From Sulfolobus sp. S-194 (GTDB lineage: Archaea; Thermoproteota; Thermoprotei_A; Sulfolobales; Sulfolobaceae), in the NCBI RefSeq assembly GCF_012222305.1, contig NZ_CP035730.1, positions 124,001-188,000 on the forward strand: 64,000 nt of DNA, written 5' to 3'. The translations under genes were made by a program, and so were the position numbers. The notes below the pieces were generated by a model. That model was not told the origin of the DNA. It was given only the letters and a program-made list of their open reading frames with translations, and made no database searches. Shown one piece after another: positions 1 to 64,000 of this stretch (position 1 is the stretch's first letter; each line of letters starts with the position of its first letter).

Positions 1-708
1 CAATAATTGATCTAAAGTAGCTTGTATTTCATTGCCGAAAGCGTTCTTAAAATCTTCCCTTAAGCTGTCAGCTAGCCTTTCTAAGAAATCAACTCTCCCT
101 CCAGGAATAATTAGGATATCCCTATCAACATTAATGTTACCATTACCATCGTAATTAAATTGCTTGGAAACTTGAATTATAATATGGCCCTTATAAGTTT
201 TAACATTAACTCCATCAACAGCATTCGGATCCTGACCCTTATAAGTTTGTATTAAAGTCTGTATAGCTTGAGGATTATACCATATTGCATCCACATAAGG
301 ATTAAAAGCCGGAGGAGTAAAACATCTGGGACAGCTATAAGTCTGCGCGTGAAATACCATCCTCATATTGGTAATATACAAAGCACCGTAAATATACATT
401 GAAACTGTGGTAGTCTGAGGATTATTATATTGTGGTTGTCCACCTATATTTATTATTCCTCCTATGTCAATTGATGGAGTTGATTGAGGATAATAAGTTT
501 GCGATGCCACACTGTACTGTATATATCTCACAGCTGTAATTAATTGTTCTCCATAAAATGGAGTAAAAGGCAAATTAGATGGATCTAATTGTACTTGCTG
601 TAACATGCTCATATCCGGCTGGTCTAAGACTTGTTGAAATTGATACCCACAATTAGGACACTGTACAATTCCGTCTGGAATTTCCATTCCACATGAAGGA
701 CAAATCAT
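1..708 (-). CDS. zinc-ribbon protein, C-terminus beyond window edge
   Basis: An open frame runs leftwards from an ATG at 708 to the window edge without a stop, giving at least 236 residues. The N-terminus has a zinc-ribbon pair: Cys3-Pro-Ser-Cys6 and, about 15 residues later, Cys-Pro-Asn-Cys. A Gln/Pro-rich stretch follows, then a region with a further isolated Cys pair (CPRC) and a long polar domain. No transmembrane segment is visible in the part seen. The gene is divergent from the P/Q-rich gene at 929, with 220 bp of AT-rich DNA between. I recognise the zinc-ribbon fold pattern but no specific function. The real C-terminus is outside the window. Confidence 0.75.
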   Translation of the reverse strand, partial: MICPSCGMEIPDGIVQCPNCGYQFQQVLDQPDMSMLQQVQLDPSNLPFTPFYGEQLITAVRYIQYSVASQTYYPQSTPSIDIGGIINIGGQPQYNNPQTTTVSMYIYGALYITNMRMVFHAQTYSCPRCFTPPAFNPYVDAIWYNPQAIQTLIQTYKGQDPNAVDGVNVKTYKGHIIIQVSKQFNYDGNGNINVDRDILIIPGGRVDFLERLADSLREDFKNAFGNEIQATLDQLL

Positions 709-928
709 AAAGAAAGAATTGTTTTAATTGTATTTAAAACTTTTTTTACACGAGCAAGTAATATTATTTCATTGATTAATTTATATCAATATTAATTACA
801 TACACCGGCTTTTATAAAAACAAAACATATTCCTCTTAAGAATTAAAATTATTATTTTTTTAGCAAAATCTTGATACTATTTTCTAGGAAAATTTTTAAA
901 TAATAAAGAGTAATAAAATTGAGGTCTC

Positions 929-1519
929 ATGGAAAAATTCTTCCAAATGGATAATGTAGATCTAAATGCAATACATGACAAATTATCGACAGAAATACAG
1001 AACCAAGGAATGGAAATTCATAGAGATGAACCCAGAGATAACGGCTTTAAACTATTTGTAAGAAGAGGAGAAGATCACGGAGTGCTTGAGGTTTTTAATG
1101 ATTGGGGAGGAGTAAAGGTGATAACTCATGGAATGTTAGAGTGGGATTTAATGAATATTGCAGAACAATCCATCCAACAATCTGCACCACAACCAACGCA
1201 ACAAACTATAATGCGTCAACCTACCATGCCTCAGCAGCCAGCACAACCTCCTCCCTATCAACCAGCGTTACAACAACCTCCTCGACCATCAATACCACCT
1301 CAACAACCCTCACAAATGACGTTTCAACCTATGCCACAAACACCTACTCAACAACCCCCGATGCAGATGGGTATCAACCCAGAACATCAACAGATTTTGA
1401 ATATTCTTATGCAAAACGGATATCAAATTATGGTAAATACCGTCAATCAGAATTACTTTTTCATAAGAGGTAGAAAAGGCAATTTCGTTATAGATATAGA
1501 GGGAAGACAACAACCTTAA
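929..1519 (+). CDS. hypothetical Pro/Gln-rich two-domain protein
   Basis: 196 residues. A folded-looking N-terminal part (about 1-80) is followed by a long linker rich in Pro, Gln and Met (about 83-150) and a short C-terminal segment (about 152-196) that could be a small alpha/beta domain. No membrane segment or catalytic motif is apparent. The ATG at 929 has GAGGT four bases upstream and an AT-rich TATA-like stretch near 893-903. The P/Q-rich linker style is shared with the zinc-ribbon protein at 7422-8186. Function unknown. The ORF in the second frame here (1102-1473) is an artefact of the repetitive linker codons. Confidence 0.75.
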   Translation: MEKFFQMDNVDLNAIHDKLSTEIQNQGMEIHRDEPRDNGFKLFVRRGEDHGVLEVFNDWGGVKVITHGMLEWDLMNIAEQSIQQSAPQPTQQTIMRQPTMPQQPAQPPPYQPALQQPPRPSIPPQQPSQMTFQPMPQTPTQQPPMQMGINPEHQQILNILMQNGYQIMVNTVNQNYFFIRGRKGNFVIDIEGRQQP

Positions 1520-2034
1520 TTTTTAAAACACAATATTCTAACTTTGTTTTTAGGTTTAGAATTATTAGAAAACTGATAAAACATTATGGTAAATAGAGTT
1601 ATGATTCAACCTCATCGAGATAGAAAGATACGATAAAGGTACTATTATCTTGCTCTACAAATTATTCCTATTCGATTAGATAGAGTTTATAACCTCATAT
1701 AGTATGCAGATATACCACTTCAATAGATTAAATCAATTGCAGTTTTGCCTATTCAAAGGGATTATGAAAACTTTCCAACAATATTCCCCTTTAAGCAGTT
1801 CTGTGTGCAAAAGTTCAACTTGATTAATAAGAGCAGTTAAACTGTATTAAGGACATTTTTAGGCTGGAGAGAAATTATTAATATGGTTAATGAAAACCCT
1901 ATTCTATGAGAGATATAACATATATATATTCATCAATAGCCAGAAATTAACGGTATCTTCAGCCTTAAGAAAAATATAACATATGTATTCTCTGATTTGA
2001 GATTGAGCGTCTACTGTTTAATGACCAGAATAGT
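1520..2034. other. intergenic, no gene seen
   Basis: AT-rich DNA with stops in all frames. I see no convincing gene, RNA or repeat here. Confidence 0.5.
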
Positions 2035-2336
2035 TTACAAATAGCATAACACTAGATTTTTCGAATTTGTAACATATTTTAACGCATGTACGAGATGATG
2101 ATCCCTATCATCATTAATATCCGAATAGATGAAAGTTTTAGGTAAACCTTTCTTCAAGTTATAATAAGGACTGTAGGAGAGCAGATAATCCTTATATCTA
2201 CTGTCATTAAGATCTCCATACTCCTCAACCTATATTTCCTCACATAAAGCTTATCATATCTCAACACATTGAGTACAAGATGACCTATAAAGGTACAATC
2301 AATTAGTTCTGAATACTTGTTCTCAGTAGCTGTCAC
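2035..2336 (-). pseudogene. frameshifted remnant of an unknown gene
   Basis: A minus-strand reading frame starts at GTG 2336 and gives about 60 residues to a stop at 2154. Immediately beyond, in another frame, comes a well-formed coding stretch whose residues read [12 protein letters not shown], then [16 protein letters not shown], then a stop at 2035. Together they look like one protein broken by a one-base frameshift. I do not recognise the family. Surroundings are non-coding and the adjacent element is also decaying, so a dead mobile-element gene is the simplest reading. Confidence 0.35.
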
Positions 2337-2559
2337 TAATAATCCTCAGTCTCACTGTCCTACCCCTATATACTTTACAAACCTTAAAAATTCTCAAAAA
2401 TCCTTAATATTATTTATTAATGCATGAATTTTTCATAAAACCTTACGTTAAATTTAAAGCGTTTTCTTTAATTTATTATAATAACTATTAAACTAACAAT
2501 ATAGTTGGACATGTTCTGGAATATAGAGTAAACCTTATAAATAGGAAAAGCAAACGAAA

Positions 2560-2925
2560 ACGACGATCACAGCACTTAGTAAAAAACAAAAAGAAACTAA
2601 AACATCACAAGGGATTCAATTAACGTAGGAAGAACTAGAACGCTATCACAGACTATCGTTAGAACGGAATCGGCTTATAAAGGCTATCGTCGAGACGCTT
2701 ATCCACAATCCTCAATTGCTCAACGAAAGCGGTTATCTTTACAAACTGCTAACTGTAAAAGTACTCTCCCCTTACATTTGCCCGATTTGTCTCACTCCTT
2801 TCAGTTCATCGGTCGCCCTTAAACAGCACATACGTTATGCTGAGCACACAAAGACTTGTCCAGCGTGTAAGAAGGAGTTTACTTCAACGGATTTCGACCC
2901 TAGACCATATTTGCAAAAAACATAA
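2560..2925 (+). pseudogene. C2H2 zinc-finger protein, fusellovirus-like, start lost and amber stop
   Basis: The frame encodes a C-terminal zinc-finger region, CPICLTPFSSSVALKQH followed by CPACKKEF, of the kind found in Sulfolobus fuselloviruses and related plasmids. It is open from 2629 to TAA 2925. Upstream in the same frame a coding stretch (SKKQKETKTSQGIQLT) is separated from EELERYHRLSLERN by an in-frame TAG at 2626-2628; the natural reading would be T-K-E-E-L-E-R, so one base change made the stop. A TATA box (CCTTATAAATAGG, 2533-2545) sits about 20 bp before ACG ACG at 2560, where a leaderless ATG would be expected. A shorter product from TTG 2716 is possible but unlikely. Confidence 0.55.
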
Positions 2926-2950
2926 TATTTGTGTGGATAGGTAATTCTTT

Positions 2951-3292
2951 ATGGCTAAGTTGTTGAAAATTTTGTGGGCTCTCTTTATCGGTGGAAATAT
3001 ATATGACGTGATAATAACATGGATAGGCTGGAAATATTTCAACGTATTTGAGTTTGATAACTGGTATTATCTCATTTCTGGTACTGTTGATTCATATAAT
3101 ATATATTATTTTTTAGCCCTAATAGGTGTTAAAATCTATCTCTTCGTCGGTATGTTCTGGTTCTTAAAGCTCTTCGATAAGTTCAACGCTAGCAAGTTTA
3201 AATGGCTGGGGTTAGTCCCCGTCACTCTGGTAACCCTAGGAGGGAATTACTACGATACAGTCCAACTACTCCACGTTTTTGGCCTTTTATAA
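2951..3292 (+). CDS. small membrane protein, virus/plasmid-like region
   Basis: 113 residues with three or four hydrophobic segments (about 7-27, 40-60, 60-80, 90-110) and a conserved-looking Gly-Asn-Ile-Tyr-Asp and Gly-Asn-Tyr-Tyr-Asp pair at the beginning and end. The start ATG at 2951 follows 25 bp after the zinc-finger frame. It is intact although both neighbours are broken. The role is not recognisable; context suggests a gene of the decaying viral or plasmid element. The overlapping +2 frame ORF from 3202 is a shadow. Confidence 0.6.
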   Translation: MAKLLKILWALFIGGNIYDVIITWIGWKYFNVFEFDNWYYLISGTVDSYNIYYFLALIGVKIYLFVGMFWFLKLFDKFNASKFKWLGLVPVTLVTLGGNYYDTVQLLHVFGLL

Positions 3293-3316
3293 ACCCTCTA
3301 TCCTCTTCCCCCTTTA

Positions 3317-4232
3317 ATGAAAAGGCTACTAGTCTTCGCTATACCAATCTTAGCTATCCTTCTAGTATCACTAACTACTTCAGCAGTAACAGCAAGTCAG
3401 ATAGGTGCAAACTCCATAGTATGCACATACAATAACCCATTAATAGCTGGTGTAGGATATTCAGACGAATATTTCGGTTTTCTTACACATGGTTGGAACC
3501 CAATAATAGACGTCCAAGAATACATATACGTGGCTAATGCATCATATGGGGTACTTGCGGGGACAAATCCTAACATAGTCTTCGTAGGTGTTAGATTAAG
3601 CCCCGACGCAATTGGATATTATGGTGGGGCTACAGGAGGACCAGGTACCTCAAGTAACGTGTTGGAGGCTGGTTACCTCATCGAAGTTTCCAACCCCAAC
3701 TATCCACCACAATTTGAACTTTATTATAATGAGATCATAAACAATCAATCTTCAGAATATGCCTCACCTCTGCCATACGCTTATCCATATACTAACTTAT
3801 TCGTATATTTACAGAATTTCGGTAACAGTACCGCTCAGATAATTTGGGTTGCGTATTATAATGGTGGGGCATTCATATATACCGAATACATACCTTGGAA
3901 ATATCCAGTGCCCTTTGATGCTCCTGGTCCATATGCTTATTCTGCTTCTTGTTGGCGCAGTTGAAGGAAGTAATGTCTTTGGCACTTACTTATATACTAT
4001 ACCAGAAGTTGCTGGAGGGTTAGTTCACTCATTCCAATTCTCGTATGAGTCAAACAAAAACGTATACATAGGACCAGGTAATCCCGCTTCTGGAACTAGT
4101 TTTGAAGCTATTGTTTATGGTATAACTCCATCGTCTTACAACCCAACATCAGTAGCATTGTATAATGCATGGGGCTCAAAGGGTTCTTGGAGTTATGTGT
4201 ATAATCTTGATGTTATTATCAAAGGGTTATGA
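3317..4232 (+). pseudogene. secreted protein, split by one frameshift
   Basis: The first frame (3317-3964) begins with a clear signal peptide (MKRLLVFAIPILAILLVSL) and continues with a Tyr-, Asn- and Gly-rich beta-type ectodomain. It stops soon after the residues PYAYSAS. The second frame continues with VGAVEGSNVFGTYLYTIPEV to the stop at 4232 and is of the same composition. The switch lies at about 3950, where a run CTTCTTGTTGGC could have gained a base. Joined, the protein would be about 304 residues. The composition suits a virion-surface or exported beta-sandwich protein, but I cannot name the family. A sequencing error or programmed shift is the alternative. Confidence 0.55.
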
Positions 4233-4502
4233 ATGAATAAAGTTATTTACTTTATTTTTCTTTCTTATTTTATATGTCTCAGCCCCCCCACTTTTACTAT
4301 CCCGCCTAATTTTACCTCGGCTAATTTTACTCAGATTAATCAAACCAACGGACAACCAATTCAAACCCCCGAACCTATTACTGCAATCTCAACATCGTTG
4401 GGTATATTTTTCTCTTCTTTGGCTGTGCTTTTCTTAACTTTTTACCTATCACCAGAGCTTAGGAACGGTTTCAAAACCTTCATCAGAAAGTTACAAAAAT
4501 AG
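4233..4502 (+). CDS. small exported protein with C-terminal membrane anchor
   Basis: 89 residues. N-terminal signal peptide (about 1-18), a Pro/Thr/Asn-rich ectodomain with repeated PNFTSANFTQ-like N-glycosylation sites, then a transmembrane helix at about 52-71 and a basic tail (KTFIRKLQK). The ATG abuts the TGA of the preceding frame, so it is translationally coupled with the frameshifted secreted protein and was probably its operon partner. Likely a type I surface protein of the same element. Function unknown. Confidence 0.55.
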   Translation: MNKVIYFIFLSYFICLSPPTFTIPPNFTSANFTQINQTNGQPIQTPEPITAISTSLGIFFSSLAVLFLTFYLSPELRNGFKTFIRKLQK

Positions 4503-4568
4503 CCCCCTTATAAAGTTACACTCTTTTTTTTCGCTTAATACGGATTACCACTGAGTCCCGGCTAGAGG

Positions 4569-4736
4569 TTCATTTGCAAACCTTATAACAAGCCCGCAAG
4601 AGAATATAGTTATACCCTTGTTAGCTACAATTACATTTACGCATATCCCTATAGTGGTAGCGGAACTACTGGTGCATGGCAGTATACATACGAATTTATT
4701 GATACACAGAACGACCAAACTACGTATGGTTTATAA
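4569..4736 (+). pseudogene. C-terminal remnant of a secreted beta-rich protein
   Basis: A short frame with no start ends at TAA 4736. It contains YSYTLVSYNYIYAYPYSGSG and then WQYTYEFIDTQNDQ, resembling in composition the ectodomain encoded at 3317-4232. It looks like the tail of a second copy of such a gene. No promoter or start codon belongs to it. Confidence 0.35.
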
Positions 4737-4791
4737 AAATTCTTTTTTCTTTTGAATGGATTTATAAACTTTAAATCCTTAATCAGTTTTA

Positions 4792-5064
4792 ATGAGAAGG
4801 GCCACCATCCTACTTTCTATCGTTTCGGTTGTGCTTATAGCGGTAGGGGTTTACTTATTTATAATAGATAGACCTACTATAATCCACTCACCTAAAATCC
4901 AAGTAGCAATATCTAATACGTCAATAGCTAATTATGGTGCACCCCCAGAAGGTGTTATTTATATAATCCCGCCACCATGGTATGCGAACCTATGGCTTGA
5001 AACGCTAACAGCCGGAATAGTATTACTTCTAATATCAGCCCTTATACTAAGGCGTAACTCTTGA
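4792..5064 (+). CDS. two-helix membrane protein, paralogue 1
   Basis: 90 residues. Transmembrane helices at about 6-26 and 66-86 flank an external loop that ends in PPWYANLWLE. The protein at 5253-5522 has the same plan and the same PWYxNLWxE signature before its second helix, so the two are paralogues. A promoter-like TTTATAAACTTTAAATCC precedes the ATG by about 40 bp. Function unknown; the position among viral-type remnants suggests an accessory or structural membrane protein of that element. Confidence 0.6.
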   Translation: MRRATILLSIVSVVLIAVGVYLFIIDRPTIIHSPKIQVAISNTSIANYGAPPEGVIYIIPPPWYANLWLETLTAGIVLLLISALILRRNS

Positions 5065-5127
5065 ACTGACCGTTACTTTACTTTGTTTCGAAAAATCCTT
5101 TTAAGTCGTTTTTCTTTTTTATTTTCA

Positions 5128-5214
5128 ATGAAGACTTTTGTAAAGAACGTTTTGCTAACAAGATCTCAGCAATACATTGCGTTGCCTTTCTATACGTACT
5201 CTTCCCCCGTATGA
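5128..5214 (+). CDS. possible 28-residue ORF
   Basis: An ATG at 5128 follows a T-rich promoter-like tract (TTTTAAGTCGTTTTTC) of the same style as those before 4792, 5253 and 5557. It opens 28 codons to TGA 5214. It may be a truncated gene of the same element rather than a functional one. No recognisable domain. Confidence 0.2.
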   Translation: MKTFVKNVLLTRSQQYIALPFYTYSSPV

Positions 5215-5252
5215 CGAAAAATTTTATAAAGTTATGATATTTTTTTCCTCTT

Positions 5253-5522
5253 ATGAAAAAGTTAAAAGTGTTCAGCATAGTTCTAAGTGTTGTTTCAGCA
5301 GTGTTTTTAGGGCTTTCTTTATATCTTCATCTGAGTTACGCTAAGGTGAATGTTAATGAAGCAATAGCTATCGGCAACATGTATACTAAGTTGGATCCTA
5401 CATATATGAAGTATTTTACTGTGCCTTGGTACGTTAATTTATGGCCTGAGTTTTTAGTAATTGGCTTAGTACTATCGGGAGTATCAATATACATCTGGAT
5501 TAGGTTATGGGTTAGAAAATAA
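5253..5522 (+). CDS. two-helix membrane protein, paralogue 2
   Basis: 89 residues, with helices at about 8-28 and 65-85 and a loop ending in PWYVNLWPEF just before helix 2. It shares length, topology and the PWYxNLWxE motif with the 4792 protein, 190 bp upstream. TATA-like TTTTATAAAG lies about 30 bp before ATG 5253, so initiation is close to leaderless. The minus-strand ORF opposite (5336-5602) is a shadow. Function unknown. Confidence 0.6.
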   Translation: MKKLKVFSIVLSVVSAVFLGLSLYLHLSYAKVNVNEAIAIGNMYTKLDPTYMKYFTVPWYVNLWPEFLVIGLVLSGVSIYIWIRLWVRK

Positions 5523-5556
5523 GCCATATTTAAACTAGCTTTCTTTTTCTCACTTA

Positions 5557-5938
5557 ATGAAATGGTGTCTAATCCTACTCCTAACCATACTACTCCTACC
5601 ATTCTTCATCTTACTGTCTTCAGCCTTTTATCGTATTAGCGGTGGAGGTGGATTCTCATATACTCACAAACTATAGTTGTCCAAAAAGCGTCAAGATTAT
5701 AAGAGGAAGCCAAACGGGTTAAACGCTTTCAAATTTAGCGTAGTTAAACCCTAGTTACGTTTAGGTTGCAAATACTAATCAGTTACAAATCCTCCCAAAT
5801 AATTCATATATTTCTAACAACACGTGTTATTAAACACGCCTAACATTACAATAAACATTACACTTGAGGTAGGCTCTAATGAGGACTCATTAGGTGGATT
5901 TGCAATAGGCTATGGGAATATGACGTTTTATATAGGAG
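5557..5938 (+). pseudogene. truncated secreted-protein gene fragments
   Basis: An ATG at 5557 opens a 39-residue frame consisting of a strong signal peptide (MKWCLILLLTILLLPFFILL) and a short Gly-rich piece ending at TAG 5676. Further on, 5850-5938 has a coding-like stretch (NITINITLEVGSNEDSLGGF, then AIGYGNMTFYIGDS) without a start. The second piece runs straight into the family A MITE at 5939. The simplest reading is a secreted-protein gene that has been truncated, partly deleted and interrupted by the MITE. Confidence 0.4.
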
Positions 5939-6064
5939 ATAGTATCGTCATTAAGCTATTTATATTTCTATGTTAAAATAGGAGAACAAGAACTATATCT
6001 TAGTATCTTCTCGTGCTAGAGATTAGCCTCAATCAATGAATTTATATGCAAATGACGACACTAT
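5939..6064 (+). repeat. MITE family A, copy 1 (126 bp)
   Basis: The left end ATAGTATCGTCATT and the right end AATGACGACACTAT are inverted copies of each other with one mismatch. The inverted similarity continues more loosely for about 10 further bases. The same element, also 126 bp, lies inverted at 39878-40003, and diverged copies lie at 53128 and 55179. The left end cuts into the coding-like remnant before it, consistent with insertion. Confidence 0.7.
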
Positions 6065-6455
6065 GGAAAATCCTTACAGTTTAAGGGTACCTTGAAAACT
6101 TTTAAAAATTAACCAAACAAAACTTCCTTAGTTTGAACCTTAGTGCCAAGAAAATTGCTAGATTGATAAAAAGTGTTTATCAAGAATCCAGAGGAATAAA
6201 GAAGTTGTTTAAGTGGAGGAGAAAAATGTAAAACTGCCCCCAGAATTTGTAGCGTAACGATGACACTATGAATGCGTCCAACTATTTATTTATTTCGAAT
6301 TTAGTTAAAAAAGTATAGAAAATCTCACTTATTAATATACTTTTTTGTAAAACCTCACATTGAGCTGGAAGAGTTTTTCTTAATTTATATGATAAATATT
6401 AAATTAACAATATAGTTGGCACAACACTCTGTGCTTTTTGCGATGTTAATAAAAA
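6065..6455. other. intergenic, no gene seen
   Basis: AT-rich, stop-rich DNA between the element remnant and the next gene. A short ACGATGACACTATGAATGC at about 6257-6275 resembles an isolated family A end. I see nothing else. Confidence 0.4.
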
Positions 6456-6899
6456 TTATGCTGAAATAAACCCCATACTCTTTAGTTTTGCTATTAGCTC
6501 ATCCCCTTTGTGAACCTTGTTAAATCGTAATAACTCTACACCGTTTTGCAAGAAAACTATATCTTGTACTATATGCTGTCCTGCTAATCTGCTTTGAATA
6601 TACTGTGTATTTACAGTAGAGATTAATAAGTTTGGTGTGTTAAGGGGTACTTCTTTTATTACTCTTCCGAATCTGAGATGCAATGCTCTCTTGTTAGTCA
6701 CTACGTATTGGTTTGCAGATCTTAATATGAAATACAGTGCTAAACCTAATAATATTATAAGCATAACACCGACGCCAGCTAAAAATACCGTTAATAAGAA
6801 TATGACACCAATTATTATAAGCCCTATGGTGGCATCTCTTCTGTATTTACTCATAGGAAATTCTTTCCAAATTATCTGTTCTCCTATTTCTAATTGCAT
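6456..6899 (-). CDS. membrane protein with bacterial-PH-like domain
   Basis: About 147 residues from ATG 6899 (a TTG lies one codon upstream). Two adjacent hydrophobic segments (about 25-45 and 46-65) are followed by YVVTNKRALHLRFGRVIKEV and a C-terminal alpha/beta stretch. This is the membrane-hairpin plus PH-like arrangement of the bPH2/DUF304 families, in which the V-T-x-x-R element begins the beta-barrel. Such proteins are common in archaea but have no fixed role. It appears monocistronic, with a TATA-like ATTTATAAAG upstream. Confidence 0.65.
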   Translation of the reverse strand: MQLEIGEQIIWKEFPMSKYRRDATIGLIIIGVIFLLTVFLAGVGVMLIILLGLALYFILRSANQYVVTNKRALHLRFGRVIKEVPLNTPNLLISTVNTQYIQSRLAGQHIVQDIVFLQNGVELLRFNKVHKGDELIAKLKSMGFISA

Positions 6900-6902
6900 C
6901 AA

Positions 6903-7421
6903 TATAATAATATAACAATTTATTTATAAAGTTTTCTTCACTATACTCTTTTTCTTTCATTTGAAAAGAGAATATTTCCTTTTTCACATTTCTGATATAG
7001 AAAGAATCTAGGAAAAATTGAAACGCTATCGGTAGAAAGTGCAAGTTAAAATATTCCCTTTAACTGAAAATGGTAAGTATCTTTTTTCACTATAATAACA
7101 TAGAAATAAATAGTATTTTATCTATAATCATATATAGTAAGTATCAATACACATAAAGAGATGTGTAATTATTAGGCTTTATATTAGTTAAGGGCTAAAG
7201 GATATAAGTTTGTCAGTGTGCAGATGATTTTGTTGAATCGCTTAAGCTAAAATTAACATTTCATTACTTTATAATCTGAGTAAATTTCATAAAATAGGAA
7301 AAAATGTTAGGAACAAATATTACGACAGAAGAATATGTATATATTCTCCTTAAGTTTATTAAAGACAAGTGTGAGTGTCTTAACTCATTAAAGAAAAAGA
7401 ATTACTTTGTATGGTTCCACA
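6903..7421. other. intergenic, no gene seen
   Basis: About 520 bp of AT-rich DNA holding the promoter side of the minus-strand gene at 6899 and the 3' flank of 7422. No ORF with coding character and no clear structure. Confidence 0.5.
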
Positions 7422-8186
7422 TTAGAAGCTGTTTGACAAGCTTTCAAGTTGTGAAGTTCCTATAGAATTTGGTGCTATGACTGAGACTATTTTTACACTG
7501 TTACCACTGAGTATGAATATTATTGAATCATATTCATCACCAAATATTCCTCCTGGAGTATAGGCTACAAATTCGTTGTTTGAGATTTTATTAAAATTAC
7601 TAGAAGATAGTTGGATTATCGTTTCAGTTTGGGAGAAGAAGCTTGTAGCATTACTCGATGAGGAAAAAACTATGTACATGGCCATGATCTGTCCTTGTTC
7701 TCCGCTAATATTCCCATTTAAATACTCAATGTAGCCTGAAGTTATTCCGGGGACTGGCTCACCCATTGCACTATAGAATGAGTGGAGGGAAAATGTTTCT
7801 ATGGAACCATTTAATAATTTTTCAGTGACTACACCGTTACTCACGGTGAATGAATAAGTATTAGTTGAATCTATGCTCCAAGATCCCCCAATCACTGATG
7901 AGGCCTTTGATGGTGTAATTAGTTCTGCTGAAGATGGACCGAAGTGAGGTATAAATGACAATGTTGTAAGTATCGCTACTACAATGACTACTACTGCAAT
8001 AACTGAGATAATGATCTTTTTAAGAGAACGTTTGCTCAGTTTTTGATAATGTGGTGATGGTTGTTGGTTTGGCTGAGGCGGTGGAGGTATCTGGAATGGT
8101 GATTGTAGTGTCAGTGGATAACCGCATCTTGCACAATATAAGGCATTATCCGGATTATCGTATCCACATCTTGTGCATTTAATCAT
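7422..8186 (-). CDS. zinc-ribbon, membrane-anchored protein with external domain
   Basis: 254 residues. An N-terminal zinc ribbon, CTRCGYDNPDNALYCARCG (Cys4, Cys7, Cys18, Cys21), is followed by a Pro/Gln-rich linker (about 30-48), a single transmembrane helix (about 57-79) and an external domain of about 170 residues rich in Ser, Asn and Thr. The predicted topology is a cytoplasmic zinc ribbon and an outer domain. This architecture recurs in Sulfolobales and is often annotated zinc-ribbon domain-containing protein. The partner or ligand is unknown. The gene stands alone. Confidence 0.7.
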   Translation of the reverse strand: MIKCTRCGYDNPDNALYCARCGYPLTLQSPFQIPPPPQPNQQPSPHYQKLSKRSLKKIIISVIAVVVIVVAILTTLSFIPHFGPSSAELITPSKASSVIGGSWSIDSTNTYSFTVSNGVVTEKLLNGSIETFSLHSFYSAMGEPVPGITSGYIEYLNGNISGEQGQIMAMYIVFSSSSNATSFFSQTETIIQLSSSNFNKISNNEFVAYTPGGIFGDEYDSIIFILSGNSVKIVSVIAPNSIGTSQLESLSNSF

Positions 8187-8473
8187 TTGTTCTAATTATA
8201 ATTTACTCAATCTTATAAATTTTGATGCACTTAATAACTGATTTTAAACTAATTATTTACTATAAATAATCATAATGCCGTTAAAAGATTAATTTAGTTA
8301 TATATTTCTCTCATCCTTCAATTTATAAAGATGAAATAACATGATATTTTTTAGTTTTATTATATCTTCATCACTCATATATCTTCTAATAATTATAGTA
8401 TATATTTCGTATTAAAGAAAGCGAAACTTTTATAAAACTCATTAGCTATAACTAGCTAAAGAGGGGAGTCTAT

Positions 8474-10576
8474 ATGAGTGGAAAGAAGGCTTTATTACTA
8501 TTAGTAGTTATGTTAATAGCTGAATCCCTCCAAGCATTTTCATTAACAATAAACCTATACACTGGTCCGTCTATAGGGTATCTTGTATCGGCTGCTGTTA
8601 ATCCCAATAATGGCTATATATACGCTGTTGACTCACAGAATAACGATATAGCCATCTTCAACCCATACAACTACTCATTCATTGGCACTATTCCTGTAGG
8701 TGTTGAGCCAGTATATATTACCTATGCAAACGGATACTTCTATGTAGTTAATAACAAATCGGGAACTATTAGTATTATAAATCCGCAAACAAACAAGCTA
8801 GTAAACACTATCTATATAGGAGGATCTCCTCAAAGTATTGTTGTAGACCCCAAGAACGGGTATTTATATGTTATAGATAACGGCATAGAAATCTTTACCC
8901 AAAGCGGAAAGGAAGTAGCGACACTACTCAAAGGATACTATGTTACCTCAATGGTATTTGACCCCTATACCGGCTTAGTATATGTTGTTGGGAATAACCC
9001 GCTTGCGATACCAAGCAATATCATTTCACAGATTAACGGAACATCTATATTACGTAACGTCTCAATGTTTATTAATGCACCATCACAGCTTGTTGTTGGG
9101 AAGAACGCGGTTTACGGTATAAATACTGTATCACTTAGTGTATTTAATCCTTACAATATTTCAAATTACACTACATATAGCCTAAGCTTAGCATTAAGCT
9201 TCCCTTGTGCTGTTATATATGCTTTAGGTAATATTTACGTATTTTCGGAAGGTTATGAGACAGTATATGTAATAAACATATCTAACGGACAAGTCTCGGC
9301 TCTAACACCATCTGCTATATATGTAGGGTTTTCGCTCAGCTTCTCATTACCCGGTCAATTATCTGATATAGTTTATGATCCTAAAACTAACATGATTTAC
9401 GTTACTGGAACACCTCCTAACCCAATTTATGTGATCAACCCCATAACTGGTGCCTATCTCGCTATAGGATCACAAATACAAGCTCAATATGCAGTATATA
9501 ATAATGTAACGGGAGACCTATATGTCGCAAACTATCAGGCTAACTCTATATATGTTTTGAATAATGGTAAGGTAATAAGTATAATCCCCAGTATAGCTAG
9601 TCCTTCATTAATTACTTATAACACATATAACGGAGTACTTTATATCACTAATGGAGGAGAGTTAGTGGCGGAAAACCCATATAACGGTAGTATACTTTGG
9701 AAAGCAAGTGCAGGGAAGGACGCAGTTGCATTACTTTACGATCCGCTAGATAACTTGATATATGTTGCGGACAATACTTCTAACTTAGTCTTAGCCATAA
9801 GTCCTTTAAATGGATCTGTGGTCTCAGCAATACAAGTAGGGAGCAATCCAGTAGCTTTAACTTATAATCCTCAAAATGGTCTTGTTTACGTTGCAAATTA
9901 TAACAATGAAACTGTGTCAGTTATAAACGGGACGGAGTTAATAACCACAATAGAAGTACCATTTAAGCCTATAGCTGTAGCCTATGGTGAGGAAGTACTT
10001 TTAGTAGGAGGAGAAAAGATTGTTAGTAAACCCTATTCTTATCCAGTCATATTAAATTACTATTTAGCTGGTATTAAAGATGGAAAAGTTCAGTTTACTA
10101 TAGAATTAAATAATACTCCAGATTTTATTGAATATTATAAGGGATATGTTATAATAACGACTGGTGGTGGTTTCAATCTTACAAAGCTAATCATACTCAA
10201 CCCCTCTTACGGACAGATAATTATCGAAAAGAACGTAAACGTGACTTTCCCAACATCAATGACTATAGACCCCAATGAGGGTCTAATATACATTACTGAG
10301 CCATATCCTTATAATCAAATTTATGCCATCCCGTTTAACAGTCTCACTTTAACTCCACCAACTTCATCAAATACTACAACACTAACGACTACTACGACTT
10401 CATCAACAACATTGACATACACTTCCATAAGTAGTAAGACAACAACCCAAATCCTTTCTTCGACTAAGTCAACAGTACCTTCAAGTATGTCAGGCAGTTC
10501 TTTATCCTTAATCATAATAACTGTAGTAGCAATAGTAGTACTTGCAAGTATAGTAATAGTTTTCAGAAGAAGATGA
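8474..10576 (+). CDS. secreted YVTN-type beta-propeller, C-terminally anchored
   Basis: 700 residues. Signal peptide about 1-22. The body (about 30-610) is built from roughly 40-residue blade repeats with the YVTN-family look, for example VDPKNGYLYVIDN, YDPLDNLIYVADN and YNPQNGLVYVANYN. A Thr/Ser-rich stalk (about 627-668) is followed by a transmembrane helix (about 672-695) ending in RRR. It should be displayed on the cell surface, anchored through its C-terminus. TATA-like ACTTTTATAAAACTC and a strong GAGGGGAG Shine-Dalgarno 8 bp before ATG 8474 support the start. The repeat fold suggests binding or adhesion; no enzyme residues are evident. Confidence 0.8.
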   Translation: MSGKKALLLLVVMLIAESLQAFSLTINLYTGPSIGYLVSAAVNPNNGYIYAVDSQNNDIAIFNPYNYSFIGTIPVGVEPVYITYANGYFYVVNNKSGTISIINPQTNKLVNTIYIGGSPQSIVVDPKNGYLYVIDNGIEIFTQSGKEVATLLKGYYVTSMVFDPYTGLVYVVGNNPLAIPSNIISQINGTSILRNVSMFINAPSQLVVGKNAVYGINTVSLSVFNPYNISNYTTYSLSLALSFPCAVIYALGNIYVFSEGYETVYVINISNGQVSALTPSAIYVGFSLSFSLPGQLSDIVYDPKTNMIYVTGTPPNPIYVINPITGAYLAIGSQIQAQYAVYNNVTGDLYVANYQANSIYVLNNGKVISIIPSIASPSLITYNTYNGVLYITNGGELVAENPYNGSILWKASAGKDAVALLYDPLDNLIYVADNTSNLVLAISPLNGSVVSAIQVGSNPVALTYNPQNGLVYVANYNNETVSVINGTELITTIEVPFKPIAVAYGEEVLLVGGEKIVSKPYSYPVILNYYLAGIKDGKVQFTIELNNTPDFIEYYKGYVIITTGGGFNLTKLIILNPSYGQIIIEKNVNVTFPTSMTIDPNEGLIYITEPYPYNQIYAIPFNSLTLTPPTSSNTTTLTTTTTSSTTLTYTSISSKTTTQILSSTKSTVPSSMSGSSLSLIIITVVAIVVLASIVIVFRRR

Positions 10577-11694
10577 GTCTTTTTCCTCTTTCTCTTTACC
10601 GTAAAGAGTTATTTTTAATGGACGTGTGTAGGCTGTTTAGAAGACCTTTATTACGACGTAAAGACTCCTAAAATGCTAAGAGAACCGGTACTTTTTTATT
10701 TAATATACCTAGATTACGATTAATACTTTAACTCCGTACTAGGAAGATTTAAAAATTAATTGGGGCTTAAATATCATTAGTGTTTTTGCTAAGGTGGTTT
10801 TTATAGTTATTAATTCTATAACATGCACTATGATTAGAGATATTTTTACTTTAACATCATCTTCTTAAAATATTTATGAGTTCCTATAGATAGTCATATT
10901 CTTATGACATTCTAACCTTTTTTATGACAGGAGAGATTTACTGAAAACGCACACTCATGTTTTTTCCTAAACTTGAAAAATTACACATAGCAGTTGTTAT
11001 AGTTAACCGTCCTGTTTTTGCGATTTCATCAAAACTTACATAGATGATCTACTTAGCAAAGGAAAAATCGAGAGTTATACATAAGTAAATTTTCGATTAA
11101 GGAAATAGACAGCTTATCTTATTAGCTTATTAAGACGCATACAGTTTTAACGTAGTAATAAAAATTTCAATTCACTGAAAAGATCCTTACATATTTTTCC
11201 ATATATACGGTTTGGGCAAGCGAGGTAAAAAGCCATACAATGACTAAGAGGGATCAGACTATCATATATAGTAATTTATGTGCGGATATTCTCTCATCAT
11301 AAAAAGTCCTGATATTAGTTCTGATTATTGAATATTTTTAATTTATAACTTATTACTTCTTTGCAAGCTGTTAAGCTATTTTCTAGTATAATATGATATT
11401 GTTATATAATTTTAACGTAAAGATACAACTATTTTCCTCTATTGTTTATACCTACCTAGGAAAAGCCTTCCCTTAACCTTCACGTTATTTGAGACTCTAA
11501 TCTATTACTCTCATATCTAGTTTCAGTTAAACCGGCTGATGAAAAATAAGGGGTTTACACCTCTAGAGAAGTTAAGACAGTTTTGCGAAAAAGAAAGGTA
11601 AGTTGTTGTCATGAGAGTCCCCATCTCTAACTTATTGAACCGTTTAACGCCTATGAGCGCAAAAAAATAAATTTCTTTTCTACTAGTTATTTAT
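10577..11694. other. 1.1 kb without a gene
   Basis: AT-rich DNA with stops in all frames. I found no remnant with clear coding character, no tRNA and no repeat longer than background AT runs. Confidence 0.5.
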
Positions 11695-11991
11695 ATGGCT
11701 CTAACCCAATATGCATGGTTTAGGGCTTTATGTTACGTTGGAATTTTCTTTTTATCCTGGATTATCGATATAGGTTCATTTATAGCTCTTTATGAAAAGA
11801 TATTCTATCCCAGTCTCGGCACACTAATTTATACTATTTTCAGTCCAGCCCTATACGCTTTCTTATTCTCGATTTATTTCTTGAAGAGGAAACATTATTT
11901 TTCTCTTATCGTCCCGCTTCTCAATTTCTTTATAGGAGTGATTCTTTTTGCTCTTGCTATACTATTTACGATAGTTAGTAGTTCCGTTTAA
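11695..11991 (+). CDS. small three-helix membrane protein
   Basis: 98 residues with hydrophobic segments at about 10-32, 40-62 and 70-95, separated by short charged loops (KRKHYF). ATG 11695 follows an ACTAGTTATTTATATG context with little room for a leader. Isolated gene; function unknown. Composition and topology are consistent with a real integral membrane protein rather than a random ORF. Confidence 0.5.
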   Translation: MALTQYAWFRALCYVGIFFLSWIIDIGSFIALYEKIFYPSLGTLIYTIFSPALYAFLFSIYFLKRKHYFSLIVPLLNFFIGVILFALAILFTIVSSSV

Positions 11992-12492
11992 CATCTTACT
12001 CCATATTAATCTTTTTCAACTCAGTGAGGATTAAGGAATATACAGCTGATCTAGAAAGATTAGTAATCTTTAATCTAATTAAATACAGCTGGATTACATA
12101 TAGTATTTACTTAAGAAATTGGTCTTTATAATTCTTGTGAACGCTTTAATTTAACTTATTATGTAATTTTTAAAATAAAATCAGATATCCCCTTATGCTT
12201 TGAATATTGTTTGTAGCCTTACATTTTCCATGATACAGTTTTACTGATGTTAATGAGAAGAAGTAATTATGCAAAAGTATACTCACTTTTTCGTTTATTT
12301 CACGGAGGCTAAAAGTTAATTGGTCTAAAAAGAAAATGTGCCAAGTTTAAAAAGGAACTCAATCGGGTAACAAACAATTCTTGTTCTAGCGGGGAAGCGA
12401 GAGATTTAGGCTTACTTTCTTAACATTTTGTTCATTAAATTCTCAGGAAGTTATATACCGTAAAGAATATAATAGTTTAATCTAAAACAAGA
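11992..12492. other. intergenic, no gene seen
   Basis: 500 bp of AT-rich DNA. A slightly GC-richer patch near 12380-12410 could belong to the leader of the downstream gene, but I cannot assign it a structure. Confidence 0.4.
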
Positions 12493-13095
12493 ATGATGAG
12501 AGTTTTTGATTTAACTAAGGGAGATATTGTAGTTTTAAACCCACTTCAGACTCGCTATCAAATGTTCTCTCAAAGGATATTTATCCCTTTATACGCTGCA
12601 GCAAATGAAGGAATATATAGGATGAACAGAGGTAAGAGGCTTTTGAGCTTTGGCAAAGTGCTTATAGCTTCTGTTGGAATAATTTTACTCTCACTGTTAG
12701 TCATTTTTGGTATATTCTTACTTTATTTTTCACTTATTTCTAGTATTTCACTTTTTACTTTAATACCTATAAGTATAGGGCTTTTAATAGTGGCTGGAGG
12801 AATTTACGGCATAATAAAGCTAGCCAGGTTTGCTAAGGGTGTAAAGATTAATTATGTGGAGGGAGAGCTTATAGTTCCTTGGTCTCAAGTTAAAAATATA
12901 GTAGTAGTTAACGTCAGACAAGAAAACATAGCAAACAGGCCAAGCTTAGTTGCGGATATTATTAATCCAGTGTATAAGGAAATAGGAGATTGGTATATTA
13001 TGAGAACTGATGGAAGCGAGATTATAATTCCTAACGTTGATGACCCTTTTAATAAACTTAACTACGTAAAGGTAAAGTTCAGCCTAACATTTTAA
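12493..13095 (+). CDS. membrane protein with cytosolic C-terminal domain
   Basis: 200 residues, starting MMR at 12493 (or 12496). A soluble N-terminal segment (about 1-53) is followed by two transmembrane helices (about 56-78 and 83-106) and a soluble C-terminal domain of about 90 residues with beta character. The topology resembles that of membrane-bound PH-like proteins such as the one at 6456, but the VTNKR-type signature is absent, so I do not assign it. It lies directly before the family B repeat and CRISPR array 1. Confidence 0.55.
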   Translation: MMRVFDLTKGDIVVLNPLQTRYQMFSQRIFIPLYAAANEGIYRMNRGKRLLSFGKVLIASVGIILLSLLVIFGIFLLYFSLISSISLFTLIPISIGLLIVAGGIYGIIKLARFAKGVKINYVEGELIVPWSQVKNIVVVNVRQENIANRPSLVADIINPVYKEIGDWYIMRTDGSEIIIPNVDDPFNKLNYVKVKFSLTF

Positions 13096-13192
13096 CCATA
13101 TAAAGTTCTATTATGAGAGACTTTCGATAAGTGGTGCTGAAAATCTCATTATACAGTTTTATGGTAAGAAGGTCTCTTACTTATCAGATAGC

Positions 13193-13355
13193 ATTTCACG
13201 TAAAAAATCTTACGTTAAAATAGTTTTTAAATAATAAGTTTTTTATAGTATAAGATTTTCATCTATTACGGATAAACTTGTTCTCGATAAGAAGAAATAT
13301 AGTATAAATATCTACAATATCATCCTATAAAATAAACATTAGCTATTATGATTTT
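13193..13355 (+). repeat. dispersed repeat family B, copy 1
   Basis: Begins with TTCACGTAAAAAATCTTACG and TTAAAATAGTTTTTAAATAA, and continues through TTTATAGTATAAG, ACGGATAAACT and AAATATAGTATAAATATCT to AAATAAACATTAGC. The same ordered blocks occur at 54993-55155, and inverted at 50006-50160 and 51925-52054. The element is about 130-160 bp, AT-rich and internally palindromic, like a non-autonomous MITE. Confidence 0.6.
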
Positions 13356-13411
13356 ACTATAAATGCTGTTAGACCTCAGGAAATATTTTAATACTTTAGC
13401 TTTACCATATG

Positions 13412-16341
13412 CTTTCAATTCCATTGGGGATTATGACGTCCCGCCCACTTTCCTGAACATAACGCTATGGAACACTTTCAATTCCATTGAGGATTATGTA
13501 TTTGTGATAAAGTGCAAATAAATGGAGAATGGAACTTTCAATTCCATTGAGGATTATGAGGATAGTGAAGTATTATAAGAAGAAGTACAGGGTATTGAAG
13601 ACTTTCAATTCCATTGAGGATTATGAAGACGAACTTAAGGGGAACTATACTAAGGAGTTGGTAAAAACTTTCAATTCCATTGAGGATTATGAACATAAGG
13701 TGAGACTGCTTTACTTTGAAGAAACTTAAAGCTTTCAATTCCATTGAGGATTATGCCTATTTTGTGAAATGAGGTGGAGTTCAGCGTTTAGGATCTTTCA
13801 ATTCCATTGAGGATTATGCGATAATATAAAATCTTTTGGTAAGAAGTTATTTAACTTTCAATTCCATTGAGGATTATGGATATGCAGCGACGTTCGCGTA
13901 TGCATTGTATTATCTTTATATCTTTCAATTCCATTGAGGATTATGCTCAGTATCTGAGGAGGATTATATGGAAGATGGCTAAGGATCTTTCAATTCCATT
14001 GAGGATTATGTATTCGACGAGAAGGGACCTAAACTGCTTTCTCCAAAATACTTTCAATTCCATTGAGGATTATGTTTTCCGCCTTTTCATCAGGCCCCCC
14101 TTTGGTTTTGAGGTCCTTTCAATTCCATTGAGGATTATGATCCCGTAGGTGCTTGGAGTAGTAAAGTCTTCTCTTTTCTGCTTTCAATTCCATTGAGGAT
14201 TATGTTAACAAGAAGAATGAAGTTTTTATTGAAAAAGCAAATTACTTTCAATTCCATTGAGGATTATGTACGACCGTATAGTTATCTTCCAGCGTGTAAT
14301 TTCCTATCAGTCTTTCAATTCCATTGAGGATTATGGCTTTATTACAATTGGGCTAAAGAAATTAGACCATTTTGTTCCTTTCAATTCCATTGAGGATTAT
14401 GCTGGAGAATGAAGGAAGCACGTCTGGTAGTCAGAGATGGTACTTTCAATTCCATTGAGGATTATGTCCTCTAAGCAGTACTACACGTTCAAAAAAGTAA
14501 GCGAATACTTTCAATTCCATTGAGGATTATGTTATCTTTTCAAGAGTTTTTAAATTATTTTAAGCAAAAACTTTCAATTCCATTGAGGATTATGCCTCTT
14601 TTCTCCTCTCTTTGCTCAACTTCTATTAATCTTTCAATTCCATTGAGGATTATGATTTGAGCCGTCATCAAATGCTGCTATGTAAGTCTCCCCCCACTTT
14701 CAATTCCATTGAGGATTATGAAGAAGGTGGCGGGCAGGGAACTGGACGAGGTAGAGAGGACTTTCAATTCCATTGAGGATTATGGTAGGAACTCCACGCA
14801 CAATTTTCAGTTCGTACTCTGTGCTTTCAATTCCATTGAGGATTATGGTGGTGAAGTCAGTGAAAGTAATGTACATGGATGGCGGATCTTTCAATTCCAT
14901 TGAGGATTATGTTACAGAATATTCAAATTCCAAAGGGAATAAATACTGATTACTTTCAATTCCATTGAGGATTATGATCTAACCCAGTATTAAGTGAGCC
15001 AATAACAATAAAGTATTCTACTTTCAATTCCATTGAGGATTATGTGCTGATTGTTGTTCCAGCCATTATAGCGTGGAAGATGTATACTTTCAATTCCATT
15101 GAGGATTATGATACGTAGGCTCTTCAAACGTCCCAATCCTAGCGTTAGTGCCTTTCAATTCCATTGAGGATTATGCAATTTGTAAACCAATTTGGAGAAT
15201 TAGTGTCAGAAAGTCTTTCAATTCCATTGAGGATTATGACGGGCAATACGCTTTAGGAAACTACACGTATTTGCCGCCCTTTCAATTCCATTGAGGATTA
15301 TGTAGAGAAGACGGTGAAAGACCAGGTGGAGTTCACGTTGACTTTCAATTCCATTGAGGATTATGAAAGACGACATTATTATACCTAGAACTTTAGTAAA
15401 TTATACTTTCAATTCCATTGAGGATTATGACGGAGATAACGGTCCTATTTTTACGCCATACGCACAATTCAACTTTCAATTCCATTGAGGATTATGTTTC
15501 ATTTGAGCTGTCTCTAAGGAATTCGTAAAGTTCTCTTCTTTCAATTCCATTGAGGATTATGGTAGAACGTTTCACCCACTTTGAAGAAACAAAATGAAAA
15601 TCTCCTTTCAATTCCATTGAGGATTATGTAGAGAAGACGGTGAAAGACCAGGTGGAGTTCACGTTGACTTTCAATTCCATTGAGGATTATGAAAGACGAC
15701 ATTATTATACCTAGAACTTTAGTAAATTATACTTTCAATTCCATTGAGGATTATGACGGAGATAACGGTCCTATTTTTACGCCATACGCACAATTCAACT
15801 TTCAATTCCATTGAGGATTATGTTTCATTTGAGCTGTCTCTAAGGAATTCGTAAAGTTCTCTTCTTTCAATTCCATTGAGGATTATGGTAGAACGTTTCA
15901 CCCACTTTGAAGAAACAAAATGAAAATCTCCTTTCAATTCCATTGAGGATTATGATAGTTTTAGTGTGGTCGCGTAATGCCTGGCTTTATGACTTTCAAT
16001 TCCATTGAGGATTATGTACGAATGTGAACAAGAATTATTAAGAATTGAAGAAAATCTTTCAATTCCTTTTAGGATTATGTTATTCGAGACAGCCATAGCT
16101 ACCGTTCTCTGATCTATCTTAAACTTTCAATTCCATTGAGGATTATGTAGAGTTTCATCAAAAAAGGAGTATTTTAAAAAGCTTATCTTTCAATTCCATT
16201 GAGGATTATGTGTTTGCGAATAACGTTACCATACGCTCTTTCTGATGAAGCTTTCAATTCCATTGAGGATTATGAGGAGAAGATAAGAGATTTGATAGAT
16301 TTAAAATTAATAATTGTCTTTCAATTCCATTGAGGATTATG
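13412..16341 (-). CRISPR. CRISPR array 1: 46 repeats, 45 spacers
   Basis: 24-nt repeats (plus strand begins CTTTCAATTCC, ends GATTATG) recur every 60-69 bp with spacers of 36-45 nt. The leader lies on the right (16342-16563), so transcription is leftwards and crRNAs carry the 8-nt 5' handle ATTGAAAG. The leader-distal first repeat has GGGGATT instead of GAGGATT, as expected for the oldest end. The repeat at 16056 is a variant (CCTTTTAGG in place of CCATTGAGG). A five-unit block is tandemly duplicated. ORFs across the array are artefacts of the repeat. Confidence 0.98.
15279..15930 (-). repeat. tandem duplication of five repeat-spacer units in array 1
   Basis: Positions 15279-15604 and 15605-15930 are each 326 bp and contain the same five spacers in the same order. 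The first spacer begins TAGAGAAGACGG and the last begins GTAGAACGTTTC. No differences are seen between the copies. This is a segmental duplication by unequal recombination or slippage between repeats, not independent acquisition. Confidence 0.95.
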
Positions 16342-16563
16342 TGATTGTTTTTATATTTCTATTTGTCTTATTTTCTTTGTTTCTACTATATAAGTTTTTC
16401 TGTTTATTACATATTTGTCATTACTGAATTCTTCTTATTCCTAAGAAAAATAGGGAATTTGAAAAAGAGAAACACATAAAACATTCTCAATAAAGATACT
16501 GTAAAAAATCAAATACAAATTGAAAGAAAATCCCGAGAAAAAACGGGAACAAAAACAAAGATA
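16342..16563 (-). promoter_or_regulatory. CRISPR leader 1 (222 bp)
   Basis: The sequence from the last repeat to just before the csa3 stop is matched by the leaders of arrays 2 and 3 over 222 bp. I see one base difference (G at about 16366 where the others have A). The minus strand contains a TATA box AAAAACTTATATAG near 16384-16398, giving a start roughly 20-25 bp before the array. The outer end holds CCCGAGAAAAAACGGG, a small inverted repeat. Confidence 0.85.
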
Positions 16564-16569
16564 TTTCAC

Positions 16570-17214
16570 TTATTTTCTATCATTTTCTCGATTTAATTTA
16601 CTTATCAATATTCCTAGTTTCGTAGGATAAATCCCATCTCCTCTACCCTTCTGATAGACTAGCCTTTTCTTTTTCAATATCCCTACGACGTTCATAGTAG
16701 TTTTAAGTTTTTTCCCGGTTATCTCTGCTATCACTTCATGTTTTATCCCAGGATTGTTTACTACTGTACTTAAAACCCTCAAAAGTTCACTGCTCAGTCC
16801 CTCAACCGTGGTTCTGAAATCCTCAATCTGAAAGCTTATTTCTTCATCTTCTTCGAAGTAAATTCTGCCTACTCTCTTGTTTATCACTACCGTTAAAATT
16901 ACTCCGATAGCCAAGGCCTTACTTTCTCCTCCAGATATGTCGATAATTAGGGGATCTTTTATTTCTTTCAGTATCTCACTTACTTGATTAACCACATGAA
17001 ATATATCCTTAACTTCAACTTCTCTCACAATAGCATCTTTTAAACCCATTTTGCTCATTACAGCACTTAAACCGTTAATTGCTCTTCTGTTTCCGCCGGT
17101 TATTGGTGACTTTACTAAAACGACTACAACATCATCTCTTCCCACGTTTGTAGATACAAGTCTCCTAACCGCAAAATCTTCATGAATGCCAATAGTAAAT
17201 ATATATGACTTCAC
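16570..17214 (-). CDS. csa3: Csa3 CRISPR regulator (CARF plus winged HTH)
   Basis: 214 residues. The N-terminal Rossmann-like CARF domain (about 1-130) includes the ligand-loop motif DISGGESKA at 92-100. The C-terminal winged helix-turn-helix spans about 140-210 (HEVIAEITGKKLKTTMNVVG and LVYQKG wing). Csa3 proteins of Sulfolobales bind promoters of the adaptation genes and CRISPR leaders, and can respond to cyclic tetra-adenylate. It is divergent from csa1, and its stop lies 7 bp from leader 1. The minus-strand TATA (AATATATAATAG, about 17236-17247) is about 25 bp before the ATG, so the start is near-leaderless. Its position suggests control of the csa1-cas1-cas2-cas4 operon. Confidence 0.9.
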   Translation of the reverse strand: MKSYIFTIGIHEDFAVRRLVSTNVGRDDVVVVLVKSPITGGNRRAINGLSAVMSKMGLKDAIVREVEVKDIFHVVNQVSEILKEIKDPLIIDISGGESKALAIGVILTVVINKRVGRIYFEEDEEISFQIEDFRTTVEGLSSELLRVLSTVVNNPGIKHEVIAEITGKKLKTTMNVVGILKKKRLVYQKGRGDGIYPTKLGILISKLNRENDRK

Positions 17215-17385
17215 AAGATTACTTTGTTAAACATACTATTATATATTTCGGGAAAAAATGTAAATTCCTAAATTACTACGTGATCTCATATATCAAAAAT
17301 TACTTCTTTATTCCTTAAAAATCTCGGGATTTAGTAATACTAAAATTTGGTAATACTTATTATATCTGAGTTTGTATAAATATTC
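17215..17385. promoter_or_regulatory. divergent csa3/csa1 promoter region
   Basis: 171 bp between two divergent genes. Next to csa1 there is a direct repeat, GTAATACTAAAAT then GTAATACTTATTA (about 17334-17362), upstream of the TATA-like TTTGTATAAATATT. Repeated boxes between a regulator and its presumed target operon are a plausible Csa3 or other regulator binding site. This assignment is inference only. Confidence 0.4.
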
Positions 17386-18225
17386 ATGATATGGAGACAG
17401 CAGCTAAAGAGATTACACAGAATTAGGGAGATGGACCCAGTACCAGACGAACTTAGGGGATGGCACTATTATTCTCCTCCGGTAAAGCCCAGAGCTTATT
17501 TAGGTCTAACAATGAGTGAAATCGCGTACGATTACTGTCCCACAAAGAGAGATGTATACTTAAGGAGAGTATTAAACCAAAAAGGAAGCGAAAGGGCACA
17601 GTTAGTTTTCGGTCAGTCTATACATAAGGTCTTCAGTAAGGCCATAAATGATGTTAGAATATCTTACGTTTTAGGTAAGGATCCATATCAGATTGTAAAA
17701 GAAAGTTATCTTGAATCTGAGTTTTGCCCGCAAGAGATATCGGAATACTGCAAAAAGGTATACGGTAATCTAATCCTCTTCTGGTCCTCATGGCTCGCTG
17801 AGGCCAAGGCATTTTATGGAGGTGATTCTGTTGGTTTCTTACCGTGGGCTACTGAAGTTAGGGTTGACGGTTCAGCTATTGGACTGTCTGATAGACTTGC
17901 AGTAGACGCTCTAGGTGAGTTTACCGTAGTCGAGGTTAAGTCTGGAAAAAGAGAGGAATTCCATAGGCTTGCTCTAGCAGGATATGCTTTAGCTATAGAA
18001 TCGGTCCTAGAGCTTCCGGTTGATTACGGACTCCTTGTTTACATAAATGGTTTCCCTAATGATGTTGAGATAAGATTTGAGAGCTACTACATCTCACCTG
18101 ATATGAGAAGAGAAATTTTAGATAAAAGAGACGAGGTCATAGAAATGATTCTAAACGGAAGAGATCCAGGTAAGCCGGTGAAATGCCCAGAGACTTGTCC
18201 GTTTTATGAGGTGTGTTGGAAATGA
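17386..18225 (+). CDS. csa1: Csa1, Cas4-family adaptation nuclease
   Basis: 279 residues. PD-(D/E)xK nuclease with an iron-sulfur cluster: Cys51 near the N-terminus, His80, Asp169, Glu183 and Lys185 (in FTVVEVKSGK), and a C-terminal Cys trio Cys267, Cys271, Cys277. This matches the Csa1 branch of Cas4 that is restricted to type I-A systems and takes part in spacer processing with Cas1, Cas2 and Cas4. First gene of the adaptation operon. Its stop overlaps the cas1 ATG in an ATGA. ATG 17386 lies about 15 bp after a TATA-like element, so translation is probably leaderless. Confidence 0.92.
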   Translation: MIWRQQLKRLHRIREMDPVPDELRGWHYYSPPVKPRAYLGLTMSEIAYDYCPTKRDVYLRRVLNQKGSERAQLVFGQSIHKVFSKAINDVRISYVLGKDPYQIVKESYLESEFCPQEISEYCKKVYGNLILFWSSWLAEAKAFYGGDSVGFLPWATEVRVDGSAIGLSDRLAVDALGEFTVVEVKSGKREEFHRLALAGYALAIESVLELPVDYGLLVYINGFPNDVEIRFESYYISPDMRREILDKRDEVIEMILNGRDPGKPVKCPETCPFYEVCWK

Positions 18226-19133
18226 GAGCTTTGGAAATTGCTGATTACGGTGTCAAGCTCTCTACAAAAGGAAAGACCTTCATGATTTCTAAAAAAGACG
18301 GGAAAAAAGTAAACGTTTCTCCTGCAGAAATAGATCAAATAATAATAATGACTTCAGGTGTTACAGTTACGTCTAAGGCTGTAAGACTAGCGTTAGACCA
18401 CGGAATAGACATTGTCTTTTTAGACTCCAGAGGTAATCCTTTTGGCAGACTTTTTCATTCAGAGCCGATAAAGACTGTGGAGACAAGAAAAGCCCAGTAT
18501 TTGGCATTACTTAAAGGTGAGGAAGAGATACCGAGAGAGATTATAAAAGCTAAGATTAAGAACCAGGCTAATCACGTTAAGTTCTGGTTCAAAAAACTGG
18601 GTATTGAAGGGAACGACTATAAAGAAATTGAGGGAAAAGAGGACGAAGCTACAGCAGCCAGGTACTACTGGCATGCGTTAAGCAGAATTATACCAATGAA
18701 GGGGAGAGACCCAGAAAGTACAGATCCGTTTAACGTGTCCTTTAATTACGCATACGCAATCCTCTACTCAAATATACAAAGGGTTTTGCAATTAGTAGGA
18801 TTAGACCCATATGCCGGGTTTATACATAAGGACAGAAGCGGAAAGCCCAGTCTTGTATACGACTTTTCTGAGATGTTTAAACCCGTGCTTGTTGATTACC
18901 CGTTAGTATCTCTCTTTATTAATGGTTTTACACCAAACATCAAGGAGGGTATACTTGACACTGAGAGCAGAAGGAAGATAGCTGATGCTGTAATAAATTC
19001 TATGAATGGAAAAGTAAAGGATGAGGGAGGGGAAGTAAGGACTGGGATTCAGGCAATGAGGGCATATGCATTAAAACTAGCCTCAGCATTAAGAGGTGAG
19101 GAAAAGTTTAAGGGTTTCGTAAAGGTGTGGTGA
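18222..19133 (+). CDS. cas1: Cas1 integrase
   Basis: 303 residues from ATG 18222, which overlaps the csa1 stop as ATGA; a GTG at 18213 is in frame but less likely. An N-terminal beta domain (about 1-75) precedes the alpha-helical catalytic domain, with metal ligands Glu142 (DEATAARYYWH), His202 (GFIHKDRSGKPS) and Glu217 (YDFSEMFKP). All three are present, so the protein should be active. Cas1 with Cas2 integrates new spacers at the leader-repeat junction, and here it could serve the three arrays with identical leaders. Confidence 0.96.
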   Translation: MRALEIADYGVKLSTKGKTFMISKKDGKKVNVSPAEIDQIIIMTSGVTVTSKAVRLALDHGIDIVFLDSRGNPFGRLFHSEPIKTVETRKAQYLALLKGEEEIPREIIKAKIKNQANHVKFWFKKLGIEGNDYKEIEGKEDEATAARYYWHALSRIIPMKGRDPESTDPFNVSFNYAYAILYSNIQRVLQLVGLDPYAGFIHKDRSGKPSLVYDFSEMFKPVLVDYPLVSLFINGFTPNIKEGILDTESRRKIADAVINSMNGKVKDEGGEVRTGIQAMRAYALKLASALRGEEKFKGFVKVW

Positions 19134-19134
19134 G

Positions 19135-19410
19135 ATGTGGGTTATTGTAGTTTATGATATTTCGGATGATGAGAAGAGGAATAAGATTGCCAGAGAACTC
19201 CAAAGGCTAGGATTAAGCAGAATTCAGAGGAGTGCATTTATCGGAGATATTGATTCACAGCGGTTTAAGGATCTAGTCAGAATTATGAGCAAACTGGTTA
19301 CCGGAAAGGATGATATACTCCACATAATACCTTTAGGACTAAGAGACTGGGAAAGGAGGGTGGTAATAAGTGGTGACAGTGTCAGACGTGAAACAGTATC
19401 ATTTCTGTAA
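19135..19410 (+). CDS. cas2: Cas2
   Basis: 91 residues, ferredoxin-like fold, with the family signature at the N-terminus (VIVVYDISDDEKRNK; Asp8). It starts one base after the cas1 stop, and its 3' end overlaps cas4 by 41 bp. Cas2 forms the structural core of the Cas1-Cas2 integration complex. Length is normal for the family. Confidence 0.95.
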   Translation: MWVIVVYDISDDEKRNKIARELQRLGLSRIQRSAFIGDIDSQRFKDLVRIMSKLVTGKDDILHIIPLGLRDWERRVVISGDSVRRETVSFL

Positions 19411-19900
19411 AGCTATACCATGGATAAACTACGTGCTGGGCTACCGTGAACCTCTAACATTCTCAATGGAGGAAGGAAAGAAGGTCTCTTATGAGGAGGT
19501 CGTTAAATTGCTAAACCTTACTTTACCAGTAAAATATGATGTGTGCTTAAGTTATAATGGGCTTTCAGGGTGTGTTGATATCTTAGCTGGGGATAAAAGG
19601 TATACAGTAGTCGAGGTAAAAGCATTTAAGAGGGGTAACTTTTCCCATTTCAGATATCAGCTTCTAGCTTACGCATATCTAGTAAGGAAGAGGCTTGGCA
19701 TCGTTGAAAAGGCTATATTGGTAATGGATGGAAAGAAAGTCCTTGACATAGAGCCAACAGAGGAGCATTACAGATATATAGAAAATATAGTTAAGAAGAT
19801 TGAAGAGATAGTGAATAATGAGAGATTGCCAGCAGTAAATGTGGAAAAATGTGGGTTCTGCCAATATAGGAGAGTTTGTCCAGTCAGTGCATGGTCATAA
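19370..19900 (+). CDS. cas4: Cas4 nuclease
   Basis: 176 residues from GTG 19370, with a GGAGG about 12 bp upstream. RecB-like nuclease: Cys13, catalytic Asp70, Glu82 and Lys84 (VVEVKAFKRG), and C-terminal Cys161, Cys164 and Cys170 for the iron-sulfur cluster. Cas4 trims prespacers and helps select PAM and orientation. It ends the csa1-cas1-cas2-cas4 operon. The short spacing and 41-bp overlap with cas2 indicate coupled translation. Confidence 0.93.
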   Translation: MVTVSDVKQYHFCKAIPWINYVLGYREPLTFSMEEGKKVSYEEVVKLLNLTLPVKYDVCLSYNGLSGCVDILAGDKRYTVVEVKAFKRGNFSHFRYQLLAYAYLVRKRLGIVEKAILVMDGKKVLDIEPTEEHYRYIENIVKKIEEIVNNERLPAVNVEKCGFCQYRRVCPVSAWS

Positions 19901-20063
19901 TTATTTTGTTGTAATTAAATCTTTTAGAGCGTGCTTGTAACGCGACTGTTTCACAGAATTAACTGCTGAACATATTCTGACAATTGATAAGATTCAAACT
20001 ACCTAAAGAACCACTTAAGCCTCCTTCTTCACCTGATTACAATTTGATACAATTCACACATAA

Positions 20064-21231
20064 CCCTAGACTCCAAATTCATTTTACAAAAATAATTACA
20101 GGGAATAATTATCTATTATCTTGAAAATTTTGTAATTAGAGAAAAAGTTTAGGGTAGATGTAGTTTGGTATTACTTTAGGGGAGAAACACTTGAAAACAC
20201 CAGACTACATCTACCCTAAAATACGTGTACAAATCGAGGAAAAAATATTTTCCATCATAAACTTCAAGGGAAGAAAGGCAGAAGAAGTCAAGAAAACACT
20301 TGTAACAGCAGCACTAACAAAAGATTCCGTGGAAAACAAGGCAAAAGAATTTGACATATCACCACAAACAGTAAGAAACTACGTGGAAGAACAACCACAA
20401 GTAATAGAACAAATGCTAAACGTGATCAAAACAATCTCCATCAAGCAACTAAGCGAAAGAAAACGCGTAAAAATTTCAATAGACTGGACATCAATAAAAT
20501 ACAAAGGAAAACCCGTAGAAGGAACAAGCGGATCAAAACAAGGTTACTCATGGAACTACGCGACAGCAACAACAAGAGTAAAGGGAAAAACACTAATACT
20601 AGCATTCACACGCGTAGAAAAAGGAATGACCAGACTAGAGATAGTTGAAAACCTAGTAAAACAAATACTAGCATTGGGCCTAGAAATAGAACTAATAGCA
20701 CTAGATGCCGGATTTTACTCAGTAGATGTAATCAACTACTTATCAAGGTTTAACTTCATCATCGGAGTACCCGTGGAAAAGGTTGGAATACATCGAAACT
20801 TCGACGGCGATTACACTGCAAAATCAAGAGGCAAAAAAGCAAAATTCAGACTAATAATACACCATGGTAGGGAAAAGGAGTACCTGGCTAAAGGGACAAA
20901 CCTAGACGTAAATAGGAGTATGGTTGTAAAGTGGTATAACAAGGTTAGAACACCAATAGAAACATCATACAAGTTGATCAAATCTTTCCTAATCTTCACG
21001 TCATCAAGGAGTCGCTTATTCCGCTTGTTTATCTTCGTCCTAGCAATGTTAATCTATACACTATACTTGCTCCTCAAGGGGACGACGAGCAAGGAAGATT
21101 TTCGCTTACTCCTAATCGCCTTGTTTTTACAGGATAATATTACAACTATTCAAGAATATTTAGTTAAAATATTTTATCCACTTTTTAATTCACTTGAATT
21201 ATTTTCGGGGTGATGAATTTGGGGTCTAGGG
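20064..21231 (+). mobile_element. ISH3-family-like insertion sequence (1168 bp)
   Basis: Ends CCCTAGACTCCAAATTCAT (20064-20082) and, inverted, CCCTAGACCCCAAATTCAT (21213-21231) match at 18 of 19 positions. ATAA flanks both sides (20060-20063 and 21232-21235), a plausible 4-bp target duplication. One DDE transposase gene fills the element. It sits between cas4 and leader 2. Confidence 0.8.
20191..21213 (+). CDS. DDE transposase, ISH3-like
   Basis: 340 residues. N-terminal helical part with a possible HTH (SPQTVRNYVEE), then an RNase H-like catalytic core with Asp98 (SIDWTSIKYKGKP), Asp172 (ALDAGFYSV) and Glu257 (TPIETSYKLIK); the C-terminus is hydrophobic. The IDWT and ETSYK motifs fit the ISH3 group common in Sulfolobales (ISC1359/ISC1439-like). 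It is full length and uninterrupted, so the copy may be active. The start codon lies inside an inverted repeat (TAGGGTAGATGTAGT before and ACTACATCTACCCTA just inside the gene), which could occlude translation of read-through transcripts. Confidence 0.8.
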   Translation: MKTPDYIYPKIRVQIEEKIFSIINFKGRKAEEVKKTLVTAALTKDSVENKAKEFDISPQTVRNYVEEQPQVIEQMLNVIKTISIKQLSERKRVKISIDWTSIKYKGKPVEGTSGSKQGYSWNYATATTRVKGKTLILAFTRVEKGMTRLEIVENLVKQILALGLEIELIALDAGFYSVDVINYLSRFNFIIGVPVEKVGIHRNFDGDYTAKSRGKKAKFRLIIHHGREKEYLAKGTNLDVNRSMVVKWYNKVRTPIETSYKLIKSFLIFTSSRSRLFRLFIFVLAMLIYTLYLLLKGTTSKEDFRLLLIALFLQDNITTIQEYLVKIFYPLFNSLELFSG

Positions 21232-21235
21232 ATAA

Positions 21236-21836
21236 TAGTTACATAAACAGCTAAAGCGTTAAGTATCGGCTCTTTCTCCCTATTTATAATAAAATTGTTT
21301 TATACTTTTTAGGCTGTGTGTTTTCGAAAAAATTTTCATAATAGTTAATTTCAGAGTTTCTCTTTAAAACTATCTGCAGATATTACACAGATCTAATTTA
21401 TAATATTCTAAGCATCTTTGATTATTACTCCTTTAACAGTGAATATTACATAGAACTACTCTTTGGCCATACCTTGTCAATTATTGGCAATTTTGTCACA
21501 TTGAGGTAGATTTACAATTAATTAACATATAGTTTACAGATAGGATTTACTATAATTAGATTAAAAGAAGTTATAAAAGTTTAAGAATCTGTAAAGTACA
21601 AATGAGAAAATCTTCATATATTTAGGATGTTTACGTAAAGTAAAGGCTTAGTTTCAATTTATGAGAAGAATCATCCACCCATAAAAGAGAATTTTGTATG
21701 TCGTATGATTTTTATCTATTCAAAAGTTTCGCTGCTAGTCAAGGAATTTGATTAGTTGAATTTAGTTCAAATTTAAACTAAAATTTTATACAAACAAAAA
21801 TATAATCTAGGTTCAAATTCTATGTTATTTTAGGTA
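21236..21836. other. intergenic, no gene seen
   Basis: About 600 bp between the IS and leader 2, AT-rich with no coding stretch. The last 19 bp before leader 2 match the sequence just outside leader 3 (TACCTAAAATAACATAGAA when read in leader direction). Confidence 0.5.
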
Positions 21837-22058
21837 TATCTTTGTTTTTGTTCCCGTTTTTTCTCGGGATTTTCTTTCAATTCGTATTTGATTTTTTACA
21901 GTATCTTTATTGAGAATGTTTTATGTGTTTCTCTTTTTCAAATTCCCTATTTTTCTTAGGAATAAGAAGAATTCAGTAATGACAAATATGTAATAAACAG
22001 AAAAACTTATATAGTAGAAACAAAGAAAATAAGATAAATAGAAATATAAAAACAATCA
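21837..22058 (+). promoter_or_regulatory. CRISPR leader 2 (222 bp)
   Basis: Reverse complement of leaders 1 and 3; identical to leader 3 as far as I can read. TATA box AAAAACTTATATAG at about 22001-22014, about 45-55 bp before the first repeat, sets transcription rightwards into array 2. Confidence 0.85.
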
Positions 22059-25000
22059 CATAATCCTCAATGGAATTGAAAGGGCGCTCTGGCTGTTTGG
22101 GTCGAGGAAGATGACTACGCCGTACTTCATAATCCTCAATGGAATTGAAAGTATTATATTGACCTTGATCAACCCGACAAAGATAGAGACATAATCCTCA
22201 ATGGAATTGAAAGATAACAACATTGTAATTCGCAAAAATATTTTTCATATTCTTGACATAATCCTCAATGGAATTGAAAGTTCCTTAGGAGGAAGATAGT
22301 ATGCGGTTCTCCAGATTGTGTTCATAATCCTCAATGGAATTGAAAGACTTCGAATAATGCTCCGTGTCATTCTGATTAACAGGGAACGCATAATCCTCAA
22401 TGGAATTGAAAGAAAGAAGAACAGAACAAGAATGAGAAAACTGGGGAGTTTAACATAATCCTCAATGGAATTGAAAGAAATCTCCAGCCAAATGATATAC
22501 TACATTTATTGAGTACTCACATAATCCTCAATGGAATTGAAAGCCTGGGGGGAGGAGACTTACATAACGACATTCGACGATGGCTCACATAATCCTCAAT
22601 GGAATTGAAAGTTTTCTCTTAGCGTTAGTGTTCCCCTCTCCTTTTTTTTAACATAATCCTCAATGGAATTGAAAGAAGACTTCCCGTAACGTCTGAGTAA
22701 TGCAATATAATCTCAACATAATCCTCAATGGAATTGAAAGAACACAAAAGTGCTTACGATCTACCTTGAGCCCCTATCCTCGGGCATAATCCTCAATGGA
22801 ATTGAAAGTTTCTTTAATGTAAATGACAATAGATTGAGTTGTCTTTGCACATAATCCTCAATGGAATTGAAAGTCCATTTTCCTTCTACTCCTTGTAACT
22901 CGCCTCTAAAAACATAATCCTCAATGGAATTGAAAGAGATAGCTCAGGAACTGACCGACGAATGGTAATGATTCACCATAATCCTCAATGGAATTGAAAG
23001 TCGACGGTTGCGGTATCGATGCTAATTGTGTTGAATACGACATAATCCTCAATGGAATTGAAAGCTCACACGGTTAGTAGAAGAAATAATCACAGATAAT
23101 AAAAACATAATCCTCAATGGAATTGAAAGAAGAAAGTGTTTAACTGAATGAATTTGCTAGAAATAATTTCATAATCCTCAATGGAATTGAAAGACAGAGC
23201 TTGCATACATATGCCTTCATTTCCCGCTCACCCATAATCCTCAATGGAATTGAAAGGACGAGGACACTGTTACTAGACCAATGTCAATCAAAATAACACC
23301 ATAATCCTCAATGGAATTGAAAGACTTACATTACTCAGCAGGGTGCTTACATAAACCCCTTCACATAATCCTCAATGGAATTGAAAGGGTGGGTATAGTC
23401 CGAAACTCCTAAGAATGCTCCTAGCATATTTCATAATCCTCAATGGAATTGAAAGGTATCGAACACAATTAATATTACAGTAAAAGCACAAATCCCATAA
23501 TCCTCAATGGAATTGAAAGATGTATTGCATCCCTTAGCTCTGGAAATGCGTCTGTCCACATAATCCTCAATGGAATTGAAAGTTTTATATACCCCTCAAT
23601 CGTCGCTTTATTTAATACAACATAATCCTCAATGGAATTGAAAGTTACTACAAACGGCGGAAATTATGCACCACCACTTCTGGACATAATCCTCAATGGA
23701 ATTGAAAGCTTCCTCCTCATCTTCATCGTAATAGTAAAATGGGTCGTCACAACATAATCCTCAATGGAATTGAAAGTTTTCTTCTTGTACGCTTTACGTT
23801 TCTCATTTGTTACAACATAATCCTCAATGGAATTGAAAGTTGCCTTTAGTGTTTGTAATCTCGACTCTATGGACTCTAAGATCATAATCCTCAATGGAAT
23901 TGAAAGTATTGTATTTATCCATGAGCTTTAACGCTTCATCGTAACATAATCCTCAATGGAATTGAAAGGTTCCAGTACGGCTCAGTCTCCTACACGATAA
24001 ACGGCTATACGCCATAATCCTCAATGGAATTGAAAGGAAGAAAATCCATTCGCTGAGGCATTAAAATATCTATCTACATAATCCTCAATGGAATTGAAAG
24101 TTCTACTGTCCCCGACTGCACACCTAGACTTGTCAGCACCATCATAATCCTCAATGGAATTGAAAGCCAGGGAGCGTTAGATTTATACACTACTACCCCA
24201 TAATAAACATAATCCTCAATGGAATTGAAAGACATCTGGCACCCCATGTGAGTAGTGATAAGTTTTGAACATAATCCTCAATGGAATTGAAAGAAGATAC
24301 TTGCAGCGTATTTTGTATCGAGAGGAAAGGGAAATGTCATAATCCTCAATGGAATTGAAAGCAGGAAACCCTGGATTAATAGTCGGTGCGTTACTTGTCA
24401 TAATCCTCAATGGAATTGAAAGTAATTCCGCTGTTTATCTGATTTAATATATCCTCTAGGGACGCATAATCCTCAATGGAATTGAAAGCTAACAATATTA
24501 TATAATTCAACATCGTTTAGTGCTGCGCCCATAATCCTCAATGGAATTGAAAGTAAGATTATTTTTCTCCATTATTTGTGAAAATTTTTCTATCCACATA
24601 ATCCTCAATGGAATTGAAAGGAATAGAACTCTATACCTACCATAGTTCCTCCGTTAGAAGACATAATCCTCAATGGAATTGAAAGAAGATTATACAGTAC
24701 CAGCAGGATTTCAGTCAGGCTGGAGCTACCATAATCCTCAATGGAATTGAAAGATAATGTTTATTAACCCAAATAGAGTATTTAAACATTACATAATCCT
24801 CAATGGAATTGAAAGCTCTTTCCCATGGCTGATACTGTGAAACCGTCCTAGTGTTTACCATAATCCTCAATGGAATTGAAAGATATATTACTGGAACGAC
24901 GGGCAGAAGTTGCATATTCTATACGCATAATCCTCAATGGAATTGAAAGATAGGTTTATCCATTTGTAACGTTATGTTTTCCGCTGGGACATAATCCTCA

Positions 25001-26515
25001 ATGGAATTGAAAGAAAGTAAATTCTATTTGGGCTTTCTTAACCCAGATGAGAAGCATAATCCTCAATGGAATTGAAAGCATCTTCACGCAAAGCTTCTCG
25101 TTTTTCCATTTTTTCACCCCATAATCCTCAATGGAATTGAAAGAAGAGATATCCTATTATTGAACCTATAAAAATCCCAGCTGCCATAATCCTCAATGGA
25201 ATTGAAAGCCTCAGTTTTTTGTACTCATCAAGTTTCTTTTTGTACTCTTCATAATCCTCAATGGAATTGAAAGACATTAAAAGTATCAATGCCTACATCA
25301 CCCCAGGTAGTCTCATAATCCTCAATGGAATTGAAAGGATCTTCTTAGTTTTCAGTATTTGTTAGTAGTTGAGTGTGAACATAATCCTCAATGGAATTGA
25401 AAGCTATTATAGCCTCTTTTCCATCATTACTTTTAACGCTAAAACATAATCCTCAATGGAATTGAAAGTAAGATCGAAGCATTAGAATGACAAGATGGAC
25501 AACAAGCCCATAATCCTCAATGGAATTGAAAGCCAGGGTAATGTCCAGCTACGAAAAAGAACGGGTTGTCTCATAATCCTCAATGGAATTGAAAGATTGA
25601 GAAAATAAGGTTAATTAGAAAAAATGGGAAATTATATGCAAACATAATCCTCAATGGAATTGAAAGTGTTTAAGACCATATAGGATACCCAAATTCCTAG
25701 CCTTACATAATCCTCAATGGAATTGAAAGATGTATGTCTATCTCGACCGTAGCCGGGTTTGCCACCTTATAGCATAATCCTCAATGGAATTGAAAGATTA
25801 TAACGTTTCATTCGAATAATGATAATAGACTAATAGCATAATCCTCAATGGAATTGAAAGTTTGAAATGTTCTTTCATATCTTTAACCATTTTTTCCATG
25901 TCCTCATAATCCTCAATGGAATTGAAAGACAGTATGTCTATGGACTGGGCGTTTTTATTTCCGTATTTTTGCATAATCCTCAATGGAATTGAAAGTTCCC
26001 ACTAAATCCAAATGATACAGAGAATTATTCAAAATGGGCATAATCCTCAATGGAATTGAAAGAACAGTTAGGCATAGAGTTAGCCAAAGAGAACATTCAG
26101 CCCATAATCCTCAATGGAATTGAAAGAGTATTTTAGTAACGTTATCATAGTATTGCTTAGTCAGTCTACATAATCCTCAATGGAATTGAAAGTATTGCAT
26201 ATGATATTATCGTCCTTAATGTCTACTATTTTATCATAATCCACAATGGAATTGAAAGCTTCATCACTTAATGCGTACGGCAACATCATCTTCATACCAT
26301 AATCCACAATGGAATTGAAAGAAGTGATGAAAATACGTTAAAGTGGTCAACGTTATCTTTGTTCATAATCCACAATGGAATTGAAAGGTACCTGTAGCTA
26401 CTTTTATTCCGTTGCAACTATTCATTACATAATCCTCAATGGAATTGAAAGGTATCGAACACAATTAATATTACAGTAAAAGCACAAATCCCATAATCCT
26501 CAATGGAATTGAAAG
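22059..26515 (+). CRISPR. CRISPR array 2: 69 repeats, 68 spacers
   Basis: The same 24-nt repeat as array 1, here on the plus strand in crRNA sense (begins CATAATCC, ends GGAATTGAAAG). Period 61-71 bp. The leader is on the left. Repeats at 26235, 26298 and 26364 carry ATCCACAATGG instead of ATCCTCAATGG. The final two repeats are canonical and enclose a spacer (26452-26491) identical to the one at 23456-23495. The array ends 285 bp before csa5. Confidence 0.98.
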
Positions 26516-26763
26516 ACGAATAGATACCACTTTATTTGTGGGAAATCCTCATATACTGATATTTTCACAGATTCGAGTATCCTTCTCCGTAGTTTTTTCA
26601 GTAGTATGAAATATTCTATTCTGCAAGAATTATAAATACTAAATCATTCTATTTGATATATAAGCCAGTAAAAGAAATTAAGGTGTGATCATGACACTTT
26701 TTGCAAAGAGTTATACAATTCCTAAATCTGTTCTTTTCGTTTGATCGGAAAATTTTTCCATCA

Positions 26764-26800
26764 AAAAAATATATATAGGGGTATAATAAGATATAGGAAT
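26764..26800 (+). promoter_or_regulatory. promoter of the type I-A interference operon
   Basis: AAAAAATATATATAGGGG gives a strong TATA box about 25-30 bp before ATG 26801. The transcript should start at or next to the ATG, so csa5 is read as leaderless; this argues against the longer in-frame start at 26741. Confidence 0.6.
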
Positions 26801-27241
26801 ATGAGTGTTGAAAAAACAGATACGGAAGGAATAATACGCAGGGTTGCAAATCTTCTCGCCTCAGTTTTCATCTATAGCGAATCGCCGACATATGTGGACA
26901 GGTTTGCTAATGCACTATCAAAGGAGGCAGTTGCAAGAGTCATTTACGAGTCACAGAGGATAATCCAGATGGGAATTTCAAGCGGTGAAGTTAAGATGGG
27001 GAATGCGGAAATATCAGGGAAGACTATAAAAATTACTGACAAAAAGGAGGGGGAAATCTTCCCCGCAGTAATAATAAAAACAAAGGAAGGGAGGAACTAC
27101 GTAGTGATTGGCTACTTACCTACAGATAAGGATGTTGAGGATTTTATGAGCCTAGTTGAGAAGGACATATACTACGCTAGAAAAGCTGGGGCGTTAGCTA
27201 TGTCTATTGCAAATAGATCTCTTTTAGGAGGTGGTGTGTAA
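26801..27241 (+). CDS. csa5: Csa5, small subunit of type I-A cascade
   Basis: 146 residues from ATG 26801. Mostly helical, with a central beta insertion, matching Csa5 (Cas11a) of Sulfolobales in length and in its position directly before cas7. The N-terminus MSVEKTDTEGIIRRVANLLA is typical. It helps the cascade bind or stabilise the displaced DNA strand. First gene of the operon; its TAA abuts the cas7 ATG. The in-frame extension to 26741 would cross the TATA box and is rejected. Confidence 0.88.
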   Translation: MSVEKTDTEGIIRRVANLLASVFIYSESPTYVDRFANALSKEAVARVIYESQRIIQMGISSGEVKMGNAEISGKTIKITDKKEGEIFPAVIIKTKEGRNYVVIGYLPTDKDVEDFMSLVEKDIYYARKAGALAMSIANRSLLGGGV

Positions 27242-28192
27242 ATGATTAGTGGTTCATTTAGGTTTTTGATAAATACTGAAAGTCTGAACGGTGTGGAGAG
27301 TGTAGGGAATTTAACAAGGCATAGGACAGCTCCTGTAGTGCTTAAGACTTCTACAGGCTATCTAGTCAGATATGTCCCAGCTATTTCTGGTGAGTCTTTA
27401 GCACATGCATACCAAACAGCGTTAGTGGATTTAGCAAAGAAATATAATCTACCGGTAGGGGTTTACTCATCAAAATACGATTTTATAAAGTTCTCAACTG
27501 AAGAAGTGCTTAAGGAAGAGAAAGTAGCTCCGCCAAATGGCTCAAACGATATGAGGAGATTTGAGGTAGAAGTAATGCTTAAGGATATCGTTGCTGATGT
27601 TGGCGGGTTTATGTATGCTGGAAACACACCGGTGAGAAGAACTTCAAGGATAAAGTTCGGTTATATGATTCCAGCTCTTATGGGAGATGAAATTCCAGCA
27701 CAGCTTGAAAGTCAGTTCCACGTAAGGTATAGTGAGAAGGATCAAATGATTTATAACGTTGAGGTTTCATCAGCACTTTACGTAATGTCATTCTCCCTAG
27801 ATGAAGACTTAATAGCTATACCGTCAACAGAAGGATCTAAAGTAGATGGGGAGGATATACTTAATAAACAGAGAGATAGTAGAGTAAAGGCTGCAATAGA
27901 AGCTCTATATTACGTTTTAACAGGTAATTTCGGAGGTAAAAGATCTAGGTTTCTACCATCAATGAAGCTAATGTCCGGTATTGTAACGGTTACTGATTTT
28001 CCATTTATACCAGAGCCTGGACATATGAATGATTATATAGCTACCACTGTAAAAAGACTCGGAAAGGCTAAAGAAATATTCAACGGTAAGAGTAGAGTTT
28101 ACGTAATAAATAATGAAGGAATAGAAGAGGGAGGAGAAGTAAATAAAGTTGGAAGTGTTGAAGAGCTGATTGCCGCTCTAATAGGGAAGTGA
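27242..28192 (+). CDS. cas7: Cas7 (Csa2), cascade backbone
   Basis: 316 residues. RAMP-fold backbone protein that multimerises along the crRNA. Recognised by the N-terminal beta strand GSFRFLINTESLNGVESVGN, the palm region with RHRTAPVV, and the C-terminal FPFIPEPGHMNDYI segment shared by Csa2 proteins. It starts immediately after the csa5 stop with no gap, so translation is coupled. Length is normal. Confidence 0.92.
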   Translation: MISGSFRFLINTESLNGVESVGNLTRHRTAPVVLKTSTGYLVRYVPAISGESLAHAYQTALVDLAKKYNLPVGVYSSKYDFIKFSTEEVLKEEKVAPPNGSNDMRRFEVEVMLKDIVADVGGFMYAGNTPVRRTSRIKFGYMIPALMGDEIPAQLESQFHVRYSEKDQMIYNVEVSSALYVMSFSLDEDLIAIPSTEGSKVDGEDILNKQRDSRVKAAIEALYYVLTGNFGGKRSRFLPSMKLMSGIVTVTDFPFIPEPGHMNDYIATTVKRLGKAKEIFNGKSRVYVINNEGIEEGGEVNKVGSVEELIAALIGK

Positions 28193-28197
28193 GTGAG

Positions 28198-28923
28198 ATG
28201 ATTTATTCTAAAGTTTTTTTAAAACTTCATTGGGGTTTTTATGTCTCATATCCTGAAGCTTCTAAGGCTAAACCTTCATTCTACTTACCCCCTCCTACCA
28301 CTCTTATAGGGGCATTAAGCTACGGAAAGTACAGAGGGATAGATACTAAGGCTTTTAAGGGGAAAGCGGGAAGCCCGGCACTTGAATTAAAGGTTAAAGC
28401 TGCAGCTTCTTTCAGTGATGAATTTGTGGGGGGCTACACTGAGGACATTATAAGAAGTGTAATTATGTACTTTCAGAGGAGGGAGAGGAGGGGGGATCCT
28501 AAGTTTAGGTACGGTGTAGTTCCTACCGGAAAGATTTATGCTCCTAACCAGATCGTTAAGGTAGTATATGTAGCGGAAATGGAGAAGGAAGAACTGGAGA
28601 GGTTAAGCTGGTCCATTACTAGGCTTGGTTGTAAGGAGTGTTTAGTAAGTGTAGAAGATGTGGAAATAGGTGAGGCTAAAATGGTTAAGGGTAAGGTAAG
28701 GACTTCGTATTATTTCCCAGCTACTGTAAATGTTCCGGATAAAGAAAAGAAAAATATTATGTTAGTGAGCTTCTGGGACGAAAACGGCTTCATCTGGGGT
28801 GGTTCGGCAAACGTAATGACATATGTAATCCCAGTGATTGATTATCCGCTGAAGATTAGGGAAGTTGAAGTAGAGGCTAAGGAGGCTTACGAGGTTGGGG
28901 GAGAATATGTTGTCTTCGGCTAA
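28198..28923 (+). CDS. cas5: Cas5 of type I-A
   Basis: About 241 residues from ATG 28198; a GTG at 28189 overlapping the cas7 stop is an alternative. The N-terminal strand YSKVFLKLHWGFYVSYPEAS and the motif PPPTTLIGALSYGKYRG are the Cas5 RAMP signature, with the Gly-rich loop. Cas5 binds the 5' handle of the crRNA at the end of the Cas7 filament. Its last 17 bases overlap cas3'. Confidence 0.9.
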   Translation: MIYSKVFLKLHWGFYVSYPEASKAKPSFYLPPPTTLIGALSYGKYRGIDTKAFKGKAGSPALELKVKAAASFSDEFVGGYTEDIIRSVIMYFQRRERRGDPKFRYGVVPTGKIYAPNQIVKVVYVAEMEKEELERLSWSITRLGCKECLVSVEDVEIGEAKMVKGKVRTSYYFPATVNVPDKEKKNIMLVSFWDENGFIWGGSANVMTYVIPVIDYPLKIREVEVEAKEAYEVGGEYVVFG

Positions 28924-30385
28924 GGGTATAATTGATATTTATGAAGAGTTTATAAAGGATAACGGATTGCAGGATAGATCAGCTATTAGACAAACGGTAG
29001 AGGAGATAGACAAAGGACATAACGTGATCCTTAAGGCTCCTACTGGTTACGGTAAGACAACTCTGACTAAAGTTTTAGCTAATGCTGTAGATCTGGGTTA
29101 TTTTGCTAGAGTAATTCACGTTCTTCCATTAAGGGCAATAGTACAAGACCTTTATGAGAAACTAAAGGCTGACAGTGAAAGGGGGGTTATTAAGACTAAA
29201 AGTATTGCAGCCCAAGATATGGACTTCTCTGATTCTCCCTTTTTCATGCAGAAGGTAACCGTAACCACTCTAGATACCTTCATTCTTAACCTATTTAAAC
29301 TTCCAGCAGTTGAGATGGATAAGGTATTTCAAAACTTTGGAGCCCACTATGAACTGCCTAGGGGTATGATATACTCATCCTTGGTTATATTTGACGAGTT
29401 CCATCTTCTAGGTGAGGAGGGTAGACCATTAACTGCCGGTTTATCTGCTGTGAAATCCCTTACCGATGCTGGTGTGCCGGTAATAATTATGTCAGCCACT
29501 ATAGACAAAGGGTTAGAATCGCTGATAAAAAAGTACGGTAAAGATTTAGTTACTGTAGAAGCCAAAGACTTCAATATAGAGAGAAAGATTACAGTAAAGA
29601 AAATTAGAGAGGAAGAAGTCTTAAGTGACGTTCTAAAGGAATATAATGAGGAAAAGAGAGTATTAGTAGTATTTAATACTAGAATAGGAGCTGTTAACTT
29701 TTATAAGGTTCTTAAGGATAAGGGACTTAACCCCGTTCTAATTCACAGTAAGTTTAATAGGGAAGATAGAAGAGTGTTAGTTCAGAAGGCGTTAAAGGAA
29801 AGGCTTGTGGTTTCTACTCAGGTAATTGAAGCCGGAATAGATACGAGTTTTGACGTATTAATTACCGAAGCAGCTCCGGCATCAAACTTAATACAGAGAG
29901 CTGGAAGAGTAGCTAGGTATGGGGGTTGTGGTGAGGTTCATGTATTTCCGTTTAGCGGAAAGGTTTATGATAAGGAGGAAGTGGAAGAGGTTTGGAAATC
30001 CTTAGATAGAGGTTTACCAGAGCTTAAGGAGAAACAATACCAGGTTGATAACATATTACTAAACAACTTGACTACCATAGACCATTCAGTATTTGCTGAT
30101 TCAATGATAGCTAAACACCTTTATACCTCAGTTTGTAATATAGTTAGGGAGACATCTATCATAATGGGCTTTCCCAAGGGAGAGTATAATTCCGAGAAGG
30201 CAGTTCCTCTTACAGAGAAGGAGGCAATGGAAGCTTTAAGGAAAAATGGAGCTGTTAAAGACGGGAAGGAGCTTACAGATTATAAACCCTCTAGTAATAT
30301 TTGCTTGCAGTTAGACCTCTTAATGAAGGGAATAGATGGAGTAATAATAACTGAATATGATAAGGAGATAGGAGGGATAGTATGA
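28907..30385 (+). CDS. cas3': Cas3' helicase
   Basis: About 492 residues from ATG 28907, preceded by GGGGGA (a TTG at 28895 is in frame). Superfamily 2 helicase with Walker A APTGYGKTT (Lys50), DEFH box (VIFDEFHLLGEEG), SAT motif (IIMSATID) and motif VI QRAGRVARYG. No HD domain is fused; the nuclease is the separate next gene, as usual in type I-A. It unwinds and reels in target DNA after cascade binding. It overlaps cas3'' by 4 bp (ATGA). Confidence 0.94.
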   Translation: MLSSAKGIIDIYEEFIKDNGLQDRSAIRQTVEEIDKGHNVILKAPTGYGKTTLTKVLANAVDLGYFARVIHVLPLRAIVQDLYEKLKADSERGVIKTKSIAAQDMDFSDSPFFMQKVTVTTLDTFILNLFKLPAVEMDKVFQNFGAHYELPRGMIYSSLVIFDEFHLLGEEGRPLTAGLSAVKSLTDAGVPVIIMSATIDKGLESLIKKYGKDLVTVEAKDFNIERKITVKKIREEEVLSDVLKEYNEEKRVLVVFNTRIGAVNFYKVLKDKGLNPVLIHSKFNREDRRVLVQKALKERLVVSTQVIEAGIDTSFDVLITEAAPASNLIQRAGRVARYGGCGEVHVFPFSGKVYDKEEVEEVWKSLDRGLPELKEKQYQVDNILLNNLTTIDHSVFADSMIAKHLYTSVCNIVRETSIIMGFPKGEYNSEKAVPLTEKEAMEALRKNGAVKDGKELTDYKPSSNICLQLDLLMKGIDGVIITEYDKEIGGIV

Positions 30386-31065
30386 AGAAACCATGTGCAT
30401 TTACTAATCAGCCCCTTTTAGACCACTCTAGGGGTTCTCTTAATGCAGTGAAGAAGATTCTTTCAGACTCGTATGTGCAAACAGCTAGAAGAAGGCTTGA
30501 AAAATTCGGAATAAAGGTTAAGAAAGAGGACTTTGAATTATCAGTCCTTTTGCACGACATAGGTAAGGCTGGAGAGTTTTATCAAACACAATTTGATGAT
30601 GAGTGTAGTTCTCGCCGCACTCCTTCTTTCTTATATCACGAAATAGGGTCTGCTATCTTTTTCTACAGAAACATAGAAGATGAAAGGCTTAAGCTTTTAA
30701 TAGCTCTTGCTGAGCTAAATCATTTAAATGCGATTAGAAGTGTTTCACAACTTAACCCTAACAGTTTCCCTAAGAGGTTTAATCCGGGTATGATTAAGCT
30801 TAAAAAGTTCGGGAAAGTCATCTTAGAGGAGCTTGGGTTAGAGAACTTAAGTGTTGGGGATTATACTTTTGATGATTATCATGAAATGATGGGTGAGTTA
30901 GTAAGAGAGAACGGGTCTTATCTTAAGTTATATTCCCTTTTTTTATCTCCAATAATTGTTGGTGACAATCTAGATAGCTCCCTAGCTAGGGGGCTGAATG
31001 AGAGAAGGAGGTTTATCCACATTCTTGAAAAGGAGGTGAACGCTCTTGATAGTCCCTCTGTATAA
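30382..31065 (+). CDS. cas3'': Cas3'' HD nuclease
   Basis: 227 residues. Metal-dependent HD nuclease: His15 (LLDHSRGSL), His58-Asp59 (VLLHDIGKAGEF), His86 (YHEIGSA) and a later His in LAELNHLNA, plus a late Asp in VGDNLDSSL. It degrades the target strand together with Cas3'. All expected metal ligands are present. Coupled by ATGA to the helicase and followed by csa4, whose ribosome-binding site lies inside its 3' end. Confidence 0.93.
   Translation: MKKPCAFTNQPLLDHSRGSLNAVKKILSDSYVQTARRRLEKFGIKVKKEDFELSVLLHDIGKAGEFYQTQFDDECSSRRTPSFLYHEIGSAIFFYRNIEDERLKLLIALAELNHLNAIRSVSQLNPNSFPKRFNPGMIKLKKFGKVILEELGLENLSVGDYTFDDYHEMMGELVRENGSYLKLYSLFLSPIIVGDNLDSSLARGLNERRRFIHILEKEVNALDSPSV
31031..31038 (+). 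promoter_or_regulatory. strong ribosome-binding site deciding a TTG start
   Basis: AGGAGGTGA inside the end of cas3'' lies about 8 bp before TTG 31046. It is the best Shine-Dalgarno match in the operon and supports TTG as the csa4 start. Confidence 0.7.
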
Positions 31066-32026
31066 TCTGTTTGGAGATAACTTAGTGGTTCAAGTAGCAG
31101 TAAACGCGAAAGATTCAAAGCCTTTAACAATAAAGGGGAAACCCTACTTAGAAATAAACGATAAGGAGGTAAGAATAGCCTTAGATACTGCTAGTGATAT
31201 AGCCCAAAAGTTTGAGAAAGATAACAGGAGACCAATACCCCTATCTGCGAATGATAAGAAAGTTATAGAGAAAGTATTGAAGTGTTTTAACTTCTCTTCC
31301 TCAGATCCAATATCTAATGTTTTGAAGAGTTTCGATACTGAGCACAGTAAGGAGTGTTATGTAGATAATGTTCCTTCATTTATAAAGCCAGAGTATTATG
31401 AGTTAATCAGAGTTCCCGGTAAACCTGGAGGACAAAAGATGTCTGTAAAAGTTGACGCTAGCTATGTAATTATCGCAATAGCTGGTTGGTTATTCTCCAG
31501 AATAGGGTATGCGAGAGTAGGAGGCGAGACAATAGGAGTTAATGTTTTCACCTCAACAAAGTCGATGCTTTACACTACTTACGGACAGTTCAGCGGTGTA
31601 AAACCAGAGACAGCTTTCATATTCCTTTTAGCCGATAGGGTAATAAAGTCCGGTTCAAACATTTCTTCAGCAAGAGTATATCTCATGTCAGATGCTGGCG
31701 GACAAAACCCCACTATCATACTGGGAGGCTTCAGTGTAGATTTCTCTAAGTTACTTGAAAAGAAAGAGTTAATAGATGATGACTTAATAAGACTTGCACA
31801 AGATGCAACAAACGATCAGAGCCAAACCAACGATTTCTCAGCTAGAATTGTTGAGCTAGTCTATGAAGTGATTGGAGGAGCTAAGAGAGTAGAGGATTTA
31901 GTATATCTCGCAAATCGCTACGTCTCTATGGAGATAACTAATGCAAAGGACTTCTGTAAGAGTAACAGAATCTATTGTACAGCTTACTATTACTCCCAGA
32001 AGCTTTTAAGTGAAATAGGATGGTAG
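31046..32026 (+). CDS. csa4: Csa4 (Cas8a2), large subunit of type I-A cascade
   Basis: 326 residues from TTG 31046. Recognised by position between cas3'' and cas6, by length, and by family-like segments such as LIRVPGKPGGQKMSVKVDAS and YARVGGETIGVNVF. In type I-A this subunit recognises PAM and replaces Cas8. It is the most divergent subunit, so the name leans partly on context. The TAG stop overlaps the cas6 ATG. The first 20 bp overlap cas3''. Confidence 0.82.
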   Translation: MIVPLYNLFGDNLVVQVAVNAKDSKPLTIKGKPYLEINDKEVRIALDTASDIAQKFEKDNRRPIPLSANDKKVIEKVLKCFNFSSSDPISNVLKSFDTEHSKECYVDNVPSFIKPEYYELIRVPGKPGGQKMSVKVDASYVIIAIAGWLFSRIGYARVGGETIGVNVFTSTKSMLYTTYGQFSGVKPETAFIFLLADRVIKSGSNISSARVYLMSDAGGQNPTIILGGFSVDFSKLLEKKELIDDDLIRLAQDATNDQSQTNDFSARIVELVYEVIGGAKRVEDLVYLANRYVSMEITNAKDFCKSNRIYCTAYYYSQKLLSEIGW

Positions 32027-32901
32027 AGTTTCTCCCTGAAAAAATCATTAAAGCTGAGTTTTCTGCTGTGCCGGAGACGGATGTAATTTTACCCCCTTTA
32101 AGTTCTAAGGTAGTAAAGAACCTAATTTTATCTTCAAAACTACTTCCCTCCCTCTCAAACTTAGTTCAGAGTGGAATGAAAAATAAGCCAATATTTATCT
32201 CAAACTTAGGTAAAAATGGTTTTAGACTTTTCAGTACCGGAAAACCTATAAGTGTTAAAACTGGAGAAATCCTTAACTTCTTCATCTCTTTCCCTTATTA
32301 TGACGGTTTTTTCACTGAGCTTTCCTCGGGTAGCTTTAAGACTGAGTATGGGAAGTTCTTTATAGAGCTCGAACAACTCGAGGTTATTGAACTTAACTCC
32401 ATAAAAGGAGTTAGTGAAGGTAACTTTTACATAAAATTCGTAACCCCTGCTCTCCTTTCGTCAAAGGTCCTTCTTCCCCCATCGTTAAAAGAAAAATATA
32501 AGAATGTCAATCCGGGGTATAGTTTAATTCCTTCTGTCGGTTTAGTAGTAAGTTACGCCTATAGGATTTATAGGGCTTTATACGGAAATACAAGTAATAT
32601 AGAGCTTGAGTCAAAAGCCTTTAAGCTTGGAATTTTAAGCAATAGCTTATCTAGAGTTGTAGGGTATAAGCTGAAACCCTTAACTGTAGTTATAGGAAAT
32701 GATGATAAGGGAAGATTAAGAACCTCGAGAGGTTTTGTCGGCTGGATGGAGTTTGATATTCCTTACAAGAAGCTTAAGAAAGCTGTATGGAAATATTTAA
32801 CTGTAGCTTCATTTTTAGGGATAGGTAAGAGTAGAGGAATTGGTTTGGGGGAAATTGCTCTTAAGATGAAAAATAAGTACTCGGAGATCTCTGAGACGTA
32901 A
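32020..32901 (+). CDS. cas6: Cas6 crRNA endonuclease
   Basis: 293 residues, tandem ferredoxin-like RAMP, with the C-terminal glycine-rich loop FLGIGKSRGIGLGEI that defines Cas6. It cuts pre-crRNA within the repeat, leaving the 8-nt ATTGAAAG handle. It is the only cas6 in the window, so it probably processes arrays 1-3 for both the I-A and the III-D complexes. Last gene of the operon; array 3 begins 40 bp after its stop. Confidence 0.93.
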   Translation: MVEFLPEKIIKAEFSAVPETDVILPPLSSKVVKNLILSSKLLPSLSNLVQSGMKNKPIFISNLGKNGFRLFSTGKPISVKTGEILNFFISFPYYDGFFTELSSGSFKTEYGKFFIELEQLEVIELNSIKGVSEGNFYIKFVTPALLSSKVLLPPSLKEKYKNVNPGYSLIPSVGLVVSYAYRIYRALYGNTSNIELESKAFKLGILSNSLSRVVGYKLKPLTVVIGNDDKGRLRTSRGFVGWMEFDIPYKKLKKAVWKYLTVASFLGIGKSRGIGLGEIALKMKNKYSEISET

Positions 32902-32940
32902 CAACTTTACAAGATTGATACTTTTTATAAGAGAGCATTA

Positions 32941-35900
32941 CTTTCAGCTTCGTTAAGGATTATCGTATGTCAATGTAGATGAGGATGCCTTGGCGTTATG
33001 AATCTTTCAATTCCATTGAGGATTATGATCTGATGGAAACCATTTGGCTACTATTAAAGAAGTTCTCTTTCAATTCCATTGAGGATTATGTCAGGCGGAA
33101 TTGTTATTATATCATTACACATCTCGTGTCTTTCAATTCCATTGAGGATTATGGACTTTTATAGGTTTTGGCGGTTTCAAAATCACCATTGCGAGTAACT
33201 TTCAATTCCATTGAGGATTATGATAGTTTTCTTGTGTACTCTTTACGGCTTCTGTTATGAACCATACTCTTTCAATTCCATTGAGGATTATGCTTAGCCC
33301 ACTAAAGTTATTTTATTTTTTATCAGTAAACTCTTTCAATTCCATTGAGGATTATGACTACTAATACTAAATATGTATATGTCAGCACGGACCTTTCAAT
33401 TCCATTGAGGATTATGTTACCAGCACTGTTTTCAGTAAGGATTGCCGTGAAGGTGAACTTTCAATTCCATTGAGGATTATGATTTTTTTGATGAAGAAAG
33501 CCGTGGCTCAAGGGTATATTTCGCTTTCAATTCCATTGAGGATTATGATAGTAATAAGAGCTTAGGCCCAGGGTAAAAGGAAGTGTGTACTTTCAATTCC
33601 ATTGAGGATTATGTGACATAGAATTGCAACAGATTTACGACAAATATGCACCTCTTTCAATTCCATTGAGGATTATGACAATTCATAATCAGCAGCTATT
33701 ATCTTACTCACTAACTCTCCACTTTCAATTCCATTGAGGATTATGAAACGATCTTCTGAGTGAGGCCTAGACTAGTTTTTATTTTACTTTCAATTCCATT
33801 GAGGATTATGAATACGTGATCATAGCTACATATACTTCTTCCAACGAATACTTTCAATTCCATTGAGGATTATGATATACAACACTCTACGCTGGGCAGA
33901 CATCTATTTCTACCAACTTTCAATTCCATTGAGGATTATGAGGCTGCTTATTGCTGAAAGGTGGGTTACAATAGCTTCGGTTCTTTCAATTCCATTGAGG
34001 ATTATGAGAGAGTAGGGAGTATCGAGAGAGTAGGGAGTATCGCTTATCTTTCAATTCCATTGAGGATTATGATATATGCTTAGGTAAGTTGAGGATTTCG
34101 TAAGTGTAATCTCTTTCAATTCCATTGAGGATTATGCATCGGAGATGAGAAGAAGGGCAAAATAGGCATCAGAACTTTCAATTCCATTGAGGATTATGCG
34201 TTTATATTTATATATTTTGCATTTATCTGAGCTACGAGCTTTCAATTCCATTGAGGATTATGTGGTGTAAAAGATGAATGATAACCAAAAAGCAGCATTA
34301 ATACCTTTCAATTCCATTGAGGATTATGCCAGATGGGAAAAGGATAAGATTGTATTGTGTAAGCACTACACTTTCAATTCCATTGAGGATTATGACGTTT
34401 TTTTTGCCTCGTTTTCAGTCGCTCTTTATCATTTACTTTCAATTCCATTGAGGATTATGTCTTTATCTCAGCGTTTACAGCGTCCTCCACGTACAATGGT
34501 GGTAACGCTTTCAATTCCATTGAGGATTATGTTCTTTAACTCTTCCCACTGTTCCGGGAACTCCTCCATAACTTTCAATTCCATTGAGGATTATGAGGAA
34601 AATTATAAGCTCCTTGAAACCGCTACCAGTGCTAAATGACTTTCAATTCCATTGAGGATTATGCCGGCGACATCGTCAGCCAACATTTGTACGTAATTTG
34701 ACTTTCAATTCCATTGAGGATTATGTTTTTCTCACCTCAGAGCCTTAATAGCCTAACTATGTATACTTTCAATTCCATTGAGGATTATGTTAAGGGGGAA
34801 GTAACATTATTTGGAAACTATGAAGAATGTCTTTCAATTCCATTGAGGATTATGTTGGGGTTAGATGCGGTGTTTTTCAACTTTGCCGAAGTGTTCTTTC
34901 AATTCCATTGAGGATTATGCCTGGGGTCAGGTCCCAGGAGTCCCGGTCCAGGTCGTCGGACTTTCAATTCCATTGAGGATTATGAATAGTTCCTTATCGT
35001 CGATCTTGCTCCTGCTGAAGATCTTTCTTTCAATTCCATTGAGGATTATGAGTTAGCTAAACAGATTGATGAGCTAATAACTAGCGGAAACTTTCAATTC
35101 CATTGAGGATTATGTTCCTGAAACAACGGTAGTATAGCTACCTGGACTAGACACTCTTTCAATTCCATTGAGGATTATGAGTACATCAATGAGAAGGCTA
35201 AGGAATTGGGATATAGTACTTTCAATTCCATTGAGGATTATGGGATGCGCGGAAAGAAGGCCGTTTACTTCGTCATGCCCGAAGCTTTCAATTCCATTGA
35301 GGATTATGATATAATTTGCTATTTTTGTAAATCAATTTTATATTTTCAATCTTTCAATTCCATTGAGGATTATGGCATCTTCTGATGATAATGTTAGTTC
35401 ATCATTAAATGCTGTCGTCTTTCAATTCCATTGAGGATTATGCCAAAATTATAGGGCGTCCCTTCCCGCCCCTTAGGGGGTGTCCTTTCAATTCCATTGA
35501 GGATTATGGCTACTTTCATGGCATAATTTAGAGCCCTACTTTTACCGTTCTTTCCTTTCAATTCCATTGAGGATTATGACAAGACGTGGAGCGAGATGCT
35601 TTCAGATAACGGAGATAATCTTTCAATTCCATTGAGGATTATGAAAAGTGTAATCACAATAATAGAAACAATTGACACCTGAGAAGACTGTTCCTTTCAA
35701 TTCCATTGAGGATTATGAAAGCGTACTGTAAACAGGTTGTTCGAAATCGTAAGCATTTGTCTTTCAATTCCATTGAGGATTATGTAAAATTCTCAGCGAC
35801 GATAAATGCGAAAAATTAATCCAAACACTCTTTCAATTCCATTGAGGATTATGAATAATGTGTTTCCGTTTGAGATGACTTACGACAAACAATTCTTTCA

Positions 35901-37796
35901 ATTCCATTGAGGATTATGTTTAACAACTCTTCGCCACAAATATAACCGTTCTTGGTCTTTCAATTCCATTGAGGATTATGATATTGCCTCTATGATGAGA
36001 TGTTCTAATCCTTCCGTTCTTTCAATTCCATTGAGGATTATGTCATCGAAGAAATTCAGAAGGAAGCCAACGTTATGGAAAGTCTTTCAATTCCATTGAG
36101 GATTATGAGAATAGCAGATGAGGAAGGAAATATTGAATGGGACAGGGTCTTTCAATTCCATTGAGGATTATGTCAACACCGCCGTAAGGCGATGGGGAAA
36201 CGCCGAAGTATTCTTTCAATTCCATTGAGGATTATGTTAGGAGAATAAATAACTACACCAGGGGATGATTGTATCCCACTCTTTCAATTCCATTGAGGAT
36301 TATGACAAAGATTATTCAATAATAAGAATAGGAGATAAGCAGCTTTCAATTCCATTGAGGATTATGGTGCTTAACGCTGACTTAGAATTAATTAAAGCAG
36401 CTGCAACTTTCAATTCCATTGAGGATTATGTCCCTGCAGGTCGTTGCACACATCATGGGTTTAAGAAATCTTTCAATTCCATTGAGGATTATGAAGAAAG
36501 CCTTGTCCTATATGCTGCATATCTCTTCAAGCACTTTCAATTCCATTGAGGATTATGTTATTATTATATGTTTTCTCCCCCCTCACACACCTGACACTTT
36601 CAATTCCATTGAGGATTATGAAAATGGTAGATTAAGGGTGGCCTTGGCTTTTCTAAGCTTAACTTTCAATTCCATTGAGGATTATGCTATTATTGCCCTT
36701 GTTATAAGCCTATTATATGTAAGAATCTTTCAATTCCATTGAGGATTATGTTTACAATTCGGCAGGAGATAGAAAAATTGAAAAAGCATATGGAAACTTT
36801 CAATTCCATTGAGGATTATGACAATTTGCATACTGGTAAATTACTGGTGTTGCTAAGAACTTTCAATTCCATTGAGGATTATGAAAATAAATATTGTTGA
36901 ATCTAATGTAGAAAAAGTAAAAGAAACTTTCAATTCCATTGAGGATTATGAAAAATAAATTCAGGAAATTAATTACTGAATGGATAAAAGTTGTCTTTCA
37001 ATTCCATTGAGGATTATGCCAGCATTTCTTCCCAAAACTTCCAGCCTCGCAGTCGCCTTTCAATTCCATTGAGGATTATGCGTATTCCTTAATCCTACTT
37101 AAGGTTTATTAAGGAGAACTTTTCTTTCAATTCCATTGAGGATTATGTCGGCTACAGAACCCACGATTGGGTAACAGTTTCTCAACACTTTCAATTCCAT
37201 TGAGGATTATGAGATAATTATCAGCCTTTAAAAACACCCACGTGATAATTTTAAACTTTCAATTCCATTGAGGATTATGATATAATAACAATAACAACGA
37301 ATACTGTATCAGTGTTAACAATACTTTCAATTCCATTGAGGATTATGTACAACTTGTAATATTTTTCATTAATTCTGATAGCAAACTTTCAATTCCATTG
37401 AGGATTATGTTACACCTAAATCAATAGTTTACCTAGGGAAGAAAGGGGCTTTCAATTCCATTGAGGATTATGAACGGTCCCATTACATTAAAAAGCCATT
37501 GCTTTGAAATAAACTTTCAATTCCATTGAGGATTATGTTAGTTAAAGGAAAGAAAAGAGTAGTTATGGTTATAATAGTCTTTCAATTCCATTGAGGATTA
37601 TGTCGAAAAAATTCTATTTCACATTTTACATATTTTAAATATACTTTCAATTCCATTGAGGATTATGGCCAACGCCGGGTTAATCGCCTCCTTCGTCAGG
37701 CCCTTCCTTTCAATTCCATTGAGGATTATGCGGGCGTCCAGGCGGAGGTCAGTCAGGATCCCAGTCCAGGTCCTTTCAATTCCATTGAGGATTATG
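32941..37796 (-). CRISPR. CRISPR array 3: 74 repeats plus one decayed repeat
   Basis: Repeats identical to those of array 1 run from 33004 to 37796 with period 60-72 bp and 73 spacers. One unit further left, 32941-32964 (CTTTCAGCTTCGTTAAGG then ATTATC) is a decayed repeat at the correct spacing, making one more spacer. The leader is on the right, so crRNAs are transcribed leftwards. One spacer (34007-34047) contains an 18-bp unit twice. Two GC-rich spacers (34920-34960, 37731-37772) resemble each other. Confidence 0.98.
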
Positions 37797-38018
37797 TGAT
37801 TGTTTTTATATTTCTATTTATCTTATTTTCTTTGTTTCTACTATATAAGTTTTTCTGTTTATTACATATTTGTCATTACTGAATTCTTCTTATTCCTAAG
37901 AAAAATAGGGAATTTGAAAAAGAGAAACACATAAAACATTCTCAATAAAGATACTGTAAAAAATCAAATACAAATTGAAAGAAAATCCCGAGAAAAAACG
38001 GGAACAAAAACAAAGATA
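37797..38018 (-). promoter_or_regulatory. CRISPR leader 3 (222 bp)
   Basis: Same 222-bp leader as arrays 1 and 2, with the TATA box AAAAACTTATATAG on the minus strand at about 37841-37855. Beyond the leader, TACCTAAAATAACAT at about 38017 recurs as CACCTAAAATAACAT at about 38079. Confidence 0.85.
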
Positions 38019-39379
38019 TACCTAAAATAACATAGAAGATATGACATTTACTTCTGTCAATCTCATAAAGCTAAAAATACACCTAAAATAACATGCATAC
38101 ACTGTCTAGTAGATAAAACTGAGATAATTCTCTATATATTATCTTCTTTCTGGCATATCTTTTTCCCTTGAACAGACTTGTTGTGGAGTCCGTAATCAGT
38201 TACGGCGATAGACAAGCATATAATTTCATCCCTTGAACCGCACTAATCTAAAAGAAATATTCTAGTAAAAGAAAAAGAAAATAATAATGTAAATCTTAAA
38301 TCTTCCTGATCCTACTATATGTATAAAATAGAGAATCCATTAACTGAGAGTTCAATAAAGAACAATAGAGCATGTATTTTCTATAAATGTTGTTTAATAG
38401 TATTTTTAATGATTTTCTTTCTAACATCCTTACTGTTCTGATTCACTGTTTGATCGTAATATTATCTATCAATTTGTGCTATGAGCTAATAGGACAAATT
38501 CCTATTTAATGTTTGATCTTCTGTTTAAATAAACTCCTTAATTAAAAATCAACTTAAGAATAATATCGATATATAGAATATTTCTTTTTAGATTGTAATA
38601 GAAATTTTATAATTTTAATATTTTTCTTTAAGGAATATAAACTTTAAGAGAGATGATGGCAAATATCTAGTTTGCCATAAAACTGTTTTTAAGACTATGT
38701 AGTTCAAAGAGAAAAGTTCTTTATTTCTTAGTTATCTTCTCTCTCATCTAAAATAATGTAGTTCAAAGATCACATTAGTTACTGTTTTTGCATGATCCCT
38801 TTCTCCATATAACAAATTCCATACAAGTTATATGATAGTCTGCTATTAGATTTACTGGCTCAAAGCGTGAAATAGTCTGCTATCTCTCTTATCTTTTTAG
38901 TGTTTTTATAATAAATTTCTTTATTTTAGATTTTTCTTATGATTTACCATACTATACATAGAAATAACTAATCTGTTGAGGATTGTTTAATAAGGCGTCT
39001 TCAAATGGTATAGACTGAAATTTTATTTCAAAATAAAATTCTCTAGTCTATTACCATAATGCACACTTACGGGTGATGGAACATCAGATGTTTTTAACTG
39101 AATATGACTCTTTGCTTATTTTCTACCCTATGTATTTATGCTCTAGTAAAACTAACGTAAGTTATCTATGTTGATATATTTTTAGTTCTTCTCTAAATAG
39201 GGTTACTATTGTGATGATAGTGTTAATATAACCCTTAAACATTAGTGTATGATACTATTATTGCGGATTTTACTAATCTGAAACCAGTTACTAAAGTTAA
39301 AGATAATGCTAGTGGTAATACAATCCTCTTTCCCTTAATAGATCTTCAGAGGTAGGTTAAACGGTAATCCTTCTCTTAA
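38019..39379. other. gap between array 3 and the III-D region
   Basis: 1.36 kb of AT-rich DNA without a coding stretch that I can support. It contains a nested stem-loop (38177-38216) and short direct repeats: ATGTAGTTCAAAG at about 38697 and 38756, and TAGTCTGCTAT at about 38837 and 38873. Confidence 0.5.
38177..38216 (+). ncRNA. possible structured RNA or operator
   Basis: Nested inverted repeats: outer CTTGT/ACAAG (38177-38181, 38212-38216) and inner CCGTAA-TCAG-TTACGG (38190-38205). It is much more GC-rich than its surroundings. It could be a small RNA stem-loop or a protein-binding palindrome; I cannot decide which, nor assign a strand. Confidence 0.2.
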
Positions 39380-39553
39380 CTATTTCTCAGTAAGTTTCTT
39401 ACTCTTTCTCTTTTTGATTTCTTCTCTAGCTTTACTTATCCCATAGAAGAGAATAAGATTAAGCGCTTCATCCGTAGACTTAGCCATAGTCACTTCAACT
39501 ATTTGAGCCAATTCGTAATACTCATCTTTTATTTTCAGTGGTACTTTCTTCAT
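39380..39553 (-). CDS. small ribbon-helix-helix-like regulator
   Basis: 57 residues from ATG 39553 to TAG 39380. The pattern MKKVPLKIKDEYYELAQI, then a helix, a turn at MAKSTDEALNLILFYGIS and a basic tail (KKRKSKK) fits a CopG/VapB-type ribbon-helix-helix DNA-binding protein. A palindrome lies immediately upstream and suggests autoregulation. No toxin-like partner is adjacent, so it is either a free-standing regulator or an orphan antitoxin. It sits in the gap between CRISPR array 3 and the III-D operon, but no direct regulatory link is visible. Confidence 0.6.
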   Translation of the reverse strand: MKKVPLKIKDEYYELAQIVEVTMAKSTDEALNLILFYGISKAREEIKKRKSKKLTEK

Positions 39554-39560
39554 AGGATTA

Positions 39561-39579
39561 TATTACACATATTGTAATA
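39561..39579 (-). promoter_or_regulatory. palindromic operator at the RHH gene promoter
   Basis: TATTACA (39561-39567) and TGTAATA (39573-39579) form a perfect 7-bp inverted repeat with a 5-bp centre, beginning 8 bp upstream of the ATG and overlapping the minus-strand TATA-like AAGTTTATATTAC. This is the place and shape expected for an autoregulatory ribbon-helix-helix operator. Confidence 0.5.
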
Positions 39580-39877
39580 TAAACTTTAGGACTTGAAAGC
39601 CATGAGGAATTATTTCAATATTAGAATTAAGCATTATGGAGCGTGCCCTACTGTAATGTTAATTTAATATTTATCAGATAAATTAAGAAAAATGTTTCCA
39701 ATTCAATGTGATGTTTTGAAAAAAGTGCGCATAAATAATTTTTGGCTAAAAAGGTGTGGCTCTTGGTTTGATGAAAACTTTTAAGTTACGTTAAAGTATA
39801 ATAACCTCTAAAGATATTAACAAGAAGACACTACATAGCTTTTTCACTAAATATGAAATAAATGAAATAATTGGGCG

Positions 39878-40003
39878 ATAGTATCGCCATTTGTATATAA
39901 GTTCATTATCAGAGTTTATCACCATAAGGAGAAGATGCTAGGACAAGATTATTATACACTCTATTTTAATATAGAAATATAAATAACATAATGACGACAC
40001 TGC
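39878..40003 (-). repeat. MITE family A, copy 2 (126 bp, inverted)
   Basis: Same length as copy 1 and, read on the minus strand, the same order of blocks: TGTCGTCATTATG, TTATTTATATTTCTAT, TTAAAATAG, AGCATCTTCTC and ACAAATGGCGATACTAT. Inserted between the ribbon-helix-helix gene and the III-D promoter. Confidence 0.65.
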
Positions 40004-40164
40004 AGCCATAATAGCATATTGAATAGTAAAACTTTTATATATCTTTCTTTCGTCTAACCTTTTTCATAAAAGTGAAAATGGGCTGTTAATACGCAATCTA
40101 CAAAGCATGTAGTTTAGATCAATTCAAAGTCTTTTTTAAGTTACAGACTAGACGTAAGCTAAAG

Positions 40165-40174
40165 TTTATAAATA
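40165..40174 (+). promoter_or_regulatory. promoter of the type III-D operon
   Basis: TTTATAAATA at 40165-40174, preceded by an A-rich element (GCTAAAG), lies 22-31 bp before ATG 40196. This is the classic spacing for a leaderless archaeal transcript. Confidence 0.55.
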
Positions 40175-40195
40175 TCCTTATAAATAGAAATTAAT

Positions 40196-40612
40196 ATGGC
40201 ACAGTCCTTAAGTACAAGTCAAGATTTACTCGATATAGCAACTAGAATTGCGATCTCTGCATCGCAGCCAAGACCAAGAGGGAGGCAATCTACCCAAGAG
40301 CCTGTAGTAGATTCTACAACAATTAATAACCTTTTAGCCTATATGCAGAGCAGAAAAAGCATAAAAGAACTTTTAGCCTATATCTTAAGGCAAACTGGTA
40401 GGGAGGAAATTGATAGAAATACCAGCAAGCTTTTGCTCTCAACTCTTAAGAACTTTAAGGAAAGTGATGATGATATAAATAAAGCGTTAGAACTTTTGGG
40501 TTACGTAAAATGGATTTATGAGACTATATCTGGTTTAAACATAGATGCTAGTAGGCTTAAAAACATAAGCACTTTCCAACAACTAGTAGAAGAGCTGGTA
40601 AAGATGATGTGA
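40196..40612 (+). CDS. type III-D small subunit (Csm2/Cas11-like)
   Basis: 138 residues, all-helical, without cysteines, starting the III-D operon. The charged helical bundle (for example [16 protein letters not shown] and [14 protein letters not shown]) and its operon position fit the small Cas11-type subunit that lines the inner side of type III complexes. Assignment is by context and composition rather than by a catalytic motif. Its TGA is one base from the next ATG. Confidence 0.65.
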
Positions 40613-40613
40613 T

Positions 40614-41339
40614 ATGGAAAATAGACCGTGTTATGACCTTGACACTTTGAAAAGTATAATAAAAATTGAGGGAAAGATAAGGAACGAAACCCCACTAAGA
40701 ATAGGCTACGGTAAGTCACAAAGCTTTACAGATGCTACTGATAATCCAATATTAAGAGTTAACGGAAAACCAATTATTCCCGGTTCAAGCCTAAAAGGAG
40801 CGCTTAGAAGCTTAGCCGAGGCTTATGTAAGATCATGGAGCGAAGAAAAATACAGTTTTGTATGTGATTTAGAGGACAAAGAATGCAATAGTTGTGATGA
40901 AAATAAGTACTGTATACCATGCATAATATTTGGTTTCAAAGACCTCTCATCAAGAGTTTACATACTTGACGCAATAGCTGAAAATTACTCAATTTCCCAA
41001 AGAACAATGGTCACAATTAGCAGAGTGTTTGGAGGCCAACTACCCCGTCACCTTTATACTTTAGATTATGTTGAGCCTGGCTCATTTTTCAACTTCTCCA
41101 TGTTCATGTATAACCTTAACATTGTAGATGGGGAAAGCGAAGAGTGGAAGAATAAAGCGGTAGAAGTAATGAGATACTTACTCAAGACTTTAGTAACAGA
41201 AGGGATATTTATAGGAGCTAAAAAGAGTGCTGGATTTGGACTAATTAAGCTGACTTCAGGAGAAGTTGAATTAAGGAAATTACCAGATCTCACTAGACCC
41301 GTGAAACAAAACCTAATGGAGGTGATTAAATCATGGTAG
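40614..41339 (+). CDS. type III-D Cas7 backbone RAMP (Csm3-like)
   Basis: 241 residues. RAMP signature [17 protein letters not shown] with, just before it, TDATDNPI: Asp43 sits where the catalytic Asp of Csm3 cleaves target RNA. A cluster [20 protein letters not shown] may bind zinc, as in other Cas7 thumbs. The C-terminal [17 protein letters not shown] is the second Gly-rich motif. It forms part of the crRNA-binding filament. Overlaps the next gene by 7 bp. Confidence 0.82.
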
Positions 41340-42172
41340 ATTACACATTCATAAGAAAGGATATGATAAAGAGGGAGACCGTAATAGAAGGGATTTTGGA
41401 AGTCCTTTCGCCGTTAAGAATAGGAGTAGGAAAGTCTGGAGGAATGGATCCTGCTAGTATAGCTAAAGATACAGTATTAAAGGATGTTAACGGAGTCCCG
41501 GTAATTCCCGGCTCGTCATGGAAGGGGGTATTTAGATCTACTGGAGAGACAATATTAATGGCCAGGAACATAACAGTCTGTAGTGGTGTAGGGAAGAATT
41601 ATTGCTTAAATAACTATAGAAAGTACGATGATTTCCAAGACGCTATTAGAGAGTCTGATATAAATAACGCATTAAAGATCTTCTGGGACTATACTTGCCT
41701 TAACTGTAAGCTCTTTGGTACTATGAGTGTAATTGGAGCTGTTAAGTTTTTAGACTCAAGAGCTTTTGAATATAAGCTAGGCACTAGGACTATGGTTGCA
41801 ATAAGCAGAACGGAAGGAGCCGCTGCTAGAAGGGCACTAGTCCAGGTAGAATTTGTAGAACCTGGTTCTAAATTTAATTTCAAACTCATAGGTACCAATT
41901 TGCCAAACTACGCAATAGGCTACTTATTAACAATTATGAAAAGAATTCACGATGGTTATACTCAAATAGGAGGACATAAAAGTAGGGGATTTGGGTTCGT
42001 TAAGTTCGCTAATTTACACTTATTAAATTCTGGTAGTAAGAAAATAGGAGAGGATGACTTACAAGCTTCATTACCAGACGAAATTAAGGCAGAAGGTGAT
42101 AAGTTCTTTGAAGAAGTAAAGCCTTATATGGAGGCATTTAATAATGCAAAGATACAATACCCAGTACACTAA
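41333..42172 (+). CDS. type III-D Cas7 backbone RAMP (Csm3-like)
   Basis: 279 residues. Contains [15 protein letters not shown], preceded by AKDTVLKD (Asp46 as the likely RNA-cleaving residue), a [12 protein letters not shown]-like Cys motif ([11 protein letters not shown]) and the C-terminal Gly-rich [21 protein letters not shown] 41333 has GAGGTGAT about 7 bp upstream. A paralogue of the 40614 protein; in type III-D several different Cas7 proteins alternate in one backbone. Confidence 0.85.
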
Positions 42173-42944
42173 AAGAAATAGTCCAGGATTAGAGGGAGTG
42201 CTAGAGCTAGAAATGGAAGTAGTTTCTGAATATTTGCACGTGGGTAGTGGGATATATGATGTGGAAATACTTAAGCCCTTAAGTGATATTGACCAACTTG
42301 TTGAGAGTGCTATAAAAGGTAATATTCCGGATGTTAGTAATTACTTTTCACCATTAGTTCATGAAATGAACAGATACTTAGATAGAATAGTAATCCCAGG
42401 ATCTACAATTAAGGGTCTTGTGAGGACCAGGTTAGAGCTCTCAGTAAGAGATTCTTGCTTTATAGTTTCAAGCCGATCAAACAGCTCATCTGAAACTTAT
42501 AAGAAGATATTCCGTTATCCTAAGCCAAGAAGAAGTGACAGATTCCCCGATAATGTTTGTCCAGTATGTGACTTACTTGGAAATTCTGGATTAAGCAGTA
42601 GGGTTTCTTTCTCAGACTTCGTTATGGACCAAGGCAAGATAGATTACGTTAACGTCAGAGGGCAATATTATGAAAGTTCAGTAAAGGGGTCTAAGTTTAG
42701 GGGAAGAGTTGTATATCACTCATTAAAAGCTACTGACTTAGGCATGCTCCTTTACGGTTTAGGTTTTAGGATTAAAAACGGGCAACTAAAAGGAAAGGTA
42801 ATGTTAATGGGCAGATTTAAGTACTCAGACAAGCGTTTCGGTAGGATAGTATTTTCATTAGTTTCACCAATGCAGGAATATGTTAAGGCATTAAACGAAT
42901 TTGTAAATAGATTCAAGCCTTACGATTATAATGAGGAGTGGTAA
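42144..42944 (+). CDS. type III-D Cas7-like RAMP
   Basis: 266 residues. RAMP motif [17 protein letters not shown], then a CPVCDLLG zinc-type Cys pair and a glycine/lysine-rich C-terminus. The stretch before IPGST (EMNRYLDR) lacks the Asp-x-x-Pro context of Csm3, so this subunit may not cut RNA, or may use Asp80. It starts 29 bp inside the preceding gene, with GGAGG about 11 bp upstream of ATG 42144. Confidence 0.8.
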
Positions 42945-42946
42945 TT

Positions 42947-43120
42947 ATGACAGATAAGATCTGTATTAAACCAGACTTATCCATAGAGATAGGTGGAGAG
43001 GAGTGCTTTACAGTAGTTGAAGTAGAAATGGAAAAAGAAAGTTCTCTATTAAAGATAAAATTTTTGGAAAGAGATCTTGAGTACATAGGGATGGTGGTGA
43101 GAAATGACACTAAGGGGTAA
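42947..43120 (+). CDS. unassigned 57-residue protein inside the III-D operon
   Basis: 57 residues from ATG 42947 (GTG 42938 is in frame), with AGGAG upstream, and overlapping cas10 by 17 bp. Composition is acidic and beta-like (LSIEIGGEECFTVVEVEMEK, LLKIKFLERDLEYIGMVV). No motif is recognised. Tight coupling on both sides argues that it is translated. It could be an extra small subunit, a Cas10-associated peptide or a regulator of the complex. Confidence 0.5.
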   Translation: MTDKICIKPDLSIEIGGEECFTVVEVEMEKESSLLKIKFLERDLEYIGMVVRNDTKG

Positions 43121-45716
43121 GTTGAACTTACCAGAGTTTAAGGTAGTATTTGATGGAGATAACGGTAAACAGTATGAGGGGAATACTGAATTAGAAGAGA
43201 AAATAATAAACACATTAACGCATATGGCTCAAATTTCGTGTGAAATAGCCGAAAATGATGAAAAGAAGGCAATGGACATCTTCGCAGATATAATCTCAAT
43301 GTTATATAAGCTACCAATGTTCGTATCATATACACCGATATCAGAAGAGGAGAGCTTAAAATATATTCCAACGGCCTTTGAGTATTTCTTTATTTATACA
43401 GTAGGAAGACATGTGACTGACCTTAGTATAGATAAAAATATGTCACTGGAGGAAATATTTAAAAAATTGGAGAACTTTAAATACATTAGTTTATTAAGGT
43501 CCTTGGTCAGAAATTATTTTTCTTCAATAAAAGACATTTACGAGGCACTTATTAATACACCAGCCGACACCAGACCCGGTTTCAACTTTACCTCACTGGC
43601 CTCTCATCTACAACTTACCTCATTAGTCTCATGGTTACTCCAGCCCCACTCTATAGACCTAAACTACCTAAGAGTAGCATCACTACTTCACGATATAGGT
43701 AAACTTATAGACCCTCGACATCACGTAACTAAAGCAATAAACATCTTAAGAGAAGTAGAAAATAATCTGGAAAGTACAAATTCATGTATAAAACTTGATA
43801 GGGTAAAAGACCTAGTCTCTTCACACCATGCAGACTTTGAAAGTATAATCCAAAAAGCTGACCATTTAGCCTCAAGTGCAGATAGACTCACAGAGCTTGT
43901 AGTGAAGGCTTTAGATGTCGTGGAGGGGGGTAAAGAAGTTAAGGAGTGCTTTAATAAGAGCCATGAAGAGTCTTACAACTGCTTTGATAAACTAGGAAAA
44001 GAGAAATATGAAAAAGCCTCAAAAGAGATATATAAATTCATTTTAAGCCATGTAATATCTGAAGATATAATAAACAACGAAGAAGCAAAAGTGTTCCCAT
44101 TCATACCAGATAGGGTAGAAAAGAATAAGAGAGAAACACAGCCTGGAAGATTACTCGGCTATATTGTCTATATAGACTTACCTAGTATACAGAACTTCAT
44201 TACAAACTTTCCTAAGCTAAGAGATATGTCATTTGCAAGCATGTTGGTTGATTTCCTAGTTAGCGTTTACTCTTTCATGTTACTTGATACTGAATTCTCT
44301 AAAAGGACTAAATCGAGGCTGCCAGCGGAGGCATTGCTTAGTGGTTACGGTGGGCACTCATATATAGTAATAAGAAAGGATATTGGTAATGATAGCTGGG
44401 ATATAAAAAGTATATTTAAGGGAATAAAACTATTGGAAAACTTAGACGTAAAAATAAGCGTGAGCGTTTCAGATTTCGCTTATGACAATTATATACTAAA
44501 CTATAATGAAGTCTGGGATAAGATAAAAGAACAGTTTAGTGAGAGGTATTTGTTGGACTTTAATGAGGAGATATACTCGGTTGGACTTCACAGAGTCTGT
44601 GATAACTGTGGCATAAGACCGGCTAGTAAATTAGAAGAGGAGTTTGGTGAAAAATTATACCTATGTAAAAGATGTGCTGAAATAAGAGGGCTATCATCAT
44701 CTAAAGGTTTTGTAAGTAAAGTTAAATCAACCTATTTGCTCTATATAGATAACGATGTGAAAAAGATTAATCCCGAAAATGCCGCTAAGAAGCTAAACAT
44801 TAACTACACAGAGTACGCAATGGAGTTCCTAGCAGGCTATAAAAAACCGGAAGACACAAAATACGTATCCATAGTGAAGGCTGACGGAAATAGGGGTAGT
44901 ATAATATTTTCAGCAAGTGCAACCTTCTCCGATTACGTAGATAAGAGCTTCAGACTGGACTATGGTGTTAAAAAAGCATTTTACGATACGTTAGTAGAAT
45001 TGGCTAAAGCAGAGACTGAAGACTTTCCGCTTACTAGTAGAGTCCTTTCTGGAGTATTATACTTAGGTGGAGATGATATAGCAATACTACTTCCATCAAT
45101 AATTGCAATACCTTTCACAGTCAGACTATTTGAGAAAGCGAAAGAACTAACAGGCTTTACCTTTAAACTTGGAATTCTCAGCATAAAACCCGACCACCCG
45201 ATACAGTTCGCCTTCCAAGCAGTTGATGAGCTAATGGAGAAGAGTAAAATAAAACCGCCTAAAGGGGCAAAAGACCCTTCAGTATATAACAAAACCAGCA
45301 TAGCTTGTATGGTCTTTTCATCAACATTAGCCAGCAGAGCTGTTGTAGAATCAGAGATAAAAAGATATACAGACAGAAAAACACCTTACTTAGCGGTAAC
45401 TAATGATATTGATAAAGTAAAGGAATTACTAAAAGTAGTAAACTTATACGACTTCAAAAACGTTATAGAACTTTATATCAAAGATGATAAAAAGGGAGTT
45501 AGGGATAAAATGAGGGACTTAGAAGATGCAGTAGGTTTCGCAGAAACAACTAACGGTTATACAAAAGCCTTAGCCTACATCTTAAGACAAATAGCAAGAG
45601 GAGACAGAAAAGAAGTATTGAAAAAAGTAGTTAAAGACTCAGAAAGTCCCTTGTCCGGAATACCACTTTACGATTACTATTTTATACTCAAAACATTTAG
45701 GGTGGGTGTAGGATAA
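43104..45716 (+). CDS. cas10: Cas10, type III-D signature protein
   Basis: 870 residues. N-terminal HD nuclease domain with His196-Asp197 (SLLHDIGKLID, and His-His at 206-207 in PRHHVTKA). A zinc ribbon at about 499-524 (CDNC...CKRC) lies between the two palm domains. The cyclase motif YLGGDDIAIL is intact (GGDD 655-658). So both ssDNA cleavage and cyclic oligoadenylate synthesis are possible. A GGTGGTGAG lies just before ATG 43104. Length is normal for this family. The next gene begins directly at its stop. Confidence 0.95.
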   Translation: MTLRGKLNLPEFKVVFDGDNGKQYEGNTELEEKIINTLTHMAQISCEIAENDEKKAMDIFADIISMLYKLPMFVSYTPISEEESLKYIPTAFEYFFIYTVGRHVTDLSIDKNMSLEEIFKKLENFKYISLLRSLVRNYFSSIKDIYEALINTPADTRPGFNFTSLASHLQLTSLVSWLLQPHSIDLNYLRVASLLHDIGKLIDPRHHVTKAINILREVENNLESTNSCIKLDRVKDLVSSHHADFESIIQKADHLASSADRLTELVVKALDVVEGGKEVKECFNKSHEESYNCFDKLGKEKYEKASKEIYKFILSHVISEDIINNEEAKVFPFIPDRVEKNKRETQPGRLLGYIVYIDLPSIQNFITNFPKLRDMSFASMLVDFLVSVYSFMLLDTEFSKRTKSRLPAEALLSGYGGHSYIVIRKDIGNDSWDIKSIFKGIKLLENLDVKISVSVSDFAYDNYILNYNEVWDKIKEQFSERYLLDFNEEIYSVGLHRVCDNCGIRPASKLEEEFGEKLYLCKRCAEIRGLSSSKGFVSKVKSTYLLYIDNDVKKINPENAAKKLNINYTEYAMEFLAGYKKPEDTKYVSIVKADGNRGSIIFSASATFSDYVDKSFRLDYGVKKAFYDTLVELAKAETEDFPLTSRVLSGVLYLGGDDIAILLPSIIAIPFTVRLFEKAKELTGFTFKLGILSIKPDHPIQFAFQAVDELMEKSKIKPPKGAKDPSVYNKTSIACMVFSSTLASRAVVESEIKRYTDRKTPYLAVTNDIDKVKELLKVVNLYDFKNVIELYIKDDKKGVRDKMRDLEDAVGFAETTNGYTKALAYILRQIARGDRKEVLKKVVKDSESPLSGIPLYDYYFILKTFRVGVG

Positions 45717-46328
45717 ATGGAATTTAAAGTTCTGGTCAAAAACTTAACTTCCCTAACTGTAGGAGGAGGAAGCACTATAGGCGGAGCTGACATTCCATTA
45801 AACCCTATGATATTACCACCCTCTACAGTAAAAGGAGTCCTAAGGACTTCAATATCCAATTACTTACCAAAGGGTTATACATCATGCCGTAAAATAGAGC
45901 CCAACGAAATTAAGGAAGCTCATAAAGACGGAAATGTTTGTGATGTCTGTAAGCTCTTTGGCTATCCAGACTATAAAGATTCCGGCTGTTTTGCACTTAC
46001 GGTAAAAGTACCGGAGGTAAAGAAATATAGAATAACTAGAGTAAAAATCTACGATAAAACACAGACAAGCGAAGAAGGTTCTCTATTTACACAAGAGATA
46101 ATACCACCAAATACAGAATTTGAAATAGAGGTACACTATAGGGATATCTGTGGAGAAAAATTACTTAAATTGTTATTATACTCCTTCCTCTCTCTAAGGT
46201 TTTGGAGAATTGGAAGAAATGCAATGGTAGATGTAAAGTTAAAAGATGACATATGTGTGAAAATAAAATGCGACCAAGAAATGAAAGAAATAGTCTCTTC
46301 TCTGTCAGAATACTTGTGGGGTGATTAA
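45717..46328 (+). CDS. type III-D RAMP subunit
   Basis: 203 residues. LPPSTVKGVLRTSISNYL is the RAMP Gly/Lys loop, with GGADIPLNP (Asp25) before it. A CDVCKLFG Cys pair and a C-terminal FWRIGRNAMVDVKL loop follow. It begins directly after the cas10 stop. It is shorter than the other Cas7 subunits and could be the Cas7-like or capping subunit next to Cas10. The exact position in the complex is not readable from sequence. Confidence 0.75.
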   Translation: MEFKVLVKNLTSLTVGGGSTIGGADIPLNPMILPPSTVKGVLRTSISNYLPKGYTSCRKIEPNEIKEAHKDGNVCDVCKLFGYPDYKDSGCFALTVKVPEVKKYRITRVKIYDKTQTSEEGSLFTQEIIPPNTEFEIEVHYRDICGEKLLKLLLYSFLSLRFWRIGRNAMVDVKLKDDICVKIKCDQEMKEIVSSLSEYLWGD

Positions 46329-46332
46329 CAGA

Positions 46333-47280
46333 ATGCGGTTTGTCCTATTAAAATTAGAAGTTAACGGGTATGTAACAACGAGAGTGAGAAGAATTGGGAA
46401 CTATTACTTCTCTACAACAGACTATATACCAGCGACACAGCTAAGAGGAGCAATATTAGCTGAGTACTATTACCAAAAAGGAAAAATAGACCAGTCCTTC
46501 TTTACATCACCAGCATTCCCTATTGACTCAGCACCCTCACATTATTTCAGTCCTGCTGAAGGGAGAAAAAGCAGTGAATTTACAGAAGAGAAAGAGATAT
46601 TAAGGAAAAAGAATGAAGAACTGGAGAAAAATAAGAGTTTGAAAGAAGTCCTAAAACTAAGCAGGGATAAGAAACCGAGAATAGGGATGATAATAAAAAG
46701 AGTAGAAAGTAAAGGAGTAGAAGAAATAAATAAGTACACTAAATTCAGCACGGAGTCATTCATCTCAATGCATGTAGCTATAGAAAAAACTCTGGCTTCA
46801 TCTTACCACAGAATGCTATTTGCTTACGAGTACAAAAAGTTCGACGAACTTTGGGCATTAGCTAAGCCAAGCGAAGTTATTGATATTATCAAAACAGGAA
46901 AGATAAGGTTAGGGAGAGGAAGAAATAGAACCAATACATTAGCAACAGTAGAGGTTATTAGGGAAATAGACTTACCAGAACCACAGGGGCTATCTTACTG
47001 TCTCTCACAATGTATACCATCACTTTTCGGTAAAGAACTGTTTACGGTAGGAGAAGTAGAGGGAAGAAAAGTGATCATAGGAAGCACATCAACTTATGTA
47101 GGTTGGTTCACTAACGATAGCATATCCGGTCAAAAACCATCTTTCAAAACCCTGAGTGAAGGAACCTTAGTACTGGTTAAGAATAAGGAGAACTATGAGC
47201 AACTCCTTCCCGCAGGGTTAAACTTCATGTTTGGAATAGATGATCTAGATTCATTATTAAGAAAGGTGATGGTTAAATGA
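46333..47280 (+). CDS. csx10: Csx10-like Cas5-group RAMP of type III-D
   Basis: About 315 residues. ATG 46333 is preferred because GGGGTGAT ends 7 bp upstream; GTG 46321 is in frame. The N-terminal RAMP strand VLLKLEVNGYVTTRVRR and YIPATQLRGAILAEYY match the Csx10-type 5'-handle-binding subunit. A charged insertion (about 75-135) and the Gly-rich GKIRLGRGRNRTNTLATVEV follow. Csx10 is characteristic of subtype III-D, and this is one reason for the subtype call. Confidence 0.7.
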   Translation: MRFVLLKLEVNGYVTTRVRRIGNYYFSTTDYIPATQLRGAILAEYYYQKGKIDQSFFTSPAFPIDSAPSHYFSPAEGRKSSEFTEEKEILRKKNEELEKNKSLKEVLKLSRDKKPRIGMIIKRVESKGVEEINKYTKFSTESFISMHVAIEKTLASSYHRMLFAYEYKKFDELWALAKPSEVIDIIKTGKIRLGRGRNRTNTLATVEVIREIDLPEPQGLSYCLSQCIPSLFGKELFTVGEVEGRKVIIGSTSTYVGWFTNDSISGQKPSFKTLSEGTLVLVKNKENYEQLLPAGLNFMFGIDDLDSLLRKVMVK

Positions 47281-47963
47281 GCAGCGAGAGAAAAATATAC
47301 CTATTTAAACTAAAATTCAACACTCCCTACGGATTGAGAGTAGGGGGAAATAGTCAGGATATAAACGCCTTAATACCCCTATCAATAGGTGAACATTACC
47401 TAATACCATCAAGCACCTGGAAAGGGATATTCAGAAGAGCTACAGAGGTCTTACTGGCAAAACCATCCCATTTTAATGAACATAAAAACGAAGAAGTTCA
47501 ATATGACAGCAGCATGGATGAACTGTTAAAGTCTAAGGGAATTGAGAAAGAGGAAGAGAAAAAGAAGTTCATAGCAATGTGGAACTGTCCTATAGAGAGA
47601 CTCTATGGAAGCGAATATTTTGCCTCAGCAGTTACTTTCTCTGATACATTAATTAAAGCTGGGATTACAGAAAGGTTCCACGCAACAATAGACAGAAAGA
47701 CAAAGAAAGGCATGGAAAGATATCTATTTAGAGAACAAATTGTAGATGTAAAAAGCGTTAATGCTAAGATTATAGTAAGGGATAGAATTGAGGAGTGGGT
47801 TAAAACATTGAAGTTCCTTAGCGATGTAGGGACCTTCATAGGTGGAGGAAAATCTAGAGGAATAGGCTATGCAATGTTGGATTGGAAAGAGAGCGAATAT
47901 GCAGAAGTTGATAAATTAACTAGAAAAATTACGTTTAGACCCTTAGAAGAATTAAAGATATAA
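47277..47963 (+). CDS. type III-D Cas7-like RAMP, end of operon
   Basis: 228 residues. IPSSTWKGIFRRATEVLL is the RAMP loop, preceded by SQDINALIP (Asp28 a candidate catalytic residue). The C-terminal GTFIGGGKSRGIGYAML is the second Gly-rich motif. ATGA overlap with csx10 and GGTGAT 8 bp upstream show coupling. It closes the operon; no cyclic-nucleotide-activated nuclease follows. Confidence 0.8.
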   Translation: MSSERKIYLFKLKFNTPYGLRVGGNSQDINALIPLSIGEHYLIPSSTWKGIFRRATEVLLAKPSHFNEHKNEEVQYDSSMDELLKSKGIEKEEEKKKFIAMWNCPIERLYGSEYFASAVTFSDTLIKAGITERFHATIDRKTKKGMERYLFREQIVDVKSVNAKIIVRDRIEEWVKTLKFLSDVGTFIGGGKSRGIGYAMLDWKESEYAEVDKLTRKITFRPLEELKI

Positions 47964-48060
47964 TTTTAAAAACATCGTTTCTAATCTATGAAAATTACGT
48001 TAAAGTAAAAATATAAATTTGGAAGAACCACATATCCCTAATACGCAGAGCTCAAATATA

Positions 48061-48151
48061 GGAAGAAAAAACCGTAACCACGCAACCAACGTTTTCAATT
48101 TTAATAGTTTTTATCACAGCCGCTTTATTTCTGATAAATAGAAGAACTTAG
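48061..48151 (+). pseudogene. C-terminal anchor remnant of a surface-protein paralogue
   Basis: A frame without a start, KTVTTQPTFSILIVFITAAL then FLINRRT and a stop at 48151, resembles the C-terminal Thr-Pro plus transmembrane anchor of the protein at 48197-49918. It looks like the tail of a lost third copy of that gene. Confidence 0.35.
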
Positions 48152-48196
48152 ACTGTTCGGATTAAGTTTTTAAATATACTATTCTGTTTTTTATCA

Positions 48197-49918
48197 ATGA
48201 AAAGTGATATAAAAATACTTAATCTAATACTTCTGATATTCGTTATTCTGAGCTTTTTAGTTTCTATGGGACAAACAAACACAAGCGTAATACAGACCAC
48301 AGCTTCCTCTCCCACTCACCCAATAAAAATAGACAGTGTAACACCATATGACAATGGCGTAGTAGTAACACTTAGTTACACAAACTACACTGATTATAAA
48401 GGCTACCATACTTACACTGAAATATACGTATATTTCTTTAACAGAACTGCTAAAACGTTACTGTATAATTCAGCACCTACGAATTGCCCTTCCGCCTTTA
48501 CTTTTGTTTATGACGGAAAACTCTATCTCGTGGTAGAAGTAACTACTTATAAGTCTTTCGAGTCTTACGTATATGTGTTTAAGGGCCTAAAACTTATCGA
48601 CAATTACACCACAAACTATATGTTCATAATAAAACATGAACCACTGTTTAACCTATCAGCACCAATACTAAAAAGCATAAACTTCTCCATCCTCAGCAGT
48701 TCTACTAAGATCACTCTCATGCTTAGCGAGACTAATATTACATTTGTTAATCAATGTCCCGTAATAGTGCTCCAACTACCCAAGGGAGTACTGGTTGTAT
48801 TAAAGGAATTCCTAAGCATATCCGCTATAAGACAAGGGAAGTTTTACCCATATGTATTTAACTTCACTATGTATAGCTATAACGGTAAAATAATATGGAG
48901 TGAGGTGTATCACATATTCTTAAAGAGTCCACTCCTCTATGTCATCAGTCAGTATAGTGAGAGCGTAATTGTAAGTAGTTTTCTGAAGGAGAATTACGCT
49001 ACTTTAGTCGGTAATGAGCTATATATCCTTAACGTCACTGGTATTGATGCAAAGAATCTAACTGCTAACATAACGATAGTCGGGATAAACTTGAAGAACG
49101 GTGAGATAGTTAATAAGATACCGCTGAATAACGTACCGCCGTATCAAGAAGCATTATTAAATATAGGCGGTAAGTTATACGTAACGATCTTCAACTTTAA
49201 TAATGAAACCACCGTGATGGAGTATAACGGAAGCGGTATGACCTTAGTAACCAAAATACCGGTTAAAATAGAGGTTGTACAATCCTTTCCGCCAGGCATA
49301 AGGACCCCTCCAGGTCAAACAGTCTATTATATCAAATATATAGACGTTGCTGTACCCAGGATATTTTACGACTTCGGCAAATACCTCGTAATAGTAAACC
49401 CCACATCTACAGGATATAATGTTACCGATATATATTCCGGCGGAGTAGCCAATTACACTTTAAATGAAAATGTCCAAATCCATCTAATTAGTGACAGAGT
49501 AATCGTGTTAGGTCAGAACGATAACTTCTCTTTGGCATTCCTAAACGGAGACGGTTTTTTGGAAGGGATTGTAAACATAGGTAAGGCTGACAACCTTACA
49601 TCCATTTTCGCTCGCTGTCTCTGTATTAACAACACTGTAAGTTATCCTGAGATAAGTGTTGCCGAAGTCAACCCCCATGAGTATTACATAGTTAAAGTTT
49701 ACTCTAGTTCTGAAGTAACAGTATATGAGGTAACACTCAACGGTTCGACAGATATCAATGTTAATTCAATCATTATACCAGTAGGTAACGCGACTTATAC
49801 TACCCATTTAACTAAAATATATATTCCGACATCTAAGCCTTTAACAACTCCAATTCTGGTATCTATAATAATAGTAGTAGTAATCCTAGCTTTAGTCATA
49901 AAGAATAGAATAAAGTAA
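48197..49918 (+). CDS. surface protein, C-terminally anchored, paralogue 1
   Basis: 573 residues. N-terminal signal segment (about 7-26), a large ectodomain rich in Asn, Thr and Tyr with many N-glycosylation sites and repeated beta-strand modules (IDSVTPYDNGVVVTLSYTNY, YDGKLYLVVEV, NIGGKLYVTIFN), then a transmembrane helix (about 550-568) and a basic tail. The module spacing suggests a beta-propeller. The same architecture and opening motif occur in the convergent gene at 50242-51756. TATA-like GTTTTTAAATAT is about 25 bp before ATG 48197. Function unknown; probably a cell-surface receptor-like or adhesion protein. Confidence 0.7.
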   Translation: MKSDIKILNLILLIFVILSFLVSMGQTNTSVIQTTASSPTHPIKIDSVTPYDNGVVVTLSYTNYTDYKGYHTYTEIYVYFFNRTAKTLLYNSAPTNCPSAFTFVYDGKLYLVVEVTTYKSFESYVYVFKGLKLIDNYTTNYMFIIKHEPLFNLSAPILKSINFSILSSSTKITLMLSETNITFVNQCPVIVLQLPKGVLVVLKEFLSISAIRQGKFYPYVFNFTMYSYNGKIIWSEVYHIFLKSPLLYVISQYSESVIVSSFLKENYATLVGNELYILNVTGIDAKNLTANITIVGINLKNGEIVNKIPLNNVPPYQEALLNIGGKLYVTIFNFNNETTVMEYNGSGMTLVTKIPVKIEVVQSFPPGIRTPPGQTVYYIKYIDVAVPRIFYDFGKYLVIVNPTSTGYNVTDIYSGGVANYTLNENVQIHLISDRVIVLGQNDNFSLAFLNGDGFLEGIVNIGKADNLTSIFARCLCINNTVSYPEISVAEVNPHEYYIVKVYSSSEVTVYEVTLNGSTDINVNSIIIPVGNATYTTHLTKIYIPTSKPLTTPILVSIIIVVVILALVIKNRIK

Positions 49919-50005
49919 CTGTATGTTAGATTGCTAACATACTATATACACAAGTTTACTACCGGAACACCACATTGTGTATTAAGAAAGAGAAAGATAG
50001 ATTAA

Positions 50006-50160
50006 CATTTTACGTAAAAATCTTACCTTGTTTTTTAAATAAATATAGATAGTTATACTATATTTTATTGCAAAGAGAGTGAGTTTATCTGTACTAGACT
50101 AAAAACTTTATACTATAAAAACACGTTTTTAAATAATTATTAGCTGTATAAGTTTCCGAT
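50006..50160 (-). repeat. dispersed repeat family B, copy 2
   Basis: Read on the minus strand it has GTTTTTATAGTATAAAG, GATAAACTCACTCTC and AAATATAGTATAACTAT in the order of the other family B copies. The outer end TTTTACGTAAAAATCTTAC is itself nearly palindromic. It lies between the two surface-protein paralogues. Confidence 0.5.
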
Positions 50161-50241
50161 AAATGCTATAGATTTTTTGTTATGTTATTTAATAGTTGCT
50201 AAGGCTTGATATTTCATGCTTTACCTATAAAAATCTAATCT

Positions 50242-51756
50242 CTACCTTCTCTTTCTCTTAATTAAAACTAGGACCGCGACTACTATAATTACCGCAACTA
50301 CTAGTAATATGCCTATATCAATCGGATATACCGAAGATGATGAAGTAACTGGTATAAACTTCTGGGATGTCACTTCATAAACTATAACATCATTAGAATA
50401 GACTACCATGTAATATTTGTAGGGATTAACTTCGGCGAAATAAATACTTTTATCTGTAGGCGAAATTTCACTTAGGCTTACAATCCCTTTCAAAGTACCG
50501 TTATTGTTTAAGAACGCCAATGAGAAGTTATCACTCTCGTTTAATAATATCACGTCATTGCTTAAATAATAAGTAGAAGCATTCTCATTTATTAAATAAT
50601 GCGTTATTCTACCAGAGTATATGTCGGTAACGTTGGCCCCTGTAAGTCCAGGGTTGACGATCAAAAGATACTTACTGAAATCATAAAAGAAACCGGTTAA
50701 AGGTACTTTATTTTCGATTACGCTTTGTTTCAGTTCCCTAACCTTTAAGGGTATTTTAACAACTAGCGATAGACCAGAACCGTTATACCTCTCCACAATA
50801 ACTTCGTCGTTATTAAGTACCGTCACATATAACATTCCACCAATATTTAAGAGCGCGGTCTTCAGCGTAACATTCGTCAACTTTATCTCATTCATCAATT
50901 TTCCGTCTTCTAGGTTTATACCAAGTACAGTAGCGTTAATAGGGTGATTAATCTCTAAGAAAGATACTGGTGTAGCATTGAGGATAAATAACTGATTATT
51001 CACTATTGTCGCGAAATCCTCATCAAGCAATAGATACGCAGTAGGAAAGTATTCTGGGAACATATGTGTCACCGGTAGGTTAGGTAAAGAAGTAGAAAAT
51101 ATATTGTAAATGCAATAGCTCTTGCTCCATATTATCTTACCGTCATAACTGAAGAGTGTAAAGTTAAACGGTACAGCATGAGGTTTTTCAAACATGAATA
51201 TACTTGAGGAATTTACTGAGACTGTAAGAATTCCATTAGGTAGTTTCAACGTTATTATGGGACATTGGTTAAAGAACGTAATGTTAGTATTGTTTAACAT
51301 AAGGATAACGTAGGATTTCTTCTCAATTACTAACGCGGATAAGTTATGTAAAGGCTCTCCAATATTTCTTTCGTAAGCCATTATCCCGTTGACAGTGTAG
51401 TCTTTTATCAGTCTTAAACCCTTAAAAACGAAACTACGAGTTAAGTAATTTGCAGTAATAACTATTACATATAACTCTCCACCTTCAACGAAGCTAAATG
51501 CGGAAGCTACTACATTTAACGTGAACTTGTAAAGTAACAGTTCAGTACTACTGTTTAAGAAGTAGATGTAGAAGATAGCGTGGTTCTTTAATGTAGAGTT
51601 AGTGTAGCTCAACACTACTATTAAACCGTGATCATACGGAGTTACACTTTCTATTGAAGACACTTTTAGAGGAATTGTACCTATCTGCTTTACTTGCGCC
51701 AAAGTAATGCTAGGTAAGAGGAGAATTATTAAGAGCAAGACTAAGAGCCTTTTCAT
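50242..51756 (-). CDS. surface protein, C-terminally anchored, paralogue 2
   Basis: 504 residues. Signal peptide (about 1-20), ectodomain opening with IESVTPYDHGLIVVLSYTNS and continuing with the same succession of motifs as the 48197 protein (FVFKGLRLIKDYTVN, LLNIGGMLYVTVLNN, YDFSKYLLIVNP), and a C-terminal transmembrane helix (about 478-498) with tail KRKRR. The pair is in inverted, convergent orientation, so it arose by an inverted duplication or a later inversion. About 70 residues shorter than paralogue 1, mainly in the middle and stalk. Function unknown. Confidence 0.7.
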   Translation of the reverse strand: MKRLLVLLLIILLLPSITLAQVKQIGTIPLKVSSIESVTPYDHGLIVVLSYTNSTLKNHAIFYIYFLNSSTELLLYKFTLNVVASAFSFVEGGELYVIVITANYLTRSFVFKGLRLIKDYTVNGIMAYERNIGEPLHNLSALVIEKKSYVILMLNNTNITFFNQCPIITLKLPNGILTVSVNSSSIFMFEKPHAVPFNFTLFSYDGKIIWSKSYCIYNIFSTSLPNLPVTHMFPEYFPTAYLLLDEDFATIVNNQLFILNATPVSFLEINHPINATVLGINLEDGKLMNEIKLTNVTLKTALLNIGGMLYVTVLNNDEVIVERYNGSGLSLVVKIPLKVRELKQSVIENKVPLTGFFYDFSKYLLIVNPGLTGANVTDIYSGRITHYLINENASTYYLSNDVILLNESDNFSLAFLNNNGTLKGIVSLSEISPTDKSIYFAEVNPYKYYMVVYSNDVIVYEVTSQKFIPVTSSSSVYPIDIGILLVVAVIIVVAVLVLIKRKRR

Positions 51757-51924
51757 TAGAAATGTTCAGTAACGGGTAAGCTAAAAATTTTCTGGTTATA
51801 GTGTATTATCTATTTTAACTTGTTTCTATAGAGAGAGAAAGAGCCTAAAAGCATGAAAGCAAGTACTTATAGCACTTATAGGAATAGCATTTATCGGAAA
51901 ATCCTTGCCTTGAATAATTATTTC

Positions 51925-52054
51925 AAAAGATATCATAGATATTTATACTATATTTCATCTCAAATAGAACAAATTTATCAGCATTAGATGAAATATTATA
52001 CTATAAAATCGTATTTGTTTAAAAACTATTCTAACGTAAGATTTTTACATAAAA
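51925..52054 (-). repeat. dispersed repeat family B, copy 3
   Basis: On the minus strand it shows GTAAAAATCTTACGTTAGAA, TAGTTTTTAAACAAATACGA, TTTTATAGTATAATA and ATGAAATATAGTATAAATAT in order, closely matching copy 4 at 54993. Confidence 0.6.
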
Positions 52055-52331
52055 TACTAATAAGAAGTAAATTAAAAATATTTATTAGTTCATGAGTAAA
52101 TAATATGATTTTTATTGTAAGGGAATTTACCTAAACTATCCCTTATATAAGCTTACGTCCATCAAGAACTGATATATTTAATCGTACAGTTAGCAACATG
52201 AGACTGATTTAGCTAAAATTTATGAAGAGCCTTAAAATGAATAGGAAAGAAAGCTACCCCTCTCATCTCAAATACCTATATATAACTTTAACAAAGGATA
52301 AGTTCTATTCTATGTTTGGTTACAACTTAAA

Positions 52332-52555
52332 CTCTCAATTCCTTTGAGGATTCATCAGCTGCAGCAGGTGTACTGTACCCAGAATAAAGAAGTGTGTCTT
52401 TCAATTCCTTTGAGGATTCATCATAGTTATGAAACTTGAAATAGAAACTATATCTTATTGTTATTCCTTTCAATCCCTTTGAGGATTCATCAACGTACTA
52501 CAACGAATAAAGGAGGATCTACGATGATAAGTTTCAATCCCTTTGAGGATTCATC
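52332..52555 (-). CRISPR. CRISPR array 4: four repeats of a second family
   Basis: 25-nt repeats at 52332, 52398, 52467 and 52531, ending CTTTGAGGATTCATC, with spacers of 41, 44 and 39 nt. The three left repeats begin CTCTCAATTCC, CTTTCAATTCC and CTTTCAATCCC, and the leader-proximal one GTTTCAATCCC, so they drift along the array. In crRNA sense the repeat begins GATGAATCC and ends ATTGAAAG/C, another well-known Sulfolobales family. The leader-like T-rich flank is on the right. No dedicated cas genes are nearby. Confidence 0.9.
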
Positions 52556-52700
52556 TGTTTGTTTTTTATATTTCTTATTCTTTCTTACGTATTTCTCCTT
52601 TATAAGTTTTTGTTTTTACATTATTTCTTCTTGCGACCATTTTTCCTAGTATTTTGTTTCCCTTTTTTTGGTCGCATTGTTCAAGTGAAGAATTGAATGA
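52556..52700 (-). promoter_or_regulatory. leader of array 4
   Basis: T-rich sequence starting TGTTTGTTTTTTATATTTCT, with TTTATAAGTTTTTG at about 52600 (a minus-strand TATA box). It follows the same plan as leaders 1-3 but is not the same sequence. Its first 36 bp together with the end of the repeat recur at the orphan repeat near 55538. Confidence 0.55.
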
Positions 52701-52728
52701 AAAGTATAATTTATAAATGTTAATTATT

Positions 52729-52761
52729 CGGTGCTAGAACCGAAGTGGTAGCACCGCTTTT
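52729..52761 (+). ncRNA. possible small hairpin RNA
   Basis: CGGTGCTA (52729-52736) and TAGCACCG (52749-52756) form a perfect 8-bp stem with a 12-nt loop, followed by CTTTT. A TATA-like TTTATAAAT lies 17-25 bp upstream, so the hairpin could be the 5' end of a short transcript. A terminator or protein-binding palindrome is equally possible. Confidence 0.3.
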
Positions 52762-53127
52762 GCCCAATTTACGTTTTTAAATCACTCGTAAAAAACGAAA
52801 ATTACGAATTGTTAATTTTAACTTCTCCTTACCTAAATTAGTATCATTACGTTAAATATCTTTCAAAAAATGATGAAATATAACAAATTATGTTCAATCT
52901 TTCGGAACAAAAATCCTTATAAAAGTACTTTTAAACTAGGGCTTTTACGTAAAGAATTACACGATGATATAATAAACAGTTTTTAAAGGCTATTTTATCT
53001 TCATTTAGTCTGTGGAGGACAACTAGATTAATGATGAGTCTGACTGAGTTAATTACTATGAGTTTTTAACACTTAAAGTCTAAGGAAGTGCTAACAAGAG
53101 TATACAAAAATAATTTCGGTGCGTTCG

Positions 53128-53252
53128 TTATATCACTATTAAGCTACTTATATTTCTACATTAAATAAGGCGTACAATAACTTTATCTTAGTATCTTCTC
53201 TTCACGGAGATCAACTTCGCTAATGAATTTATTTACAAATGACTACACTATC
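53128..53252 (+). repeat. MITE family A, copy 3 (diverged)
   Basis: TATCACTATTAAGCTACTTA, ATATTTCTACATTAAATAAG, CTTAGTATCTTCTC and GAATTTATTTACAAATGAC then TACACTAT follow the block order of copy 1. The ends are partly decayed. Confidence 0.55.
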
Positions 53253-53372
53253 GACATACTCTAGCAGATATTAATTTAAGGTAAGTACTTTTTCTCTATC
53301 TGTCTGATTCTTATTCTATTTACTTTTATTAGTTACACCAAAAAAACAAGAGCAGAAAAATAAATTATTTTT

Positions 53373-54710
53373 TCAAACTTTTTCCGCTTCCTCAACTAAC
53401 TTAGTCCCTAGAGTCTCAGGCCCTATATATTGTCCTATTCCAACGAGTATTGCCCCTATCATTAATAATACAGCAGTAGAGAACCATACGTTATTTGGTG
53501 TATCTAATGATTTAAACAAGTAGTTATGCATCAGAGGTACGTATATACTGAACCAACCTCCTATGAATATGCCAGAGGAATATCCAAATCCTACACCAGA
53601 AGACCTCATAGAAGCCTTAAATCTTTCAGAAAGATAAACAGGTATAATTCCCCATGGCCCCTGAGTGATTATTCCTATTAGTATTGAAGCAATACTAGCA
53701 AGTAAATAATTTCCCACTGAGGCTGATGAGAATAGCAAATAATAAACTGGAATAGATACTATTAACGTGGAAATTGCCCAGATTATAGTAAGTTTTCTTC
53801 TTCCTATATATTGCGATAATGCACCAAACATTACCGCTCCAGCAAAAGCTGCGTAAGTACCATAATAATAAATTTGTTCTGCAGTACCTATTGAGAATAC
53901 GGAAGGTTTATGTTCAAGAATAGCTGGCACAAAAGCGAACAGTGAATATGCAAAGAAGAACATACCAGTCATATATATCATTACTTGGAAGAAATCTCTC
54001 CTATAAGGTTTTCTGAACAAATCGAGAAATGGTGTCTTCCGTATTAAGTTTTTCTTTTTAACATCTTCAAATACAGGAGTTTCACTCATTGCTAATCTAA
54101 CTGCTAAAGCTATTACAGCAGGAGCTAAGGCCGTTAGGAATACATACCTCCATGCATATTCTTCAACACCATTAACGCCGTAAATTCCGATAAAAATACC
54201 CTCCACTAATGCAGCAAGTCCGGCACCAAATGAAAATCCTCCCTGAACAAAACCGCTCACTATACCTCTCCACTTATAAGGAGTCCATTCCATGGCAAAG
54301 GGATGCCCCGCAGAATATTCACCTCCAGCAAATATTCCTACTAGTATTCTCACTAGTACAAAAAGAATAAATGACAATATACCTACTTGTGCATAAGTAG
54401 GCAACGCTGACGTTAGTGCACTCCCCAATCCTAGACCCAAGACTGTAATTATTAGATCGGCTCTTCTACCTATTTTATCTCCCAAGTTACCAAAAATTGC
54501 GGAACCTAGAGGCCTAAATATTATTGTAAGTGAATATGAAAATATTATATTAAATGTAGCTAATAGAGGCGTTTCTGGAGGTAATAAAACCTTAGCTAAG
54601 ATTGGGGCAATGCTTAATATCATTGTTAGATCGTAAGAATCTAGCATAAACCCTATAAATTGGGATACTATCGCTTTTGTAGTATTCGCACCAAATTTTT
54701 CCGGTTCCAT
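53373..54710 (-). CDS. MFS transporter, metabolite:H+ symporter-like
   Basis: 445 residues with about twelve hydrophobic segments. The loop 2-3 signature is visible as [14 protein letters not shown], and the second-half equivalent as [13 protein letters not shown]; the cytoplasmic loop [13 protein letters not shown] and early RPLGSAIFG are typical of the MHS branch of the major facilitator superfamily (sugar, organic acid or aromatic acid symporters). It probably imports a small organic acid; the substrate is not predictable. Monocistronic. Flanked by MITE copies on both sides. Confidence 0.85.
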
Positions 54711-54992
54711 TTAATTTATGTTTTAACGGTCAATATTTAAAACTTTCTTACATATATAAAAGTTTTATCCTTATAATCCTATTTAAAATTATATTTAAAT
54801 TAATCAGTAATATCAAACCTCTTCACGTCAGTATGGGAATCTCTTTTTATGCGTAAAAATCTAATTTAGGCTAATTTCTGTAAAAAATTTGTATAAGCGA
54901 TGGCTAGCATATGAGACAAGGTTAAAGCAAACTAATAGGGATTTCGCCAGATCAGCCCCAAAATAAATTTCCTTAGCTCAAAAATATGTTGA

Positions 54993-55155
54993 CATTTTAC
55001 GTAAAAATCTTGCGTTAAAATAGTTTTTAAGTAAATACGATTTTTATAGTATAAGTTTTTTCATATACTACGGATAAACTCTCTCTTCATGATGAAATAT
55101 AGTATAAATATCTACAATAACTTATAAAATAAACGTTAGCTGTTACGATTTTCCG
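54993..55155 (+). repeat. dispersed repeat family B, copy 4
   Basis: ACATTTTACGTAAAAATCTT, GCGTTAAAATAGTTTTTAAG, TTTTTATAGTATAAG, CTACGGATAAACTCTC, ATGAAATATAGTATAAATAT and AAATAAACGTTAGCTG occur in the same order as in copy 1. This is the best-preserved copy. Confidence 0.6.
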
Positions 55156-55178
55156 ATAGACCCTATCCATTATGTTCG

Positions 55179-55302
55179 TAGTGTTGTCAATAAGCTACTT
55201 ATATTTCTACGTTAAATAAGGCGTACATTAACTTTATCTTGTATCCTCTTCCAGAGATTGATTAATTGTTGAATTTATTTACGAATGACTACACTATCGA
55301 CT
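55179..55302 (+). repeat. MITE family A, copy 4 (diverged)
   Basis: GTAGTGTTGTCAATAAGC, TACTTATATTTCTACGTTAA and GAATTTATTTACGAATGAC then TACACTAT match copy 3 closely. It lies 24 bp after family B copy 4. Confidence 0.55.
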
Positions 55303-55515
55303 GCATAGGGTTAAAATGAATCGCGTTATAATCTTAGCTGATATTATGCTTAGAAAATCACCAAATGCTAAAACGCTACATTCTATCGTAAAAACTATAA
55401 TATAGACAATGAATTAGGAATAATTATGTAAAGATTCATAAGTAGAAGGTTTCTATTACTGAATAAGATTGTCCTAGAATGCAAATTTTTGTCTCATTAT
55501 GTGACAAATTATGCA

Positions 55516-55575
55516 GTTTCAATCCTACTCTCTATCTCTTTGAGGATTCATCTATTTGTTTTTTATATTTCTTCT
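55516..55575 (-). repeat. orphan CRISPR repeat plus leader fragment
   Basis: GTTTCAATCC, then 12 extra bases, then CTTTGAGGATTCATC: together exactly the array 4 leader-proximal repeat, with a 12-bp insertion. The following TATTTGTTTTTTATATTTCT matches the first 20 bases of the array 4 leader with one mismatch. It is a leftover of another array or a transposed leader end. Confidence 0.7.
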
Positions 55576-55670
55576 AACTTTTTCATGAAATAACCGCAAA
55601 TAGTTACGTTTAAAGATCATTATCATAATAAGTTCAAGATTTTTATAAGAGTATTAAGGACTTAATATTT

Positions 55671-56123
55671 GTGATTGAGGTAAAAACTCATACGGCCTTA
55701 CACATAGTTAAGGGTGCTGTAAGAAAAGTATTAGGAGCTAAATGGACTGCTAGCACATATGTTAAAGATAATCACGGAAGGCTAACGGTTAAATTTGAGA
55801 GGAAGCCTACGGAAGACGAAATTGAAGAGATTTTCAAACTATCAAATGAAAAAGTTAAAGAAAATGTAACTATTTTAACTGAAATTTTGCCTAGAGAAGA
55901 AGCCGAGAGAAAATATGGAGATGAGATTTACGATCTATTTCCAGTGCCTCCAGAAGTAAAAGAACTTTACATTGTAATAATACCTAATTGGAATATAAAC
56001 GCATGTAATAAGCAACATACCAAAAGTACAGGTGAAGTAGGAGAAATAATTAAAGACTACTGGAGATTTAGAAATTCCAGACAATTTTTAGAGATAGCAT
56101 TTAATATCAATCCCAAAGTGTAA
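55671..56123 (+). CDS. alaX: AlaX-type tRNA-Ala editing protein
   Basis: 150 residues from GTG 55671. It has the zinc-binding set of the alanyl-tRNA synthetase editing domain: His7 and His11 ([16 protein letters not shown]), Cys112 and His116 ([16 protein letters not shown]). The free-standing short form (AlaX-S-like) hydrolyses Ser or Gly mischarged on tRNA-Ala. Length fits the short AlaX group. TATA-like TTTTTATAAGAG is about 25 bp upstream, so translation is leaderless. Confidence 0.85.
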
Positions 56124-56194
56124 AAATAAAGCGTTGTCAGTAAGATTAATTATTACAATGATAAAAACAGTTACTTTTCAGTTAAGTTGAGTAT

Positions 56195-56702
<508 letters not shown>

Positions 56703-56850
56703 TCACCAATCTAGGAATAGTGTATATGCTTAAAACGTATAGCACTAACGATTTATGCTAGATAAGATAACTCGTTTAACTTGTAAATGATTAACATCTT
56801 AGGCTATTTGTTTTTTAAAGTCTTTGACGACCTATTTATTGTGGTTTGAG

Positions 56851-57321
56851 ATGGTAACTCTCCAAGAACAAACCCAAGTGGTAATTCCTCAATATCAGAT
56901 CCCTTCATGGGTTAAAGAAAAAGACAAAAGGGTAATTAGTAAAACATTAGAAATTCCTATAGGCGGTACTACTTTTTACTTAGATATACCAGAAAATCCA
57001 ATGGTTTATGTTAGTGAGACTGGGGGAGTTATTTATATAAACGGTTCCTCTTATTGGGACTCAGAGTTAACAATGTTTAAGGATCTAAAAGACGAATTTG
57101 TGTACGAGGTACTTAAGTTAGCAAAAACCATTGGAAAGGATATAAGTCATGTTAAGATAGATGATGTACTATTAGAAACTGATAATAAGAAACATGTAGA
57201 GAAAAGGAAGTTTTACATTAAAATAGATAATATTGAAGCCGGATTCTATTATAATTTGTACTTACCAGATGGTATAAGGAATGGGATAATAGAAATTATA
57301 CCGTACTATAAACAAGCATAA
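56851..57321 (+). CDS. hypothetical protein
   Basis: 156 residues from ATG 56851; TTG 56824 is in frame but has no support. Mixed alpha/beta, soluble, no cysteines. Includes SKTLEIPIGGTTFYLDIPEN and EKRKFYIKIDNIEAGFYYN. I do not recognise the family. It is divergent from the ferredoxin gene and followed 31 bp later by the broken hemerythrin gene on the same strand. Confidence 0.6.
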   Translation: MVTLQEQTQVVIPQYQIPSWVKEKDKRVISKTLEIPIGGTTFYLDIPENPMVYVSETGGVIYINGSSYWDSELTMFKDLKDEFVYEVLKLAKTIGKDISHVKIDDVLLETDNKKHVEKRKFYIKIDNIEAGFYYNLYLPDGIRNGIIEIIPYYKQA

Positions 57322-57352
57322 GATTTAATACTTTTAAGTCAAGGATGTAGTC

Positions 57353-57540
57353 ATGCTCTCTTTAGTTTTAACTTTAGATCATAGGAGACTAGAAGAACTT
57401 GTTGAGGAGTTTAGGAATTCTCCAGATTTATCGACATATTATGAGATAAGACGTGCTTTTATTAATCACATTTATTGGGAGGAAGAATTTCTTTTTCCTA
57501 AAGTAAATGATAGTTCTCTTTTAGCTATCATTAAGTGTTT
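57353..57540 (+). pseudogene. hemerythrin-like gene, 5' part
   Basis: Starts at ATG 57353 with the HHE-type iron-binding pattern: LDHRRLEELVEEF (first His) and FINHIYWEEEFLFPKV (His plus Glu). After about residue 58 the frame runs into unrelated sequence (IKCLPVA, stop). The missing second half is at 60712-60981. Two insertion sequences separate the halves. Hemerythrins bind oxygen or sense redox state with a di-iron site. Confidence 0.8.
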
Positions 57541-57830
57541 ACCCGTGGCGTAACTTCTGCTTACTTTTAACCACTTCTAATTCCGCCACGGGCACCCCTC
57601 TTGAGGGCTCATACACACTCACCCTCAACTCATTGGGGCTAGTCGAGGGAAACACCTATATAGGTTTATTAGTCGAGGAGAGTAATACTCTCCTCGACTG
57701 GGGAAACATGGTCGAGAGGGAAACTGAAGCGAAGTCTTCGGGTAGTGGCGTGACAAACCCCTACCATCGGACTGAACATTGTGATAAAATTCACGCATAT
57801 AGGTGTGATAAAGAGGTAGGGGTAATAGGA
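57541..57830 (+). ncRNA. candidate bridge-RNA region of the IS110 element
   Basis: The non-coding left part contains two perfect inverted repeats: CCCGTGGCG / CGCCACGGG (57542-57550, 57584-57592) and AGTCGAGGAGAGTA / TACTCTCCTCGACT (57671-57684, 57686-57699), plus repeated GTCGAGG motifs. IS110 elements encode a structured guide (bridge) RNA in this part of the element. The location and folding fit that role; boundaries and guide loops are not determined. Confidence 0.45.
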
Positions 57831-58781
57831 ATAGATGTATCAAAAGACCATTTAATTACAAGTAGGGGGAGGGTGAGAAGATACGAGAACAACAAGAAGG
57901 GTTATGAGGAAATCCTCAAGATGAAACCTTGTACAATAGTCCTAGAGCCTACCGGAGTATACGCAATAAGGCCTTCACAATACTTCAAGGAGAAAGGGGT
58001 AAGAGTACTACAAGTCAGCCCAAACGTGTTATCAAGAGAAAAGGAGTTTAGGGGAAAGAAAACAGATTTTTACGATGCAGAAAAATTAGAAAACATGGTT
58101 AACAAGGCTAAGGAGTACGATTACAACCCCTTAAAGGAATTAGTAACACTCTACCTCTTCCTAAAGGACATAGAGACGAAATACAAGAATAGGCTAAAGA
58201 GGGCACTATTCCTAGTAAGTGATAACGATAAGGTAAGCAAGGACAGGTTGGAAAAACTTGCGAAAGGAGATTTCACACAGGAAGAACTATACCAACTTGA
58301 ATACACCCCCTTAGTACTTGAGGAAATCAAAATCCTGGCTAAAAACCTCCTAGAAACGCAAGAGAGGTTGAAGGAGGTTAGGAGGATGATTGAGGGGCAA
58401 GTCCCTCAAGACCACGTCCTATTAACGATACCAGGTGTTGGGAGGCTTGCAGCTGGGGTTATTATTGGTGTTGTTGGTGATGTTAAGCGTTTTCCCAAGC
58501 CAGAGTCTTTTGTTGCTTATTGTGGTCTTGATCCGGTTGTGGAGAGGAGTGGAAGGGCTGTGGTAAGTAGGGGGATTTCTAAGAGGGGTAGTAAGTATTT
58601 GCGTAATTTGTTCTACTTTTTGGCTGAGATGAATTATTCTAGGAACCCAACCTTGTTGAAGTTTTATGAGTCTCATAAGGATAGGCTTAGGGGTAAGAAG
58701 TTATACACTGCCTTGGCGAGAAAGTTGGCTAAGGTTGTGTGGAGCGTTTGGTATAATAATAAGCCTTATGAGCCCAAGTGA
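57708..58781 (+). CDS. IS110-family DEDD transposase
   Basis: About 357 residues from ATG 57708; an in-frame ATG at 57633 would run through the palindrome. RuvC-like catalytic residues: Asp43 (GIDVSKDH), Glu80 (VLEPTGVYA), Asp120 and Asp123 (KKTDFYDAEKL). The C-terminal Tnp20 domain has LLTIPGVGRLAAG, CGLDP and RAVVSRGISKRGSKYLRN with the conserved Ser. All key residues are present, so it may be active. It works with the element's own RNA in recombination. Confidence 0.85.
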   Translation: MVERETEAKSSGSGVTNPYHRTEHCDKIHAYRCDKEVGVIGIDVSKDHLITSRGRVRRYENNKKGYEEILKMKPCTIVLEPTGVYAIRPSQYFKEKGVRVLQVSPNVLSREKEFRGKKTDFYDAEKLENMVNKAKEYDYNPLKELVTLYLFLKDIETKYKNRLKRALFLVSDNDKVSKDRLEKLAKGDFTQEELYQLEYTPLVLEEIKILAKNLLETQERLKEVRRMIEGQVPQDHVLLTIPGVGRLAAGVIIGVVGDVKRFPKPESFVAYCGLDPVVERSGRAVVSRGISKRGSKYLRNLFYFLAEMNYSRNPTLLKFYESHKDRLRGKKLYTALARKLAKVVWSVWYNNKPYEPK

Positions 58782-58823
58782 TTAAAGAGGCCTCCCCTTG
58801 ATCGCCACGTGGGTTGAAAGGAC

Positions 58824-60095
58824 TCACGTGGCAATCTTAGTTGACACTATGCTTGAAGTTTGACCGAAAGATTTATTACTGAACGCCACTACCCTCCCAT
58901 CCACCTTCTTTACAAGGTTAAGGGGAGCAATTGAATCCCTTTCTAACAGTATTTCACCGCTTTCCAAGTACCTAGCATTCACCTTGAACACTTTAATCCC
59001 CCTACCCTCGTGAGCAGTGCCCGTCATAAGGTAGGGGTTTAAAACCTTGACAACCTTCTCCTCTACCTGCCTCCTCTTCTTTAACTTCTCTCCAGTGAAC
59101 GGGTTAATAGATGAAGTGTAAGCCTCGGATATTTCCTCAACATCAATAGGCTGAGCCCTAAGCAACTCAACAAACTTAACTACACTCCACTGGTGAACCC
59201 TATGCCTAAGCTTAGAGCTTTTGTTACTCTCCATCCTCTCCTTAGCTTTTGAAGAAAACTTACCGACCACAATCTTGGCATTTAAATCCCTAGCCAAATC
59301 AACAATCCTCTTAACAGTCTTCCTCAACACGTCAAGTTTCCTCTCCCTTTCCCTTAATCTCCTCAGCTTTTTCTTAATTAACTCATCCTTAGTTGAATGT
59401 CCCTTGGTGATCTCCTCCCTCCTCAAGGAGTAATTAACGACAATCCTCCCTAAACCAGTCTCATAACGCCTCAACTCCCTTAGTCTGAAATCCTCAAAAA
59501 CTGCTAAGGTGACGTTGTTCTCATTAACGTCAATAGAAACGTAATTACCTTCTTTTGTTTCAATTTCCACATCTTTTTCGAAAGTTAACCAGACTAGGAT
59601 TTTCCTACCTACTAACCTTAGCTTAAGTTCTTGAGAAACCCTCCAACCTTCATACAAATAGTGGATAAATTGTTTAGTGAACTTGAGGGGGATCTCAACC
59701 CAACCCTTGTGGGTTAAAACGCTAACAGACACTCTGTTAAACCTCCAATTAACCATGTTTGGAATTATGATTACAACTCTCTTATACTCTGGCTTATCCT
59801 TCCTTGTCAGCCCTTTCTTCCTCCTCTCTCTGAAGCTCTTGATTATCCTGCCAGCTACGATGTAGGATCCTTCAATTACCCTTGAGGGTAGGAAAGGGTA
59901 CTTCTCCTTATAATGATTGTAAAACCTCTCGTGCAACTTCTTCCTAGTAGTTGGTAAACCCTCTGATAGGATTGCCTCAATCATCTCATTGACGATCATT
60001 TTCTGATATTCCTCAATCTCTCTAAGAACGTGGTACTTCCACCTATTCAGAGGGTCGCTTTCTAACCTAACTGTCCTTTTCAACGTCTTCAACAC
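58824..60095 (-). CDS. tnpB: TnpB of an IS607-type element, atypical active site
   Basis: 423 residues. RuvC-I Asp189 (YVSIDVNENNVTLAVF) and RuvC-III Asp387 (LERDSIAPLNL) are visible. The RuvC-II segment reads AKIVVGKFSSKAKERM, with Gly278-Lys279 where TnpB proteins usually have Glu-Asp. The zinc-ribbon CxxC pairs are missing (AYTSSINPFTGEKL). This points to a divergent archaeal TnpB branch, or to loss of the RNA-guided nuclease function. It overlaps tnpA by 29 bp. The long N-terminal helical part (about 1-110) is normal. Confidence 0.8.
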   Translation of the reverse strand: MLKTLKRTVRLESDPLNRWKYHVLREIEEYQKMIVNEMIEAILSEGLPTTRKKLHERFYNHYKEKYPFLPSRVIEGSYIVAGRIIKSFRERRKKGLTRKDKPEYKRVVIIIPNMVNWRFNRVSVSVLTHKGWVEIPLKFTKQFIHYLYEGWRVSQELKLRLVGRKILVWLTFEKDVEIETKEGNYVSIDVNENNVTLAVFEDFRLRELRRYETGLGRIVVNYSLRREEITKGHSTKDELIKKKLRRLRERERKLDVLRKTVKRIVDLARDLNAKIVVGKFSSKAKERMESNKSSKLRHRVHQWSVVKFVELLRAQPIDVEEISEAYTSSINPFTGEKLKKRRQVEEKVVKVLNPYLMTGTAHEGRGIKVFKVNARYLESGEILLERDSIAPLNLVKKVDGRVVAFSNKSFGQTSSIVSTKIAT

Positions 60096-60672
60096 ACTTA
60101 ACCACCTTCTCGTACTTATGGCCGTAAATTCTTGAGGCTAACGATTTAACGATTTCTACAAAGTCCTCTGCTAACTCTTGCATGTAGTCCTTTGGCTCAT
60201 CTTGAAATGCTATGATGATGTTTACTCCGTAAGCCTTGAATAACTCTACGAGGTATTCGAAACCGAAACGTGTTAGCCTGTCCTTGTATGCTACTACTAC
60301 CACATCGATTTGTCTTCTCTTGGCTAACTCTATGAGTTTCTTTAACCCTCTTCTATCTTCTTTCAACCCAGAACCTATGTCCTTAATTTCTATCACACTC
60401 ACTTCCCCGAAAGTTTTCTTAACCCATTCCTTCAACGTGTTTAATTGCCTCTCTAAGTCATTTTGTGTGTTTGATGAGACTCTAGAGTAAATCGCTACTT
60501 GCTTAACCCTTCCTTTTCCACTTATTAACCTTTCTACCTCACTGTAAGGTATCCTCCACCTACCGTTAACCTCAATAGCCTTTATTTTCCCTTCCCTAAT
60601 CCACTTAATAACACCGCTCCTACTCATTCCAAAGATCTCGGCAACTTCACTAGGTGTTAAATACCTTTCCAC
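60067..60672 (-). CDS. tnpA: TnpA serine recombinase of the IS607-type element
   Basis: 201 residues. N-terminal MerR-like helix-turn-helix (SEVAEIFGMSRSGVIKWIRE, about 7-26) and a serine-recombinase catalytic domain with Arg64 and nucleophile Ser66 (IYSRVSSNTQ), DRLTRFG and the GSGLKEDRRGLKKL segment. This domain order (DNA-binding first) is diagnostic for IS607 TnpA. Complete, so it may be functional. Confidence 0.92.
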   Translation of the reverse strand: MERYLTPSEVAEIFGMSRSGVIKWIREGKIKAIEVNGRWRIPYSEVERLISGKGRVKQVAIYSRVSSNTQNDLERQLNTLKEWVKKTFGEVSVIEIKDIGSGLKEDRRGLKKLIELAKRRQIDVVVVAYKDRLTRFGFEYLVELFKAYGVNIIIAFQDEPKDYMQELAEDFVEIVKSLASRIYGHKYEKVVKCVEDVEKDS

Positions 60673-60700
60673 AGTAATTAGAAGTATTTAAAAATATTTA

Positions 60701-60981
60701 AAAGTTACGCAGAAATGTTACAGTCTCTAGAGATCGAACATGGCAGTATGTGGCTACTCTTAGATCAAACTAAAGAGCATTTAGATAATGGTAACATTGA
60801 AGAAGCTAAAGAAAAGATGAACGAATTTATGAGAATACTTCTTGAGCATGATGGTGCAGAGGAAGGCAGTGTCTATCAACAACTAGATACCATGCCAGAT
60901 GAGGATCAGGCAAATCTTATACTTGAAGAGGTAAAGTTAGCTAACCCGCCGAAAGAATGGAAATGCAAAGCAATAAGATGA
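60701..60981 (+). pseudogene. hemerythrin-like gene, 3' part
   Basis: Frame open to TGA 60981. Its residues MLQSLEIEHGSMWLLLDQTK and LLEHDGAEEGSVYQQLD supply the missing iron ligands (His in EHGSM, His and Asp/Glu in EHDGAEE) of the gene begun at 57353. Joined, the product would be about 145-150 residues, normal for a hemerythrin. An ATG at 60715 could express a fragment, but it would lack half of the di-iron site. Confidence 0.75.
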
Positions 60982-61075
60982 AACATCTAGCAATTACCTA
61001 TTATATTATAATCGGTAAGTTACAAATTTCTCTCCAGTTATAGGAAAATATTTACATTTCATAATTCCTAAGCAA

Positions 61076-61145
61076 ATGAGAGGGGCACTACATGCCCATG
61101 CCTCCAACAAACCTGGGTTGCAACTGTAGGAGCTCTCATCATTTT
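61076..61145 (+). ncRNA. possible structured RNA
   Basis: A GC-rich island closed by ATGAGAG (61076-61082) and CTCTCAT (61133-61139). Inside are a hairpin GGGCA-CTACA-TGCCC (61083-61097) and CCTCC/GGAG pairing around a GGGTTGCAACT segment. A T-run follows (CATTTTTAAC), consistent with an archaeal terminator. It does not fit a tRNA. Alternatively the end of a non-autonomous element. Confidence 0.35.
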
Positions 61146-61177
61146 TAACATGGAAGTTCTTTCACACAATTAAAGAA

Positions 61178-61819
61178 TTATAAAGCAAAACTGAAGACTT
61201 CCTCTCCCCTTTGATATACTGTTACATCCTTATCTATTACCGCATAGCATCTGAATCTAGATGAACTATCTACTCTAAGATATTTACCCCATTCGAATTC
61301 GTAATAGGAGTAGCAACCGCCAGTCATGTGACCGTTAAAGTGGAGCTTAGGTTTAACTTCTTCTAAGGCTTGTAACATTAATTCCGCAGCCTCATTGTAT
61401 CTCATTTTAGGATATATTTCGGGAAGGTAAGGAGGTTGATGACTTATTAATATGTCGATATCCCTCAATTTACTTATTATTCTGAGAAATTTTTCTGGCT
61501 TAATCCCATAATCCTTATTCTCTCCTATCAGACCGTTAATCCCAGTAATTCTCATATTTCCAACTCTTATAATTTGACCATCTCTTATTGAAAAACTCTT
61601 TATTATTGAAAAATTTTCATGATTACCGTAAACCGTTATTAGCCTAGTTCTTGAAAGAATATTGGAAAAATCATCTCTTGACATTCCTTCTCCCCAATCG
61701 CCAGCACTTATTAAGTAATCTGGTTCTAATTCGTCTAAGATGCTTAAGAGCCATTTAACCGACTCCATTTCCTCTAAACTATCAAGGCTCTTATGCAGAT
61801 CACTTATTAGTAATATCAT
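61178..61819 (-). CDS. calcineurin-like metallophosphoesterase
   Basis: 213 residues. Motifs in order: Asp7-x-His9 (LISDLHKS), Asp41 in SAGDWGEG, Gly-Asn66-His67-Glu (VYGNHENF), a later ISHQPPY and HFNGHMTGG. All five metallophosphoesterase motifs are present, with Trp-Gly after the second Asp. It would hydrolyse a phosphodiester or phosphomonoester; the substrate is unknown. It stands alone and the start ATG 61819 has a typical promoter upstream. Confidence 0.85.
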   Translation of the reverse strand: MILLISDLHKSLDSLEEMESVKWLLSILDELEPDYLISAGDWGEGMSRDDFSNILSRTRLITVYGNHENFSIIKSFSIRDGQIIRVGNMRITGINGLIGENKDYGIKPEKFLRIISKLRDIDILISHQPPYLPEIYPKMRYNEAAELMLQALEEVKPKLHFNGHMTGGCYSYYEFEWGKYLRVDSSSRFRCYAVIDKDVTVYQRGEEVFSFAL

Positions 61820-61904
61820 CTAACATAAATACGTAAGTTAAAAATATTAATTTAAATTCTTTAACCATTGACAGTGCTTGTTTTTCCTTCCAAGGATTTT
61901 ACGT

Positions 61905-62000
61905 AAACTGCTATACGGTGTACTTAATCTTGGCATATACTCTTTGTAGAGATTCTCATAAATTAATAAATCCTAATAACGACACTTTCGGTATGCTCTT
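61905..62000 (+). repeat. weak match to MITE family A
   Basis: GTAGAGATTCTCATAAATTA followed by AATAACGACACTTTCGG resembles the right half of family A copies 3 and 4. The left end is not recognisable. The rest of the 61820-62189 intergenic region shows only the promoter of the next gene. Confidence 0.3.
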
Positions 62001-62189
62001 ATTGTGTACAGTTAATTTAAATACATTTGAGATGAGAAAAAAGGTTGTAGTATAAACTCAATTGTTACGCGATCAATTATTACTCTACTAGAGAATACAA
62101 TTCGTAAAGGTAATGCTGAGTATTATTTTTGAAGCGTAAAAGCATTAGTTGAAAAATTTATATTTACCATTTTTTAATATAGGAAATTC

Positions 62190-63458
62190 ATGGAGAAGTT
62201 TATTAAGGATCCAATACACGGGAATATAAAAATAGATGATGCTCTTATCGATAATATATATTTTCAAAGATTAAGGCATATTATACAGAACGGTATGGCT
62301 TATATGGTATTTCCGTCTATGAGACACTCAAGGTTCGAACACTCTCTCGGAACTTATTATATAGCGTCAAAAATGATAGAAAATGTTCAAGCTTCCGAAA
62401 AAGAGGTAATTGATAAAAAAGAGCTTATTAAAGAACTCGCCCTTTACCACGATATAGGTCATTTTCCTTTCTCTCATACTTTTGAATTCGCTATGGAAAT
62501 TCTAGAATACCTTGATAAAAGCATTTACAATAGTATCATCAGGCTAACTGGCTTTAGAGACATGGAATATAAACTTCATGAGATGATGGGAATTAATATA
62601 CTTAGGTCGATAGGAAAGACAGAACTGGCAGATCTAATGACTAATGTATACTCACCTAAACGCATAAAAGACATAGATGATCCTTTAGTAAAGATAGCTA
62701 AATTAATAGTAAACTCCGAACTGGACGCTGATAGGCTGGACTATTTGCAAAGAGATTCGTATTATTCTGGAGCTAAGTTTGGAATAATAGACCCAGAAAG
62801 GTTGTTAATCACAATGAAAATAACCACCGATGGTTATGTATTTCCACCTAAGGCAATAGATGATTTAGAGCACTTCTTTTTAGCTAGGTTTCACATGTAC
62901 AGTTCTGTTTATAATCATGCCGTCATAGAGATATATAATAGAATAATGGCGTATTTCATTGCTTTCGCGATAAACTGTTCGTTTCTCGATATCCCTAGTG
63001 GCTTAGACGAATTCGTGGAATTTACAGATGAAAAAATATATTTAGCCCTCTTAAAAGTTAAAAATGATATCAGGTTTTCACATTTTTACGAATCCCTAGT
63101 TAAAAGGAAAAAGTATATAAGAGCGGTAGTCGAAGGTGATCAAGCTAAAAATTTATTTAAGATACTATCATCAAATGAAAAAAGTAAGAAGAACCTCTAT
63201 GATACTGTTCTTAATTACTACGGTAAGATTGTAATAGGTAAATCAGAATTAACTACAGAGATAGACAATATATTCATTGAGAGAAAAATGCTTAAAGAGA
63301 GCTATAATAATCCGTTATCTGAAGAAGGCGGGTTAACAAAAATTCCTGAAAGATACAGAATTTATGTTGGAGCCTATGATGAGGATAGTAAAAATGATAT
63401 TTTAAAATATTTTAATGACACCTTTGGTATACGATTAGCTTTCAAGGCTAATTCCTAG
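62190..63458 (+). CDS. SAMHD1/dGTPase-like HD phosphohydrolase
   Basis: 422 residues. HD metal site: His51 (RFEHSLGTYYI), His87-Asp88 (ALYHDIGHFPFSHTFE) and Asp181 (SELDADRLDYLQRDSYYSG), the same order and spacing as in SAMHD1 and the archaeal COG1078 family. The N-terminus KDPIHGNIKID is typical of the group. The likely activity is dNTP triphosphohydrolase or another nucleotide phosphohydrolase. It is not part of the CRISPR operons, and no regulatory nucleotide site can be read from sequence. It overlaps the convergent downstream gene by 24 bp. Confidence 0.87.
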   Translation: MEKFIKDPIHGNIKIDDALIDNIYFQRLRHIIQNGMAYMVFPSMRHSRFEHSLGTYYIASKMIENVQASEKEVIDKKELIKELALYHDIGHFPFSHTFEFAMEILEYLDKSIYNSIIRLTGFRDMEYKLHEMMGINILRSIGKTELADLMTNVYSPKRIKDIDDPLVKIAKLIVNSELDADRLDYLQRDSYYSGAKFGIIDPERLLITMKITTDGYVFPPKAIDDLEHFFLARFHMYSSVYNHAVIEIYNRIMAYFIAFAINCSFLDIPSGLDEFVEFTDEKIYLALLKVKNDIRFSHFYESLVKRKKYIRAVVEGDQAKNLFKILSSNEKSKKNLYDTVLNYYGKIVIGKSELTTEIDNIFIERKMLKESYNNPLSEEGGLTKIPERYRIYVGAYDEDSKNDILKYFNDTFGIRLAFKANS

Positions 63459-63779
63459 ATCATCAAGTAACTTTTTCTCTTCATTAGAGAACTCAACTTT
63501 CTTATTAGCATAGTAATTCCAAAGCTTCAAACTTAAAGTCTTTATAGTCTCATGACTGTATGAGGAGAATTTTTTAACATAGATATCGCATTCACTCTTT
63601 ACATCTTCTAATTTTCCACTATAAATAACTCCGTCAGTGTCTGGAGCGAAATAATAAAGAACATTGCCTTTTGCAATAGCTATTAAAAATGCCATTGATG
63701 ATACTAATTTATAATCAGAATAATGTTGTTTTAAGCAATTTATATAGCCAGATATTTCCCATTTATCTAATGACAACAT
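63435..63779 (-). CDS. hypothetical protein
   Basis: 114 residues from ATG 63779, soluble, mostly helical, with one central strand pair (GNVLYYFAPDTDGVIYSGK). Convergent with the HD phosphohydrolase and overlapping it by 24 bp at the 3' end. TATA-like AATAAAAATAG is about 25 bp upstream. Family not recognised. Confidence 0.55.
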   Translation of the reverse strand: MLSLDKWEISGYINCLKQHYSDYKLVSSMAFLIAIAKGNVLYYFAPDTDGVIYSGKLEDVKSECDIYVKKFSSYSHETIKTLSLKLWNYYANKKVEFSNEEKKLLDDLGISLES

Positions 63780-64000
63780 ATGTAAATAGCTTGTATAGTC
63801 TATTTTTATTCACTAACCCTTATAACCAACTATAGAGAGAGTAACCCGAAAGTAAAAAGCTGACTAACTATTACCTAGTACTAAAAGTCAAAAGTTTTTA
63901 AAAAAAGAATTACTCGAAAGAAAATGAGCTACAGAAAAAGAAAAAGAATCTTACCTATTTTAGATTATGACTATAAGTTCTAAGGGCTGTTCTCTTCTTT

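What the first reader, a model, noticed from the sequence alone, without database searches (positions are those of the whole stretch)
42947..43120. Unassigned 57-residue protein translated within the III-D operon
It is coupled to the RAMP gene before and overlaps cas10 by 17 bp. It has a ribosome-binding site, and no family I know matches. Such retention in a compact operon suggests a real role: extra subunit, Cas10 chaperone or inhibitor.
Basis: partly seen in the sequence, partly recalled or inferred. Interest (0 to 1): 0.55.

Follow-up and report, generated by a model that had tools for sequence, protein, structure and literature searches.

The report
Overlooked tiny partner gene of Cas10
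A 57-residue protein encoded just before cas10 in an archaeal CRISPR operon is real and stands in the same place in every closely related operon looked at, including that of Saccharolobus solfataricus, whose purified CRISPR complex was described as having only eight kinds of subunit.

Summary
ORF 42947-43120 lies 2 nt after a cas7 (RAMP) stop and overlaps cas10 by 17 bp. All 22 Sulfolobaceae genomes (of 31 searched) with this III-D cas10 have a 44-71-residue ORF at the same place, as do two loci outside the sampled family. The six closest pairs give dN/dS 0.06-0.23. Cys and Leu are invariant, a second Cys occurs in 24 of 24, and the predicted fold is five strands. More distant Thermoproteota loci mostly lack it: in 22 of 26 examined, cas7 runs straight into cas10. 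No convincing relative was found in families, PDB, phages, plasmids or viral contigs. S. solfataricus has it, yet the papers seen name eight subunits; its proteins were identified against NCBInr, and Cas10 came from the native host, so the protein was neither tested nor excluded. Best explanation: a dedicated Cas10 assembly partner or labile subunit, working like Csx19 but not detectably related to it. Subunit, chaperone and regulator cannot be separated here; published base-subcomplex masses leave no room for a tightly bound copy.

The parts
42947..43120 (+). small ORF, 57 aa, partner protein encoded before cas10 (no established name)
   Evidence: comparable ORF at the same place in 22 of 22 family loci; dN/dS < 1
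42933..42938 (+). GAGGAG, Shine-Dalgarno-like, 14-9 nt before the small ORF, inside the end of cas7
   Evidence: a GAGG/GGAGG/GGTGA-type site lies within 22 nt before the small ORF in 22 of 22 loci, partly dictated by the cas7 codons
43096..43101 (+). GGTGAG, Shine-Dalgarno-like, before cas10, inside the small ORF
43104..43120 (+). 17-bp overlap of the small ORF with cas10
42144..42944 (+). cas7-like RAMP gene directly upstream (position of Sso1427)
   Evidence: Pfam RAMPs 6.2e-12; PADLOC Csm3 1.1e-13
43104..45716 (+). cas10, 870 aa, with HD domain and GGDD in the translation
   Evidence: Pfam HD 5e-8; GGDD read; 8bmw_K (S. solfataricus III-D Cas10) E 2.3e-226
40196..40612 (+). cas11 / Csm2-like small subunit
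   Evidence: PADLOC Csm2 CAS-III-D 8.6e-46
40614..42172 (+). two cas7-like genes (40614-41339, 41333-42172)
   Evidence: TIGR02581 7e-75 and 2e-83
45717..46328 (+). cas7-like gene (position of Sso1430)
   Evidence: PADLOC Csm3 3.7e-21
46321..47280 (+). cas5 / Csx10-like, III-D signature
   Evidence: PADLOC Cas5_IIId 2.4e-135
47277..47963 (+). cas7-like gene (position of Sso1432)
   Evidence: PADLOC Csm3 6.4e-35; TIGR02581 9.3e-17, below its cut-off

Best explanation
The ORF encodes a real, small all-beta Cas protein that belongs to the Sulfolobales-type III-D effector and works on Cas10. Shown: the gene, its fixed place and overlap with cas10, purifying selection, and co-occurrence with this cas10 lineage in the genomes searched. 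Inferred: the protein is made just before Cas10, from the same messenger and by ribosomes that run on into cas10. It folds into a five-strand mini-domain, possibly held by its conserved Cys pair, and binds Cas10 while the complex assembles on Cas5/Cas7. It either stays as a labile single copy or leaves after assembly. In effect it would do for archaeal III-D what the beta-rich Csx19 does for cyanobacterial III-Dv, where Csx19 sits between Cas10 and Cas5 and is needed for assembly.
For: Same place in 22 of 22 Sulfolobaceae III-D loci, plus L069 and G354/L075. In the family-wide profile search each of the 22 III-D genomes has one strong hit (E <= 1.7e-5), at cas10, and none of the 9 genomes without III-D cas10 scores below 0.1 (the profile contains these 22, so one search is the fair control). 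dN/dS 0.06-0.23 in the six closest pairs, and below 1 in all 15 of 19 pairs above 45% identity that gave a value. Codon-position excess p 4e-9. Second Cys 9-18 residues after the first in 24 of 24; Cys 4.2% against 1.2% in nine neighbouring genes. Same five strands in two models built from the same five sequences. It overlaps cas10 by 4-17 bp in 20 of 22 loci (19, two of these with a cas10 start codon other than ATG/GTG/TTG assigned by the script; the window). In the published reconstitution seven subunits came from E. coli but Cas10 from S. solfataricus, and native complex was used for the cyclic-oligoadenylate work seen, so in those papers a host-made Cas10 partner was not left out by design. 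Csx19 precedent: passages of PMC11026444.
Against: LC-MS of the native complex found eight proteins. Masses I computed without the small protein already match the published Cas10 (96.3 against 97 kDa), Cas10:1430 (119.5 against 120) and base subcomplex (216.5 against 216) species. As described, the 3.5 A model 8BMW has no such chain. I found no interaction, expression or knock-out data. Position next to cas10 is only guilt by association; it is equally next to cas7.
Confidence: 0.45

Rival explanations
1. A true ninth subunit in the mature complex, one copy, not in the Cas10/Cas5 base but with the crRNA and Cas7 filament, missed because the ORF may not have been in the searched protein database.
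For: With the cryo-EM stoichiometry and the Ser16-truncated Cas11 that mass spectrometry found, I compute 418,450 Da; the 2013 passages give 427,611 Da measured, so 9.2 kDa are unaccounted for. One small protein (6,617 Da) leaves 2.5 kDa. The published calculated mass (428 kDa) is reproduced only with full-length Cas11 (428,211 Da) (published values). Proteins were identified against NCBInr.
Against: The 2013 stoichiometry (3:1:4) leaves only 2.5 kDa without any small protein, and a 5:1:3 count leaves 5.7 kDa, so the gap may be a miscount of 1425 against 1426 copies. The 2023 paper quotes 423 kDa for the same native measurement, which would halve the gap. No such chain is described in 8BMW.
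Confidence: 0.2
2. A regulator that binds Cas10 and damps its HD nuclease or cyclase until a target is bound.
For: Tied to one Cas10 lineage in the genomes searched. Cas10 activity in this system is tightly controlled (PMC6053304, abstract start and passages).
Against: Native complex, which may contain it, is active; no data test inhibition.
Confidence: 0.15
3. Only translational coupling matters: the ORF carries ribosomes from cas7 into cas10 and the peptide has no function.
For: Tight spacing on both sides and Shine-Dalgarno-like sites before the small ORF in 22 of 22.
Against: dN/dS well under 1 in close pairs, invariant Cys and Leu, Cys pair in 24 of 24. More distant loci couple cas7 to cas10 directly without it.
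Confidence: 0.05
4. Chance open frame.
For: Short ORFs are common; 58 ORFs of 40 aa or more are listed in 34000-52000.
Confidence: 0.01

Closest known systems
Csx19 (TIGR03984), type III-D1/III-Dv subunit
   Same: small, beta-rich, accessory to a III-D Cas10; in III-Dv sits between Cas10 and Cas5 and is required for assembly (PMC11026444 passages)
   Different: 186 aa in Synechocystis; no profile similarity found (hhalign probability 0.1%; no NCBIfam hit); in Synechocystis encoded between cas7-type genes, not before cas10; no hit over the family's cut-off in 398 genomes sampled from the phylum, one weak hit below it
S. solfataricus III-D effector SsoCsm (8BMW)
   Same: same operon order and homologous subunits; the matching genome also encodes the small ORF (54 aa) between the Sso1427 and Sso1428 genes
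   Different: published composition has eight proteins; the small ORF is not mentioned in the text seen
Cas11/Csm2 small subunit
   Same: small protein in the same operon
   Different: operon already has one; our protein is predicted all-beta, whereas canonical small subunits are helical (PMC11026444 passage)
Csx26 (type III-G)
   Same: Sulfolobales-specific extra type III protein
   Different: belongs to a different subtype with an inactivated Cas10 Palm (PMC12669027 passages); not compared by sequence here

Membership tests
Csx19 (TIGR03984) | matches the TIGR03984 model | tested here: not met
   window protein: no NCBIfam family at E <= 0.01; L027 and L069 homologues: none at E <= 1; hhalign of the 22-row profile against three Csx19-like proteins, probability 0.1%. 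Genome searches with the model gave nothing in the own genome, but no control genome rang
Csx19 (TIGR03984) | shared fold with solved Csx19 (8s9t_B) | tested here: inconclusive
   8s9t_B not among the rows shown of the Foldseek or VIA-align results; short model, weak scores throughout
Csx19 (TIGR03984) | needed for III-D complex assembly | not testable with these tools
   needs bench work
Type III-D operon component | encoded in the operon with cas10, cas5 of III-D type, cas7s and cas11 | tested here: met
Type III-D operon component | conserved at the same place across the lineage under purifying selection | tested here: met
   22 of 22 family loci
Type III-D operon component | physically part of the effector | not testable with these tools
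   published mass data are ambiguous
Cas11 small subunit | helical fold | tested here: not met
   two models all-beta, pLDDT 76 and 83
Viral anti-CRISPR or other mobile protein | homologues in viruses, phages or plasmids | tested here: inconclusive
   none in one viral-contig scan, phages with two queries or plasmids with one query; short queries

The most novel reading that the evidence does not exclude
A so far unnamed ninth core protein, general to the Sulfolobales III-D effector, present in the very complex whose structure and native mass were published without it, accounting for most of a 9-kDa gap between the cryo-EM composition and the 2013 measured mass, and required for Cas10 to assemble or to be held in check.
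Probability: 0.25. Interest if true: 0.7.

Novelty: new variant of a known kind. Interest (0 to 1): 0.52.

Why it matters
The S. solfataricus III-D complex is a model for cyclic-oligoadenylate signalling. If a conserved partner of Cas10 has been overlooked there, reconstitutions that make Cas10 in a foreign host would lack it, the published subunit list is incomplete, and assembly or control of Cas10 in archaea gains a factor that can be deleted and tested directly.

Tried and rejected
Chance ORF: rejected. Pure translational coupling: unlikely. Relation to Csx19 by sequence: none found. Relation to the different ORFs (88-126 codons between stops) that stand between cas7 and cas10 in some distant loci (L060-L063, L071, L072, L085, L095): only the L071/L072 pair was compared by profile, with no similarity; for six of the eight (not L085 or L095) a Pfam and NCBIfam scan gave only matches below cut-off, the best GFA at 0.002 for L061. 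Split-off from cas7: from reading the C-termini I do not favour it; not tested formally. Known fold: weak SH3/Tudor/Sm-like small-barrel rows only, no Foldseek E below 1.5 (first model) or 2.1 (second), no VIA Z above 4.5; Csx19 entries were not among the rows shown. UNC79 hits of the profile at E 1.3-1.7 taken as chance. PADLOC and PHROGs matches at E 0.026-0.091, in one or two of 22 members each, taken as chance. Saci_1893-1899: the passages describe a Sulfolobus-specific type III system, taken to be another one. Paper searches; in the listings and passages seen none describes this ORF, but most subscription papers are not held and supplements could not be read. G182, G242, G254, G402 and G477 were not examined; L064, L065 and L097 held too little upstream DNA to judge fully. 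L036 and L038 are second pieces of cas10 from genomes already counted. L001-L014, the direct hits, include weak matches at other places and were not counted.

Full report
What is there. The window (positions 124001-188000 of a single 2,789,526-bp contig) holds a III-D operon: cas11, cas7, cas7, cas7, a 57-aa ORF, cas10, cas7, cas5, cas7. The ORF at 42947-43120 starts 2 nt after a cas7 stop and overlaps cas10 by 17 bp.

Is it real? A Cas10 search of 31 Sulfolobaceae genomes gave 22 with a match. In all 22 a short frame stands between the last cas7 and cas10; with starts chosen by me, these are 44-71 residues, 18 ATG, 2 GTG and 2 TTG. The 22-row alignment has an invariant Cys and, five residues on, an invariant Leu; the consensus begins MKxCIxxDLSxE. 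A second Cys follows 9-18 residues after the first in 24 of 24 family members (22 plus L069 and L075). Nei-Gojobori dN/dS for the six closest pairs, with the last codons trimmed, is L016/L017 0.017/0.073, L025/L027 0.025/0.454, L024/L025 0.069/0.743, L024/L027 0.079/0.454, L019/L021 0.147/1.096, L034/L037 0.228/1.267. For more distant pairs dS is near saturation; 4 of the 19 pairs above 45% identity gave no value. Substitutions in five of these close pairs fall 20/19/63 on codon positions 1/2/3, binomial p 4e-9 (two of the pairs share L025 and are not independent).

Fair control. Because a profile finds its own members, each genus was held out in turn. 19 of 22 members were recovered at E <= 3.6e-5 among 6,208 six-frame ORFs. 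L030 came at 2.5, just below an unrelated frame at 2.0, and L032 and L033 were missed, so these three rest on position and motif. The best unrelated frame in any run was 0.45. L075, never in the profile, scored 0.0025-0.36, in each run just above the best unrelated frame; L069 scored 2.2e-10 or better.

How far it reaches. Of 398 genomes sampled from the phylum, 47 have a related Cas10, 31 of them outside the family. I examined the place before cas10 in 26 of those 31. One (G354, the closest Cas10 outside the family, E 2.6e-214) has the small ORF. Three (G154, G251, G530) have a different ORF of about 100 codons there. In 22 cas7 runs straight into cas10. Among further order-level matches, G210, G048 and G143 have a different ORF there and G153 and G184 could not be judged fully. 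Of the named records, L071 and L072 have a different ORF, L067, L068 and L070 repeat genomes already counted, and Thermocladium modestius L069 has the small ORF, though its locus is so Sulfolobaceae-like that transfer or contamination is possible. A tree of cas7 genes near cas10 puts the ORF-bearing loci on one side of a branch with support 99/99, using 17 of 24 such loci and 27 others. Eight rows were dropped because my pattern did not find their cas7, and for several outgroup rows the lengths show that another cas7 paralogue was taken. It is compatible with one gain in the ancestor of this III-D lineage, no more.

Structure. Two AlphaFold models from the same five sequences, one of the window protein (pLDDT 76) and one of the Thermocladium homologue (pLDDT 83), agree on five strands. 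The fold searches find no convincing relative.

The S. solfataricus link. The Cas10 of G016 begins like chain K of 8BMW and has the same length of 829 (compare), and peptides listed in the 2013 paper for Sso1424 and Sso1432 occur in its operon, so G016 is taken as S. solfataricus. Its small ORF encodes 54 residues. The 2013 paper (PMC3807668, passages) and the 2023 paper (PMC9945777, parts 1-3 of 4 of the text) list eight proteins, in 2013 identified by a search against NCBInr. The 2023 paper reports poor resolution at Cas10, above all its N-terminal half, in the consensus map. The in vitro reconstitution (PMC4770243, abstract and passages) took Cas10 from S. solfataricus and the rest from E. 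coli. The cyclic-oligoadenylate work (PMC6053304, passages) used native complex. None of these, as far as seen, tests the small protein or excludes it.

Mass budget. From the G016 sequences I computed 425,146 Da for the 2013 stoichiometry and 418,450 Da for the cryo-EM one, against 427,611 Da measured in 2013; the 2023 paper quotes 423 kDa for that measurement. The 428 kDa calculated in 2023 is reproduced with full-length Cas11 (428,211 Da), although the 2013 data show Cas11 starting at Ser16. One small protein would fill most of the 9.2-kDa gap under the cryo-EM count. Against it, the base subcomplex (216.5 computed, 216 measured) and Cas10:1430 (119.5, 120) leave no room. Lysine methylation, adducts and copy-number uncertainty make the argument suggestive only; the tag mass was approximated.

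Function. I commit to a Cas10-dedicated assembly partner or labile subunit, with the Csx19 precedent (PMC11026444, passages) as the working analogy. It is not a Csx19 by sequence. Whether it stays in the complex, leaves after assembly, or tunes Cas10 is open.

Novelty. No family in Pfam, NCBIfam, PADLOC or PHROGs covers it convincingly, and the eight literature searches named in Tried and rejected showed no description. It may well be annotated as a hypothetical protein in public genomes; I could not check general protein databases.

Noticed in passing
window 33800-37700 (stretch searched): CRISPR array with 59 repeats found in the stretch, core CTTTCAATTCCATTGAGGATTATG, spacing 62-74 nt in the copies listed; its ends were not determined. 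It lies about 2.5 kb upstream of the III-D operon.
   Followed up: partly
window 39380-39553, minus strand: 57-aa ORF that looks by eye like a ribbon-helix-helix type regulator or antitoxin between the array and the operon; not searched.
   Followed up: no
L103 (G005), reverse complement 757-3440: cas10 split into two frames of 455 and 450 codons by a frameshift or sequencing error, while the small ORF upstream stays open.
   Followed up: partly
L060, L061, L062, L063, L071, L072, L085, L095: Distant Thermoproteota type III loci carry different ORFs (88-126 codons between stops) between cas7 and cas10; possible further small Cas proteins at the same place.
   Followed up: partly
L074, minus strand: Thermoproteota contig with a weak Csx19 (TIGR03984) match beside cas7-like genes, E 1.5e-4, below the family cut-off.
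   Followed up: partly
published 8BMW paper (PMC9945777): The quoted 428-kDa calculated mass is reproduced only with full-length Cas11, against the Ser16 start found by mass spectrometry in 2013; with the short form the model is 9.2 kDa below the 427.6 kDa measured in 2013 (4.6 kDa below the 423 kDa quoted in 2023).
   Followed up: yes
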